Origin: Paracyclopina nana
Taxonomy: Eukaryota; Arthropoda; Copepoda; Cyclopoida; Cyclopettidae
Reading direction: 5' to 3'
Assembly (NCBI GenBank): GCA_019096065.1
Contig: JAGUCH010000003.1
Location: 62,001 to 126,000 of the forward strand
DNA length: 64,000 nucleotides
Position numbers and translations under genes: made by a program. The notes below the pieces were generated by a model. That model worked only from the letters and a program-made list of their open reading frames with translations. It searched no databases and was not told the DNA's origin. How positions within the stretch are numbered: the first letter of the stretch is position 1; every line of letters starts with the position of its first letter. This document shows, piece by piece, positions 1 through 64,000 of this stretch.

Positions 1-396
1 CAGAGCCCGCAAGTGTCTCAGCAGAGCCCACAAGTATCTCAGTGGAGTCCCCAAGCATCACAGCAGAGCCCCCAAGTGTCTCAGCGGAGCCCCCAAGTGT
101 CACAGAAGAGCCCACAAGCCTCACAGCGGAGTCCACAAGTGTATCAGCAGAGCCACGAAGTGTCTCAGTGGAGTCCTCAGGTGTCTCAGCAGAGCCCTCA
201 AGCATCACAGAAGAGCCCCCAAGTGTCTCAGCTGAGCCCACAAGTGTCCCACCAGAGCCCTCGTGTGACTCAGCATAGCACAAAAGTGTCTCAGCTGAGC
301 CCAAAAGTGTCCCACCTAGGCTCGCATGTGTCTCACCTGAACTCTCAAGTGTCTCAGCTGAGCCCTCAAGTGTCCCACCAGAGTCCCCAATTTTTT
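1..396 (+). repeat. 21-bp coding minisatellite (heptapeptide repeat)
   Basis: About 18 units of 21 bp encode S-P-Q-V-S-Q-x heptads in frame 1. Frame 3 is also open for about 240 bp and would give an E-P-P-S-V-S-A type repeat. Variation between units falls mostly on third positions of frame 1 (Pro, Ser and Val codons), so frame 1 is the likely coding frame. It also continues into the non-repeated downstream protein. The array is cut by the window start. Confidence 0.75.
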
Positions 397-3300
397 CAGA
401 GGAGTCCTCAGCTACCGAGTCCACAAGGGTGCCAAGCAAGCCCTCGGCTTTCCTCCCAACCAGGTCCGAAATTTCCTCAGTATCAGCTACCTCAGAATAG
501 TCCCCACTTCCAGAGTCCTCACTTTTCTTCTCATCTCGGATCTCCTCAAGTGCACGACATGGGCCCCAAAAAGGTGCTTGAGGACCTTCTCGACGGATCT
601 CCGGCTGCTCAGCCAGACATGCCAACATTGGAACAGACTGACGTGCGAAAAGTCTCCTGCGAGAGAGCCTCGACAGCCACGAGGATGAGCTGCTCGAGGA
701 CCTGGCGTCGTACAGCGAAGAACTGAGCCACAATAAAAATGTGATGGGTGAGTCTGCGCAGTCTGTGGATGACTCGGTTGTCTCGCTTGCCAACGACCTT
801 ATTGGCAAAATTGAGCAGCGGGAGTTTGACAATGACGACGACAGCGATTTCGAGATCGAGCCCAAAAAGAGTGCTGACGATGCTGTGGAGAAGGCCATTG
901 AGGAGGAAGATTTGGATCTTCAGCTCATCTTGTCGGATGACGAGCTGGACTTGCACAAGAGCATTGACGAGGAGTCCATTTTCCATCCGGAGAGTGGGGC
1001 AGCAGCGCCAGTGATCGATGAAAGTGAGCCGAGCTCCCACTGCCCGAAATTGAAGAGTACAAATGTGAGGTGTGCGGCACCGAGTTTGTCACGCCCACCT
1101 CGCTCAAGATTCACCGGCTCAAGTGTGTGAAAAGCCACCGCGAAAAAGATGGCGACGACAATCCAGCCGCCCACCAAAGAAGAGAGTGATTTCGTTTGCG
1201 AGCTGTGCCATGACGAGTTCAGGTCCCAGGCGTCCCTCAAGATGCACCGGTCGATTTGCAGCAAAAAGAGGCCAGTGGCCGAAGAAAGTCCACCAAAGCC
1301 TTCTTTTCCAATTAGGAAGCACGATCCCATCCGAGAGTTTTTCGAGAAAATGGAGGACAAGCCAACAGATAAGGCGCAGCTCAAAAGTATAGAGACCCTG
1401 GAAAAGATCGAGCCTTTGAACATCCAGCCAAGGGACATAGAGGAAAAGCAGCCTGCGATCAAAATCAAGCTACCAAAGAAGCCAGTTGTTGTTGAAGAGC
1501 ATTCAAAGCGTAGTTTTGGTCATGCCAATGGCGTGCAGAAGGTCACGCCTTTGAAATTGAAAATATCACTGCCAAAGCAGCCAGAAATTCAAAATCATGA
1601 TATAATTCAAAAGCAGCCGATGAAGCATCCAAAAATTGAAAAGCAGCCGCCAATTCTGGGACAGTTTGTGACGAGAAAGACCAAAGTGCAGAAGCGGGGC
1701 AGGAAAAAAGCTGTTGAGCAAGTGTTGCCAGAAGCGCCTTTGAAGGTGCCCAAGTTGGTGATCAAAAAGAACGCTTTGCTCCAGGCTAACTCTGAGAGCG
1801 AAGGCATCCCCAGTATTAGCATCAAACTGAAAGACAAGGAATCCGGAGCAAGGCTGAAAATCAAGGAAGCCTGTCCTCGGATCAAGATCAAGGAAATCCT
1901 CAATCCAGCCGAGAAGAAGGAGGATGTCATTCCCAAACTGAAAATCAAGGATTTGGCGCCGGAGGACAAAGCAGTGCCTCGATTTCGCCTGGTTGGTCCG
2001 GAGGCGAAGCCGAGGCTGAAAATCAAGGAGATCGAGAAGGACAAGGACTGGATCAGCGTGAAATCGAAGGTGAACCTGATCCCCTGCAGAGTGAGGCTCC
2101 AAAACATCAACGTCGAAGAAATGATGACGAAATGTGAGCGGCCAGCCATCAAACTATCCCTGAAGAACCTGACCAGAAAGCCTTGTGTGCAAATCATCGA
2201 CCGGCCCAAGCGATCGCTTCTTGGCGTGCTCAACGGGCTCACTCGGCACCTGCCAAGCACCAAACACGACTTGAAGCAACTTGAACCAACAACCCTAGAA
2301 GAAGAAGTCATCGAGGAAGCCGCCAAAAAAGAAGAAGAGGAGGAGGTCCATGGCGAAAGCATCGCCGATCACGTGCAGCTTGCCGAAGCCCTCGAAATCG
2401 TGTCGCGAGAGTCCGAGGCGAACAAAGTGGCGGGCTGGATCGTGGAACGCTTGCTCCGGGATGTGGTCGAGGCCAAAGAGTCCAAGGTGCTCAAGCCGAT
2501 CACGTTGAACAAGCCCGAGTTCAAGGTGATTCGCGTGGTTTCGCCGTCGAAAAAGCTGAAGCGCTCCGGTTCAGGCCTGGATTTGAGCGATTACAAGCGG
2601 AGGCGAAAAATGAAGCAAAAGAAGCTGGACAAGCTGATCATCCGGCGGAGCGTCTCCAGCCCGGTTGTGAATCCGGAGCAAATCTGCTCCGGGATCGTGG
2701 ACAGTGCTGTCAGCGATCTTCCCTGCTTCAAGCCCTCGCTCACGCTGAAAATCAACCGGAGACAATATTCGGAAGATCCGGACTCTTCGCTGACCAAGAA
2801 AAAGAGGAAGGAGAAGTCGCTGAAGCGCCAGCTGGAAATCGACATGGTCGGCGGACTCTTGGAACCGGACGCCCATCCCGGAAGAAAGGCCAAGCTGGAG
2901 GCCAGAAAGGCCCTCGTGATTGCGCCCAAGAAGCGGAAGGTGAAAGCCAAGCCTTTGGAGGAGGAAGACTTTGCCGATCCTGTGGAGGTCGCGTCCATTT
3001 TCGAAAAGATCATGGGCGGCGACGAGACTTCGAATAGCAGCGCCGAAGAGCTTCCTCTAGTCAAGCCCAAGATTGGCGAGACGATTGGCAAGCTTGTGCA
3101 AGAGGAGGTGGCGAGGGAGCTGAAGAGGGCCACGAGTCCTCTGCTGATCACCAATCCTGGTCCCGGTTTGGTTGGCGGTGGGGGAAGGAGGAACTCTCTG
3201 AAGAAGGAAATGTGGATCACGACGCCCAATCCGCCCATGTTTGCCCGCAAGTCCTCCGCTCCAGTCCTAGTCAAGGACACGGTGATGGCGGCCGAGTCCG

Positions 3301-4238
3301 GAGGAGACTCGGATGGCCAAGACAACATTGTCAAGTCGACCATCAAGGCGATCCAGAAGAATGCGGATCCCGCCATGACCGACGAGCCCGGAACGAAGGA
3401 CGTTTTGGAGCTCATCGATGACCTCTTTGAGAATTTCATCGAGAGCTGCAAGGATTGCTCCGAGGAGGACGAGTCCTTAGATCCGGCTTTCGACGTCAAC
3501 GAAGCGGCCGCCAAAATCCTCGATGAGCTCATTGACGCTGTAGTCGCTAATGAGGATTCGCCTTCGAAAGTGAGCGCTCGCACCGCCAAGAAACGGAGGC
3601 GGAAAGTCATCAGCCCTCGCTCAACCAGCATGAGCAGCTCGGACGAGGTAAGTTTCTATATTTTCTCATTAAAAAGATTGCCAATGTTGGTTCATTCCAG
3701 GATGATTCCACTCACTTCGAGAAATGCGCTGCTCTCTCTTCTTCTCTTACTCCCCAAGTAATTCTTCCATCATTTCCAATTATAATCATAATGTAAGTTT
3801 TGAAATCCATTTTAGGGCATCGCAGAGGAGATTGTCCTCTCGTTAGTGGACAAAGCCGTGGATGTTTCACATGGCAAACTGGAAGCCTGGACGAGCTCCG
3901 ACACCGGTGATCTCAACCTGTCCTCGGAGGCTGAGGAGCTTGGCATTTTCAAGTACAATGAGTTCATCATCGCAGAAGAGGACTCGACTAGCCACGATGA
4001 CAATGACAAAAAGAGTCGAAAGAGGAAGCTGTATCCGTCGTCGGGAGCCTTTTGCAGAAGCGCTTACGCAAAGAAGCGGAGGAAGAAGAAGAAGCAGCTT
4101 GCCACCAGCGAGCAGTCCATGGACTCTTCGAGTCAGGAGAGCGAGCTGGATGCTATTAATGATCTCGGCAAGGGCAAGCGCAAACGATTTCAAAACGTGC
4201 GAATGGTCCCCATCGAGGAGATGAAGCGGAAAAAGTAG
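1..4238 (+). CDS. C2HC zinc-finger, Lys-rich low-complexity protein (5' partial)
   Basis: I do not recognise the family. The gene is open from base 1, so its start lies outside the window. The first ~130 codons are heptad repeats of the type SPQVSQx. An acidic stretch (about 675-1030) follows, then two similar zinc fingers of C-x2-C-x12-H-x3-C type: one at about 1058-1120 (starts YKCEVCG) and one at about 1194-1260 (FVCELCH). A long basic part rich in LKIK motifs runs to 3647. Short introns at 3648-3700 and 3758-3815 (GT-AG, phase 0) lead to a last exon 3816-4238 with Lys-rich stretches (KKRRKKKK). The frame changes three times without plausible introns: near 650 (A run), near 1030 (C run) and near 1150 (A run). 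Each is repaired by one base, suggesting homopolymer assembly errors, though real decay is possible. Probably nuclear, by inference from fingers and basic stretches. Confidence 0.6.
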
Positions 4239-4581
4239 CCAACTTGGTGCTTATCAGTCTTAGTCAAACAATTATTCATCATCACAGAAGAGGACTCGAC
4301 CAGCCACGATGACAATGACAAAAAGAGTCCAAAGAGGAAGCTGTATCCGTCGTCGGAAGCCTTTTGCAGAAGCGTTAACGCGAAGAAGCGGAGGAAGGAG
4401 AAGAAGCAGCTTGCCACCAGTGAGCAGTCCATGGACTCTTCGAGCCAGGAGAGCGAACTGGATGCTATTAATGATCTCGGCAAGGGCAAGCGCAAACGAT
4501 TTCAAAACGTGCAAATGGTCCCCATCGAGGAGATGAAGCGGAAAAAGTAGTCAACTTGGTGCTTATCAGTCTTAGTCAAAC
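3963..4581 (+). repeat. 312-bp tandem duplication of the last exon of the zinc-finger gene
   Basis: Bases 3963-4269 recur at 4275-4581 with an offset of 312 bp (104 codons) and about a dozen substitutions. The duplicated piece includes the coding end, the TAG stop and the start of the 3' UTR. The second copy keeps its reading frame to its own TAG at 4548-4550. Because 312 is a multiple of three and the spacer has no stop, copy 2 is in frame with copy 1 across the single TAG at 4236-4238. Confidence 0.9.
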
Positions 4582-4833
4582 ACTAATTGTTGTTGGAACA
4601 CAGTTTTAGAGCAGAGCTTTCCAATTTTATATAATAACGAATTTATCATCTCTCCTATTTATATACTAAACACTTTTCCGATCTCTCATCATTATATATA
4701 TCGTGTATACTAACTGTGCAATAATGTCACTTAGTTGTTAACTGGAATAAACTTCCAAAATACTTTCTACCCTAATTGTTCATTCGCTTACGTAATGGAA
4801 AGCTTTCCAAAAGCATTATTTTGTATTTATTCA
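4582..4833. other. AT-rich 3' flank between convergent genes
   Basis: No gene is seen. AATAAA at about 4745 (in GGAATAAAC) could be the polyadenylation signal of the zinc-finger gene. The stop of the opposing receptor-like gene lies just downstream at about 4834. Confidence 0.4.
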
Positions 4834-5464
4834 AGAGCAAAAGAGCTCGTAGACGGCGATGAGACACCTAGGCTTCTTTATGAAGTACATAATGGGCAGG
4901 ATTATGGAGGGGATGTAGAAGATGGAAAAGTGGAGGAGCAAGCTCGAGAATTCCAGCTCATTGGCACCGTATTGCTTCAAGCACACCGAGGCTGTGAAAA
5001 GGAGGAGAAAGATGCCAAAGATCATGAGCCCCACGTTGCTCAGAATCGTCTCGTTGTGGCTCCGGTTGTTGTAGCTTCGCGGCAAGCTGTGAGATTGGGG
5101 TAAAAAGAATCGGTTCCGGATCTTCAGCACGCCCACCGTCACGTACCCCACCACAAATATGAGGTATGACAGGATCACCGGGATGTGCAAACACCTACAT
5201 AATACTATATTTATAGTGGTGATCATAGAGTAGCTAGGCCGTTTAGAAGCTGATAGGAGAGGATTTTAAAGTGGGAAAACACGAGTACAGCTTTACTAGC
5301 CCGAGCGAGCGAGGGCTGTAATTTTACCAGTGCCTTTCCACTTTAAAATGAGAGGCCCTATTTTATGTTCCCCGGCTTGGTATATGGTACATATTTTGTA
5401 ACATGATTTTTGAGTACTTTTATGAAAAGTTACTGCTGTGTTAAGGTATATTTGTGATGATGTA

Positions 5465-5535
5465 GTTTCCATAGCTTAGTGGTAAGAGCGTGGGTTTCTT
5501 AATCCAACTATCTGAGGTTCAAATCTAGGTTGTCC
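5465..5535 (+). tRNA. tRNA-like sequence, degenerate
   Basis: It has an A-box-like TAGCTTAGTGG and a B-box-like GGTTCAAATCT with tRNA spacing and a D-arm-like pairing. The acceptor stem pairs poorly and the anticodon stem is irregular (a CTT anticodon is possible). It is closely similar to 22838-22908. It is more likely a tRNA pseudogene or SINE head than a working tRNA. Confidence 0.3.
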
Positions 5536-5862
5536 ATCTCTTTTTTCTCTAAATTCTTTAGAATCTATATGAGTTCCATGGATTAATTGTGATTTCTGGG
5601 CCATTTTCAAATAAATGCTCAGAAAGAACTGTGACATAAAAGAGCAAAGTCGGATCTGAATTATGTCGTTATACAGTATGGAAAATGGCTACTTACACGA
5701 GAGCCAAGTTTCTGAAGAAGGACTTCATGTCCTCGGTGGCCTTGGATTTGCCATCCATGCCCAGCATTTTCAGGTAGAAAATGTTGTTCTCATACTCACC
5801 AACGAGGAGCCTTGGTACAACGCCCAGGAAGGCGAGCATGTAGTTGAGCCTGTGCAGGCGCC

Positions 5863-6440
5863 ACATCAACCTGAGGGCTATTGTAACCCAGAAAAAATTG
5901 CCCACCTAAAATATATACATATTCTGAAAGCTTATGCTCTGGGGGGTTGTTTGGTAGTAATTTTAAAATCCTGGCCTAGCGCTTCCCATAACATAAAATT
6001 TTAAAAAACTTCTAGCGTCGAAGATATTGACTTGTTCGGATTGTGCCTGTTATAATACCCCCACTAAAATTGCGAGATCTATCTTTCTTTATTTAATAAG
6101 AAAATTGCTAGGATGCCCTGGAATCGAGATACAGTGGTGACAGCTTTCTTCTTTGTAAAATGGCATGAATTCATCAGTGGATGATCCGACCAAAATATCT
6201 CGATTCCTGGGCATCCTATCAATTTTTGTATGAAGTAAAGAAATATAGATCTCGCAATTTTAGTGGGGGTATATAAACATACAAAATCCGACCAAGTCAA
6301 TGCTTTCGGCGCTAGAAGTTTTTTAGGCCAGGATTTTAAAATTACTACCAAATGAACCCCCAGAGCATAAGCTTTCAGAATATGTATATATTTTAGGTGG
6401 GCAATTTTTTCTGGGTTGCAATAGCCCTCAGGTTGATGTG
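5863..6440. mobile_element. large imperfect inverted repeat (MITE-like) whose arms include receptor exon sequence
   Basis: Arms of about 250-280 bp (5863-6145 and 6188-6440) are near reverse complements, with a short unpaired centre. Internal parts (GGTAGTAATTTTAAAATCC... and CCCCCACTAAAATTGCGAGATC) recur in other copies at 7405-7665, 8889-9215 and around 45630-45700, so this is a repeat family. Unusually, the pairing continues outward through the intron/exon boundary of receptor block 3 (the splice acceptor and about 40 bp of exon). Confidence 0.75.
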
Positions 6441-6606
6441 AGGCAGGCCGTCAAAAGGTTGTCGTTCATCATGGCCATTCTTGACCACGCAAAAATGTAG
6501 AGGCATTTCAAAATGACCATTTCGGCGATGGTCAGCCCCGACACAATGAATGACCCGATTGTCACGTAGACGCTCCAAATGGCAAGAAAGCTGCTATCTA
6601 AATAGC

Positions 6607-6860
6607 ATGGTCTCATTGCCCTTTTCCGTTTGCCCTTGGAGTCTTTTGCCCATGAGACTTTTGCCCCTTGAGACATTTGCCTTTGGGGACGATTGCCCTT
6701 GGGGATGTTTGCCCCTGGGGACTTTTGCCCTTGCGGACTTTTGCCCTTGGGGATGTTTGCCCTTGAGGACGTTTGCCCTAGGGGGCATTTGCCCTAGTGA
6801 CTTCTGCCTAAAGGGCAAAAATCTCTTTGGGCAAAAGTCCAATGGGCAAAAGTCCCAAAA
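6607..6860 (+). repeat. minisatellite of TTTGCCCTTGGGGA-type units with inverted end
   Basis: About 12 imperfect units of 17-19 bp share the core TTTGCCCTTGGGGAC. The last ~60 bp run in the opposite sense (GGGCAAAAGTCC), so the end of the array can fold back on the rest. Frames open through it on both strands only because of the repeat. It sits within the damaged receptor gene. Confidence 0.85.
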
Positions 6861-7111
6861 ATGGACGAATCTAAATAAAATTACAATTCAATAAACATTT
6901 ACCGCGCTAGTTTTTATATTTTTGGCTCTATTATTATTTATGTAATTTATATAATTATTATATTATTACCGAGGGGGGAGAAGATGGACCTGATCGTCAT
7001 CAGGGGGCAAACGGTGATGTTGCAAAAAATGAACATGGAGCAAAGCTTGGAGAGCAGCTAGTTGATGACGGTTCGCTTCTGGGGATCCATCCCGTATTTC
7101 TCATAGACAAT

Positions 7112-7373
7112 CAGTTTCGGTCCTTTGCCAAGTGAATTTTTTAGGCTTGGTTCTACTTGCAGCTATTTTTGTAGATCGTATAGTTCAGTGTAGAACCGTA
7201 TACGCGCTCCCGTGAAATCTACTGAAATGAAAAGACACTTTGGTGATGAAAGCTGCAATCCTTTTAGCGGTATTTTTGAAGGATCAAAATTGCCAAAATG
7301 AAGTGTGCGGAAGATTTTTGAAAGCAGCTCTCAGAAAACCAACAGAGTGTACCACATTGACTTGGCAAAGGAC
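7112..7373. mobile_element. short element with ~16-bp inverted ends
   Basis: TCCTTTGCCAAGTG near 7112 is matched by its reverse complement ACTTGGCAAAGGA ending near 7366. The interior has no open frame of note. It abuts receptor block 1 and may have interrupted it. Target duplications could not be established. Confidence 0.35.
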
Positions 7374-7404
7374 CTAACCCAAGCTACTTACAACACCCAA
7401 TAAT

Positions 7405-7665
7405 TATATATTTTCTGAATGATTAAGTACCAAGGGTTCATTTGGTGATGTAGTAAAAATCCTGGCCTATCGCTTGCAATAACATTTATTTTTTTAAAAA
7501 CGTTTAGCGCAAAAACGGCTCGTTTATTTGGGATAGTTAGCTTCAATGACCCCCACTAAAATTCCAAATTAAAGCTTAAATTACTTCATAGTAAAATCGC
7601 AAGGATGAACAGAAACTGAGATATAGCCATGCTAAAAGTTGATTACTACCAACTTAATTTTACAT
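7405..7665. repeat. diverged half copy of the 5863-6440 repeat family
   Basis: It shares GGTTCATTTGGT...AAAATCCTGGCC, CCCCCACTAAAATT and GGATGAACAGAAACTGAGATATAGC with the family. Only one arm is recognisable. The remaining sequence up to the channel gene start (7953) shows no gene. Confidence 0.5.
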
Positions 7666-7953
7666 AATAAGTTTGTTAATTAATATCTTCTAATGCTACA
7701 ACTAATGCAACTTGAGATGCACTCGGCTCACCTCCATTTGTGCGCTCTTTAGAAAGTTAAAAAAACTCAACATTGGCAAAAAGAAAGCAGTAAAGAAAAA
7801 CACATACTTAATTAGCCTAATGACCTCCTTCATTTGATAATTACCTCGATACTTGAAGACTGATTATCCTCAAGGCGCGAGTTGTGCAAACAATCAATTT
7901 ATTTGCCTTAGGGCATAGAAGTATACTGCTTTTAGTCGCAAAAGTATGCAAGG

Positions 7954-10900
7954 ATGGCGTTCACCAAAGTGATTTGGGACACTTTGGCCAACTTTGGCGA
8001 CCAGACGTCCATCGCTGGCTTGAACAATGCGGCGCATAGGAAGTCCTACGCCAAGAAAGTCTACTGGCTCCTCATTTTCGCCGTTGGCTCCTACTTCACC
8101 ATCATCGGCTTCATCGGAACGATCAACGACTACAACGAGTTCAACGTGGTCACCAGCACGGATTTGACGCATATGCCTTCGGTCATTTTTCCGGCTGTCA
8201 GCATTTGCAACCACAACAAGTACATAACATTTTTACTGGGAAAAGGCACTTTAAGGAATTTGTAGATAGAAAAAGGCACCACAGTAAAAGGCACCGCACA
8301 AATTTGGCACTTTCAAATGCAATATGGTAGGCTTTAAGAATAACGTACAATCTGTTTCAGAAGGTTTTTGTCCGGGTTGCTTGGGCTGAGAGGCCTTCAG
8401 TAGTGCAAGAGTAGCTGAAAGTGTTAATGAATCACTTAAAAAGTGTGCATTTTGAATTTGGCACTTTTTGAAGCTAAAAGATGTGTTAGATCAAGTTTTG
8501 TCTTGTATCTCTGATAGAGACTCTACTCCTCTGCTGAACTTAGCTCAGCTTAGAAGAAGAATAAAAAGGAATTCAAACAACAATTTTTTCCATCTGTATT
8601 GGTAGCTCAGTCAGTAGAGCGACGGATTCCTAAACTGGATGATCAGGGTTCAATCCCCATGCAAGGCATTTTTTCTCCTTTTTTCTGCAATGGGATTTAC
8701 TTCTTGGACAATATCTGGTCAAACAGAGGAACAACAGACCTTATAAAATACTTTATAATGTGTGTCACTTGATAAAGTAAAACGTCAGAGCCTTTATAAA
8801 TGTGTAGTTATATAAACTGAGACGAATTGGTAAACTGAATTATACATGCGAAAATTATATTCCATCATAAAAAAAAATAAAACTTAAGTTAGTTGATAGT
8901 TAAAATTGCTAGGATGAACAGAAACGGAGATATAGCTATGCTAAAAGTTGATTACTGCCTCCTTGATTAATTTTGCTTAATAAGTATGGCAATAAATATC
9001 TCATTTTGGGTGCATTTTACAGACTTGCTTATGAAATAAAAAAGTTTGATCTCCTTTTTTAAGAGGGGGTCACTGCTATTAATAATCTCATAAAATAATA
9101 AACTGTAGGGGCAAGACGTTTTTGAAAAATTTTTGTTATGGGAAGCCACAGGCCCGGATTTTTAAATTACTACCAAATGAACCCTAAGAACATAAGCTTT
9201 CAGAAAATGTATATTTTTTTCTGTGTTGTAAATAGTTAGGGTTAGGACCTTCTTCAAGTCAATGTGTGAAAAAGCCTTGATTTTTGCTATTTCTTGATCA
9301 TTGGCTATGAATGGAAATGTCATGAATAAAAATATTTCAAGCTTTCCAATGAATGCCAAGAAATTCTTGCATTCGATGAATTTGAAAATTCGAAAAATAA
9401 TTGTAGCAGGGAGCGTGTCGGCCTACGGGTCGACCGCTCGCTGCGCGCGCTCGCCTCGGGCGCGCGGTAGTATAACGAGTAGTATAGTGTGATCATCAGT
9501 AAAGGAAATAAATTCACCGCATTGACACGTGTTGTCTGCGGCCCCAAGACTGACCTCTGCTAGCCTCCAGGCCCGTCCCCGCTTGACGTAGCCTAGATAC
9601 GAGTAGTGGCTTGATAAGTCACAGTAGTATATCTCGACCTACTACAGATGGCGCGGGTCGTTGGACCTGTGATTTCATCACTCCACTACCCATTAAGTAC
9701 ATCCTGCCGGAAGCTATAAGTGCTAAGTATACACAATAAGTACAAAAGGGATAATAGTGCTGCTCAAATAATATCATGCTCAAGTCAACTGCCAGAACAT
9801 GAACCTACGTGCAAGCCACGAAGTAAAGAGAGATTAATGCTGAGAGCATAAAAGGCAGTTGACTATAAAAAGTAAAATAGTGGTGGCTAAAAATGTAAAA
9901 AGGTGAAGCTCAGACCAGAGCAAAAGGGCAAAGATCACTCTGCAATAGCTGCAGCTGCAAACAATCAAAAAGCTATCAAATAACAATCAAAGGGATTGTC
10001 CGTGAGAGCCAGCGGCCGAATGGTCAGCCCGGCCAACGCTGGTGCAAATCATTGTAGATCCTAGTTAAGCTAGGGCCGGTCAACTCACGGGCAAATTCCA
10101 ACTGCAGGTGATCAAATAGTAATTGTTATGGGGGGACAATGGCCGAATGGTCGGGGCTGCTAACACCAGTCGCAAATCATTTGGATTTCAGTGAATGCTG
10201 GAGCCGGCCACCCCATGACAATGTACAAATAAAGGGGTGGAGAAGGAGGATAGAAGCTCATGACCGCGTGGTGACCACATGACCGGTAGCGGATCAACAG
10301 CTGCGAGCTATCAGGATTCCACTGAAGCTAAAGCTGGTCACCACGTGCGGGTCACGGTCAAATAAACGATAATGAGAAATGTGACACCAGCGTGGCATTT
10401 TCGGTGGTCAGTAAACAATCAATAAATGTCACGCCACAACCCTCTGCAGTGACCTGCGAGCGCGTTGGCGGATATATAAGATCAACGCTGGTGGGGAATA
10501 GCCATCAGTTCCTTTCGGGCTTTCCCTCAGTTAACAGTAATCACAACTCACTTCATTGTTGAATCGTAGACCACCATGGTAATTATAATAGCACATTCTC
10601 ACAAAAGACCGAAAGCTCACTCTTCTCCCCCACGCATAGGCCCAGCCACCACAAGATATAGCTGCTGCAGTGGCCCTTGAGGTCAACCGCCAAATGAGAG
10701 CCAACGCTGCTGTTCAGCGTCGGCCTCAACAACTCCAACTGCTCCGCGAGACAGACAGCCGCTCCTTCCAGCAATGGCGGATGCACATCGAGTCCCAATT
10801 CGAGGACTCGATAGAGCCTGAAGTCACCAAGAAGATGCTGATCAAGGCATCTATTGTCGGCCTTGCGTTGGAAATGATCAATTCCATCGACAAGAAGTCG

Positions 10901-13900
10901 GGCGATAATACGTACACCTACAAGCACTACCTCGACGACCTTGAGAAGGCCTTTGTGGACGAGTTGGCCCAAGAGGCCGCCAGGGTGGCATACGACACCG
11001 CCGCGCAGGGTCCCCATGAATCCGTAATGACCTGGGCGGCACGCCTCAAGTCGCTCTACCTGAGGGCTTTCGCCAATGATGCACCGCGGTGCGCCAAGGT
11101 CGACAAGGATCCAGAGGTCATTAGGAAGTTCACTATCAATCTGCGGGACCCCCAGACACGCTGGCTGGTAATCGCCAGCAAATATGATACGCTGACGGAG
11201 GCCGCTTCCAATGCATCCTCCAAGGAGTGCCTGGTAGGATTAGCCGGCGGCAAGGCCAACCCCCTGGGGCAAGGGGGCATCATGCAAATCACCCAAGAGG
11301 GCACCCCAGACCAACCCGACGTCGCCAAGATCATCGCCGCTCTAGGTGACAAGGCTAACATGAGATGCTACGGCTGCGGCGGCTACGGCCATCTCAAGGC
11401 TCAATGCACCAACCAACGCCCAAACAGCCAACGAGGGCGAGGAGGATTCCGGGGCCGGGGACGTGGCGGCCGCGGGCGTGGCAATAACAATCCATACCAC
11501 GCCGCCCCGCCGGTCTCGCCCCAAGAATATAATAAATATCGCAACGCGGCCATCGCACATGTGGCCAGTGCCCCCGTGGACGCCTACACCTGGGAGGCGC
11601 CAAAAAACGGAGCCAGCCGGTCCTAAGGGACCGGCCATCAATGGAACCATCCATCACCTCACCAAACACGTTCACATCTGACAAGGCCCGATCATTCCTC
11701 GCCCATATTTCCAACATTAATAAATCATACGTATCTGAAGTTCCAATACGCCTCAACAATGTCAAATCAAGAGCACTCATCGACAGCGGTAATACGTGGA
11801 GGTCGGTCATCTCCTCCACGCTTGCAACCAAATTAGGGTTCACAAAAGCTCAACTTGCGCCCCTGATAGGAGAAACTGTCAACACAGCGGGCCAAAATCA
11901 ATCTCTAGAAATACTCGGCGAGGTACCAAAGCCATTGATGCTTCACATTGGCACCTACCCGCAACCTTTCCTATTTCGACCAGCTGTCATAGCTAACCTC
12001 ACCATGGACGTCAACCTGTCGGGGCCCTTCATGAAAGCCCACGACATCGACCAGCTACATAGTGCCAACTCGCTCCGCATTCGAGGACGAATGATCAAGT
12101 TGGCAGGGGGGACACTTAATGAAAATGACAGTCGCGCAATCAACGTCCATGCCGTCTACATACGGGGTGAAACCACAGTGGGGCCAATGTCTTGTTGCGC
12201 CATTCCCGCAAAAATCCCCACCTGGACCCGATCGCCGCACATCGATGGGATTGTTGAAGGATCAGGGGACTTCATGGAGGCCACTGAGCTGCACCCCTGG
12301 CAGCGAGCCCTCATCCGACCAGATGAAAAGGGCAACTGCGTTGTCGGGGTTATCAACACTACCGCAGAGCCTCTCATTATCCACAACAACACCCGGTACG
12401 GGCAAGTTGAAGGCTTGAGGCGAGTACCCACCGTGGCCAAGCTGGCAGCTGGAAGCTACGTAGCCAAGCTCGAGGGGGCCCAAACCCGGCCGCAGGGCCA
12501 GTACACGGCCGAGATGGCCCAAATCTTCATTCAAGAATTCGACCTAGAAAACAACGACATCTTGAGCACCCCTCAGCTAAAGGCTCGCACCTTGGCCCTG
12601 CTGCTACAATACCAGGACACCTTCAGCCTCGATGGGTCCTCGGGCCAAACCGACTTGGCCGAGCACCGCATCGATATCATCCCGGGTACTCAGCCCATTA
12701 ACATCCGCCGGCGGCCCATCAACCCGCACTTGCAGAAGTCGCTAGAAGAACAAGTCCAGAAATGGCTCCAGGAAGGCATCATCGTCCCTATTCAGTCGCC
12801 CTGGTGCGCGCCGCTGGTTCCGGTCACCAAGAAGAATGGGAAGACCCGGTGGTGCGTAGATTACCGCGCACTGAACAAGGTAACCATCGTCGACACGCAT
12901 CCCATTGGCGACATTCGGGATAACCTCAATCGGCTGGCGCACTCGCAAGTATTCTCTACCCTGGATACGACGGGAGCCTTTCACCACGTTCCCGTGAGGG
13001 CCGAGGACATCCCGAAGACAGCATTCGCAGCCAATCACTCAACGTACGCATTCGCCTACATGCCGTTCGGCCTCACCAACGCGCCCCGAACGTATGCGCG
13101 CCTCATCCAGCGGGTCTTGGAAGGGATCCCATACGACATTGCCTTGCCATACCTCGACGACGTGCTGATCCACAGCCGCGATGTAGAATCTCACTTCGGC
13201 CACCTGCAACGGGTACTGGACGCCCACCAACGGGCTGGCCTCAAACTGCAACCATCCAAATGCCACCTGTTCCGCCGTCGCATCACGTACCTGGGGCACG
13301 TCATCACTCCTGAGGGCCTCTCTGTGGTCCCCGAGTACATCGACGTGGTCAAGAAGTGGCCCCTGCCACGGACCCGGCGGCAGCTACGCATCTTCCTGGG
13401 AAAGTGCGGCTATTACCGGTCCTTCATCAAGGATTACCAGAAGGTCGCCAAGGCTTTGACGGACAAACTCAGCCGGGAAGAAGACGTTCCCGATACCGCC
13501 GAGTTCGAACCCCCGCTGGAATACGTTGCCGCTTTTGAGGAGCTCAAGAAGCGGCTGTGCATGGCGCCCATCCTGGCTTTCCCCGATTTTGAGAGCCCGC
13601 AGCCATTCATCCTGGATACCGACTGGAGCGGGGACAACCAGTGCGTGGGGGCCGTCCTGTCGCAAGTACAAGGGGGAAAGGAGCGAGTCATCCTCTTTGG
13701 GGCCAAGAAGCTGACACGGAGCCAGGCTAACTACTCCGCCACCCAAGGGGAACTCGCTGCCGTCATCATCTGGCTGCGCAAGTGGCGGTATTACCTCCAA
13801 TATCGGCCTTTCATCCTCCGCACGGACCATGCCGCTCTGCAATGGATTCGCACCATGGAGGAGCCCCGTAGCATGCTTGCCCGGTGGTTGGAGACCATCA

Positions 13901-16900
13901 GCCAGTTTGACTTCAAGGTCGTCCACCGGGCCGGAACCAAGCACGCCAACGCCGACGCCCTGAGTCGCGCCGAGCACGTCACCGACACCGAGGGCACGGA
14001 CGTGTCCAATGAGAGCTGCGCGGGCGTCCAAGCGATGATAGCCTCGGCCGAGGCTGCCCTGGACATGGCCAACCCCGCCGAGTGGATCCAGGGGCAAACA
14101 GAGGACGAGGATTTGCAACTGGTGCGGCGACTGATCAGCCAGCAGAGCCGACCGAGCCCTGAGCACAAAGAGGCCGCCTCCCATCGAGGCAAGATCCTGC
14201 TGGGCCTCTTTGACAGCCTCTACCTGGATGATCAAGGTCTCCTTCGGTACAAGAAGGAAGAAGGACAAGGCCGAGAGGCTCGCCACCTGGTCGTGGTTCC
14301 TCGATCCTCGGAAGAAGGGCTAGTGAGGCACATTCACGAAACCATGGGCCATCAGGGCAGAGACACCACTGTTGACCGGGTCTCCCGCCGGTTCTACATG
14401 CCTAACGCCACCCGAGTTGCCGCGGAGGTCGTGGCTACCTGCCGCACCTGCCAGAAACATCAGCCGGAGACCGCGGACCAACGACACTCACTACATTCTC
14501 ACCGGGCGGGCTATCCCTGGCAAAGGGTCGCCATCGACTACGTGGGGCCCCTCAAGCCCCCTGTCGACGGACATCAGTACCTCTTCACCGTACGCGACCT
14601 CTTCAGCCGATGGATCGAGGCTTTCCCATGCGCCTCGGCCAGCGCTGACACCGCCGTGAGGTTCCTGACCTCAGAGATCATCCCGCGATATGGGCTAATG
14701 GAGAACCTCCATTCTGACCGAGGCACCCACTTCACCGCCGCCCTGTTCCAGCAAGTAGCCAAAGCACTAGGTGTCCGGCACTCCACCACGCCGGCCTACA
14801 ACCCTAAGTCTAACTGGGTTGAACGGGCCCACCGGGACCTCAACGGCCTCCTGGCCAAACTGGTCTGCGGGCGACCATCCCGCTGGAAGGAAGTACTGCC
14901 CGTCGCCCTGTTCATCATGCGCACCACCAAATGCCGCATGACCGGCTACGCCCCGTATGAACTGCTATTTGGGCGGCCTGCCACCTCGCAACTGGACCTT
15001 CTGTTTGGAGACCCCCAACCACTTCTGAGAGAGGCCTCTGAGGCCGGGCAAGTTGCCCAGGCCCTCAAGGCTCGAATCCAGGCAGCCCATGAATGGGCCC
15101 GAAAGAACATGGCCACATCGATCAACCGACAAAGGATGGCCTACCACAAGGACAAAACGACGTATGTCCCGGGGCAACAGGTGTGGCTGTACACGCCCAC
15201 CGTGGCCCGCCACATCTCCAAGAAGCTCCAAACCTTCTGGTCAGGCCCCTGGACCATACTTAGGAAGGTCAACGACGTGACCTTCGAGATCTTGCCTGAC
15301 CCCTCATGGATTCGAAAGAAGTCCGAGGTCGTCTCGATCGACAGGCTCAAATTGTACCGGGCAACGGCGGAAGATGCCCACGATGGCAATGCCGGCAACC
15401 CGCCGCCAGCCAATGCAGATCTATCCATGCGAGGTGATGAGTTTGCTGAAGATGTTGCGCTCCCTTCCGATGATGAAGGCGACAGTGAGAACAACATCGA
15501 GCTCCCAACAACCGGCCACGAAACGGTATCAGCACCGTCACCTCGGGAAGCACGGTACCGCAAACGTAGGACCCAGGCGGAAATGCTGCAACAAGAAACA
15601 GCAGATTTCCTGGGGGCCGAAGTTGAAGTTGCCCATGGAACATCATCTCCTGCAACCAGAACCAGATCACGCTCAGGCCAAAAATCAGATCAACCAGATC
15701 CAGAGCTACCTCCGCTGGCACCAATCAATATGCCGCCATACAGACCCCTGGTAGCACAGCCTACGGTCACGATGCCACAATTCAGGCCACTGCCTGAAAT
15801 GAGCGATTCTGAAAATGATGATTTTGCTACACCAACAAATTCGAGCAGTGCTTCAAGCACAGAATAGTAGACGAATGAGCAGCACAACGAAAAGACGGCC
15901 GCAAAATTTTGGGGGCCCCCCTAAGTATACTTTGAAAATTCTGCGGCTTGAAAGAAAGCGCAATTAATAAAGAAATAATAGCAGCACAAACCGGCAGGTG
16001 TACAATAATGAGGCAGCATGTCAACACGTTTCCTTTACTCTCTTTTCCAGAAGCAATGTACTTCACAATACTGATGACGTTCACTCTACTACTCGAGGTG
16101 CCGAGCGCACAACCCCGGCCTCAACCTGCTCTACAGGAAGGAGGAGACGGACCACCTGAAGACCCGGCTGCCACCTTCACGGTGTTTGACTGCGAGTCAC
16201 CAAAATCAACCCACGAGAGCGTCGACTTGAATGACCCGGACGAATGCGATGATATCGGCACCACCTATGAATCGGCTGTCAACATCACCGTGCAGGTGCT
16301 GCAGACTGCGACGACCAAACCCGTCGCCGCCCACCGTTGCCACGTGACCCTGACCCGCGAAGTGACCAGATGCGGATTCGACAGCGTCAGCTACGGGACT
16401 CAGATCGTTGCTTACCACCAGCCCTATACCGTGTCGCCCCAGGCCTGCCGCAAGGCGGTGGAACGGGGCTACCTGATCGTCGAGGGCCAACGGGTGAATG
16501 TGACCCTCAACGTGCCCGCCAACCTGGCTTACTTCTCTCGAGGAGGCCTTGACGGAGACCACCGATGCAGGACCATGTCATTCAGCCACAACGGTGTCAT
16601 GTATCACCGCTCTTACGAGCAGACCCGGATCGACGCCCTTGTCACCGCTGTCTATGGAAAACTACACACCAGCTCTGGACGAGTGGTGTTCGATAATCAC
16701 ATCGTGGCCAATTACCGGGACAAGATCGTCCACGACACGCTCGAAGGCACCATGGTATGGGAAGCTCATGACACCACCTGCATGGAAGAGACCTCTGAGG
16801 TCTATCAAGGGCCCGCTTCACTATACCCGCACCAGAACTCCACCATGTTAGGTCAGGTGGGGGATCTGCTCCTGATTGCCCGCGAGGAGGAATCCAGGTA

Positions 16901-19900
16901 CGCAGGATTCGTCCTTAAGGGGGTCCAGTCGACCTGCCAGCGGCGGGTCTTCCGGACTCAGCTGAGGGACTTTGCAGTCGTCCTTCTCCGCCCGGGCGAA
17001 GCTCCCATCGCCGCGTCCACCCACCTGACGGAAGAGGTCCACCACGCTCACGTGCAGACCCAACTGGCTTTCCTGCACGCCGAGCACGCCCTGCATCTCG
17101 ACGACCGGTTCAAATTCCTGCAGGACCTCATCTGCAAGAATGAGCGGAGCATCCTGCACACCAAGCTGCAGGACATGGCCAGCGGTGGGTCCTCCTACGC
17201 CACGCTCGACTCCCACGGGCCCGGCCATTTGGTCACCCGGGCTGGGGCGGTTGCCTACATCACCAGCTGCTACCCGATGCAGGCCATGACGCGTGCCTTC
17301 CCTAACTGCACGCAGGAGATCCCCGTGTTGGTCGGGAACCATTCCCGGTTCGCGGATCCCCTCTCCTTCATCTTGGTGGACCGGCCCAGCATCATACCCT
17401 GCGACGCCATCACGCCTGTGAAGTGGAGGATCCAGGGACACTGGATGTGCGCTACTCCTAGCATCCACTCCTGCACGCCGCCATCGCAATTGGACCCCAC
17501 CTCCGATCGACAACATGGACGCCCCTACGAGATTGGTCGGGGCCTAGGAGGCGGTATCTACTCCGCCCAGCAGCAGGCCGAGCACGCCCTCTACCTGCAG
17601 CTGTACCACGCGCGCGAGGCCGTGGTCACCACTCTGACGTCCAACGTCCTGAGGAACAGCTTCGCACGCGGATCGGGGGCCACCACCCTCTGGTCCGAGG
17701 ACGACATCGACATGATGGTTGACCAGGTGGGCAACGCCCTCATCCCTTTCTTTTCGACCGTGGGGAAATACTGGAGCTACATGACCGGAGGTTTGGTGAT
17801 CCTGGGCCTCATCAAGATCATCCTAGGCTCTATCATCCGTATGATTATCCTGTATCGCCGCCGGGGGCTTGGGTGGTGGTTGATGTATGGCCTGTGGCAC
17901 ACTGCCTTCATGGCCGTCGAACTTCCCTGGCGCATGGTAGCCAACCTGGGTAACGACGGACCCTTGTTCCCTGGCGACGACGATGAGGATGATTGCCACC
18001 CGGATTTCCGGCGCCGACCCCGCTGGAAGCGAGACCACCGAGAACGAGCGGCCACCGAGCTCAGCGACTTCACCGTGCAAGATGGTTCGGAAACGGGAGA
18101 GAAAGACCCTTTGGATGCCCCGGACAAGTCGACATCGCCCCTCAAGGCTCTCCGCCGGTGGACGCGGCCCGACAAGGAGACCCAAGCATATCAGGACCTC
18201 CAGGCCCAGATCCGTACGATTCACCAGCAATACACGGATCTATACGGGGTCCTGCAGCAGACACTTCCCCAGGCACGCGTGGTTGACGCGAATGGGACCC
18301 AGCCCAGCGCTCCCGCCATGGAGGGTCCCCCTCGAGGCTCCCTGCTAGACCTGACTCAACCCGTCACTGCGAGGACACAGTAACCTTCTAGCGTGGGGTG
18401 ATGTAGCAGGGAGCGTGTCGGCCTACGGGTCGACCGCTCGCTGCGCGCGCTCGCCTCGGGCGCGCGGTAGTATAACGAGTAGTATAGTGTGATCATCAGT
18501 AAAGGAAATAAATTCACCGCATTGACACGTGTTGTCTGCGGCCCCAAGACTGACCTCTGCTAGCCTCCAGGCCCGTCCCCGCTTGACGTAGCCTAGATAC
18601 GAGTAGTGGCTTGATAAGTCACAGTAGTATATCTCGACCTACTACATAATTTTCAAAATAAATCTGGTTTTATCTAGATTTATTATATTTATAGATACAT
18701 TTATCAAAAAGTGGCAATTTGTGCAGGTGCCTTTCCCCAAAAGTGCCTTTTACCAGCAATTCATTTGACTTTACATTTGATCCTTATTTGCTCCAATTTC
18801 TCCAAGGGTTCATTGCGTCAACTTGTTTGAGGAGCAGGTGGCCTTCCAAGACAAGTTGGAGGCCGCTGAGTCGGCCTCGCAACAAAACGCGAGCCTCATT
18901 GCCTACTTGAATCGAACGCACTCGGCCTTGCGGGAGCTCGTTCAGCTGTCGGGATGCGGGTCGCAAATTTGCGACTTTTTGCACGACTCCTTGCCCGACA
19001 ATGGCGTCGACTTGACCAATCAGACCTTCGGCTACCTCGCCTTGCGTCGTGAGGTTCTCAGGTACTAAATTATAATTATTTATTTCGAGCTGAGGTACGT
19101 AAAAATAGGTCATTAAATAGCTGAGCGAGGAATTTAAAGTGGAAAAACCCGAGCGACACTTTATAAGCACGAACAAAGTGAACGCGTTAAAAAACGAGTG
19201 TTTTTTCATTTCAAAATCCGCAGTCAGCTATTTTAATGGCCCAATTTTACGTGCAAAAGTACAAAATATACAATTTTATATTCTGTATTATGATTTTTGA
19301 GTGTTTTAATGAAGTTACCCCGTGCCCTATAAAATACAGCTTGGTTTATAGTTGCAATTTCTATATCACTACAGCTCACATGTGCGAGCATCCTGTGGCT
19401 CGGGAGCAATAAAATAGATTTTTGGAGGGCGGGCCGAAGGCCCGCCCTCCACATTTCGCTGTGACCTATGTCGCTCCCCCGTTTGACACAGGAAACTGCA
19501 CAAGGATATCGACCAGGAAGTAAATTCTAGTCTAGAAAAAGACAGAAAAATGTTTGCCTCTTATGGGGTTTGAACCAGGGTCAGACAGTATGGCAATCAG
19601 ACACTCTGTCACTGAGCCATCTTAACATCACACAAAAAGTACAACTTTTGAGCAATTTCATTCAAAGAAAATGTTGAACAACATTTTGGGATTGCCCCAA
19701 CACCTAGCTAGCAAATTAAAATCATATGCTATGGCCACATTCAGCCCAGTCACTGGGCTGAATGCAACAGTGTTTGTTTTTCCATAGAGGGCATTTGAAA
19801 AATTGTCCCTCAAAAACTCAAATTGCAGTGCTTTCAAAAAAGTGACTGAAGCATATTATTGAGAGTTGGCAAAAGGTTTGCCCCCTCTCAATTTTTTTGT

Positions 19901-22900
19901 TTCTCAATTCAAAAAATTATTTTCACAGAATTGTATTTATTATGTCAGAAGCCCTTCCATAGCATTGGTTTTTGGAGGGCGGGCCGAGATATCGACCAGG
20001 AAGTAAATTGTTATCCAGAAAAAGACAAAAAAATTATTGCCTCTTCCAGGATTTGAACCTGGGTCGGACTGCATTGCAATCTGAAACTCTGTCACTGAGC
20101 TATCAGAGCATCTCACCATTTTACCAATTCTTTGCATTATGATTGAAATATAAAGTTGAGCAAATGTTTAGGATTGCCCTTACACCAAACAAATTATGTT
20201 GACCACATTCAACAATATTCAGGCAATTTTTTTGGGAGCGGGCCAAAGAAGGCCTGCCCTCCAAATTTCACTATGACTTATGTTGCTCCCCTGTTCAAAA
20301 AACAGGAAACTGTAAAAAAAAGCGCCACCAGTATACGTGCAATATTAGTGGGAGCGGGCCGAAGGTCCGCCCACTCTCATTATTTTGGGAGGACGGGCCG
20401 TCAAAACTAAAACTGTAATACTATTAACAAACTGATTGATACATATTATTGGGAGTGGGCAAAAGGCCTACCCCTATCTCCCTGCCCAGTAAGTCCTGTC
20501 TATCCAAGGAGTGTGTGTTCTAACAATCGATCCAAGGAGGATCCGTCTCTTTGATCCAGGGACCAACTACTATTCTAGCAAATAACATACTAAGTTGGGG
20601 CTAAATTGTGTAACCATGGCTGACTTAAATTCACCCCAGCAAGAAGAACTGACTTGTGACTTAACTAGCTAGGACTGATTTGGTTAAAAACAAACTACTT
20701 AGGAGTGACTTAGGTAGCTAAGCCTAATTAAGCTTCACCTTGTGCAGCCACTTAAGGAGTGACTTGAGTCACCACCTCTGTCTTTGGAAACCATAGCTGA
20801 CTTGAGCAACAATAGATTACTTGGATAACCATGGCTGACTTAGATTTGCCAGGACATTTTTAGATTTTGGGCAGCCAGGTCCAAGAACTGACTAATCTAT
20901 TAGTTGGTCTTGGTCTTTCAGTTGGTCATGATCAGCATTTGTGATCAAAGACACTAGTCAGTCCATGTGGACAGTTGGGACTCCTACCCTTGGATCCACA
21001 ATGGATCGTCCCTGGATAGACTACGACAAATTGGCCTCTCATGAACAAAACAAATCGTTCTTGGATCAACTAATTTTACAGATAAGCTTTTCATTGCTGA
21101 AACTTTTTTTTTCTAACCTGGCTTCGCTGATGAGCCAATCAAACTGCTGCTCCTGATCACATGACAAGTTTCACGTGCTACAGTCTTTCCAAATATGCTT
21201 GCCCAAAAAGCGCCATCTAGTGAAAAAGTTTTTCCCTCCAATGGCTTATAAGAAAAAGGTGCCATGTCAAATTCGCGACTTTTTGGGATGAGCATGAAAG
21301 CGGCATTTTGAACCACTGTGCAACTGTACTTGAATTGGCTGGACAAATTGTTCTTGAATCAACTATGAAAACATAGTTTTTGGATCTACAAACAGATCAT
21401 CTTTGGATAGACAAAAGATGGACAGTATGTGCATCAACATGACTAGTCAGGATCGACTGGGAAAACATACTGTTCTTGCATCGACTGAAAATTTCACTTT
21501 TCAAGCTTTTTTCAAACTTTTCACTATTTTACATAAAGGAAAAAATGGTGATTAAGTCACCGTATTCAAATAAGCTTTTTCAACTTTCAAGCTTTTCAAA
21601 ATTTGGTTCAAGCAATCCCAAGCGTTGTGCTGTTGTAGCTCAAGCTTTCAAGCCAAGCAGAAACTCATGCCATCAAAAAGCATTAAAATACTGTCTCAAA
21701 TCTAGCTATACTTTTGCTGTTAGAGTCTAAATTTAGTAGCTGAGCACTTTCTCCAGCCATGGTAGTCTCTTTTGCCAGTCTATCCAAGGATAGTCTGCTC
21801 TGCAAGTCTATCCAAGGACAGTATGTTTTTGTCAATCCAGGGACAGTTTGTTGCTGCATTCTAACAATGTACATACAATATGTTCTAGCTTTCAATCCAA
21901 GTATGATCCATTTTTTGGTGCAGGGACAATCAGTTATGTCAGGCTATCCAGTCACCGTTTGTTATACTTGTCCCAGGTGCTGCTAGGTCATACTAGTCTA
22001 TCCAAGGACTATCCGTTTCATTGATCCAAGGACTGTTTATCTTCAAAGTTGATCCAGGGACTATGAGTTATGTCTGTCTATCCAAGGAAAATCTGTTGCA
22101 GTCTATCTAAGGACAGTATGTCCTAGTTGATCCAAGCATGGCCACCTGATAGTTGGTCCTGGTTCTAGCAAACAGTTGGTCCTGGTCTGAGTTCGTCTCA
22201 GTTGATCCATGCATAGGACAAAGGTCTTCTTATTATTAGCATATTTGAACCTGAGTGCAACTACTAGTTCAACTGAATATCAGAGAGAGCGGCAATCTTG
22301 GATAGCTGAGATCTACACGAGCCCTCCAAAATTTGCAAAGGTCGAACTTATTTACTTGGCGAGGTGGAGTGACAGAAAAATTGTCCTAAAAATCCTAAAA
22401 ATTGCGCCACCTATGACTTTGACCAGTTTCAACCTTTGCAATCTGCTCAGCAATGTGTGTTGGAAGATTGTCGCTCTCTCTAATAACATAGTTAAACTAG
22501 CAACTACACATATTGTGACTCAGTTCCATTTAAAAGTGAAGGTTGCTGAAGGAAAAAGCTTTGTGATATGAAGCATGCTTTCCATTTTTTTATTTAAATA
22601 AAGGGCTACTTTCAAATATTTCCGTAGGCCCGCCCTCCGCTGTCCATTTATGGACGCCTTTACCTAGTTAAGTACTACTTCTTCTGAAGTTCTCCTATGG
22701 CACTATGTTTAGAGTTCTAGATTCAGGATTCAGCCATATGAGGTTCTAATCTCAGTCATGCCTTAATTATTTCTTATGTCTTTATCTGCATTAAACTAAG
22801 TTAAGATAGTCCCGTAATAGCAGCTAAATAGTTTGAAGTTTCTATAGCTCAATGGTTAGAGCAATGGAATGCAAATCCAACTGTCTGAGGTTCGAATCTA

Positions 22901-25855
22901 GGCAAATTTTCTAGCTTCTTTGGAACAAAAAAGTACAAAGAAAAAACAGAAGAAAAATACAAATAAGCTTCATATTTTAGCTGTAGCGGGGGCAAATTTG
23001 ATCGAGAGTGCTATTTTTGGGTGGTCTTGAGCGAAAAGGCCGTTTTGCCCGGCCTTTACGACCGCGAATTGATGGAGGCTGCCGTGGTGGACTTGCAGTG
23101 CAACACGACCAGAAAAACCGCAGTCTGCAACTACAAGGTGCAGAGCAAGGTGGGCTTTCTCAGCCCCAGACCCTACCCCAAAATGTGCCCTCCACCTGCC
23201 AATGCACCTGGCCCACCTGCTGGCAGGAAAAAAAGACAGGCCCCTTTCCCCCCTGGGCCTGGGTCACCTAGCCTACCGGCGGCCCCCGCGAATCCGCCCC
23301 CGGTCAACGTTGACTTTGAGCAGGCCTCGATTTTCCTCAAGAAATTCATGGATCTCGACTCGGAGGTGCGAATGAACATTGGCCATCGCATTGGCAACCG
23401 GACGGTGCCAACCCTCAACGTGACCGTCCACAGCCTCATCGCAGCCTGCACCTACAAGGGCGGCACCTGCACCGGCCAAGAGTTACTATAACAACAACTT
23501 CATTTTAACTTACTTTATAACCCTGGTGAGTTATTTTACAGGTATTGGTATCCGTTTGCCACGGCGGAGTTTGGCAATTGCTACTCCTTCAACTCCGCCT
23601 ACAATCTGGAGGACAAGTACAACAATCGCAAAACGACTTTGACAGGCGCCTCCAATGGTTCGAATTTCGAAGTTAATTCAATTTTATTATTACTGACAAT
23701 TTCAAAGGTCTGAGCGTGGAGATATTCCTGGACCAGAGCTTCTACATGATCAACAAGCTGAGCAAGAAGGCCGGAGCCCGGATCGTCATTCACGACCCTT
23801 CCAGCCCGCCCCTGCCCGATGAATACGGGCTGGATGTGCGGCCAAACACGGCCACTTCAGTGTCCATTCAAAAAGTGAGCCAAGTATAGTTATTTATGTA
23901 CTGCAATACGATTTCCTCGTGCTATAATTCAGTTTACCGATATCCGACTCAACTCTTTTATATCGCATTTGTTTCTAAGCATTTTGGGGGATATTATATC
24001 TATTTATATATGTAAACAATTTATAAAACAAGCTAATAAAATAGCTGAGCAAATTTTGTAAAGTAAAAATCGAGCGGCAACTTTGCGGGCTCGAGCTTGC
24101 AAGAGCCAAGTAATGCTACAAGATTTTTAGCTCAGATGTTTTGTAAGCCTTCTTTAAAGTTTGTTTACATTTATACAAACAATTTTATAATAGGGAAAGT
24201 AATTTTCAAATGTTAATGAAGTTACCAGACCAGGCAATATCGACATCTGATCCATTACTTTGAGGGCTATGGTTGAGAGGCAGTTTAAAGCGTTAATCAG
24301 TCCAAAGTCAATTGTGCATTTTGAATTTGTCACTTTTTGGAGCTAAAAGGTGTGTTAGATCAAGTTTTTTTCTCTCCTTTTTTCTGCTATGGGATTTACA
24401 ATATCATGGTCTCCTTATAATAGTATTTTACTTGCTGCTTTTCGGGACTGAGAAGGCAACGTAAAAAATGCCCTCGGTGAGTTAATGAAACTAAGCCGAA
24501 TCTTGAACCGAGCGAAGTGAGGGGAAAAGTGAGGCGAGGTTTTAGGTTTTATTTTACTCATCGAGGGCATTATTATTTAGGTTACCTTCGAAGTCCCGAG
24601 AAGCAGCAAGTCAAATTTTATTAACTGTGACCGGTTTTCCGAGCGAAATGAACTTGCCGAAATGCCATGTTGTGACGTCACTGGGTTTGCAAAAAGCTTA
24701 CACGATCGGCAAAGTGAATTTACTCGCGAGTAAAACCGGTTACAGTTAATAAAATAGTTTGTTATGTGAGTCACTTGATAAAGTAGGACACAAGAGCTTT
24801 CATCTATGTGTAGTTGAATAAACTGAGACGAATTGGTAAACTGAATTATACATGCGAAAATTGCTTCCAATCATATAAAATAATAATACATTCGTATTTA
24901 TCAGACTGACATTACAAGGAAGGAGTATCCGTACAAGTCAAACTGCACGGCTGGATGGAACAATACAGGCTACAGCATTGCCACCGATTTGCGATACACC
25001 CTGGCAGTACTGAAATTACAAATGAAATGAAAATTCCCTATTAATCGCTGTTGCCTTATTATAGACTTGCCAGAGATATTGCTTGCAAAAGGACATTGCG
25101 GAAATGTGCAACTGCGTCCACCCCAACTTGGTCATGGCCAGGGTCAACTCCACGTTTGGCAAGCCCATATGCCTGGTCACTCCCAAGGAGACGAGTAAAA
25201 TTCATAATAGAAATCATTATTCTCTGGCTAAACTTTAGTAAATAATAGATCCGGATTACACGTGCTTGCAAAATGTCACGGGCATGCATGACAATTTCGA
25301 AAGGAATTGCACTTGCAACGTTGCTTGCCAGTAAGGCAATTTCCTATTTTAAAAATGATGAGCATTATACAGTATGTTTTTCAGGGAAGTGGATTTCTCA
25401 GCGATTGCAACGACCTCTACCTGGCCATCCAACCAATATTGGGTATAATATTACAATTACCAAAAATTGATCGAGGCTTCATGTTTTTTGAATGAATGGG
25501 CAGTTTGACATGGCCAACGACTTGGGGTATGGATTGACCGAGGAGGACAGGAAAGGCCCACTGGGCACAGTGGCCAAGACCAAGATCCAGGAAGACTACT
25601 CCAGAGTGGACGTCTACTACCAAACCTTGAACGTCAAAGTGATTGTGCAGAACCCAGTCTACAGCACCGTAACACTCCAACCATTCCACTTTAGATCATA
25701 TAGTAATATTTTTTCAATAGGATGAATCGGTGATTTCAAGCATTGGAGGTGTCCTCGGACTCTACCTGGGGATAGCCATAATTATGGCCTTTGAAATCGT
25801 CGAATTGATGTGGGACCTCATCGTGAACATGTTCTTGTACTCCACCAAGACTTAA
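7954..25855 (+). CDS. DEG/ENaC (pickpocket-type) sodium channel subunit
   Basis: This is an amiloride-sensitive sodium channel family subunit of the plasma membrane. Exons: 7954-8219, 18807-19061, 22981-23481, 23542-23657, 23708-23874, 24905-25006, 25065-25194, 25249-25330, 25385-25442, 25504-25668 and 25721-25855. Every junction is GT-AG and in phase, giving 658 residues, normal for the family. Family landmarks in order: the N-terminal SIAGL before TM1; FPAVSICNHNK and CVNL after TM1; EFGNCYSFN; GARIVIHDPSSPPLPDEYG; TSVSIQK; PYKSNC; CQRYC...CNCVHP; CTCNVAC; WPSNQYW; and LGLYLGIAIIMAFE in TM2. Two oddities: the selectivity-filter motif G-x-S is G-I-A (25769-25777), and a Pro-rich insert in exon 3 carries the polybasic RKKR (23225-23236), a furin-type site. 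Intron 1 hosts a complete LTR element in the same orientation. AATAAA lies near 25890. Confidence 0.92.
8595..8666 (+). tRNA. tRNA-like sequence, degenerate
   Basis: A box TAGCTCAGTCAG and B box GGTTCAATCCC are well formed and correctly spaced, and a CCT anticodon is possible. The acceptor and anticodon stems pair poorly, so it is probably a pseudogene or SINE head. It lies in intron 1 of the channel gene. Confidence 0.3.
8889..9215. repeat. diverged half copy of the 5863-6440 repeat family, opposite arm
   Basis: GCTAGGATGAACAGAAACGG and, at the far end, AAATTACTACCAAATGAACCC followed by CATAAGCTTTCAGAA match the right arm of the family. It lies in intron 1 of the channel gene. The stretch 8430-8520 plus 8680-8870 of the same intron recurs in diverged form at 24305-24370 and 24775-24865 in a later intron. 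Confidence 0.5.
9402..9646 (+). repeat. 5' LTR
   Basis: It begins TGTAGCAGG and ends CTACTACA (TG...CA). It contains a TATA-like TATAACG at about 9470, an initiator-like TCAGT at 9496-9500, AATAAA at about 9507 and a GT-rich stretch at about 9529-9538, a plausible set of promoter and polyadenylation signals for U3-R-U5. Confidence 0.95.
9649..9666 (+). other. candidate primer-binding site
   Basis: TGGCGCGGGTCG begins two bases after the 5' LTR, the usual place for complementarity to the CCA end of a tRNA. I cannot name the tRNA without a search. Confidence 0.5.
9996..10354 (+). other. three consecutive structured RNA modules in the retroelement leader
   Basis: Each of three ~90-100-nt segments is closed by a long stem: 9996-10006 with 10084-10094 (11 bp, one G-U); 10122-10133 with 10211-10222 (12 bp, one G-U); and 10261-10277 with 10335-10354 (17 bp with a small bulge). 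Modules 1 and 2 share GGCCGAATGGTC near their 5' side, and module 1 has two internal arms (CCAGCG/CGCTGG and CCTAG/CTAGG), giving a cloverleaf-like fold. A role in packaging, translation or priming is inference only. Confidence 0.65.
10473..10510 (+). promoter_or_regulatory. candidate internal core promoter upstream of gag
   Basis: TATATAAG (10473-10480) is followed 32-34 nt downstream by the arthropod initiator-type TCAGTT (10505-10510). This lies about 830 bp after the LTR and 66 bp before the gag start codon. Spacing fits a core promoter; activity is unknown. Confidence 0.4.
10576..11626 (+). CDS. gag: Gag (capsid/nucleocapsid polyprotein)
   Basis: The long frame (10640-11626) has no nearby ATG of its own and follows an in-frame stop. 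However, ATG at 10576-10578 in a good context (ACCACC) is followed at once by GT (10579), and a pyrimidine-rich tract ending in AG (10639) precedes the long frame. A 61-nt intron would therefore attach the start codon in phase. The protein is about 330 residues: a capsid-like region, then a CCHC zinc knuckle (C-x2-C-x4-H-x4-C, about 11364-11407) and an Arg/Gly-rich tail. It packages the element RNA into intracellular particles. The stop at 11624-11626 lies in a hairpin loop that is part of the frameshift signal for pol. The alternative is a non-ATG start. Confidence 0.8.
11602..11635 (+). promoter_or_regulatory. -1 ribosomal frameshift signal between gag and pol
   Basis: In gag phase the bases 11602-11608 read A AAA AAC, a canonical slippery heptamer. 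After a 7-nt spacer (11609-11615) comes an 8-bp GC-rich hairpin, GCCGGTCC (11616-11623) with GGACCGGC (11628-11635), whose 4-nt loop contains the gag stop codon. The -1 frame is open from the heptamer into the long pol frame. Sequence, spacing and frame all agree with programmed -1 frameshifting as known from many retroviruses. Confidence 0.88.
11608..15867 (+). CDS. pol: Pol polyprotein (protease, reverse transcriptase, RNase H, integrase)
   Basis: It is probably made as Gag-Pol by -1 frameshifting; an ATG also exists at 11641. Domains in order: an aspartic protease with Asp-Ser-Gly active site (about 11782-11790); RT with RWCVDYRALNK, LDTTGAFHH, MPFGLTNAP and the catalytic YLDD (about 13150-13161); RNase H (DTDWSG, then TQGELAAV and RTDHAALQW); integrase with an H-H-C-C zinc domain (about 14335-14460), catalytic D-D-E residues (IDYVGP, HSDRG, VERAHR) and a GPW(T)ILRK segment near the C-terminal GPY/F-type module. 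The acidic, Ser-rich tail of ~170 residues has no recognised domain. The roughly 1,420 residues are uninterrupted. It copies the RNA into DNA and inserts it. Confidence 0.93.
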   Translation, partial: RSQPVLRDRPSMEPSITSPNTFTSDKARSFLAHISNINKSYVSEVPIRLNNVKSRALIDSGNTWRSVISSTLATKLGFTKAQLAPLIGETVNTAGQNQSLEILGEVPKPLMLHIGTYPQPFLFRPAVIANLTMDVNLSGPFMKAHDIDQLHSANSLRIRGRMIKLAGGTLNENDSRAINVHAVYIRGETTVGPMSCCAIPAKIPTWTRSPHIDGIVEGSGDFMEATELHPWQRALIRPDEKGNCVVGVINTTAEPLIIHNNTRYGQVEGLRRVPTVAKLAAGSYVAKLEGAQTRPQGQYTAEMAQIFIQEFDLENNDILSTPQLKARTLALLLQYQDTFSLDGSSGQTDLAEHRIDIIPGTQPINIRRRPINPHLQKSLEEQVQKWLQEGIIVPIQSPWCAPLVPVTKKNGKTRWCVDYRALNKVTIVDTHPIGDIRDNLNRLAHSQVFSTLDTTGAFHHVPVRAEDIPKTAFAANHSTYAFAYMPFGLTNAPRTYARLIQRVLEGIPYDIALPYLDDVLIHSRDVESHFGHLQRVLDAHQRAGLKLQPSKCHLFRRRITYLGHVITPEGLSVVPEYIDVVKKWPLPRTRRQLRIFLGKCGYYRSFIKDYQKVAKALTDKLSREEDVPDTAEFEPPLEYVAAFEELKKRLCMAPILAFPDFESPQPFILDTDWSGDNQCVGAVLSQVQGGKERVILFGAKKLTRSQANYSATQGELAAVIIWLRKWRYYLQYRPFILRTDHAALQWIRTMEEPRSMLARWLETISQFDFKVVHRAGTKHANADALSRAEHVTDTEGTDVSNESCAGVQAMIASAEAALDMANPAEWIQGQTEDEDLQLVRRLISQQSRPSPEHKEAASHRGKILLGLFDSLYLDDQGLLRYKKEEGQGREARHLVVVPRSSEEGLVRHIHETMGHQGRDTTVDRVSRRFYMPNATRVAAEVVATCRTCQKHQPETADQRHSLHSHRAGYPWQRVAIDYVGPLKPPVDGHQYLFTVRDLFSRWIEAFPCASASADTAVRFLTSEIIPRYGLMENLHSDRGTHFTAALFQQVAKALGVRHSTTPAYNPKSNWVERAHRDLNGLLAKLVCGRPSRWKEVLPVALFIMRTTKCRMTGYAPYELLFGRPATSQLDLLFGDPQPLLREASEAGQVAQALKARIQAAHEWARKNMATSINRQRMAYHKDKTTYVPGQQVWLYTPTVARHISKKLQTFWSGPWTILRKVNDVTFEILPDPSWIRKKSEVVSIDRLKLYRATAEDAHDGNAGNPPPANADLSMRGDEFAEDVALPSDDEGDSENNIELPTTGHETVSAPSPREARYRKRRTQAEMLQQETADFLGAEVEVAHGTSSPATRTRSRSGQKSDQPDPELPPLAPINMPPYRPLVAQPTVTMPQFRPLPEMSDSENDDFATPTNSSSASSTE
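16056..18383 (+). CDS. env: Env-like membrane glycoprotein
   Basis: The frame is open from 15948. ATGs lie at 16008 and 16056, and the second is followed by a hydrophobic signal-peptide-like stretch (MYFTILMTFTLLLEV). A strong pyrimidine tract ending in AG (16049-16050) lies six bases before it, so the gene is probably expressed from a spliced subgenomic RNA. The ectodomain is Cys-rich with several N-x-S/T sites. A TM segment (GGLVILGLIKIILGSII, about 17787-17840) is followed by a basic motif, a second hydrophobic stretch and a charged ~140-residue tail. The ectodomain pattern reminds me of the chuvirus-type glycoproteins captured by arthropod retroelements rather than baculovirus F; this is from memory and tentative. 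An intact env suggests a possible extracellular phase. Confidence 0.8.
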   Translation: MYFTILMTFTLLLEVPSAQPRPQPALQEGGDGPPEDPAATFTVFDCESPKSTHESVDLNDPDECDDIGTTYESAVNITVQVLQTATTKPVAAHRCHVTLTREVTRCGFDSVSYGTQIVAYHQPYTVSPQACRKAVERGYLIVEGQRVNVTLNVPANLAYFSRGGLDGDHRCRTMSFSHNGVMYHRSYEQTRIDALVTAVYGKLHTSSGRVVFDNHIVANYRDKIVHDTLEGTMVWEAHDTTCMEETSEVYQGPASLYPHQNSTMLGQVGDLLLIAREEESRYAGFVLKGVQSTCQRRVFRTQLRDFAVVLLRPGEAPIAASTHLTEEVHHAHVQTQLAFLHAEHALHLDDRFKFLQDLICKNERSILHTKLQDMASGGSSYATLDSHGPGHLVTRAGAVAYITSCYPMQAMTRAFPNCTQEIPVLVGNHSRFADPLSFILVDRPSIIPCDAITPVKWRIQGHWMCATPSIHSCTPPSQLDPTSDRQHGRPYEIGRGLGGGIYSAQQQAEHALYLQLYHAREAVVTTLTSNVLRNSFARGSGATTLWSEDDIDMMVDQVGNALIPFFSTVGKYWSYMTGGLVILGLIKIILGSIIRMIILYRRRGLGWWLMYGLWHTAFMAVELPWRMVANLGNDGPLFPGDDDEDDCHPDFRRRPRWKRDHRERAATELSDFTVQDGSETGEKDPLDAPDKSTSPLKALRRWTRPDKETQAYQDLQAQIRTIHQQYTDLYGVLQQTLPQARVVDANGTQPSAPAMEGPPRGSLLDLTQPVTARTQ
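18402..18646 (+). repeat. 3' LTR
   Basis: Identical in my reading to the 5' LTR (9402-9646) over all 245 bp. It is followed by TAAT, the repeat of the 4-bp target site. Confidence 0.95.
19406..19632 (-). mobile_element. tRNA-derived SINE-like element (copy 1)
   Basis: Read on the minus strand, 19632-19560 has an A-box-like GGCTCAGTGACAGAG and a B-box-like GGTTCAAACCC. It is followed by a body (AGAAAAAGACAG..., GATATCGACCAGGAAGTAAATT reversed) shared with the copy at 19968-20107. It lies in intron 2 of the channel gene and ends near a GC-rich palindrome. Confidence 0.55.
19423..19452. repeat. GC-rich perfect hairpin
   Basis: GGAGGGCGGGCC, a GAA centre, then GGCCCGCCCTCC form a 12-bp stem. 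Shorter or broken versions of GGGCGGGCCGAAGG occur at about 19975, 20240, 20350, 20390 and 22625 in the same AT-rich intron. Confidence 0.85.
19968..20107 (-). mobile_element. tRNA-derived SINE-like element (copy 2)
   Basis: On the minus strand the head reads GATAGCTCAGTGACAGAG (A box) and GGTTCAAATCCTGG (B box), with a body matching copy 1. The acceptor stem is not well formed, which fits a SINE head rather than a working tRNA. Confidence 0.55.
20490..22210. repeat. degenerate tandem repeats of TCTATCCAAGGACAGT type in intron 2
   Basis: Many spaced units of the form (TCTATCCAAGGA / TTGATCCAGGGA) + CAGTnTGTT occur at about 20500, 20530, 21780-21850, 21985-22150 and 22200. No gene is seen. 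The stretch 21110-21320 is a dispersed repeat that recurs inverted at 45095-45250. Confidence 0.6.
21110..21320. repeat. dispersed repeat, inverted relative to 45095-45250
   Basis: Segments such as AAAAAGCGCCATCTAG, CATGACAAGTTTCACGTG and GATGAGCCAATCAAACTG match 45095-45250 in reverse complement. Its CGACTTTTTGGGATGAGC part recurs near 48715 and 49455. It has no coding content. Confidence 0.6.
22838..22908 (+). tRNA. tRNA-Cys-like (GCA) sequence, probably pseudogene
   Basis: D arm (GCTC/GAGC), a 7-nt anticodon loop ATGCAAA with anticodon GCA, and B box GGTTCGAATCT are present, but the acceptor stem is poorly paired. It is the sister of 5465-5535. It lies in intron 2 of the channel gene. Confidence 0.4.
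23875..24904. other. intron 5 of the channel gene
   Basis: This stretch has no coding exon. It holds copies of sequence also present in intron 1 (24305-24370 resembles 8440-8510; 24775-24865 resembles 8765-8870) and a local inverted pair around CCGGTT (about 24630 and 24735). Confidence 0.6.
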
Positions 25856-26023
25856 TCATAATCCTTACTGTCAAACTGGTTAATATCTGCAATAAATAAT
25901 ATAGAGAGCAGTAGGATTTTTTAATTCCCAATTCAGATTTTGGCACAACGTAAGTAACACTCGCAGAAGTCAACCGTAAGTTACAATAAAGGTTATTATA
26001 TATAAATCAGCAATAAATGCCAT
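25856..26023. other. 168-bp convergent intergenic region
   Basis: The stop codons of the channel gene (+) and filamin (-) face each other here. AATAAA-type signals on the plus strand (near 25890 and 25985) could serve the channel gene. I see no canonical signal for filamin on the minus strand in this gap, so the 3' UTRs may overlap. Confidence 0.5.
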
Positions 26024-29000
26024 TCAGGCCACCACTCTGAAGGGTGAGCCGGGAATGTGTTCGTCGCCCCATTTGACAAAGATGATGTACTCGCCCTTCT
26101 CGTGGACCACGTAGTTGACGGAATACCGCTTGTCCCCTTGGTGCCGGATCACCACCTCGTCACAGGGCACGTCGGGGCCGTACACGCCCACGTAGAGCAC
26201 ATTGTTGCCCGCTCGTCCGCAGTCCACGGTGAAGCTGTTCTGCCTGCTGATCAGCGCCTGCTCCAGGCCTTTGCCGAGCACCTTGACCTGCAATGCAATT
26301 CATATAAAAATAATCGCGATCTCCCCATGAAGATCATATTTATACCTTGGTTGAGTCGGACTCGAGGCTCTTCTTGGGAGGAGGAGGCAGAATTTGGTTC
26401 CGGGCTCCTCCGGATTTGGAGAGCGACATGGAGGAGACCCTTTGCTCCGAGCATTGGTGTCGGATGTACGATGTCCTCTGCATTGTTTCCATCGTCATGG
26501 ACGACGACCTCGACTGCTCCTTCTGGAGCTGGCTTATGGCACGGTTATTCGAGACTAGGAGGCTCTCGCCGCCGACCATCACGGAGAACGGCGAGCCGCG
26601 CACGTTCTTCCCGTTGTACTTGACGGTCACGTAATACTTGCCCGGGGCCATGGGCGTGTAGGCGACCTCGTAGCCGTCCTCCACCTCGTTGCAGCTCAGG
26701 TCCACCTTGCTCGGGCCGTCGACGGTGATGGACAGGGTGCCGGCGCCCACGCCGCTCGTGTCGATGGTGAACTTGGAGGAGCGGCCAGTGGTGCCTCGCT
26801 CGATGCCCAGGCCTCGCACGGCCACGCTCGACGGATCATCCGAGAGAAGGAGGGCGCCGCGGACCTCGAGCTTGAACGGCGACCCGGGGATGTGGATGCC
26901 GTTGAGGCGCGCGTGCAAGTGGTGGATGCCCTCCTCCTTGGGCACGAAGCGGACCGTGTGCTCGCCGTCGCCGAGGGGAGTGATGAAGCAGTCGTCCTCG
27001 CGACCGCTCGGAGCCACAATCTTGCACTCCACGTCCCCGTCCGCGCCGTTCATGTTGAGCAGCATGGTTTGCGGAATGTCCAAGTTCACCGGGCCGTCGG
27101 CCATGTTCGACATTCGCACCCTCTCCGCGTCGTCAGCCGACGGCAAAATGTAGACCTGCAAAATGTTAAAAGAGTTGATCGGTAGGAGGTTGCGTGAGCG
27201 CATTTCAATTTTTCCGCGCATACCCTATTAAACTTCCGTCAAACCAGCTGAGCGAAAATACGCTCACGCTCAGCTAAAATCTGAGACCCCAACTTCTCGC
27301 CCAAGTCAGTTTTAGTGTTTTTTTCCTTTTTTTGGAGTGATAACAACGTGGAATTCGAAACTAATTCCAGTAAAAGTGCTTTTAAATTGGTTTGTTTACA
27401 TTTGCCGTAGCGACTGGCGAGAAGAAATTCCGCCAAATCGAGCGAGGTCAAGCTGGAATAATTAAAACGGAAAAGTGCGCTCAGCTAAAATGTGAATGCC
27501 AAACTTCTCGCTCAAGTCAGTTTTGGTGTTTTTTTTTCCATTTTTGAGTGATTTCAACGTGGAATTTAAAACTAATTCAAGAAATAGTGCTTTTAAATTG
27601 GTTTGTTTACAGTTGCCGAAGCGCGAAGAAATTCCGCCAAATCGAGCGAGGTCAAGATTCGTGTTGAAAAGCTTACCTTGTATGGCGATCCCGGGATGTG
27701 AGTGTCGTTGAAGCGAATGCCAACGGTGTACTCGCCAGGCTCCTCCACGACATAACTGACGTGGCAAGATCCGTCCTTTCTGTCCTTGAACTCGACCTCG
27801 GCCTTGGAGGGGCCTTCGACGGCGATGGCCAGGCTCCCGTAGCCCGCCTCGCGAGTCCACACGTTGAAGTCGGCCGGCTTTCCTTGGACTCCGCGCTCGA
27901 GGCCAGGTCCTCCGGCATGAACCCGGTGAGCGCCGCCGTCCTGGAGAGGTCCGACCGTGAACTGGAATGGCGAGCCGGGGATGTCCACCTCCTTGTACAT
28001 CACGCTCACCGTGTGAACGCCCAGCTCGTATGGCACAAAGTTGACGGCGTACAGGCCGTCCTCGAGCTCCACCACAATCGCGGTTTCGACCTTTAACAAT
28101 ATTTGTCCAAGGTAAATATCTCTTTGTTCCTTTGTGATTCAAAATACCTTGAACCCGCTCAAAATTAATTGAAAATTATCGGCTAGATATTTCTGTATCT
28201 AAGTAAAATTCCAATAACAAGCTTACTTTCCTAATATTTTTTTCTAAAATATGCACATTTGGAAGCTGCAATTAGGGAATTATTTCCAATCATGCAACCT
28301 AGAACATATTATTAAGAAAAATTCTTTGACTAAGCAAAGTAATTTATGAAAAACTATTTTTTTTTTAAAAAAATGAGACACACTCTTTTTATCCTTGCTC
28401 TAGAAATAGCATTTCTATGTTTAATTTTGAGTTATGTCAGTTGCATGTTGCTTACCTTTCCTGTGGGTGAAGTCACAGATGCTTTCAAATCGGTCGGCTT
28501 GATGCCAGGCATCTTGAAGGTGAGCCTGCATTGGCTACCGACTTCAGTCACCGGCACAGCCTCCCTCATTCGGTTGATTTTCTCGGTTTGTCGCTCAGTT
28601 CCTTGGCCGCTGACAGCAACTGCAAATGGCGATCCTGGCGCGTGTTGGTCCGCAAACTTGAGGTTCACTATGTACAGCCCTGGTTCCGACGGCTTGTACG
28701 ACACATCCAGTGTGCCGTCCTCGTTGTCCTTGCATTTGATTTCGGCCTTCGAGGGCCCCTCCACGCTCAGCGAAAGGCCTCCGTATCCGGCGTTCTTCGT
28801 GTCCACGGTGAACAGGTTGTCCTCGTGAGTTTTGCCCTCGCGGAGCGCAGACCCACTCACCTTCACCCTGCTCGCATCTCCAACATCCTCCGGATTCACC
28901 ATGATTTTGAACGGAGAATTGGTGATGTGCTTGCCATTGCGTTTGACAGACACCAGATGCTCTCCCACCTCCCTTGGCGTAAAGGAGATGCCTGTGTTGC

Positions 29001-32000
29001 CCTTGGGCAGTTTCTTGAGGAAGCAAGGCTCCTCGCTGCCCATGGGGGACACGATGTAGGCATTGAGCGAGCGAAGGTCATAGTCGGAAATATTTTCAGG
29101 CAGAGACAGCTCGGATGCTGAGCCCACTGAGATGGCATTGCGCTTTTTGCCCTCGCCTGTCACCTTGCAGGTGAAGGGTGAGCCCTCAATGTGCTGATCC
29201 GCGAAGCGAGCTGAAATCTTGTATTCACCAGGGGCAGTTGGCAAGTAGGAGACATTCACGGTTCCGTCCTTGTTGTCAATGCAGTTGATGTCAGCCTTGC
29301 TGGGGCCTTCCACAGCCAGGGCAAGACCGCCTGCACCTGCGCCTTTAGTTGAGATGACAAAGTTGGCTGGATCGCCGCAAACTCCATGAGTGAGGCCAGG
29401 TCCATAAGCGTACACTTTGCCTTCGTCATTGGGACTTGCAAAGAATTTGTAGGGTGAGCCTTGGACATGCTCACCATTGTACCTGACATCTAGGTTGTGA
29501 GCGCCTTGCTCAGTGGGCTGGTAGAAAACGCCTACGCTGCCGTTTCCGTTATCCTCAACGTGGGGAAGGTGCATTGCATTGCTCGGTGTTCTGACTTGGG
29601 CCGTCACATTGCCACCCGTTGATGGAATTGGAATGTTGGAGAGTTCAACGGGGTGCAAGTTGTTGCCATTCTTGCCATAGTTCCCATTGATGTCATCCAG
29701 GCCCTTGCGACCGTAGGCATCTGAGGAGCCCTTTCTGGATTTGTCATGCGACCCTCTTCGACCACCATGGCGGCTACTTCCGCCGCGACGGCCGTTGTCA
29801 TTCAGGTCATCTGCTGAGTCATCACTTGAGCTATCTCTCAATCCATGGCTGCCAGGTCCTCTCCGGCCGCCTTTTCGGTGTCTTGAATCTTGGTTGTCTG
29901 CCGAATCCAAGGGGTCTTTCGAGCCAGTCCTTGATCGACCATATGGATAGCTATCCAGACCTGGATACGATTTTCCACTAGAGTCCTTCCGCTGGTCATC
30001 ACCATGGATAGAGTCCAAGTTAGAGCCTTTGCGGCTGCCATATTTATCTTTGGATCCCTTTCGGCTGGTGTCATCATAGGCTTGTGATCCTCTTCTTGAA
30101 TGTTCGTCTTCTGCATCAAATGCTGAGCCTCGCCTTAGTGGATCATCAAGAAGTGAGTCACCTGGTCCATACCTTGACCTGCCATTAGGATCCTGCTCTA
30201 ATCTCTTCTGCTGGCTTCCAGAGTGAGGGTCATCAGGATCATATCTTGACTGTGGATGATTAGGGTCAAAGTCCTTGTCCGACCCCCTACTCCTTGCATT
30301 GGCATTAGAGCCCAGATGAGATCCTTTGCGATTTTTGTGGTCATCAAATCTTGCATAAGGATCGTTGGGTTCAAATTCAGATCCTCTCCTGTAGCTAGGG
30401 TCATCAGGATCCAGGCTGGACACTTTTCGATGGCCAGGATAATTTGAGTCGAGACCTGAACCTCTTCGGTAGCTAGGATCACTTGGATCATATCCTGATC
30501 CTTTTCTGCTGCCAAGATCATTTGAGTCTCTGCCTGATCCTCTCCTGCTACTTTTGGGGTCATTGGGGTCAAACCGAGAGTCTCGTCGACTTGCAGGATC
30601 ATTGTCATCTAGTCCAGAACCTCTCTTGCTGTGATAATCTCCTGATCCTTTTCTGAAGCTTGGGTCATCAGAATCAAGCCTTGAACCTGGTCGATAGTTA
30701 GGGTCATTTGCATCCAGACTCGAGCCTGGTCTGTGATTGGGGTCACTAGAGTCAAGTCCTGATCCCCTCCTGTAGCTGGAATTGGTTGGATCAAGTCCTT
30801 TTTTGTTCAATGGGTCATCATCAGAGGCTAGCCTTTTCCTGTAATTTGGATCATCAGAATCCAAGCCTTTTCGGTGAGTGGGGTCACCTGAGTCATGACC
30901 CGATCCCTTTCTGTAATTAGAATCATCAGATTCAAGGGCTGATCCTCTTCTTTGGCGTGGATCATTTTGGTCAAGCCTTGAGCCTCTTCTGGTACTCGAA
31001 TCCTTTGAGCCCTTCCTGGAGCTCAGTTCATCATTTGATTCAATTCCTGATCCTCTTCTGGTGTTAATGTCATTTGTATCATATCCTGACCCTCTTCTTC
31101 TGTTAGCATCATTGGGGTCATAACTTGATCCTTTCCTGTGAGTAGGGTCATCTGAGTCCAGGCCAGAACCTCTTCTGTTGTTAGGGTCATTTGAGCCATA
31201 TCCTGACCCTCTCCTCCGGCTGGGATCATTAGGATCATAATTTGATCCTCTCCTGTAATTGGGGTCATCTGAGTCCAGACCAGAGCCTCTTCTGCTATTC
31301 GGATCATTTGGATCAAATCCTGATCCTTTTCTTCCATGAGGATCATTGGGATCATAGCTTGATCCTTTCCTGTAGCTTGGATCATCTGAGTCTAGACCTG
31401 AGCCTTTTCTGTTGTGTGGATCGTTAGGATCAAATCCAGTCCCTCTTCCTCCATCAGGATCATTAGGATTATAACTTGATCGTTTCCTGTAATTTGGGTC
31501 ATCTGAGTCTAGGCCAGAACCTTTTCTGTTGTTTGGGTCATATCCTGAGCTTCTTCTTCCATTAGGATCACTTGGATCAAAGTTTGATCCTTTCCTGCAG
31601 TGTGGATCATCTGTGTCTACACCTGGCCCTCTACCTCTGCTTGGGCCATTTGGATCTAAACTTGATCCTTTCCTGAAGTTAGGGTCCTCTGAGCCATAGC
31701 CTGATCCTCTTCTGTTGCTTGGGTCATTTGGATCTGAACTTGATCCTTTCCTGTAGTTAGGGTCCTCTGAGCCATAGCCTGATCCTCTTCTGTTGCTTGG
31801 GTCATTTGGATCTGAACTTGATCCTTTCCTGTAGTTGGGGTCATCTGTGCCAAGCCCTGACCCCCTTCTGTAGCTTGGGTCATTTTGATTTTCCCCTGAT
31901 AGCTTTCTTCTGTTGGGATCATTTTGATCATACCCTGAGCCTTTTCTGTGGCTTGGATCATTTGGACCAAGCCCAGAGCCTCTTCTATTGAAGGGGTCAT

Positions 32001-35000
32001 TAGGATCAACCCCTGACAGCTTTCTACCGTCAGGATCATTTGGATCATACCCTGATGGCTTTCTGGTATTGGCATCACTTGGATCATACCCTGATGGCTT
32101 TCTGGCATCGGGATCATTTGGATCATACCCTGAGCCTTTTCTGTAGCTTGGATCATTAGGACCAAGCCCAGAGCCTCTTCTACTGCTTGGGTCATTTGAG
32201 TCTAACACTGAGCCCGTCCTGTTGGGGTCATCAAGTCCTGATCCTCTTCTGCTATTAGGATCATTGGGATCCAGATGAGAGCCCCTTCTAAAGTTGGGGT
32301 CACTTGAATCCAATCCAGAGCCTCGTCTATTACTGTTGTCATTAGGATCCATTTTTGAGCCTTTTCGGCTATGCAGTTCATTGAGGCTAGATTTCTTAGC
32401 TAGGTTAGGGTCATTTGAATCTGCAAGGCCAGTGGGATCATGTTGGCCAGTACCACTTATGTTGTAATTGCCATCGTCTGCTCTGGATGCCTTTCTTGAA
32501 CTAGCATCGGCAGAGCTAGCTAAAGAGTCCTTTCTGTTATTTGGATCAAGTTTTGAGCCTCTTCTGGTAAGGTCATCAGAGCCCATTCTTCCCTCTGAGC
32601 CGTCTTGCCCAAACCTTGAGTCACGTCTACCATCTGGCCCAATGTCTGAGTCCTCATCTAAATTGTCTCTTGAGCCCTTTCGGTTGTTTGCACCACTTGG
32701 ATCGTAACTAGAATCCTTCCCGGAATTGATGTCATCAGCATGCAATTTTGATCTATTGGGGTCACTTGAACCCAATCTTGAAGTTCTCCGACCAGATGCA
32801 TCATCCAGCTCAGAGCCTCTCCTATTGGAGCCTGAATCACCTGCTCTGTTCTGTTCTCTTCCACCAAGATTGGATCCTCTTCGGGCTCCATCGGAATCAC
32901 TGAGCCCAAAGTCATCATCATCATGAGCTGAAGATCCCTTTCTTCCATAAGGATCAGAATCTCCGAATTTAGATCCCTTCCGGCTGCCATCTTCGGATCC
33001 TTTGCGGCTTTTGTCTTCACCTAACCTTGATCCTGCAAGGCTTGCTGAGCCTTTCCTGCTAGCATCCTCGGAAGATTTCTTTCTTCCAAAAATGTCTGCA
33101 TCGTCTCCCGATCCCTTGCGTCCATCTCTTGAGCCTTGGCCTTTTCCTTGATTGCGGCCATCAGCTGAATTTCCAGACTTTAGACCTTGGTCAGCACTGC
33201 CATCATCACCAAGGCCACTTGAACGACGGCCAGCACCTCCTTCTTGGCCAAGTAGGTCTCGACTAGCTTGACGGCTGCCTAGGTTGCGGCCATATGGTGT
33301 ATCTTGACTGCTAGACTTGCGACTGCCAAGTCCAGAGCTTTCGCTGCTTGATTTTCTGCTTGCTCCAGAGGAGTCGCCGAGGGACCCTCCGCTTCCTTTC
33401 CTTCTGGATGGGTCGCCATCAGTGCCGCTCCGGTTGTATTTTCCTCCAAGACTTCCGTCATTGTCATCATCATTGTCATCTTTTTTGCCATCCAAGGCTC
33501 CTGGCAGAGCATTGCGAATCAGCTCTGACACATCTCTTGGACCTGAGAAGACACCAACATTAGTTATGGTCATGTTACTGCCATACTATCTGTTACCTTT
33601 GCCCTCTTCGGCGATGCTCTGTCTTTGAAGGCCAGTACCGTTTTTGGAGTAGGATCGCTCGGGACTGATTGCGCTGCTGCCCTTTCGCGATCCTAGACCA
33701 TCACTGATGGCAGCACTGACAACGTCTTCCATGTTGGGGTTGCATGTCATGAGGAAGGGACTTCCTGGAATGTCAACTCCCGCATATCTCACGGCGATCT
33801 GCAGAGAATGTACATAATCAAATTCATGCTACAGAAGCAAGCAAGTGTTGTTCATTACCTCATAGGGATCTCCGACGGGTGGCGGCACATAGGAAACTTC
33901 GTGAGTTCCATCTCCTTTGTCCATGATAACGGGCTGGCTGAATGCCTTTTTGCGATCGCTGCTGCTTCCCTTTCTGCCTCCTGCTGATGACATTTTCCCG
34001 GACTTCTTCCCTGCCTTGTCATCGCGTCCGCGTTTTCCGGACTCATTCAGGTCGTCTTTGTTGGCACCCAAAGCATCGGAGCTGCCTCGTCGCGACAAGC
34101 TATCTCCCCTAGCTCGCAGGGCAGCCAGGCCTTTGCCCTCCTTATTGCCAATGCCAAATCCATCATCCTCTTCATCATCAGTTAACAGCTCTGAGGCTTT
34201 TCGTGAACCAAGTCCTCGTTGGTCGTTGTCAATGTCTTTTCTAGCTCCTTGACCGGACTTTGAGCCTTTTCTGGCATCGGATCCATCTAGTCGGGAGCCT
34301 CTCCTTGTTTTCCCAAGATCAGCATTGTCATCATCATTGTTGTCGTCACTTTGACCATCACCAATGATAACCTCAAGTGGAGCATCACCTGTGTCAGATG
34401 CGTCCACAGTGAAGGAGGTTGGCTTGCCAGGGAAAATGCTCTCTGGCTCCAGGCCAGGTCCATAGGCTTTGACCTTTCGTGGATCCACTTTGGGCTTGCC
34501 ATCGATGGTGGTCACCGGCACCTGGAATGGCGACCCTGGAATGTGCTCATCATCAAATTTGATGGCAATGTCATAGTCGCCCTCCTCAACAGGGACATAT
34601 TCGACTGTGCAGGTTCCGTCCTTGTTGTCAGTGCAGTTCATCTCGGCCTCGGAGGGGCCTTCGACGGCAATGCCGAGGCCTCCTGTGCCCGCATTTCTTG
34701 TCTCAATGGTGAATGTGTTGACTTGGTCGACAATGCCTCTCTCCAGACCGTCTCCGTATGCTTTGACCTTTTGAGGATTGCATCCTCTCACCGCAGTGAC
34801 AGGGAAGGGGGAGTCCGGAAGGGGTGTTCCATCGTAGCGTAAGTCCACCTCGTGGTCTCCCTCCTCTGTGGGAATGTAGCTGACTTGGAAGGGACCGTCA
34901 GGGCCGAGCTTGCTCACGTCGGCCTCCACGGGGTTGCCATCTGGTCCGGAAATGTCGCATTGAACCTGTGATTTCAGGTTGCTTGGCAGCTCGGACGTGT

Positions 35001-38000
35001 CGACAACAAAGTCATTAGGGCAGTCGACGAATGCCTCAGGCTCAAAGTCGATGAGCTTGATCTTGGTCAAGTCGACCGCGGGCTTTATGTCCAATTTGAT
35101 TGGGCTCTGCGGCACCTCGGTGTCATCGAGGGCAATGACGATGGACTGGGGTCCTGCGATTTGGGCCTCATAGGTCACGGTGTAGGTGTCATCGCCGTTG
35201 TCGGTGATCGAGACGGGAACGGTTTTGCGTTTGGCGCTCGTTATGTTCACGGTGACGTCACCAGGGCCAGACTTGGAGCAGTCCACGGTGAATTCGACTG
35301 GGCAGCCAGCGCGGACGCCTGGCTCAATGCCGGGCCCATAAACTTCAACCTTGAAGCAGCACATTAATTTTTTATATCAAATCTAGGCCTTTTTTTACTA
35401 AGTGTGCTGAGACTTGAGAGACCCTGTCCTAATTTTTCTATAACTGATATTGCCACCTTAAAATGTTTCTAATTACACTTTTTTATATCTCTATTAGTTA
35501 TGACGCTGTATCATTTTTTGTTGAGCAGCGTTATCCTTATAAAATTGGCAAGCTTTTAGGCATAAAATCAGGGCACTTAATAGGTGGATCCCAAAACATT
35601 AGGCAGCTAAGCTTAAGCAAAAGCAAAGTAACTTTGATTGCGAATTTCTCAGCAACTTCTCAACTGATTCGAACCAAAATTGGTAGGATTCATTAGAGTT
35701 GCCTTATAATTGTTCATGCCTAATTCAGCCCAAATCCGAGGTCACATTCAAAAGATTGGTTTTAAGCAAAGCAAAGCTGGGCTAAGCAAAGGGAAATTGG
35801 GTACCACTTAGCAGCCTCAGATTTGCACTAAATTTGACAACAACAATTATAAGGTTACTCTGATGAATCCTACCAATTTTGGTTCGAATCAGATGAGAAG
35901 TTGCTGAGAAATATGCAATCTAAGTTACCTTGCTTTTGCTTAAGCTTAGCTGGCTATGTTGTGGGATCCGCCTAATGATTATAAACCAAAGATTTGTCAG
36001 AATTACCACATATTTTTTTTTTGCGAAAACTAAAAACTTAAATCAAGTTCGTATTGCTTTGATTTGAATTGGCGTTTGCCATTTTTTCTCGCCGAAGAAA
36101 CTGCTGCGTTCTATGCTTCATAAACTACTCTGATTTTATGGAGCAACAGGTCTGAATTGCTTGACTACATGGAGAACATTTGAAATCAGGTCATTTTTTG
36201 TGCTAAAAGATGAAAATGAGCTAGGTAACAATTGTATATCCAAAGAGTACTTGAATGTTTGGATACATTTGTGATGGCTAGTTATCATTTGTTAGTTACT
36301 TGGCCAAAATATCATTATTTATATGAAAATTGCACCTCTTTTATTTTATTTTAATTTGCACTCACCAGCGAAGGGTCATTGGGGTTGTCGTTCAAGACTC
36401 GGAATGGACTTCCTGGGACTGCAACGCCTCCGAAATTCACGAACACCGTTTGCTTGTGCTGCTTGGCTCTGGGTGTGTAGAAGCACTCGAACACCGTTTC
36501 CGAGACCTTGCTGATTCGGGGCTCAAATTGGCCGAGGTCGTCAACCAGATAAATTTCCAGTGGGGCGCTGCTTCCCGCGTCGGAAATGTCCACCGTGAAG
36601 TGCGTCTCCTCTTTAGGGTTGACTCCGTTTTCGACTCCGGGTCCGAAGACTCGGACCTTGTCCGGGTCGTAATCGGTTGCGGGGACGATTTGCGCCATGT
36701 ATGGCGACCCGGGAATGTCTTCCTTATCACATAGGATGTGGACCGCGTATTCGCCCTCGGCCGTGGGGATGTATTCGACCTCGGCCGATCCGTCCCCATT
36801 GTCCTATGAGTATGAAGTAGGTTTCCAATTTCGTTCATTTCGACCAATTCAAATTTACCTTGCAGTTGATTTTGGCTTGCGACGGTCCCTGGATGCTGAA
36901 GCCCAAGGCTCCGGTCTCCCCGCAAGTGTCCACTGTGAACTTTGCCGGCTTGCTCACAATGCCACCCTTGAGGCCCGGGCCGTAGGCCTTGATCTTCGAC
37001 ACCTTGTGCTTGCCAATGGTCACCTCGAACGGCGACCTGGGGATCTCGACGTTGGCAAAGGTGATCATGATGATGTGTCGCCCGTCCCGCTTGGGCGTGT
37101 ATGTGAACTCCGTGGTGGTGGCGTCGATGGACCTAGAAATGTAGTCGAGGTCGATTCCGCCGGGGCCGATGATCTTGACGCCGACCTTGCCCTCGCCGGC
37201 GCCCTCGGTGTACACCTTAAAGTCCACCGTTTCGTTCACCCGGATTCCGGTGGGCTGGAGGCCGCGGCCGTTGGCCCACACCTTGGTGGGTATGCTGGCC
37301 GGGGACACGCGCACTCCGAACGGGCTCAAGGGGATGGGGTTGCCCGCGAAGAACACGTTAACGGAATGGAGGCCTAGGAGGGTGGCGACGTACTCGCACT
37401 TGTACGTGTCTGCCTCGCTTGGGTGCGGGCTGATTTGGATGGGCACCGAGTCCTTCTTGCCCTTGGGGTCGAGTATGATGACATCGGGCGACCCTTTGCC
37501 CGCGCCCTGGGCGAAGATGTCAAAGTGGGTGGGCCTGTTGATGATTACGCCCTCGGGCAGGAGTCCCGGTCCGGAGGCTGTCACCTTGCTCGCATCCCCG
37601 GCAAAGCCCTCAACGTTGACGTTGTATGGCGAGTCCGGGATCTCGCGGTTGGACCAGGTGATGCTCACAACGTAGTCGCCCTCTTCCTCGGGGAAGTAAC
37701 TGCAGCTGTAGGTGGCCTTTCTATCGTTGTTGAACACAATCTCGCATTCGAGCTCCTTTCCAGACTCCTGTTGGACAACCTTGACCGCCAGCTCTCCGTC
37801 GCCGGCGCCGAACGTCTCCACGGTGAAGTTGGCCGGCGCCTTGGCCACCAGACCCTTGGGCTCGAGGCCGGGTCCGTAGGCGCGGACCTTGGTGGCGTCC
37901 GTCTTCTTTCGCAGCGGGGCGCCGGGCTTGAGCTTGGCATGCGGGAACTGCGACAAGTAGGTCATCATGGACTGCTCGTCCACGTTGGGGTTGACGATCT

Positions 38001-40024
38001 CCTCGGGCTCGAGGAGCTTGGGCACGTTGAGCCACTTGTCGGCCAGGTCCATGGCCTCCCTTGCGTTTTCCACGGGGCGCTTGGGGTCCCAGTTCTCCCA
38101 GTCGGGACAGAGGCCGGGCGCAACGTTGTCGACGAGGGCGCCTATGGCCTTGCCGTCGTTGAAGTCTGTGGTGAAGTTGTTGAGCATGGGCACCTTGTCC
38201 TTCACCCAGTCCATGAGCCGTTGCTTGGGCGTCTTCTCTGCGGCCGCCCCGCCGCCGCCCAGGGGTGGCCCGTCCCACATGGGCATGGAGATGGCGTAGT
38301 GGAGGATGAGCGTCCAAATGAGGCCCAGGATCAGCTTGAGCTTGCAGTCGACAATGTCCGTGGAGTCGATGTTGACCAGTGTGATGCCCTCCCTCTCGAG
38401 GAACTCGAGGGCGATGCTGACATTTTCCAGCTTCTGCGATCTGAATGGGTAAGAAGAATTCCATATTTCCATTTTTCAATTTTTTCTATAACCTATAGTG
38501 GCAGTAACTTTGATTTTTAAAGGCTGTTCATGGCAATGCCCACCTTGAATGTATACAGTCTGTCCCAGCGATTTCTGTAGACTTTGAAATCAAAAGTTCG
38601 TGTTGAAACTTTTGGAAATACCAAACACCTGGATACCGTTGGAAAGTTTGAAACTTAAGCCATCTTTTTTAGTTTTGAGATTTTTAAAAAGTATTTATTC
38701 AAATTTTGATTCAAACCACAAAATTGATAGTTACTCAAAATACACGCCCATTTTCCCTGATTTTATTTGATGAAAAGACACTTTGACGAAAAAAATATTT
38801 TTTCAAGTTCACTTAAAATTGGTTAAACATTTGATCTTCATAAACAAATAATCCCAAAGATGTGTTTCTTAAAACACTAATTTTGAAATTTTTTTAGTAG
38901 GCAGTGGCCTTATTGTCTTTTTTCTTTATAATGAAAAATATCCTTTCCAATTGTCTAGCTTTCTGATGAGCCAGCACGGTGCTGCAAGATTTTTTTTCAT
39001 GAAAAAATGTCAAAAAATGCCCGGGATTGGCTTAGCTGAAAATTTGGTCAAAAAAGGCCAGTTTCTGCAAATTTGCTTTTTGCGGAAAAAAATTAAGGGT
39101 ACCTCAGGCAAATTAAGTTTTCTCATTTCTTTACTTTTAATTTCTTTTGTCCATTGAATCAATAATAGATGGCCAAAGATTCAAGCTTTCCAATGATATC
39201 CATAGTGTCTAATATTTCCCGAATTTGCAACACACACTTTTGATTTCCAAGTGTGCAGAAATCAACGGGACAGTCTGTATAGCATTCTTCAATATTTAGT
39301 AAGCAAGTCTCTAAAATACTCAGGAAGGGAGATAATCAAGCTCAAAGTAGGTTAGGTTGATTTTCGCTCGTATCTCTTTTCCTGTGTATCTCATTTCTTA
39401 TAAAATAATGAAAGTTAGATACTTTGATTTAGGAGACGGGCAATGACGCTCACCAAAGCTGAGCTGCGTGTTTTTTGCCATTTTATGGTATTTTAAGCAT
39501 TGCTTTCTTTCTTGTCAGCATGCTTAATTTCCAGTAAATTGACTAGAAAGTTATCTGAGCTTTCTAATGGTACCAATGCAATTTGAGACATGAGCTTTTG
39601 GCCCTGATTAGGCCTACCTGAAGTTGGGCCGCTTGTTGTGCTTGGGCATTTTCTTGTTGGCGAGCACCTCGATGAGCGCGATGAGCTTGAGTCCATCGCT
39701 GAAGTCGGTGGCGAGGTCGTCGATGGCCTTGTCGACGGTCTTGAGGTGCTCGTTGGCCCAGCGGGTGAAGGTGTTTTGCTGGATGCGCTTCCACTCCGCG
39801 TCGGCCTTCAGCTCTCGCTCCGCGTTGGCCATGGCCACCTCGCGGTCGAAGGAGTCGTCGGTGTCGCTGCTGTGCAGGGCCTCGGAGCCTCTGCGGGCCA
39901 GGAAGTTGAGGGCGGGGGACTCGTCGCCTTGCAACTGAGCCACGGCTCGCTCGCGAGCTCCCAGCCGCGGGCTCCCGATCGAGCCGCCGTAGCCGGGGCG
40001 AGGGCTCGCGCTGCGGTGATGCAT
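26024..40024 (-). CDS. filamin (actin cross-linker) with giant Ser/Asp/Arg insert
   Basis: Exons from the start: 40024-39618, 38440-36859, 36803-36366, 35349-33859, 33798-33597, 33542-28456, 28090-27677, 27155-26346 and 26287-26024. All are GT-AG and in phase, giving 3,564 residues. An N-terminal actin-binding domain of two CH domains (about residues 78-185, with [14 protein letters not shown], and 205-305, with [12 protein letters not shown]) is followed by about 18 Ig-like filamin repeats with the usual YGPGL, VEGPSKA and GSPF signatures. A hinge rich in Ser/Gln precedes the last, dimerising repeat (exon 9). Repeat 9 contains an acidic/RKGS insert of ~150 residues (exon 4). Between repeats 9 and 10 an insert of about 1,300 residues fills most of exon 6; ordinary filamins have 2,200-2,800 residues in total. 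This is the orthologue type of Drosophila cheerio. It links F-actin to membrane receptors and senses tension. A 4-codon uORF precedes the start. Confidence 0.95.
27270..27655. repeat. direct repeat of ~185 bp in filamin intron 7
   Basis: 27270-27455 and 27478-27655 share AACTTCTCGC, AAGTCAGTTTT, AACGTGGAATT, GCTTTTAAATTGGTTTGTTT and GAAATTCCGCCAAATCGAG. It is noncoding and diverged by roughly 15-20%. Confidence 0.75.
28142..28455. other. filamin intron 6
   Basis: AT-rich intron (28091-28455) between exons 6 and 7. No gene, RNA or repeat is recognised. Confidence 0.6.
30190..33000 (-). repeat. 39-bp coding minisatellite in filamin exon 6
   Basis: On the minus strand about 55 or more units of 39 bp encode 13-residue repeats of type D-P-N-D-P-N-x-R-[RK]-G-S-G-x. 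Some blocks show a 78-bp higher-order unit (two near-identical copies at about 31680-31835). Toward 33500 the units become irregular but keep the [RK]-[RK]-G-S motif. The whole region stays in frame within one exon. Confidence 0.9.
35583..35985. mobile_element. ~400-bp palindromic (MITE-like) element in filamin intron 3
   Basis: Arms of about 140 bp (35583-35720 and 35845-35985) are imperfect reverse complements, sharing CTAAGCTTAAGCAAAAGCAA and GATTCGAACCAAAATTGGTA with their complements. The rest of this 1-kb intron holds no gene. Confidence 0.7.
38441..39617. other. filamin intron 1 (coding-exon numbering)
   Basis: 1.2 kb of AT-rich sequence separates the two halves of the first CH domain. 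I see no gene or clear repeat; small open frames here lack coding character. Confidence 0.5.
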
Positions 40025-40937
40025 GCTTATTTTATCGCCATCCCTGCTGCTGCTGGAATGACATTATGACTCATGAGATCACTTCCAATTACACATCACC
40101 TTGCTTAACTTGAAGCTTTGACATAAATTTAGGTATAGATATTTAGGCATAATGTTTAGCCAAGGTTTGAGCAAGGTGACTGTGAATTCTGTAATGCATT
40201 CGAGATGTGTGTCTTTTATGGGATGGTCGAACTAGCTGGCGAAGGTCGAATTTCCCTGGGCGCTCATCTTTTTAGCTTGCGCTCAAGGCCGCCATCAAAT
40301 AATGAATTCAGACTTGGAATTTGACTCCCTGATTTCGCGTGATTCACGAGCTACAATCAAACTGCAAAGAATGTCTGGATGATGATGACACTCCTTGAAA
40401 AAGAGACTCCATACCCTTATAAGGAAATAGTGAGTCACTTCTTACCTCTGATAATTCTCCTTGAAATCCTTTGATACACAGACTGTTGTTGATCACTGCA
40501 CAGTTTTTCAGTTTTCCGATGATGTGTGCACTTTTTTTTTAATAATAAATAGCGAGGCCGCCAGCAGCTGATTGCGAGGCTACTCTGATACCTCCAATGG
40601 CAGCCAGTCTCGTGACATAACTAAGGTGCAATTGCTAGCCTGCCTATGAGACCCCTGTGTAGTAACATTGGCGCCGACCCGAACTTCCTAGCTTGACTTT
40701 GGTGCGCGCCTTCTTGAGAGCAGCAGTCACCTTGAGCTCTGTTTTGAGCTGCTGCAACAGCAGGAAATGAGCCCTCCACACTTTCCACCATGCATATCCT
40801 CAATGCCAATTGCGCTTGGTCAAAATCCAGCTCTCAGCCGGAGAAAAACAGCACTTTATGGCACTCTGCCAGACTTTTGCACTACTACTACTACAGGCTT
40901 TTCTGCTCCACATTTTTGCTCTAGTTGCTTTACAAGT
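40025..40937. other. filamin 5' region
   Basis: On the minus strand a splice-acceptor-like TTCCAG at about 40061-40066 precedes a short leader containing ATGGCGATAAAATAA (a four-codon uORF) and the start codon. A noncoding first exon farther upstream is likely. No other gene is recognised. Confidence 0.4.
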
Positions 40938-42183
40938 AGTAGGGTGCGGACCCTAAATTGAACATATGACTTGCATCAATTTTAAAATGCTCAGAAGATA
41001 AAATTAGGGAATATCTGTTGAATTCCGTGTCAGTAAAAATCCGCGCTGTTAACATCCGCTCAGCAAAATTCCGTTGACTGAAAATTCGTATAGCTAAAAT
41101 TCGTTTGAACGCTGTAGCTTGTTGACTTTACAGAGGCAAGCCTAAAACAAATTCATCCTAGTCTTGGTCATATCTACTTGTATTATTTACTGTACTTTGC
41201 TACCAAGCTGGTTGGCTTGGTTGATTTGAATTTATGCTGAGAATGCCATCTATGGTTAATGCTCTGTTCATCTACAAACTCCTTTAAAAGGAAACGTAAC
41301 GCGAAATTCCTTTGCGCAAAGTTCTCATTACAATATTACATAGCTGCGTAGAGTTGTCATTCTGCATGGTTTCGTCATTATGCATTCCTTAAGGAACGAT
41401 AGATGAACAGAGTATAATGCCCTGTTCATGTATTAAGAAAGACTTAAGGTATGGAAAAAATTATCATCATAAGGAATAGTGAATCTGCTGCTGACTGCTA
41501 CTCTACGAGTTCAGCTTGGGGCCGAGCAGTGTTTTTAGTGGCAATTTTTGCTATTTTGTCTCATGGTTTTCAGCGTTTTTCAAAACAATTACTAGCTTTC
41601 TTAACGTTTCTTTGATAAGAGATGAAATTTATCTAGTGATTTTGCTCAAAATGGCTTAAATGCGGAGTGCTTAGTTGTCCAAATTAGATTTGTTTACTTT
41701 CCAGTTGGTTTAAAGTCGATCTAATTTTTTAGTATCAGCTGGCGCTTGTCATAACACAATTTTTCTCCTTTCCTTGAGGTGTTTTTCTTGCATTTTCCAA
41801 TGGAGTTTGGGACGTACATGAACAGGACATAAATCTTCATACAAAGATTGCATAACTTAGAATTCAGAGTCTCAAAACAAAAGTTTTTGTATCAGAATGT
41901 TTAAAAAGTGGCCAAATATCTAGATACTTAATATCAAATCATTAGCTCATCAATTAAAAGGTGCTATAGCTGCTATTCAAAGCATTAATGTAAAAACCTA
42001 TAGGTGTATTTTGTCAAAATATCACCGAAGAGTAATACTGACATGAAAAAATCTAAAAAGTATTTTGAAACTACTGAAAACAGCGGATTTTTACGGAACG
42101 GATTTTAACGGTTCGGATTTTTGCGGATGCGGATTTGAACAGAAATAGCGAAATTAGAGGTCATGTTTGGGTTCGCACCCTGC
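40938..42183. mobile_element. non-autonomous element with AGGGTGCG ends
   Basis: AGGGTGCGGACCCTAAA at about 40941 is matched by TTTGGGTTCGCACCCT ending near 42181. Subterminal CGGATTTT / AAAATCCG motifs occur at both ends (41020-41110 and 42085-42140). No transposase is present. Two smaller MITEs are nested inside. Confidence 0.55.
41255..41832. mobile_element. two MITEs with ATGCCCTGTTCAT-type termini
   Basis: The first, 41255-41415 (~160 bp), is bounded by CTCTGTTCATCTAC and its complement. The second, 41420-41832 (~410 bp), is bounded by GCCCTGTTCATGTA and TACATGAACAGGAC. They share termini with the elements at about 42866 and 46157-47072. Confidence 0.65.
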
Positions 42184-42529
42184 AAACTCCAGAGGAGTCG
42201 GAACTTGAAATTTTTTGGAACCGGTTCGCTCCTCGCCATTTTTCGCACCAGCCCGCGCAGAAGATGACGATGCGCGCTAAAATCATGCTTAAATGCCTTT
42301 GAATATCTAGGAAGTTTGACCAGACTGACCACGAATCTTTTTTGCCGCCACTCTCGAGCTTAAACCAGGATTGTAATTGCCCTATGCCTTTTTCTCCTGT
42401 CCAGGATTTTCTTTAATTAGAAAAAACTTTTAATGGGTTCGAATTGTCCTGCATTTGCAAAAAGGTGAAGGCTAAATAGCAGGGACATGTCGATGGTTAT
42501 CTTGAGGTGCCAAGGACATAAGTGATCAA

Positions 42530-45500
42530 CTTCTTTTTTTAGGCTCATGAATATATCAATTTCGATCGTGATGCGATTTAAAAGGAAACTGTCTGATATG
42601 ACAGCAATTTCCTCCATGAAATGTCAAATTTTGAGCCTCCTCTTTGCACTTATCTTAAAGAAACGCTTTTTGACCTTCAGCGCTATATTCAGCTCAACAG
42701 TCATAATCTGCCTAATAATTGATGGCAAAATTCGGAATGAGCAGCTAACGCGGCGCGGGTGATTTTGATGCGCGCGACGCCATTTGCCCTCGCTTGCCCT
42801 ACATAATTGCTGAAAACAAGACCGCAAACCTTCATCGTGGCTTGAGTAAAGCCTCAAATCATCGAATGCCCTGTTCATGTATGCCCCAATAGAAGAAAAA
42901 TAAATCAGGCGAAAAATTATTCGGATAGAGTGCATTTTATGCTTAATGGACAGATTGATGAGATTATGCAGTTTTGAGTTACCAACAATAGAAAGCTACA
43001 AGGAAATTATTCACATTAGCATCATGACAACAGGAATGATGTGGAGCGACCCTAGCGGCCTATTTAGGCAACAGCTGGGAGTTCCTAGAACTACTTCACA
43101 ATGCAAAAGCAAAGTGTTTTCAAATCTAAAGTAACCATAACATACTTATTATGAAGATGTTAGAGCTTAAATTCATATAAGAGTAACCATTTTTAATAAT
43201 TACTCGCTTTAAAAAATAACTTTTTTAAAACTTGATGTTGAGCTCAACTCCCAAAGTTTCCTCAAAATTGCCAGTAGATGTCATGTCTTTATTGTCGATA
43301 TTGCCTATAGCAGGGCAGAATGTAGGCAAAGTTGGCCGAATGCATTAAAATACTTTTGATTCCGCAGTACATGAGCCGGGCCTGTAAATTCCGTGAGTTT
43401 GTGTCATCATCGAATAAGCAGACAAAATTCTGCAAGCGTTGGCAGCTAGATAAACGCCTTTGCGTGGTGAGCAACTTTTTTCCCGAGGAATTTGAAATTC
43501 TTATTTCGGGATTCAAAGCCTTAAAAGTATGAAATCAGCCTTGTGCGAAAAAATCGTGACAAATGGACTTGATGATGTAGCAAAAGTATAAACACTTTTT
43601 ATCTCCACAAATGTTTTTGTCATTGCAATCATAGCAACGTCCATGTGCGAATTTTTTTTATATAAGATTAACTAGTTGAGCCCAAGACCGAGCTGACAAT
43701 TTTAGGACTAGTCCTGCTTCGAGTTAAATCATAATAATATTTATTAGTACATGAACGGGCCCTTTTTCTCCTTCTTTTTGACAAACAGATGTGTTTTTTT
43801 ATCTGTATTGATTTTTGATTAGCAACAAACTCGCATCTTTGAGGAGGATGTTTCGCGAACTTTTTTACATGATAATGACAGCTTGAGCATTGACATGCAA
43901 AACAGCTTTGCTATACAAAATCGCTTCATTTACAATTGTCACTCATCACAGTTAAATTCCTTTCCTGGTTTTGCTGAGCAAGTAAGTTCTTTTAAAATCC
44001 TTGCAGTATTTTTGGACATTTTTTAAAATGTTTCATGTTTAAATTATAATTCTTCGTCCTTGCTTTGAAGTCTCTGAAATTTGTTTTCTCTGAAAATCGA
44101 TTTCTGCCAAACCACCAAGACTTTGTTTTCCTTAAGTTTTCTTCAAGAAGTCTGCCCACGTTGTGTTTAAATTTCTGCTCGATTTATGGGGAGATTGTAT
44201 CAGTGGTCTTTTTGTTCTCCGTCTGCTTGAAAAGGGCATCATCCGTGAGGCCTTGAAATTCATGCGGAATTATGAGGTGGTGCTCATAACTGAGACATCA
44301 TTAAGATGACATTTGGCTGCACGATGAGTCATCCCTTGCACAACAAGAATACCCTTTCTTCTTCCGGTTGGCCATGGTGGTGCATAAATTGGCTATTCTT
44401 CCCCATAAATGGCCTGCATAAAATAGTATTCGGTTTTCAGAGCTTTTTGCGGGTTCCAGACTTTTCAGTCAATATATATTTAATTTTATTTTTGAATGGT
44501 TCAACTTTTTGGGCTTGTGGTAATTCTTTTTCTTGACATCAAGGTGGCTTGACCTTGGGAGTGCACACTCAAAGCATACTCCAGTTCCGCAAGCGAGCTA
44601 GCATCCACCGATATCCACGCCAGCCCGAATTCCACGGGTCTCTCTGTGCTCATGTTCTTCCTCCTTCCGAATCGGTGGTACTCCCAAAATGATGCACACA
44701 TTTGAATAGACATCAGCAAATTGTACAAAGGCAAAGCTTCTCTGTAAATGAAAAAAAAAAAAAACATTCACCAAGTTGGCTGAGAATAAAACTTTGCAGG
44801 GAAAGTTGGCAAATTTAAGTTAGTTGATTTTCCCCTTTTCGCGTCTTAGCTGACACGAGAGACGTGACCTTAGCTTAATTGCTTTTCTTGAAAAGTATCA
44901 AGCATATTAAATTAGTCCTCAAAGTTAAAAAGAGTACACCTAAATTTAATAAGGCAAAGGCGTCAAGTCGCTCGATTCACAGCGCCATCTATTTGGCAAT
45001 TTAGGCAAATACATTAGACACATATATGACCGATAATTGGCAATTGTTTGGCTTTTGCAGAACTCACGGGAAAGCTTTTTCATAAGTATTGCATGCTATA
45101 AACAATTGCATTGGAGGGACAAAAAATTTCGCTAGATGGCGCTTTTTGGGGGTTGTATATTTGGAAAAACTGTCGCGCGCGCAACTTGTCACGTGATCAT
45201 GAGCTGCAATTTGATTGGCTGATCACCGGAGCCAGGCTAGAAAAATTTGGTTTCAACAATGAAAAGCTTGGAAGTTTCTGCGAGTTGAACATGGTTTTAT
45301 TGCTTGAAAGGGTGCCATTTTATCCGTAGATTATGTCATATTTATAAAGTTTTTAGAATTAGTGCACCGCAAAAGCCAAAAAACAGCCCATTTGTGATCG
45401 CCTATGTAGAGTAGCCATGTCAAATGTACTGGGCAAAGTTGGCGGGCTAGATGGCGCTGCGAATCTAGCGGCTGTACGCCTTTGGCTTATATCAGCGCCA

Positions 45501-46140
45501 CCTAACAAAAAAGTAAGTCCCTCCGCTGGCTTATAGTATATGAATCTCACTTTGACTTGAGAGAAAACCTAACCTAGACTGTATCAACCACCCCTAAACC
45601 TGTATATTTTCTTATGACGAGTTTCTTTAAAGGTAGTTTTCAAATCCTAGTCTGGCGTTTCCCATTTCATTTTTCTAAATGATTTTTAAGGGAACGCTAT
45701 ATGCAAGTATATTAAAATTAGCACCATGTTGGTCCTCATGAAGTAAGTTTTCAGAAAATGCAAAACTTTTGGGTGGTTGAAAGATTTCGTCTAAGTGATC
45801 TGGTATTTGAGTGGCTAAGTCAATTAGTAATTTTCGTAAGATTAGCATCATTATGGCTATCTGTTTTTGCTGATGCAGTCCGAGTAATTTATGGTCATCA
45901 TATGCAATGCCAAGTGCGTACTCGTATGTTTTTATCACTTGGAGCATATTTATTGATTGTTTTTTTTTTCGGTTACAAGGCCAGATTCGGCAGAGGTGAT
46001 AATGCCTCTGGTTGACTTTTAAGCTGAAGAGTTGTTGCTATTTTTATTGGCAGGGAAATGATGGTTTTGTCCTACATCAACCGGCTCCGCGGCCTTGAAT
46101 CCCAAAGATCCATCAACATCATGAATGGACCCAAAATTAC
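42530..46140 (+). pseudogene. scattered coding-like exon fragments, unrecognised
   Basis: Several short blocks look like exons. 42547-42760 follows an acceptor-like tract and encodes a hydrophobic stretch (SLLFALILKKRFLTFSAIF). 43366-43467 sits between a good AG and GT. 43821-43980 is AG...CAA|GTAAGT. 45758-46015 is a TM-like block. 46034-46140 follows TTGGCAG and is cut by a MITE. They do not join into one convincing gene. Fragments of a multi-TM (chemoreceptor-like) gene broken by transposons would fit, but this is a guess. On the minus strand 44743-44540 also follows a good acceptor and looks coding-like. Confidence 0.2.
45095..45250. repeat. dispersed repeat, inverted copy of 21110-21320
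   Basis: It is shared with intron 2 of the channel gene over about 125 bp in reverse orientation (CATTGGAGGGA, TAGATGGCGCTTTTTGG, GTGATCA, TTTGATTGGCT). It is noncoding. Confidence 0.6.
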
Positions 46141-46156
46141 AGATAATTACAGCAAT

Positions 46157-47072
46157 AATGCCCTGTTCATCTGTTCGAAAAAAGTTGTCGTAGCTCCACG
46201 AATTTCTATTAGCAGTCGTAGCTTGTAAGAACTGTTGTTGTTTTAGCGATCCCTCTAGGATTGACTAGACTAATGCAACTTTGGAAAGAATCCACCGAAA
46301 TGATAGACATCTCTTAGTCAACCCTAGCAGGCCGGCTTTACTTGCTGTAAGACTTGTCCTTACGTTAGGGCAGACTAAACTAAAGGAAGGTTAGCCCTTG
46401 CCAGGCAAATCAAAATTGATTTATGCCCTGTTCATCTACAACAACTATTTCAGTCGTAACTTTAGCAGTCTTACAAAAAATTGTCGTTAATCTTTAACGA
46501 CAAAAATTGTCTTAAGTCAGCGTAAGACCAGTCGTTAGCATACGTATCAGGTAAGCGCATTAGTCAAGTTAAGCGCATGCTGGCTAGGGCTGACTAAATC
46601 AATTTTGATTTGCCTTTGCGCAAGGGCTAACCTTCCAACCTTCCGTTGGTTTAGTCTACCCTAATGTAAGGACAAGTTTTACAGCAAGTAAAGCCGGCCT
46701 GATAGGGTTGACTAAGACGTTCTTCTAGGTCTATCATTTCTGTGGATTCTTTCCAAAGTTGCATTAGTTTAGTCAATCCTAAAATAACACCAGTCCTTAC
46801 CAGCTACGACTGCTAATAGAAATTCGTGGAGCTACGACAACTTTTTTCGTTAGGTAAGACAAGAAAGTTACGAAAAAGTTGAGTAGATGAACAGGGCATT
46901 AGTCAACCCTAGCCAGCATGCGCTTAACTGGACCAATGCGGTTGCCTGATTTGCATGCTAACGACTGGTCTTACGCTGACTTGAGACAATTTTTGTCGCT
47001 ATGGAATAACGACAATTTTTTGTAAGACTGCTAAAGTCACGACTGAAATAGTCGTTGTAGATGAACGGGGCA
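46157..47072. mobile_element. two interlocked inverted-repeat elements
   Basis: Element A has arms 46157-46430 and 46600-46905; element B has arms 46431-46600 and 46905-47072. Both are bounded by ATGCCCTGTTCATCT-type termini (GATGAACAGGGCAT on the other side). The order is A-left, B-left, A-right, B-right, so the pairs cross rather than nest. No coding capacity is seen. Confidence 0.7.
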
Positions 47073-47283
47073 TAAGTCGTTTGCATTTGGGCCAAAAAAA
47101 AAAAAAATAGAAGCAGGACACTTGACAAAGGAGCTTATTTACATAGCTTTAAAAGTAGTACATCCAGGTAAGTGTGTTGTTACTCATTAGTGTTTATTGA
47201 TTGACAGTGTTTGCTTAGGGTTAGTAGTGTATCTTCTGTATTCAGCTGTATTCTGCTGTATTCTGTGCGGGGGGCGGCGATGA

Positions 47284-47766
47284 TTGGAGCCAAACAGCCA
47301 GGAAAATTCCTGCTGTTGGCACGACCACGCGACAGCTATGTACATTTCGTACATGGAGACATATCTGGGCAATTTGCAGGGGGTTGCATGTCATCAACTG
47401 CATGATGATCATGGAACCTTTTCTTATAGAAATCCAATAAGAAGTGCACCACCCATTATACAAAAAAGGCCAAGAATACAGGTTTGGTCAAAGCTAGATA
47501 AGAAAAAAGCACCACCAGGTGTTTTTTCCATTTTGGCCAAAAAATCTAAGCTCTATGGACAGATGTGCATGATTATTTTCGATATTGTTCCAAAGCCCCT
47601 GGACGGCTGTAAAATGTTGCCGAGTCATGTTTTCTTAGCTTATAGCTTTGCCTTCAAAGGATCATTCTCTATGCTTTTCGGTATTGTGCAATTTCCGGAG
47701 AGGCACGTCAAAAGTCATTATGCTTCCAATCTTAATGTGTCATACGCATGCCAGAGCTTTAATTAA
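47284..47766 (+). other. open reading frame of 160 codons, unsupported
   Basis: It is ATG-started and ends 250 bp before the ERICH3-like gene. It has no recognised domain, a mixed composition and no repeat. It overlaps short TGTATTCTGC repeats just upstream. It may be a leader exon or chance. Confidence 0.15.
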
Positions 47767-48021
47767 TAAAAAACTAAACTCAACTTTTTTTAAAAAAAGG
47801 CCATTTTTTGGCCGTCCAAGATCCTATATAAAAGTTGGTGTGCTCTTCAAAAAGCAATCGAGGAGAAAGCTACTGCTACCTTCCTTATTCAGTGCAGTGC
47901 AGTGTGCCACAATTGATCAAACAAGGCTCAAGGAGAAAGGTGCTTGTCATTAGTTCAGCGAAAGCTCCCATGGCAGGTCCAAGCTTCTTCTTCTTCTTAA
48001 TTGTGGCTTCCGGATAGAAGA

Positions 48022-51000
48022 ATGTTCTCCAACACCTCGCGGGAGCACTGCCAATCGAGGTACTACAAGGAGTGGCACCCCGACTACATCTCGGCCTACA
48101 ACAGCCTCAACGACAAGAACCTCAAGCACTTTTTCAACCACCCAGCCAGGAAGAATCACCTCACCAGAAACCAATTGGTAAGATTCCATTCAATTGCACT
48201 TCTAATAGAATTTCTCCCAGGGATCAGGTACTCTTCATTAGCGCTTTCAATAAAATGCAAAGTCACAGGCCGTCAAGGTGACATTGTCACGATACTCAGT
48301 TGCTGCAATAACTAGTTGGAAGTCCGCTGGCGAAAAAAATGCTTCAGCGACTGGGATGATTTGAGCACTGACCGCTATCCAATAAATGTTCATCAACTAC
48401 AACGTTTATAATAAATACCGCGCACTACTAAATACCGCTCACTACGAAATACCGCACACAACAGCAAAAAGCAAATGCATTTGAAAAGCTAAACAGGCAA
48501 TTATTCTAATACTCGCTTCATTCTGGCAAATTGTTGTCACTTGGTGCTTTACACTGACAGTTTTAAATCATCAGTTTTGACACTAAAAACTAATTTTGAT
48601 TGTTGGAACCGGGCTATGGCTATTTTTGAAAGAATTGCATGTCAAGAAAATAAGACCATTGCCAAGGTTGCTATTGTCAAAAATGGCTCTAAAGAAAACG
48701 GTGCTACCTCAATTTTGGGACTTTTTTGGGATGAGCGTGAAAGCAGCATGTACTTTGACTAATTCATGATCATAAATCATTTAGCAATCAGGATTCACTT
48801 ATCAATAATATATTCATACTGTTTCTTGACACTAAAAAATAATTTGTGCCATCCTCTACCAAGTTTCATCAGTTTTCTGAAATAATAAAATGAATTGTGC
48901 ACTATTTAGTAGTGTGTGGTATTTAGTAATGTGCGGTATTCAGTTGCATGGGTGCGTAGTGTGCGGTATTTACTATGCACCGCGCTAGAAGGAAAAAAAT
49001 AAAACAATCAATAACAGTTCATGAGTTCAAGTATGAAATCCCAATGCACAGTGGAGAAAAAAGCCGTTTTTGCGCTCACAAGAAATTCCGACAAATTGCC
49101 AAATTCTCATTTGAAGACCAATTTTCAGCTTATTTGGATGACTTCTAGGCTATCAAAAGTGTCCAAATTAGTGTGCACTGACAGACTAAGATGAAAATTT
49201 CCCATAAATTCATTTGTCTTGGATGTAGTCTATTTTTGGAAAAATGGTAGAATAAGAGCCATTTTTGGCTACTTTCAGTCAGCCATCGCTTTTGGTTGCT
49301 ACCGAATGCAACTAAGATGTTGTGACTAAAAAATAACTGAGACACCATTTTAGGATAATCAGTTAAAATTGGGCGCGGAAAGGCGCGGAATGAGGAGCTG
49401 TGATAGCCTGTTTTTAGCTTATGGCTATAAGAAATAGGTGCTATATCGATTTCACGACTTTTTCGGGATGAGCGTGAAAGCGGCATTTTCAACCCCTGTG
49501 CAATGTTAAAAAAGATTTCTTTCAATTTTATATGCAATGCAAAGGCAGATTTAGAGTTAACCTAAGAAAAATGGTTTAATTCAGATGACGGGGGATGGCA
49601 AGGCCATCGAGGAACGGGAGTGGCGCAAGCAGAATCTCGAGTGGGAGCGGCGGAGGCGCGAGGCCGAAATGGAGGCCGAGTTTCGGCACCAGCGGGAGGT
49701 GGACAAGCGGAGGGCTCGCATGTGCTTGAGGCAAAAGCAACGGGAGGATGACTACAGGAAAAAGAAGGGCGACAAGCAGCGCGATGTCAACTCGGCATTA
49801 AAGGTAAACTCGCATATCATCATACTTGAATAATTAAGCCATTCCGGAGATTCAGGAAGCGTGGACCGACCAGGAGCAGTTGTTCTCGAAAATCACCAAT
49901 TCCAACAAGCGGGACATCGAACACCTCCTCAACTTTCTCAACTTTGAGATCAAGTACATTTTGCGGCCACGCTCTGCGCCCTCACTAACAAAGTATTGGA
50001 AATTAAAAACTATATATTTCATATACTAAGAATCTAATGGTAAGGTACCGGGGGACGACGCGAAGGCTCAATACCGACTTGCGAGCCAACAGGCGATCCA
50101 CCTCGGCCAGGAGAATCGCCTCGGCCTCCTCCTCGGCCAACTTTGTCAGCCACGGCTACCCCCCTGTGCCCGGCATCCGGCCCAAGAGCCTGGAGATCGA
50201 GAATCGCATGACCTCTCCGGATGATACGGTCTTCGGGTCCGGACCCGACGACCACCTCCCTCGAGGGTACAACAACAATCTTCATTTGATGATATTCATG
50301 CACTAAAGTCTGTTTAGTAGTGAAATGATCCGCAATATTGAGGTTCCGGAACGCGAGTTCTCCAGGAGTTCCCAGTCCGTATCGCCAGTGCGGCCGGTCA
50401 CGGCTCCAGCCGCAAGGTCACGCAGGCGAAACGCAAGGCCACGCTCGCCTTCGCACCAAAACTACAAGGAGGAGGCCTACTTGCAGTCCACTGTGGTCCT
50501 CCGCTACGTTGGCCACACCGACCACTACACGAGGCTGGAATCCCGAGCCAGGCACCGGGCTCACCGAAAGAGCCAGCGACTCCCACCCCTACCAGCTCAC
50601 GTGGACGAAGTGTTGATAGAGCAGCAGCCGCGAGGCTCCTATGTCCTCCAAGTCTTCCATGGATATTTGGCTGTCGGAGGTACTAACCATTACTATTATT
50701 TCTTTTCAACTGTCCACGTTTAATCGATAAGCATGCTGAGGAGCACATTTCGTAATCGATTAGATTCAAATTTCTGTATTGGAGTGCAACGCACAAATCA
50801 TCCATGTAGATGAGCAGTCACAATCGTCCGCGGACTCTCAACTAGTCATCATATCATTTCAGACGAGTTTCGGTTCACGTCGCGGAGGTGCGATGGGTAT
50901 CCGTTCAGCCTCACCATCTATGTGAACCGCCAATGCCATGTGAGGCTGTCAACGTGCTGTGAGACAAAGCGAACCGTGGGCTCGAGGCTCGGCCAAGGGT

Positions 51001-54000
51001 GCTTTCAGCTTTTGCACGTGCAGAACGCGCGGCCCTGTATCAGGCACTGCCTATTCCTGCATATAAATAACACATGGAATAATCATGAATTGTTGCAGGT
51101 GCGTGCTGGAGAGGGATCCGATTGCGCAAAAACACGCGGCTCGCATCCAGAAGATGCGAGGCACCTACGACTCCTTTGGCAACCGGGTGCCCCCTCCGGA
51201 TCCGGATCCGGATCGGGGACACCGGAGGAGGAGCAAAAGCTCCGGAAACCTCCTAGGTACATCATCGGTCACACTCCTACATTTTCCTTATTAAACTATT
51301 CATATCATGAAGCTCCGGATCACGACTCTGACTCCGGACCCGAGGAGGCCGATAAGGGCGAAGATGAGGATGGGCTCCTAGCGCCCGCGGTGGCCTCGCC
51401 CGTCAAACGTCGGGGCTGCAGGAAGCCGGATCACCATTCGAGGTACGAGGCTGAGAAGAAACAGCAGCACGAGGGCAAGGCAAGGCCCAAATCTGCACCA
51501 AAGCATCGGCCTTCGCCACCCACGCTTGACTACCCCCCCTCGATGAACGAGGACGAGGGCGTGGAGGATTTCAGCGATGAGGACGAGCTCCTGCGCCTCG
51601 ACTCAGCCAGCGACCAAGACTTTGCGCCCATTGAGGCCCCGCCGCACAATGATGATGATGATGATGCTGAGCCACCCACTTCTCCCAATGCTGACCATAA
51701 GGTGATTTGATCCTACAGCACACATGAAACATCATTTCCCTCCCCACACATTTTATACTCAAAATGCTATGTGGCCTTTGGATCAATCAAGCTACTGAAT
51801 TGATCTGATGGACTGCAGCAGCGTTTATACATTTTTACAGTATACTTAAGTAGATTTTTACATCATATTTGCTTGCTGACATTGCTTTACTAGAGTATCA
51901 TAACAAAGACAACTACATTTTGGAAGAAACACCTTGGAGATGTGAGCCTCAAAATAAACCCAGATTCATTTTTTCGATGAGTTCACTTTTTTATATATTG
52001 GGATAAACATATTGATAGATCTGATGCTTATTATAGGCTTGAAAACACTTTAGCTCTCTTCTTGAAAGTTTGATCATGGTGACTTGAAAATCCCAGCTGT
52101 TGCCCTAAAAGGCCGCTAGGATCGCCCGACATCAATGTTTTTGTTATGATACTAATGTGAATAGCGAACATGTATGATATAAACAGCAGCAGCAAAATAT
52201 GATATAACCAACATTCTCTTAAAAAAGTCTTTTAAATAGAGATCATGTGTGTTGTAAATCAAGTTCACCCGAAGAATGCTTGCACTCTTGCACGCATTGC
52301 CAGCACTTTTGCCATTGCTCATATTCTATGCATCAATAAATACCATGAGATCTAATGACATCGTACAACTTGCATGAATCAAGCCAAATGTTCGCTCAAA
52401 GACCCGAACGTTTCCACTTCTTTGTAGGAGCAAAGTGTCCAGCGGACAAGGCAAAAGATCCACGTTGCTCACGAGTTTGACGAGCTCCAGAAGGAGGGCG
52501 CAGCAATCGCTGAGGAGCTTATTAGCGCAAATAAACAAAATGCACTCCAGAGTCAGCCCCCAATAAGCCACAACTCTGAGGAATACTCACTGGCAGAGTC
52601 AGAAGAGGACACTGTAGACGAGGCCCCTTCCATTGTGGACGAGGCCATGAGCAAGGAGCCAACCTCGGTGTCCAGCACTGCAACAGTGACTCAGTCCTCG
52701 AAGAACTGGAACACAGCCGAGAATATCGTCGGCTATGTCCACGCAGACCGCAGGCTCAAGGACGCCCAAAAGGAGGGGGAAGAGGTGAGGAATGCTCTCA
52801 TCGAAGAAGAGGAAGAAGAGGAGGTAAAAGCGAGGAAGCCACCAGCCAATTTTAAGTCTCTGGCACTGCTGGGAAAACTGTTCCTTAGAGGCGCAGGCGT
52901 AGTCGCCCCACCGCCTGCCCACACCTCCTCCACTGAGACTGAGTCCGAATCTGAGACTGAGACTGAGACTCAATCCGAATCTGAGACCGAGTCGCAGTCA
53001 GTCGCTTCTGAGCACGAGAAGAAGGAAGACGAGGACTTTTGGGACAAGAAGCCAGACTCGGATGAGTCAGAGGCCAAGATAACAGAGGAGGTATCCAACC
53101 CAGTCATAATCACCACTGAAGTGACAACGACAGAAAATTCAAGCAGCGAAGAAGAAGAAGAAGAAGAGGAAGAGTCGAGTAGCCAACGATCACTGAAGCC
53201 TCCAGTTCCTCAACAATCCGGGAAGATAACGCACTTCAAGGCTTTAGCCATGATTGGCCGAATGTTTGCAGCGAAGGCTCAAGCTGCAAAACGAAACCAG
53301 GAGCCTCCTCCTGTCCTCTCAGATAATGAATCTGAGGACTCAGCTTCAGAATCTGAGAGCGCCTCCTCCACAACAAGCGGTGGTGAGCCATCAATAACTG
53401 CAAAATCCAATGATGACAAAGTTGATGTCGAAAACTCCTCAACCCCTTCAGCTCCCCCCGCTGAAGAGAGTGCAAATCGAGAAGTAATCAAGGTGGAGGT
53501 TGACGTGCACCAACCAGATGATCCTGAGCCCTTGCCACAAGCTGGCTGCCAGCAGCTTGATGATCAAGAGGAACAGGCTAAAGCAGCCACCAAAATTCAG
53601 TCAGGTTTTAGAGGTCATCAGGCTCGAAAGCAAGTTCAGCAAATGAAAGACCAAGCCCATTCCAATGTTCAAGAGAGTGAAAACTCTGGAGCCCAAGATG
53701 AAGCTGCCATCAAAATTCAGGCTAGCTTCAGAGGACACAAGGCTAGACAGCAAGTAAAAAGCATGAGGGAGGAGTTGGAGGAAAGGCCCATCATTACAAT
53801 AACTTCCAGTGAAGGGAAGACAGAAGAGGCATCCCAAGATGAAGCCAACGATTTGTCATCTGATGATGCCAGTGACACTAGCCAGCAGAATGGTGATGAT
53901 GCCATTGAGGCTACTAATCAGGCAATTGACTTGAATGATCCTGAAGTTGCAGATGCAGCTCTCAAAATTCAATCAGGTTTTCGTGGACACAAGGCAAGAA

Positions 54001-57000
54001 AAGAAGTTCATGAGATGAAAGGGAAGTCAAAAGACAACAAAGAAATTAAAGAATCATTACCCGAGAATACAACTTGCTCTATAACTGATGAAAATAGTTT
54101 GGTTGATCCAGCATCAGTCAGCCAAGAGGCTGAAACGAACAAGCTGGACAAGGTAAGCATAGATTTGGATAATCCTGAAGTAGCTGATGCCGCACTAAAA
54201 ATCCAATCTGGTTTTCGAGGGCACTTGGCAAGAAAAGAGGTTAAAGCTATGAAGGATGAGAGCACAGCAGACAACAATATTGAGACAGCCACTGAAGACA
54301 ATTTAAACCCAGCTAACTGTGAAAGCGGATCTTTGACCAAAACTCAGGAAAAACTACCTGGAGTTGCAGAAGAAGCAACAGATGATATTGACATTGACTT
54401 GAATGACCCTGATGTTGCCAATGCTGCACTGAAAATCCAATCTAGTTTCCGAGGGCACATGGCGAGAAAAGAGGTTCAAGAGATAAAGAGTGAGATCAGT
54501 GCAGTGAACAGCATTGAGATCAATGAAGAAGCAACAGTGAATTTAAATTCAGAGAATGCAGACAGCCATTCTGTCATAGAGAATCAGGAGAAATTAGATG
54601 TAAACGAAGACGGAACAGATGTTGTCGACATTGACCTAGATGACCCTGAAGTTGCTGATGCTGCGTTGAAAATCCAATCTAGTTTCCGAGGGCACATGGC
54701 AAGAAAAGAGGTTCAAGTGATAAAGGGTGAGATCAGTGCAGTGAACAGCATTGAGATCAATGAAGAAGCAACAGTGAATTTAAATTCAGAGAATGCAGAC
54801 AGCCATTCTGTCATAGAGAATCAGGAGAAATCAGATGTAAACGAAGACAGAACAGATGTTGTCGACATTGACCTAGATGACCCTGAAGTTGCTGATGCTG
54901 CCTTGAAAATCCAATCTAGTTTCCGAGGGCACATGGCAAGAAAAGAGGTTCAAGTGATTAAGGGTGAGATCAGTGCAGTGAACAGCATTGAGATCAATGA
55001 AGAAGCAACAGTGAATTTAAATTCAGAGAATGCAGACAGCCATTCTGTCATAGAGAATCAGGAGAAATCAGATGTAAACGAAGACAGAACAGATGTTGTC
55101 GACATTGACCTAGATGACCCTGAAGTTGCTGATGCTGCCTTGAAAATCCAATCTAGTTTCCGAGGGCACATGGCAAGAAAAGAGGTTCAAGTGATAAAGG
55201 GTGAAAGCAGCGCAGCAAACAGCATTGAGATCACTGAAGAACCAAAAGATAACAAAAGTTCAGATAATGCAGACAGCTGCACTTCAGATGAAAATCGGGT
55301 GAAACTTGAAATTAATGATGAAGGTAAAGAGAATGTTGACATTGACTTGAATGATCCTGAAGTGGCAGATGCTGCCTTGAAAATCCAATCTGGTTTCCGA
55401 GGGCACATGGCTAGAAAAGAGGTTCAAGTACTGAAGGAAGATGCACCATGCAATGGCTCAAATGTTGAGACAAAAGTGGAAGCAAATACTACAGCTCCTC
55501 CTGCAATATTGCATGGGGAAATTATTGAGAATGCCACTATTAATGATGAGAATACAAATGGCATTGACACTGCTGAAATTGACATTGACTTGAATGATCC
55601 TGAAGTGGCAGATGCTGCCATTAAAATTCAATCTAGTTTCCGTGGACACATGGCTCGGAAAGATGCTAGAGAGGCCAAGGGTGATGACAACATAACTACC
55701 ACAATTGACGAGGCAGCTTGTGCTGACTTGGATGACGCTAATGGTTCCCTAATGAACAATCACGAAGAAGCAAAAGAGATAATTGACATTGATTTGAATG
55801 ATCCTGAAGTTGCTGATGCTGCCTTAAAGATCCAGTCCAGCTTTAGAGGACACATGGTCAGAAAAGGGGCAAATGATTTGAAAACTCAGCATGCAGATGA
55901 TGATGAGGTATCCAGCAAGGAGGTTCTCACAGACTTAGCTGCTGATGCTGACAACTCAAATCTACCAGATAGCAATACTGCTGAGGTCATAACAAATGGA
56001 AGCAATGGTGTGCTTGAATCAGCTGACAATCAGCAGCCATGCGGCAATACTGAAGTATTACTGCCAGGAACTAAAGATAAACAGGTTGACGAGGAAGTGA
56101 TAGACATAGACTTGGATGACCCTGAAGTTCAAAATGTAGCTCTCAAAATTCAATCAGGCTTCAGAGGTCTAATGGCAAGGAAGAAAGTGAAGGCCATGAA
56201 GAGTCCTGTAAAAAATGATTCAACTCACCCACCCCCTTGCCCAGATGAAGCAACAGAATGTCTAGTGAAGGAGACCTTGGATATTCTTGATGAAAAGCTT
56301 GGCACTAATTTGGAAAGTTGCACTGAGGAAAACAACATGGCTGCAGCTAATGAAGTTAATTCCAAAAGTGATGAGAATAATCAGGGGGACGCTGAATTTA
56401 ATGAAGCTGCGGTCAAAATTCAATCTGGATTTAGAGGCCATCAAGCTAGAAAAAGGGTTAAATCTTTGAAGGAGGAAAATGAAGAAAAAATTGTTTCACA
56501 GCAGGATTTGAATGGCTCCCAATCTAGCATCAACTTAGAAGACCCAGAAGTTGCTGGTGCTGCTGTTAAAATACAGTCAGGCTATAGAGGACATCAAGCA
56601 AGGAAGAGAGTCAAGTCTATGATAGATGAAGGAACTAGCAATAATAGCATTGCTGAGTTAAATCAAACAGAGCCTATCGCAGAACATATCAACATCAACT
56701 TGGATGACCCTGAGACAGCAGAAGCTGCTCTCAAAATTCAATCTGGCTTCAGAGGCCATCAGGCTAGGAAAAGAGTTCAATCAATGAAACAAAGTGAGGG
56801 GGAAGCCTCTCAAAATCTAGATTTAAATGCTGATGCAATTAATGAATCTGAAGTGTTTATGAAGGATTCTGAATTTGAAGTTGCCTCTCTTGATCCTGAA
56901 GCAAAGAGAGCATTAGAAGTGACTTCTGAAGATATTGAAGCAACAAGAGTCATGTCATTGAATGAGAGTGATAGCTGTGAAAATTATGCAGTCACTCAAG

Positions 57001-59891
57001 ATACTTTAAATACAATGAAGGAGGGAAACAGCATGGATGTTGATGGAGGAATAGAAAATGACGACCCAGAAAAAGCAGAGGCAGCCCTGAAAATTCAATC
57101 CGGTTTTAGAGGTCATCAGGCAAGGAAGAGAGTCAAGTCCATGAAAGAGAATTGGCAGAAGCTGGAGGACAATTTTATAGAGCAAGATTCTACATCTCCA
57201 GTTGAAGTGGAGGCTGAGGTTCCTTTGTCTCATCAACTCAACTTGGAAGACCATGAAGTAAATGATGCTGCTGTCAAGATACAGGCTGGCTTTAGAGGGC
57301 ACCAGGCAAGAAAGCAAGTTAGATCTATGAAAGATGAAGCCAATTCAGAGGGAGAAAGTAAGCTACACAATGAAGAAAAACTTGAACATGCTGTCAAAAT
57401 TGAATCTGAGCCAACTGTTGTAAGTGCAACTTCAGGCATTGATTTGAATAGCCCAGAAGTTGAGGGAGCCATAAACTACCCATTAGTAGATGGAGTTGCT
57501 GATACTCCCCCGATCGAATATCCCATCAGCATTGATATGGATGATCCTGATGTTGCTGGGGCAGCTGTTAAAATTCAATCAGGCTACAGAGGACATCAGG
57601 CAAGAAAAAGAGTCAAATCCATGAAAGAAGGAGATGAATCAGCACCAGAGGAAGCTCATCTTGAACCATGCCTTGATGAAGATGCTGTTTCTGCCACAAA
57701 TGAAAATCCCATCAACATTGATTTAGATGATCCTGATGTTGCTGGGGCAGCTGTTAAAATTCAATCAGGCTACAGAGGACATCAGGCAAGAAAAAGAGTC
57801 AAATCCATGAAAGAAGGAGATGAATCAGTACCGGAGGAAGCTCAACTCAAACCATGCCTTGATCAAGATGCTGTTTCTGCCTCAAATGAAAATCCCGTCA
57901 ACATTGATTTAGATGATCCTGATGTAGCTGGGGCAGCTGTTACTATTCAATCAGGCTTCAGAGGACATCAGGCAAGAAAAAGAGTCAAATCTATGAAAGA
58001 AGGGGATAGCTTAGTGACAGATGAAGCTCATCTTGAACCATGCCTTGATGAAGATGCTGTTTCTGCTTCAAATGAAAATCCCATCAGCATTGATTTAGGT
58101 GACCCTGATGTAGCTGGGGCAGCTGTTAAAATTCAATCAGGCTACAGAGGACATCAGGCAAGAAAAAGAGTCAAATCCATGAAGGAAGGAGATAGCTTAG
58201 TGACATATGAAGCTCAAGCTGGACCATGCCTTGATCAAGATGCTGTTTCTGCTACGATTGAAAATCCCATCAGCTTTGATTTAGATGATCCTGATGTAGC
58301 TGGGGCTGCTGTTAAAATTCAATCAGGCTACAGAGGTCATCAGGCAAGAAAGCGAGTCAAATCCATGAAAGAAGAGTTGGTGACACCTATGGTTGATCCG
58401 TCCACTGATCAAGGTGCTGAGTCAGTCATGGATGAGAATCCAATTTGCATTGATATGGATAATCCTGATGTGGCAGATGCTGCTGTCAAAATTCAGTCTG
58501 GATTTAGAGGCCATCAAGCTCGAAAGCAAGTGAAGTCCATGCGAGAAAGTTCAGACTGCATTCCTGAAGCTGATTTGGAGGTGACATTGCAAGAGGATAA
58601 TGAAGTGTTCACCACTGAGCCAAATGCAATTGATATCAACATTGATGATCCAGAGGTTGCAGAGGCTGCCTTAAAGATACAATCAGGCTACAGGGGACAC
58701 CAAGCACGGAAAAGAGTAAAGTCCATGAAAGAAGAAGGCCATGAAAATGTTGTGTCAGAAGCCATGTGTGATAAATTGGAGAAGGATAAAGCTGACTTTG
58801 ATTTAGAAAGCTCAGACTATGCTGATGCAGCTGTGAAGATTCAATCTGGATTCAGAGGGCACCAAGCAAGAAAACGAGTCCAATCAATGAAGGAGAATGG
58901 TGGTGAAGCATGTATAAATGACGATAATCATGACTCTAATTGTGATCATAGCACAGATGTTGATTTAAAAGATCCAGAGGTGCAAGAAGCAGCCGTCAAA
59001 ATACAATCTGGATTTCGAGGACACCAAGCAAGGAAGCGTGTTCAATCGATGAAAGATGACTTGGCATCAGCAACCCATGAAGAGGAAATGGCTGAAGATG
59101 TGACTCAAAAATCAATGACAGAGAGTGAATACACTCCAGGTTACTTTGACCTTCATGGCATCGAGAGTGATGACAATACAATTGATTCTGCCAAAGCTCC
59201 AGAGGACAATAATGATCTCGAGCCAAGCATCCCACCAATATCTTCCTTTAACAAAGAAGAAGAGCTTGCAGCCACAAAAATACAGGCAGGTTTCAGAGGG
59301 GCTAAAGCAAGAAAGGAAGTATCTTTGATGAGAAGCAATGCTGATAATGTGTCTGAGACCGACTCAGTCAGCTCAGTGAGGGGTTCACTAGAGTCTCAGC
59401 CATCAGAGCATGATGAGCACACCATTAAAGAGCAGGTGCCCAGTTCAGTTGTGGCAAATGCAGAGGCGACTGATCATTTTGAAGGGCTGGACTGCAATGC
59501 TGTTGTTGTAGAAGACTTGGAGATGGAAGTGCCAATGCTTGAAACTGTGAATGCTGATGAAGTGCTAGAACATAATGAGGAGGAGGAGGAGGAAAGCCCT
59601 TCCTCAGAAATGGATGGCTTCTTTGATGATTTCACCGAAAGCTCCAGCGATTTGAGTGAACCATCTGCCAATGCTCCAATCCGGAGCAAAAAAGCTCCTT
59701 TCACTCTCATGCGAAAGCTGATGGGTATAATGGGCAAGTCCAGCAACAAAGTGGGTGTCAATGGGCACTCTTCTTCATCAGAGCCTAATTCTCAAGCTAG
59801 CAGTAGTAAGGGTGAGAAGAGGAAGAGCTTGAAAAAGCATTCCAAAGTTGGACCCATCAGTATTAGTGATGCTACTTGCCCAGCTGAATAA
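48022..59891 (+). CDS. ERICH3-like protein with DUF4590 region and 27 IQ motifs
   Basis: Exons: 48022-48177, 49585-49803, 49856-49992, 50045-50266, 50318-50679, 50863-51043, 51099-51256, 51313-51701 and 52428-59891. All are in phase, 3,095 residues. One intron (51044-51098) is GC-AG. The N terminus (SAYNSLNDKNLKHFF) and a basic helix rich in Arg/Glu match what I know of vertebrate ERICH3. Residues ~300-425 (LRYVGH...SLTIYVN...STCCETKRTVGSRLGQGCF) fit the DUF4590 domain. The last exon adds an acidic linker and 27 motifs of type AAxKIQSGFRGHQARKRV, the IQ consensus that binds calmodulin or EF-hand light chains, close to the GAP-43/igloo form. Vertebrate ERICH3 is linked to cilia and, as I recall it, has a Glu-rich tail instead. 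The last exon might also be transcribed separately. A TATATAAAA lies at about 47826. Confidence 0.8.
48411..48990. mobile_element. MITE-like element with triplicated AAATACCGC terminal repeats
   Basis: 48411-48465 holds three tandem units of AAATACCGCRCACTAC; 48905-48985 holds the inverted counterpart (GTAGTGTGTGGTATTTAG...). The interior has no gene. It lies in intron 1 of the ERICH3-like gene; the rest of that intron (to 49584) shows only fragments of the repeat described at 21110. Confidence 0.65.
51702..52427. other. intron 8 of the ERICH3-like gene
   Basis: 726 bp, AT-rich, GT...TTTGTAG bounded. No gene, RNA or repeat is recognised. Confidence 0.6.
54475..55200 (+). repeat. three near-identical 240-bp coding units in the IQ exon
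   Basis: Units starting at about 54475, 54713 and 54953 differ by only a few bases and each encodes one IQ motif plus an 80-residue acidic spacer (SIEINEEATVNLNSENADSH). A second younger block of ~180-bp units lies at 57530-58380. Spacers elsewhere in the exon are much more diverged. Confidence 0.9.
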
Positions 59892-59967
59892 TGGCCTATA
59901 AGTTGTGATAGCCGACTCACATAAATAGTGACTGTTTATTGATGCTGACAATGAGTGTGAGTAAGAG

Positions 59968-60265
59968 AAATGAGTGGCTTCATTGATGATCTCACCAAAA
60001 GTTCCACCAATTTGAGTGACCCTTCAACACTTCTCTCACTAGGCATAATTGGCAAAGCAACAAAGTGGGTGTCAATTTGCATTTTTTGCCAGACATTGGT
60101 TCTCATGCAAAGTGGTGATGAGCAAGAAAAAACATTCAAAAGTTGGGCCCATCAAGAGTAATTAGTGAAGTAACTGGCCCATATCCGAATAAAGGCATTT
60201 AACTCCATGTTGTGATAATCAACTCACAGTGAATGACTGTTTATTGAGGCTAATACTTACATTGA
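59968..60265 (+). pseudogene. decayed tandem copy of the 3' end of the IQ gene
   Basis: It matches the last coding ~100 bp and 3' UTR of the IQ gene (59610-59960): GGCTTC-TTGATGAT-TCACC, CAACAAAGTGGGTGTCAAT and GTGACTGTTTATTGA recur with deletions. A 63-codon frame remains but lacks the central part. AATAAA lies at about 60189. Confidence 0.75.
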
Positions 60266-60383
60266 GAAAGACATCCATAAAACAAATTCATATTATTCGT
60301 ACAACATTCTAGGTATGCATTAACTATGGAGCAATTTGACTAGTCAGATATTTCAGCTAAGATAGCATATCAATGGAAAATAT

Positions 60384-63300
60384 TCAAGTTTCTTCCAGGA
60401 GAGAGTTGGTGACTTCAGAAAAGGCTGCCAACAGGGGGCTTTTTTCTGGGCTGTTGTTTGTTGTGGAGCTTTCATCATTCCTCTCACTCTGCAAAAAATG
60501 GATTTTTGATTACCAAATTGAGCCCCCCAAAAGTAGATTTTTACAATTTTCACAGTTAAAAAAGCAGTTGTGTTTTAAGCTTTACTCACTATAAAGAATT
60601 ATGGGCTCAAAAGAAACATTTAAAATATGTGCTTTATGAGCTGTGCTGGTTCTCTCAGGCAAGAGTGATTTATGGTGAATTTTACACATTTCTACGTGAG
60701 TAAAGTGAAGCAACTCCTTTTTTACATACCATGAAAATTTGACTGTTAGCTGTGGTAGCTGTTGTTGTTGCTGCTGACACAAACTGATGCAGATCAACAA
60801 CAACGTCGTTATTAGATTGCTGCTGAGCCAAAGTTTGGTCAAAATCAGGGTCAGGTTTCACCACGTCCTTACCAGAGTTAGGATGTTGTGGAGGCTGCTG
60901 CTGCTGCTGTTGCTGTTGGAATTCCGCTTTTGGCGATTCGGAGTTGGGCACGTTGTACTTGCAGTCGACTTTGTCCGCTTCAAAGTAGCGGTTGAATTGC
61001 GAGGCCGCGTCATAGGGGATGGAGGTGAGCGACCTCGGCGAGGCCACGTCAAAGTAGCCATTGCCAATGTAGCCAGCAGCAGCATGGGCACTAGCTGCGT
61101 ATTCTGGGTAGTAGGTGGCGGTGAGAGATCTGTAGCTGGCCAAATACTCCGAGGAGAAATACCTAATTGACAAATTGATCGTGAGCGCCATCTAGCATGA
61201 TGCCGTAAAGAAATACAGATTGTTCCACTCATGTTGGCGTTTAAAAGCATGAGCATGCGTCCAGCCCATGTTTCTGCAACATTGAAAGAGGCCACACACT
61301 AGATGCTTGGTGTATACTTCTTTCGGCTATCGGAACTCAGCTTATATTTCATTTTAGCCATCGCTGCTCATCCTATATTGTATGTATGTTGTTACTGATT
61401 TACTTGTTGAAATTATCAAAGTAAATAGTCTAACATACAGAATGCGGCTCTGAAATTGCATCCCGCACGACAGCTGATTCATTTATTTACTTCTTCAGAG
61501 CAGCCCGCAAAGTGCATTTTCAGAGCCGCGTCCTGTATGTATACATAAAATAATTTGTATGAGTTCCGCTAGCCCTAAGAAGTATACGCAAGACATCCAG
61601 TGCGTGGCCTGAATCCATGTTATAGAAACATGGGCTCGACATAAGTTGATGTTTTTCGACTCGAACATGGGTGAGCCAATCTGTATTTGCAGTACCTATT
61701 GTCCACGGGGTAGATGGTCTGATATGGAGACGAGGTGATGTTTTGCTGCATGTACAGAGGGCTGTCGGTGGCGTATGCGGGCGCGGCCGAGGGCGGGGCG
61801 GAGTAGACTGTGGCGTAGGGCAAGGCGGAGGCCGCGGCCGCCGCCGGGTCCACGTAAATGTCGGAAGCGGAAACGGAAGCGTTGTGGTTTTTGGAGCGTT
61901 TCGTTCGGCACGAGCTGAGGAAATCTCGGAGATGCGCTTTGTAGCGTTTTGGCACTTTGCTCGAGCCGCCGCTACCCGAGTTGGCGTTGACGCTGCCGCT
62001 CGTGGCCGACCCGTTCGAGTTGGGCGGGTCGCCGTCGTTGAAGTAGGCACTGGTTAAGCCAGCGTCCAAGTAGGTCACTTTAAAGTCCATCGTTCGTTTG
62101 CCCAGCAAATCTCGGCCCTCCTCCTCCCTGAAATTGGCAATATTCTGAATTATAGACATCCCGATCATAACAACAACAATTGTTCGTTAGATGGCGCTTT
62201 TTGAAAGCATGGCAAGTTTTGGGTAGATTTTATGACCATTTTGACATCAAAAGTGTAATGCTCAATTTAGGGCCAAATTAGCACAGAAGCAAATAGCGCA
62301 TTAGCTGAAAAAGCTGCAAAATAAATTCAAGGATTGCTTCTAAAATAAAAAGAGGATTATTCTCTTTTGGTGCTCCTAGTTTATAATTATGGAAAATATA
62401 GTTGAGTTCAAGTTGGAGTGGGAAAATTGGGTTTTTTTTTATCCCGGCTTTTCTGGCAGAAAAAACTGAACAAAAACAGCGCTACTTAAGATTTGAATGA
62501 ATTCCTCACATAATTAGCACAAAAGCCAAATTGAGGATTTATTCGAAGTGATTGTAATGTTTCTGGTAGCTCTGATTCACTTTCCGGCCTACCCGATTTC
62601 ACCCTTAAAGGCCTGAAGGAATCCCTATGGTCAATGCTTCCTCTGACTCCCAAGTGTTTTCCCTAAATGCCACCAGGTGGCAGATATGACTCCATATCTC
62701 TTTTAAAAAGCATTCCTTATTAGTTTTTCAACTTCAACAATGCAATGGGGAAAGGCTAGTGGATTCTGAGTAGTAAACGGAAAAATAGTTATGCGAGGCG
62801 CGCAACCTTTCTCCGCGCTTTCCGTCAACCGCGCGCTCTATTATGATTGTAATTCCGCTGTAGCTTACATCAGTGGCCGGTGCGTGGAGATGATAAAGTC
62901 CGGCTTGGAGTTTTTGTACACTAATCTCGATGAGGTCTGGAGCCATTGCCACTTTTGATCTTTGGCTTGGAGTCTGTAGGCGATCATCCCGCTCGCACCC
63001 GTTTTCAGCACTGCAAAAAGTCGAATTGCAATTATATAGACATCTTGATCATAACATTCCTTCAGGCCTTCAAGGGCGAAATTGGGTAGGCCGGAAAGTG
63101 AATCAAAGCTACCAGAAAAATTACAATCACTTGGAATAAATCCTCAATTTGGCTTTTGTGCTAATAATGTGAGGAATTCATCCAAATCTTAGGTAACTCT
63201 GTTTTGGTTCAGTTTTTTCTGCCAGAAAAGTCAGGATCGAAAAAAAGGCCCAATTTTTTTCTCTCCAACTGGAATTAAAATATTTTTCAATTTTGGCGCC

Positions 63301-63852
63301 ACATACTTTGAATAGGAGCACCAAAAGAGAATAATCCTCTTTTTATTCAAGAAGCAATAATCCTTGAATTTATTTTACGGCTTTTTCTATTTGCTTCAGT
63401 GCTAATTTGGCCCTAAACTGAGCATTACACGTTTGATGTCAAAATGGTCATAAAATGTTTCCCTACCCAAAACTTGCCATGCTTCACCACAAGAGGGCAG
63501 TGTAATGTTATGATCATGATGTCTATGTTTTAACCAGCATTGGGAAAAGCTTCTTACGTTCTTGGTGAGCGCTGGCGACGTAGGCGAGGTCGTCGTGGTG
63601 GACGAGGTCGTAGCCTCCAATGTCTGACATCTCTTCCTCGTCGTACTGGAGCATCTCCTTGCCCCGCTGGTCCATGGAGACGAAGCCGAAGTCGAGCTTG
63701 TGCTTCGACTTGAACATCACCTCCTTGTGCGGGATCTCGAGCAGCGAGGGCGGGCCGAAGGGCGTGCACAGGCAGAACAGGGCCAGGGGCGCCTCCTCAC
63801 TCTTCTTGTTTTGCCCGTGGAGCACCTTGATCTTCCCGCGAATATCCAGCCT
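60384..63852 (-). CDS. ss: aryl hydrocarbon receptor / Spineless, C-terminal half (5' partial)
   Basis: Exons in order: 63852-63558, 63010-62869, 62127-61696, 61162-60730 and 60488-60384 (stop TGA). All are GT-AG and in phase, 468 residues; bHLH and PAS-A lie beyond the window. The protein starts in the region before PAS-B (CTPFGPPSLLEIP) and continues with FKSKHKLDFGFVSMDQRG, GGYDLVHHDDLAYVASAHQE, the PAC part (KTGASGMIAYRL, WQWLQTSSRLVYKN) and GRDLLGKRTMDFKVTYLD. This is a near match to what I know of insect Spineless. Then come a basic KRSK stretch, Ala/Tyr-rich segments, a Q8 run and a short Ser-rich C terminus. As a bHLH-PAS factor it would pair with the ARNT/Tango partner to control appendage and neuron identity genes. 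Inverted MITEs flank the second exon. Confidence 0.93.
62156..62625. mobile_element. MITE, copy 1 (AhR intron)
   Basis: It starts GACATCCCGATCATAAC and matches 63038-63525 in reverse complement over most of its length (ATTTTATGACCATTTTGACATCAAA, TTTAGGGCCAAATTAGCAC, GTGAATC/GATTCACTTTCCGGCC). Together the two copies flank the 142-bp exon at 62869-63010. Confidence 0.75.
63038..63525. mobile_element. MITE, copy 2 (AhR intron, opposite orientation)
   Basis: It is bounded by AGACATCTTGATCATAAC and GTTATGATCATGATGTCT, which are imperfect inverted ends. The interior is an inverted copy of 62156-62625 with some indels. It is noncoding. Confidence 0.75.
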
Positions 63853-64000
63853 CTGAAAATTAGCCACATCAGCATCATAACAGCAACCAGGGTGACCAGA
63901 AAATTTGAGCGGGTTGTAGCCAGAATTTTTCCTAAAATAGCCACGTTTGGCTATCTCAGAAAAATTGCTCAAAATAGCCACAAATTGGTGAAAAATAGCC
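63853..64000. other. AhR intron running off the window
   Basis: A TTTTCAG acceptor on the minus strand (63859-63853) begins the first visible AhR exon. Upstream the sequence contains repeated AAAATAGCCA motifs and no exon. Confidence 0.5.

Follow-up and report, generated by a model that had tools for sequence, protein, structure and literature searches.

A filamin gene of the copepod Paracyclopina nana with hinge 1 expanded into a long, charge-balanced chain of R-[RK]-G-S repeats

Filamin is a textbook mechanosensor, and its hinge 1 probably contributes to network elasticity. As the vertebrate hinge is short, effects of its length are not easily told apart from those of its charge and flexibility. 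What, then, is the R-[RK]-G-S repeat that lies inside a filamin-like gene of Paracyclopina nana, and could it act as a spring that kinases adjust? To answer this we analyzed a window of 64,000 nucleotides (the whole stretch of DNA under study, contig JAGUCH010000003.1), in which an earlier note made from the letters alone had described a filamin with such a repeat in its rod. Nine coding exons could be joined into one open frame of 3,564 residues with a single terminal stop (Table 1), separated by introns of 1177, 55, 1016, 60, 54, 365, 521 and 58 nt; the first ATG in the open frame was taken as start codon and further 5' exons are possible. The repeat-bearing exon F (5,087 nt, acceptor CTTCTCAG, donor GTAAGC) is open in one reading frame only, the other two containing 36 and 199 stops, and connects in frame and with correct phases on both sides to the eight further exons. 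This bears out the claim that the repeat is a real part of the filamin, and a separate gene or pseudo-exon could be rejected. Simple skipping of exon F is also unlikely, as its length is 2 mod 3 and skipping would shift the frame, and as it also encodes Ig16 to the start of Ig20. The hinge may be removed through an internal alternative acceptor in this exon; a scan for internal in-phase acceptors with a polypyrimidine fraction of at least 0.70 found none, which rules nothing out because six of the eight real acceptors are also below 0.70.

The gene is a canonical filamin (cher/FLNA orthologue) of a copepod-type crustacean. The Pfam CH profile PF00307 matches exon A (E 3.5e-9) and, in two stretches, the frame of exon B (E 1.2e-26), and residues 20-330 with the CH1-CH2 region are 77% identical over 99% to P0056 (EukProt Tk06988), which is probably a copepod and likely Tigriopus kingsejongensis, judged by the Tk prefix, the MAKER-style name and the use of MAKER in PMC5467011. 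From 19 matches of the filamin profile two are halves of one split Ig, leaving 18 Igs, which is not the usual number of 24 in vertebrates or 22 in eight of the ten arthropods compared; the filamin of Daphnia has 20. The last nine Igs pair in order with Ig16-Ig24 of Monodelphis FLNA (P0055), eight of them reciprocally and the Ig17 equivalent with its reverse match going to a different Ig, and the Ig16 and Ig17 equivalents together align with the FLNA structure PDB 2k7p (E 2.8e-54). Ig24, the dimerisation repeat in vertebrates, is thus present, and equivalents of FLNA Ig14 and Ig15 are absent; when these two were sought by tblastn, the best four matches per query all landed on other Igs. Ig7, 8, 12 and 13 of the arthropod filamin P0021 also lack a reciprocal partner. 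We considered whether the genome encodes another, ordinary filamin and rejected this, as the best-candidate profile matches beyond the window (six stretches, one weak match on C1 near 7.12 Mb with E 1.1e-5 left aside) are distant short pieces of at most 53% identity. One filamin-profile match outside the window looks by eye like a TRIM/NHL-like protein.

Table 1: Features of the filamin locus, in positions of the window.
Feature	Position	Strand	Basis or remark
Filamin gene	26024..40024	-	GT-AG exon joins, consistent phase, single terminal stop
Coding exons	40024-39618, 38440-36859, 36803-36366, 35349-33859, 33798-33597, 33542-28456, 28090-27677, 27155-26346, 26287-26024	-	
N-terminal RRGS site (LARRGSEA)	39884..39895	-	also in P0056
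CH1-CH2 actin-binding domain	37912..39817	-	Pfam CH PF00307; one intron inside, borders approximate
Ig corresponding to FLNA Ig13, first part	34363..34485	-	filamin profile; assigned by order and P0056 Ig9
Insert 1, 140 residues within this Ig	33943..34362	-	net charge +3; contains 5 R[RK]x[ST]
Same Ig, second part	33742..33942	-	60-nt intron inside
Expanded hinge 1, residues 1328-2669	29656..33735	-	1,342 residues of R-[RK]-G-S type, disorder predicted; 54-nt intron inside
SRKGS... (12 further letters) near hinge start	33616..33690	-	resembles SRKSS...YSKNGTGVQRKS, which P0056 has in this position
Exon F: most of hinge, Ig16 through start of Ig20	28456..33542	-	
Core of 13-residue (39-nt) unit array	30340..32427	-	78- and 117-nt higher-order periods
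Ig16 equivalent	29437..29655	-	reciprocal best match, Ig16 of Monodelphis FLNA P0055
C-terminal Ig24	26027..26357	-	reciprocal best match, Ig24 of P0055; 58-nt intron inside

The R-[RK]-G-S segment directly precedes the Ig16 equivalent and therefore occupies the position of hinge 1, which usually links Ig15 to Ig16 by some tens of residues. The insert of about 1,300 residues that had been placed in one exon is real, but it comprises 1,342 residues by its segment borders (1,337 by the domain-based measure) and begins one exon earlier, at 33735. In FLNA, FLNB, FLNC and Drosophila cher hinge 1 is likewise directly before Ig16 and is flexible, as predicted for P. nana, but its median length is 34 residues among the 209 filamins listed, about one fortieth of that in P. 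nana. This set consists of 120 rows each from two protein searches and four from a third, including P. nana, isoforms and near-duplicates; lengths are domain-based and four of 213 sequences gave none, presumably P0121-P0124, in which no Ig precedes Ig16. A measure by regular expression had been replaced, since it mistook Ig15 for the hinge in many species. Ordinary hinge 1 has a skippable exon, whereas the P. nana hinge shares one exon with Ig16-20; in vertebrates, according to PMC7216277 and PMC11346442, hinge 1 carries a calpain site and is spliced out of FLNB and FLNC in myogenesis. That hinge 1 has grown into a chain of 1,342 residues while Ig14 and Ig15 have gone is, as anatomy, close to certain.

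A regular array of units covers about half of the segment (residues ~1746-2441). Upstream of the Ig16 equivalent exon F encodes 53 R[RK]GS and 70 R[RK]xS, 36 of the 69 spacings being exactly 13 residues, and the whole hinge has 71 R-[RK]-x-[ST] sites (mean 5.0 and maximum 13 in 1,000 residue shuffles), together with 42 R[RK]xSxx[DE]. The dense basophilic-kinase consensus is therefore well founded, and from the proposed dozens of D-P-N-D-P-N-x-R-[RK]-G-S-G-x units the array and its spacing stand, but literal D-P-N-D-P occurs only 11 times in the exon and the unit varies, with an approximate consensus of [GS]-[LYF]-D-[PS]-[ND]-D-P-x-x-R-[RK]-G-S. In most units G, S or the like follows the Ser instead of the hydrophobic residue that PKA prefers, which counts against phosphorylation of these putative sites. 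A repeat that is widespread in the genome was rejected, as all nine matches of a 154-residue array probe at E ≤ 0.001 lie within exon F. The same kind of sequence forms insert 1, which splits the Ig preceding the hinge; in P0056 this Ig is unbroken.

Strong tandem structure with periods of 39, 78 and 117 nt is what would be expected if a length-tolerant hinge had simply been filled by 39-nt tandem duplication, with a repeat that need only be soluble, disordered and neutral and a kinase motif that is incidental. In line with this the repeat types of P. nana and P0056 differ, their hinge starts matching only marginally (E 0.003), and the lancelet proteins P0067 and P0098 also have an enlarged hinge 1 (616 and 650 aa) of unlike, by eye heptad-looking sequence. 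However, the motif is kept in 32 of 43 DP-anchored units, with pN/pS of 0.445 (bootstrap 0.29-0.62) at R, [RK] and S and 0.69 at spacer positions, and over 40 units the in-frame pN/pS is 0.466 compared to 0.859 and 0.923 in the two shifted frames, all rough values since synonymous differences are near saturation and recombination may homogenise the units. A dN/dS of 0.13 at the motif, from units picked by the motif itself, was dropped in favour of the DP-anchored ones. In addition, P0056 and P0121-P0124 also contain R-[RK]-x-S, in units that are otherwise different, and at least three hinge sites of this type occur in only two of the 209 filamins listed, P. nana and P0056. We therefore consider such neutral growth unlikely, though still a serious contender.

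Disorder of the hinge is predicted, as had been claimed, by charge-hydropathy (mean hydropathy 0.308, boundary 0.415) and by AlphaFold, run on 235 residues of the array (pLDDT 46.8, pTM 0.14), where low confidence is expected in any case from a single-sequence run; with the same caveat a solenoid or other folded repeat was rejected. The chain is not the acidic spring that had been proposed but charge-balanced, with 233 K/R and 226 D/E (net +7, FCR 0.342). Whole-hinge neutrality by itself is weak evidence, as each hinge deviates from zero by no more than about 0.5 SD. Over stretches of 52 residues the net charge is steadier than in shuffles, as only 0.2% of 500 were as even (4.8% for P0056), and opposite charges are patchy at the 5-residue scale (0.0959, shuffles 0.0605 ± 0.0045), unlike in P0056 (0.0512, shuffles 0.0515). 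Shuffles have a more negative SCD (-3.14 ± 1.92) than the unmodified hinge (-0.41), so that the resting chain is not specially cohesive. In the charge model phosphorylation of all sites would shift the net charge from +7 to -135 and SCD to +120, with 50% giving -63 and +24 and 25% giving -27 and +3.2; with 10% SCD is slightly lower (-0.87), and light phosphorylation should thus have little effect, which lowers our confidence in the mechanism proposed below. For the P0056 hinge full phosphorylation gives an SCD of only +5, and this, like its unpatchy charges and sparser sites, also counts against that mechanism. Since a neutral chain would become strongly negative, a swelling and softening spring is expected and not a stiffened acidic linker.

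The mechanism that we propose starts from a neutral polyampholyte, in which R-[RK]-G-S patches recur about every 13 residues with acidic patches (D-P-N-D-P etc.) between them. PKA, PKG, CaMK or a similar basophilic Ser/Thr kinase would phosphorylate R-[RK]-G-S, each phosphate adding -2 to a +2 patch and thereby cancelling it, so that the acidic patches are left. From roughly a quarter of modified sites upward the chain would swell and soften, and the hinge would act as a tunable entropic spring that joins the actin-binding rod to the rod that binds partners and dimerises. Disorder in vivo, phosphorylation and the mechanical effect with its sign are what we infer here; support comes from relatives, in which basophilic sites recur at this position. 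As an overall reading, a disordered neutral hinge-1 spring that basophilic kinases can swell is about an even call leaning slightly to the negative, and the modelled tuning mechanism by itself is possible but somewhat doubtful.

Two known systems resemble this model in part. Titin N2Bus is, like the predicted P. nana hinge, a disordered spring beside Ig domains, but it is acidic, has 572 residues and a handful of mapped sites; it is a PKA/PKG target, kinase action usually lowers passive tension, and an early single-molecule test with PKA left the persistence length unchanged (PMC5498327). The sidearms of neurofilaments also present one kinase motif in many copies on a disordered chain, but as side arms and not as a force-bearing link, and their KSP motif is proline-directed. 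Charge-driven extension has been proposed for them, and sidearms unable to be phosphorylated showed no clear difference (PMC8067762).

Is such a hinge unique to P. nana? Only four of the 209 filamins listed have a hinge of more than 150 residues, namely P. nana, P0056 and the two lancelet proteins. P0056 shares with P. nana 18 Igs, the missing Ig14/15 equivalents, a neutral hinge (777 residues) and a YSKNGTG stretch, but it has other repeats (GRP[ILV]D, 15 times) and sparser sites (12 R[RK]x[ST] in 777 aa), and it is absent from the four matches of a search with the hinge sequence. The metagenomic filamins P0121-P0124 have R-[RK]-G-S / DPNDP-like linkers before Ig16 that match the P. nana hinge with 108 bits (up to 30.8 for residue shuffles and up to 49.7 for shuffles that kept the motif) and carry net charges of +9, 0, +4 and +1 over 939, 1018, 885 and 802 residues, but there they are interleaved with up to eight C2 domains. 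These relatives have long hinges at the same Ig boundary, albeit with different repeats in P0056, and judged by sequence a long hinge with putative phospho-sites is not unique to P. nana. The earlier note knew of no filamin described with such an insert, and our searches of open-licence PMC papers turned up none on R-[RK]-G-S hinges or C2-hinge filamins.

The C2 domains lead to a different role for the basic patches. Together with C2 domains in the relatives, they might hold the hinge on acidic membranes until phosphorylation frees it, by analogy with MARCKS as the model for such an electrostatic switch. Loop 3 D-x-D is kept in 30 of the 31 C2 matches (28 by pattern and two in P0122 by eye, the exception being a 24-residue fragment) and loop 1 D-x5-D-P-[YF] in 29 (the other two are fragments), and among solved structures those of ferlins, E-Syt2 and synaptotagmins are closest. 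The P. nana hinge, however, has no C2 domain, and acidic patches balance the basic ones in it (net +7 over 1,342 residues), so that membrane affinity should be weak and this switch appears quite improbable. A C2 profile built from P0121-P0124 found nothing in the P. nana filamin, in P0056 or in the six frames of the window, and C2 remnants in either hinge were not detected; the 13 matches of the P0121 C2 domain in the P. nana genome (best 36% identity, E 3e-9) are all away from the filamin gene. A scan of viral contigs with P0121 found nothing. Alternatively, R-[RK]-G-pS could recruit 14-3-3 or another reader, the length serving to present copies of the motif rather than as a spring. Short near-identical motifs in many copies are consistent with such a docking scaffold, and the 82-residue insert of FLNC Ig20 that binds myotilin (PMC7216277) indicates that filamin inserts can serve as docking sites. 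The hinge unit, though, does not seem to resemble the classical 14-3-3 motifs, and we regard the scaffold as improbable.

Five placeable sequences (P. nana, P0056, P0121, P0123 and P0124) form one clade with UFBoot 100, in which the metagenomic three are sister to P. nana and P0056. Both trees pair the latter two but differ in the place of the pair among arthropods: one shows it near Daphnia and hexapods (surrounding support 85-86) and the other on the outgroup side, probably due to long-branch attraction.

In summary, the P. nana filamin suggests a cross-linker with a springiness that can be set by cell signals, and the C2-carrying filamins suggest calcium or membrane input at the same hinge position. 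With a hinge forty-fold longer than the median, two Igs lost and about 70 copies of one kinase motif, the question of whether kinases tune the spring of a cross-linker becomes directly testable with one purified fragment. It is a tentative and rather doubtful idea that copepod-type crustaceans have made the hinge into a signalling and mechanical module, replacing two Igs by a neutral kinase-read chain and adding up to eight calcium-type C2 domains in one lineage, with P. nana as the pure phospho-spring form. If this were true, kinases could loosen their main actin cross-linker, and calcium could tether it to membranes.

The filamin gene of the window (see the table) has GT-AG introns throughout, consistent exon phases and a single stop at its very end, and a Pfam scan of seven pieces of it revealed CH domains and filamin repeats. 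Exon F, the repeat-bearing exon, has no stop in one frame, the other two having 36 and 199; its borders coincide exactly with the span given in an earlier note on this DNA, and its open frame encodes both the repeat and filamin Igs, confirming that the repeat lies in frame within a filamin. Plain skipping of this exon would be hard, because it also holds Igs and its length is 2 mod 3.

Features of the filamin gene and of other parts of the window (window positions)
Feature	Positions	Strand	Residues	Remarks
Filamin gene	40024..26024	-		nine exons, 3,564 residues
Exon F	33542-28456	-		repeat plus Ig16 through start of Ig20
Segment predicted disordered	33735-29656	-	1328-2669	1,342 residues, crosses 54-nt intron
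Insert 1				140 residues, splits Ig preceding the hinge; 5 R-[RK]-x-[ST] sites, same flavour as hinge
IQ-repeat frame	52428-59888	+		2,487 codons
LTR-retroelement-like block	10640-18380	+		gag, pol and glycoprotein-like ORFs
Tandem duplication	3955-4582			312-nt unit, 95% matches

Elsewhere in the window, one open frame with 24 stretches of the IQ calmodulin-binding motif (Pfam E 4e-157), in which units of 237 and 186 nt are repeated in tandem, appears to encode a giant IQ-repeat protein. The LTR-retroelement-like block carries a PNMA-type gag ORF and a pol ORF that includes reverse transcriptase, RNase H and integrase; a further, separate ORF of 815 codons matches Monjiviricetes_fusion, a family of viral fusion glycoproteins (E 4e-72). 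The tandem duplication overlaps an open frame at 3816-4235. Outside the window, two stretches (L009 and L010, G000:C2:17112000-17131800) belong to another, distant gene or cluster of genes in which filamin-type Ig repeats are numerous; an actin-binding-domain probe gave no match in them among the matches listed, and one match (44% identity) in a further stretch, L012.

The hinge contains 71 R-[RK]-x-[ST] sites, while 1,000 residue shuffles average 5.0 and reach 13 at most; outside the hinge and insert 1 there are 3 in the window filamin and 0 to 2 per whole protein in eight other filamins. In exon F 53 sites are R-[RK]-G-S, and 36 of the 69 spacings measure 13 residues, the unit length described earlier; tandem-repeat analysis gave periods of 39, 78 and 117 nt. 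When units were anchored on D-P instead of the kinase motif, R-[RK]-x-S was kept in 32 of 43. At 42 hinge sites the +3 residue is acidic, as in the CK2 pattern. The hinge as a whole is not the acidic spring that had been proposed, as 233 basic residues face 226 acidic ones, and its local charge is more even than in shuffles. Over 40 units pN/pS was 0.466 in the true frame versus 0.859 and 0.923 in the other frames, and in the DP-anchored units the R, [RK] and S positions had 0.445 (bootstrap 0.29-0.62) and the non-anchor spacer positions 0.69. These ratios say that the protein sequence of the units is held, but not how strongly, as synonymous change is near saturation and the units may be homogenised.

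To place the segment within the rod we compared single Ig domains of the window filamin and a prawn filamin (P0021) by best matches. Window Ig1-6 correspond to prawn Ig1-6, Ig7 to prawn 9 and Ig8 to prawn 10, followed by the Ig split by insert 1, the hinge and then prawn 14-22 in order, all pairs being reciprocal except for the split Ig, whose halves were scored apart and which has no reciprocal pair. We take the split Ig to be prawn 11 (FLNA Ig13), since the partner of its second half in P0056 (a filamin probably from Tigriopus kingsejongensis, EukProt Tk06988) is Ig9, which is also the best P0056 match of prawn 11. Prawn Ig7, 8, 12 and 13 found no partner among the window Igs in these comparisons; prawn 12 and 13 match best to Ig14 and Ig15 of FLNA, and in a tblastn search with Ig14/15 of three arthropods the best four matches per query all fell in Igs already assigned. 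The part behind the hinge aligns to the solved FLNA Ig16-17 structure 2k7p (E 2.8e-54). From the Ig pairing and this alignment, the segment is therefore an enlarged hinge 1, the linker directly before Ig16, with two Igs missing ahead of it.

In order to see how unusual this is we compiled 213 filamins, namely the window and 212 database proteins (the best 120 matches from each of two protein searches and four from a third, isoforms included), of which four without a resolved hinge length were dropped. Among the remaining 209 sequences the linker has a median of 34 residues and exceeds 150 in four: the window (1,337), P0056 (774) and two lancelet proteins (650 and 616); at least three R-[RK]-x-[ST] were found only in the window (71) and P0056 (12). 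The lancelet hinges (P0067, P0098) look heptad-like by eye and represent another lineage with a swollen hinge, while P0087, P0104 and P0105 from the same genus have 51-74 residues there. P0056 (2,892 aa) has an 18-Ig plan in common with the window filamin and a neutral hinge of 777 residues, in which basophilic sites recur and whose repeats are unlike those of the window (GRP[ILV]D 15 times). Both hinges start alike, with SRK[GS]S...YSKNGTG[LV]QR[QK]S; as a direct comparison of the two finds marginal resemblance (E 0.003 at the start, with weaker values elsewhere), a common origin rests on position and this shared stretch.

Our best guess, as distinct from a result, is that the hinge would serve as a spring tuned by kinases. 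Along the chain +2 patches alternate with patches of about -2 to -3, and patchiness at the 5-residue scale is 0.0959 versus 0.0605 +- 0.0045 in shuffles. The sequence charge decoration (SCD) of -0.41 is less negative than in shuffles (-3.14 +- 1.92), so that the resting hinge would be a fairly loose, neutral chain and not a tight one. Calculated phosphorylation of all sites gives a net charge of -135 and an SCD of +120, and of 50%, 25% and 10% of the sites an SCD of +24, +3.2 and -0.87, which predicts a threshold: light phosphorylation would have little effect and swelling would set in once roughly one site in four is modified. With 0.36 nm for each residue, the hinge would measure 483 nm stretched and about 20-38 nm when coiled. 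An analogue is titin N2Bus, for which PMC5498327 describes that kinases usually reduce passive tension, that PKG about doubled the persistence length and that it was unchanged in a pilot PKA single-molecule test. For filamins, PMC11346442 and PMC7216277 describe S2152 in Ig20 as a PKA target, hinge 1 as cut by calpain, and splicing during myogenesis as taking out hinge 1 of FLNB and FLNC. Against a kinase-tuned spring count the loose resting chain, the small effect predicted for light phosphorylation, the low number of sites in P0056 and the uneven precedent of titin and neurofilaments (PMC8067762).

A search with the window hinge against 2,320 scored candidates found four metagenomic filamins, P0121-P0124 (E 3e-29 to 1e-7), P0056 not being among the matches. 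With 108 bits, compared with maxima of 30.8 for residue shuffles and 49.7 for motif-keeping ones (200 each), the likeness exceeds what composition gives. The stored sequences have no Igs ahead of Ig16 and consist of C2 domains (6, 8, 8 and 8 Pfam stretches) alternating with linkers rich in R-[RK]-G-S and DPNDP-like units, followed by Ig16; they contain 57, 44, 39 and 33 R[RK]x[ST], respectively. No C2 domain was found in the window filamin or P0056. Loop 1 of the C2 domains (D-x5-D-P-[YF]) is present in 29 of 31 matches, the other two being fragments of 24 and 76 residues, and loop 3 (D-x-D-x3-G-x-[DN]) in 28 of 31 by pattern, plus two more read in P0122, where the pattern had first matched elsewhere; its last residue is N in four matches. 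Among solved structures, those of myoferlin, dysferlin, E-Syt2 and synaptotagmins come nearest. P0121 continues to the end of Ig24 and is probably a spliced transcript, since its Ig16-24 lack the introns present there in the window gene, and P0122 runs into an apparent intron within Ig17. One cluster of these proteins has 27 member sequences, so its source animal may be common.

When Ig16-20 was used for a maximum-likelihood tree (451 columns, 22 sequences, LG+G4), the window filamin, P0056, P0121, P0123 and P0124 formed one clade (UFBoot 100); P0122, whose Igs end within Ig17, was for that reason not included. FastTree, using the ABD and the C-terminal half, also joined the window filamin and P0056 (support 1.0), placing the pair elsewhere among arthropods than the maximum-likelihood tree. 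A large hinge before Ig16, the boundary at which the earlier note suggested looking for an insert in related species, was found in P0056 and P0121-P0124. The observation holds and goes further than first noted: the related filamins show that an entire clade has a rebuilt hinge 1.
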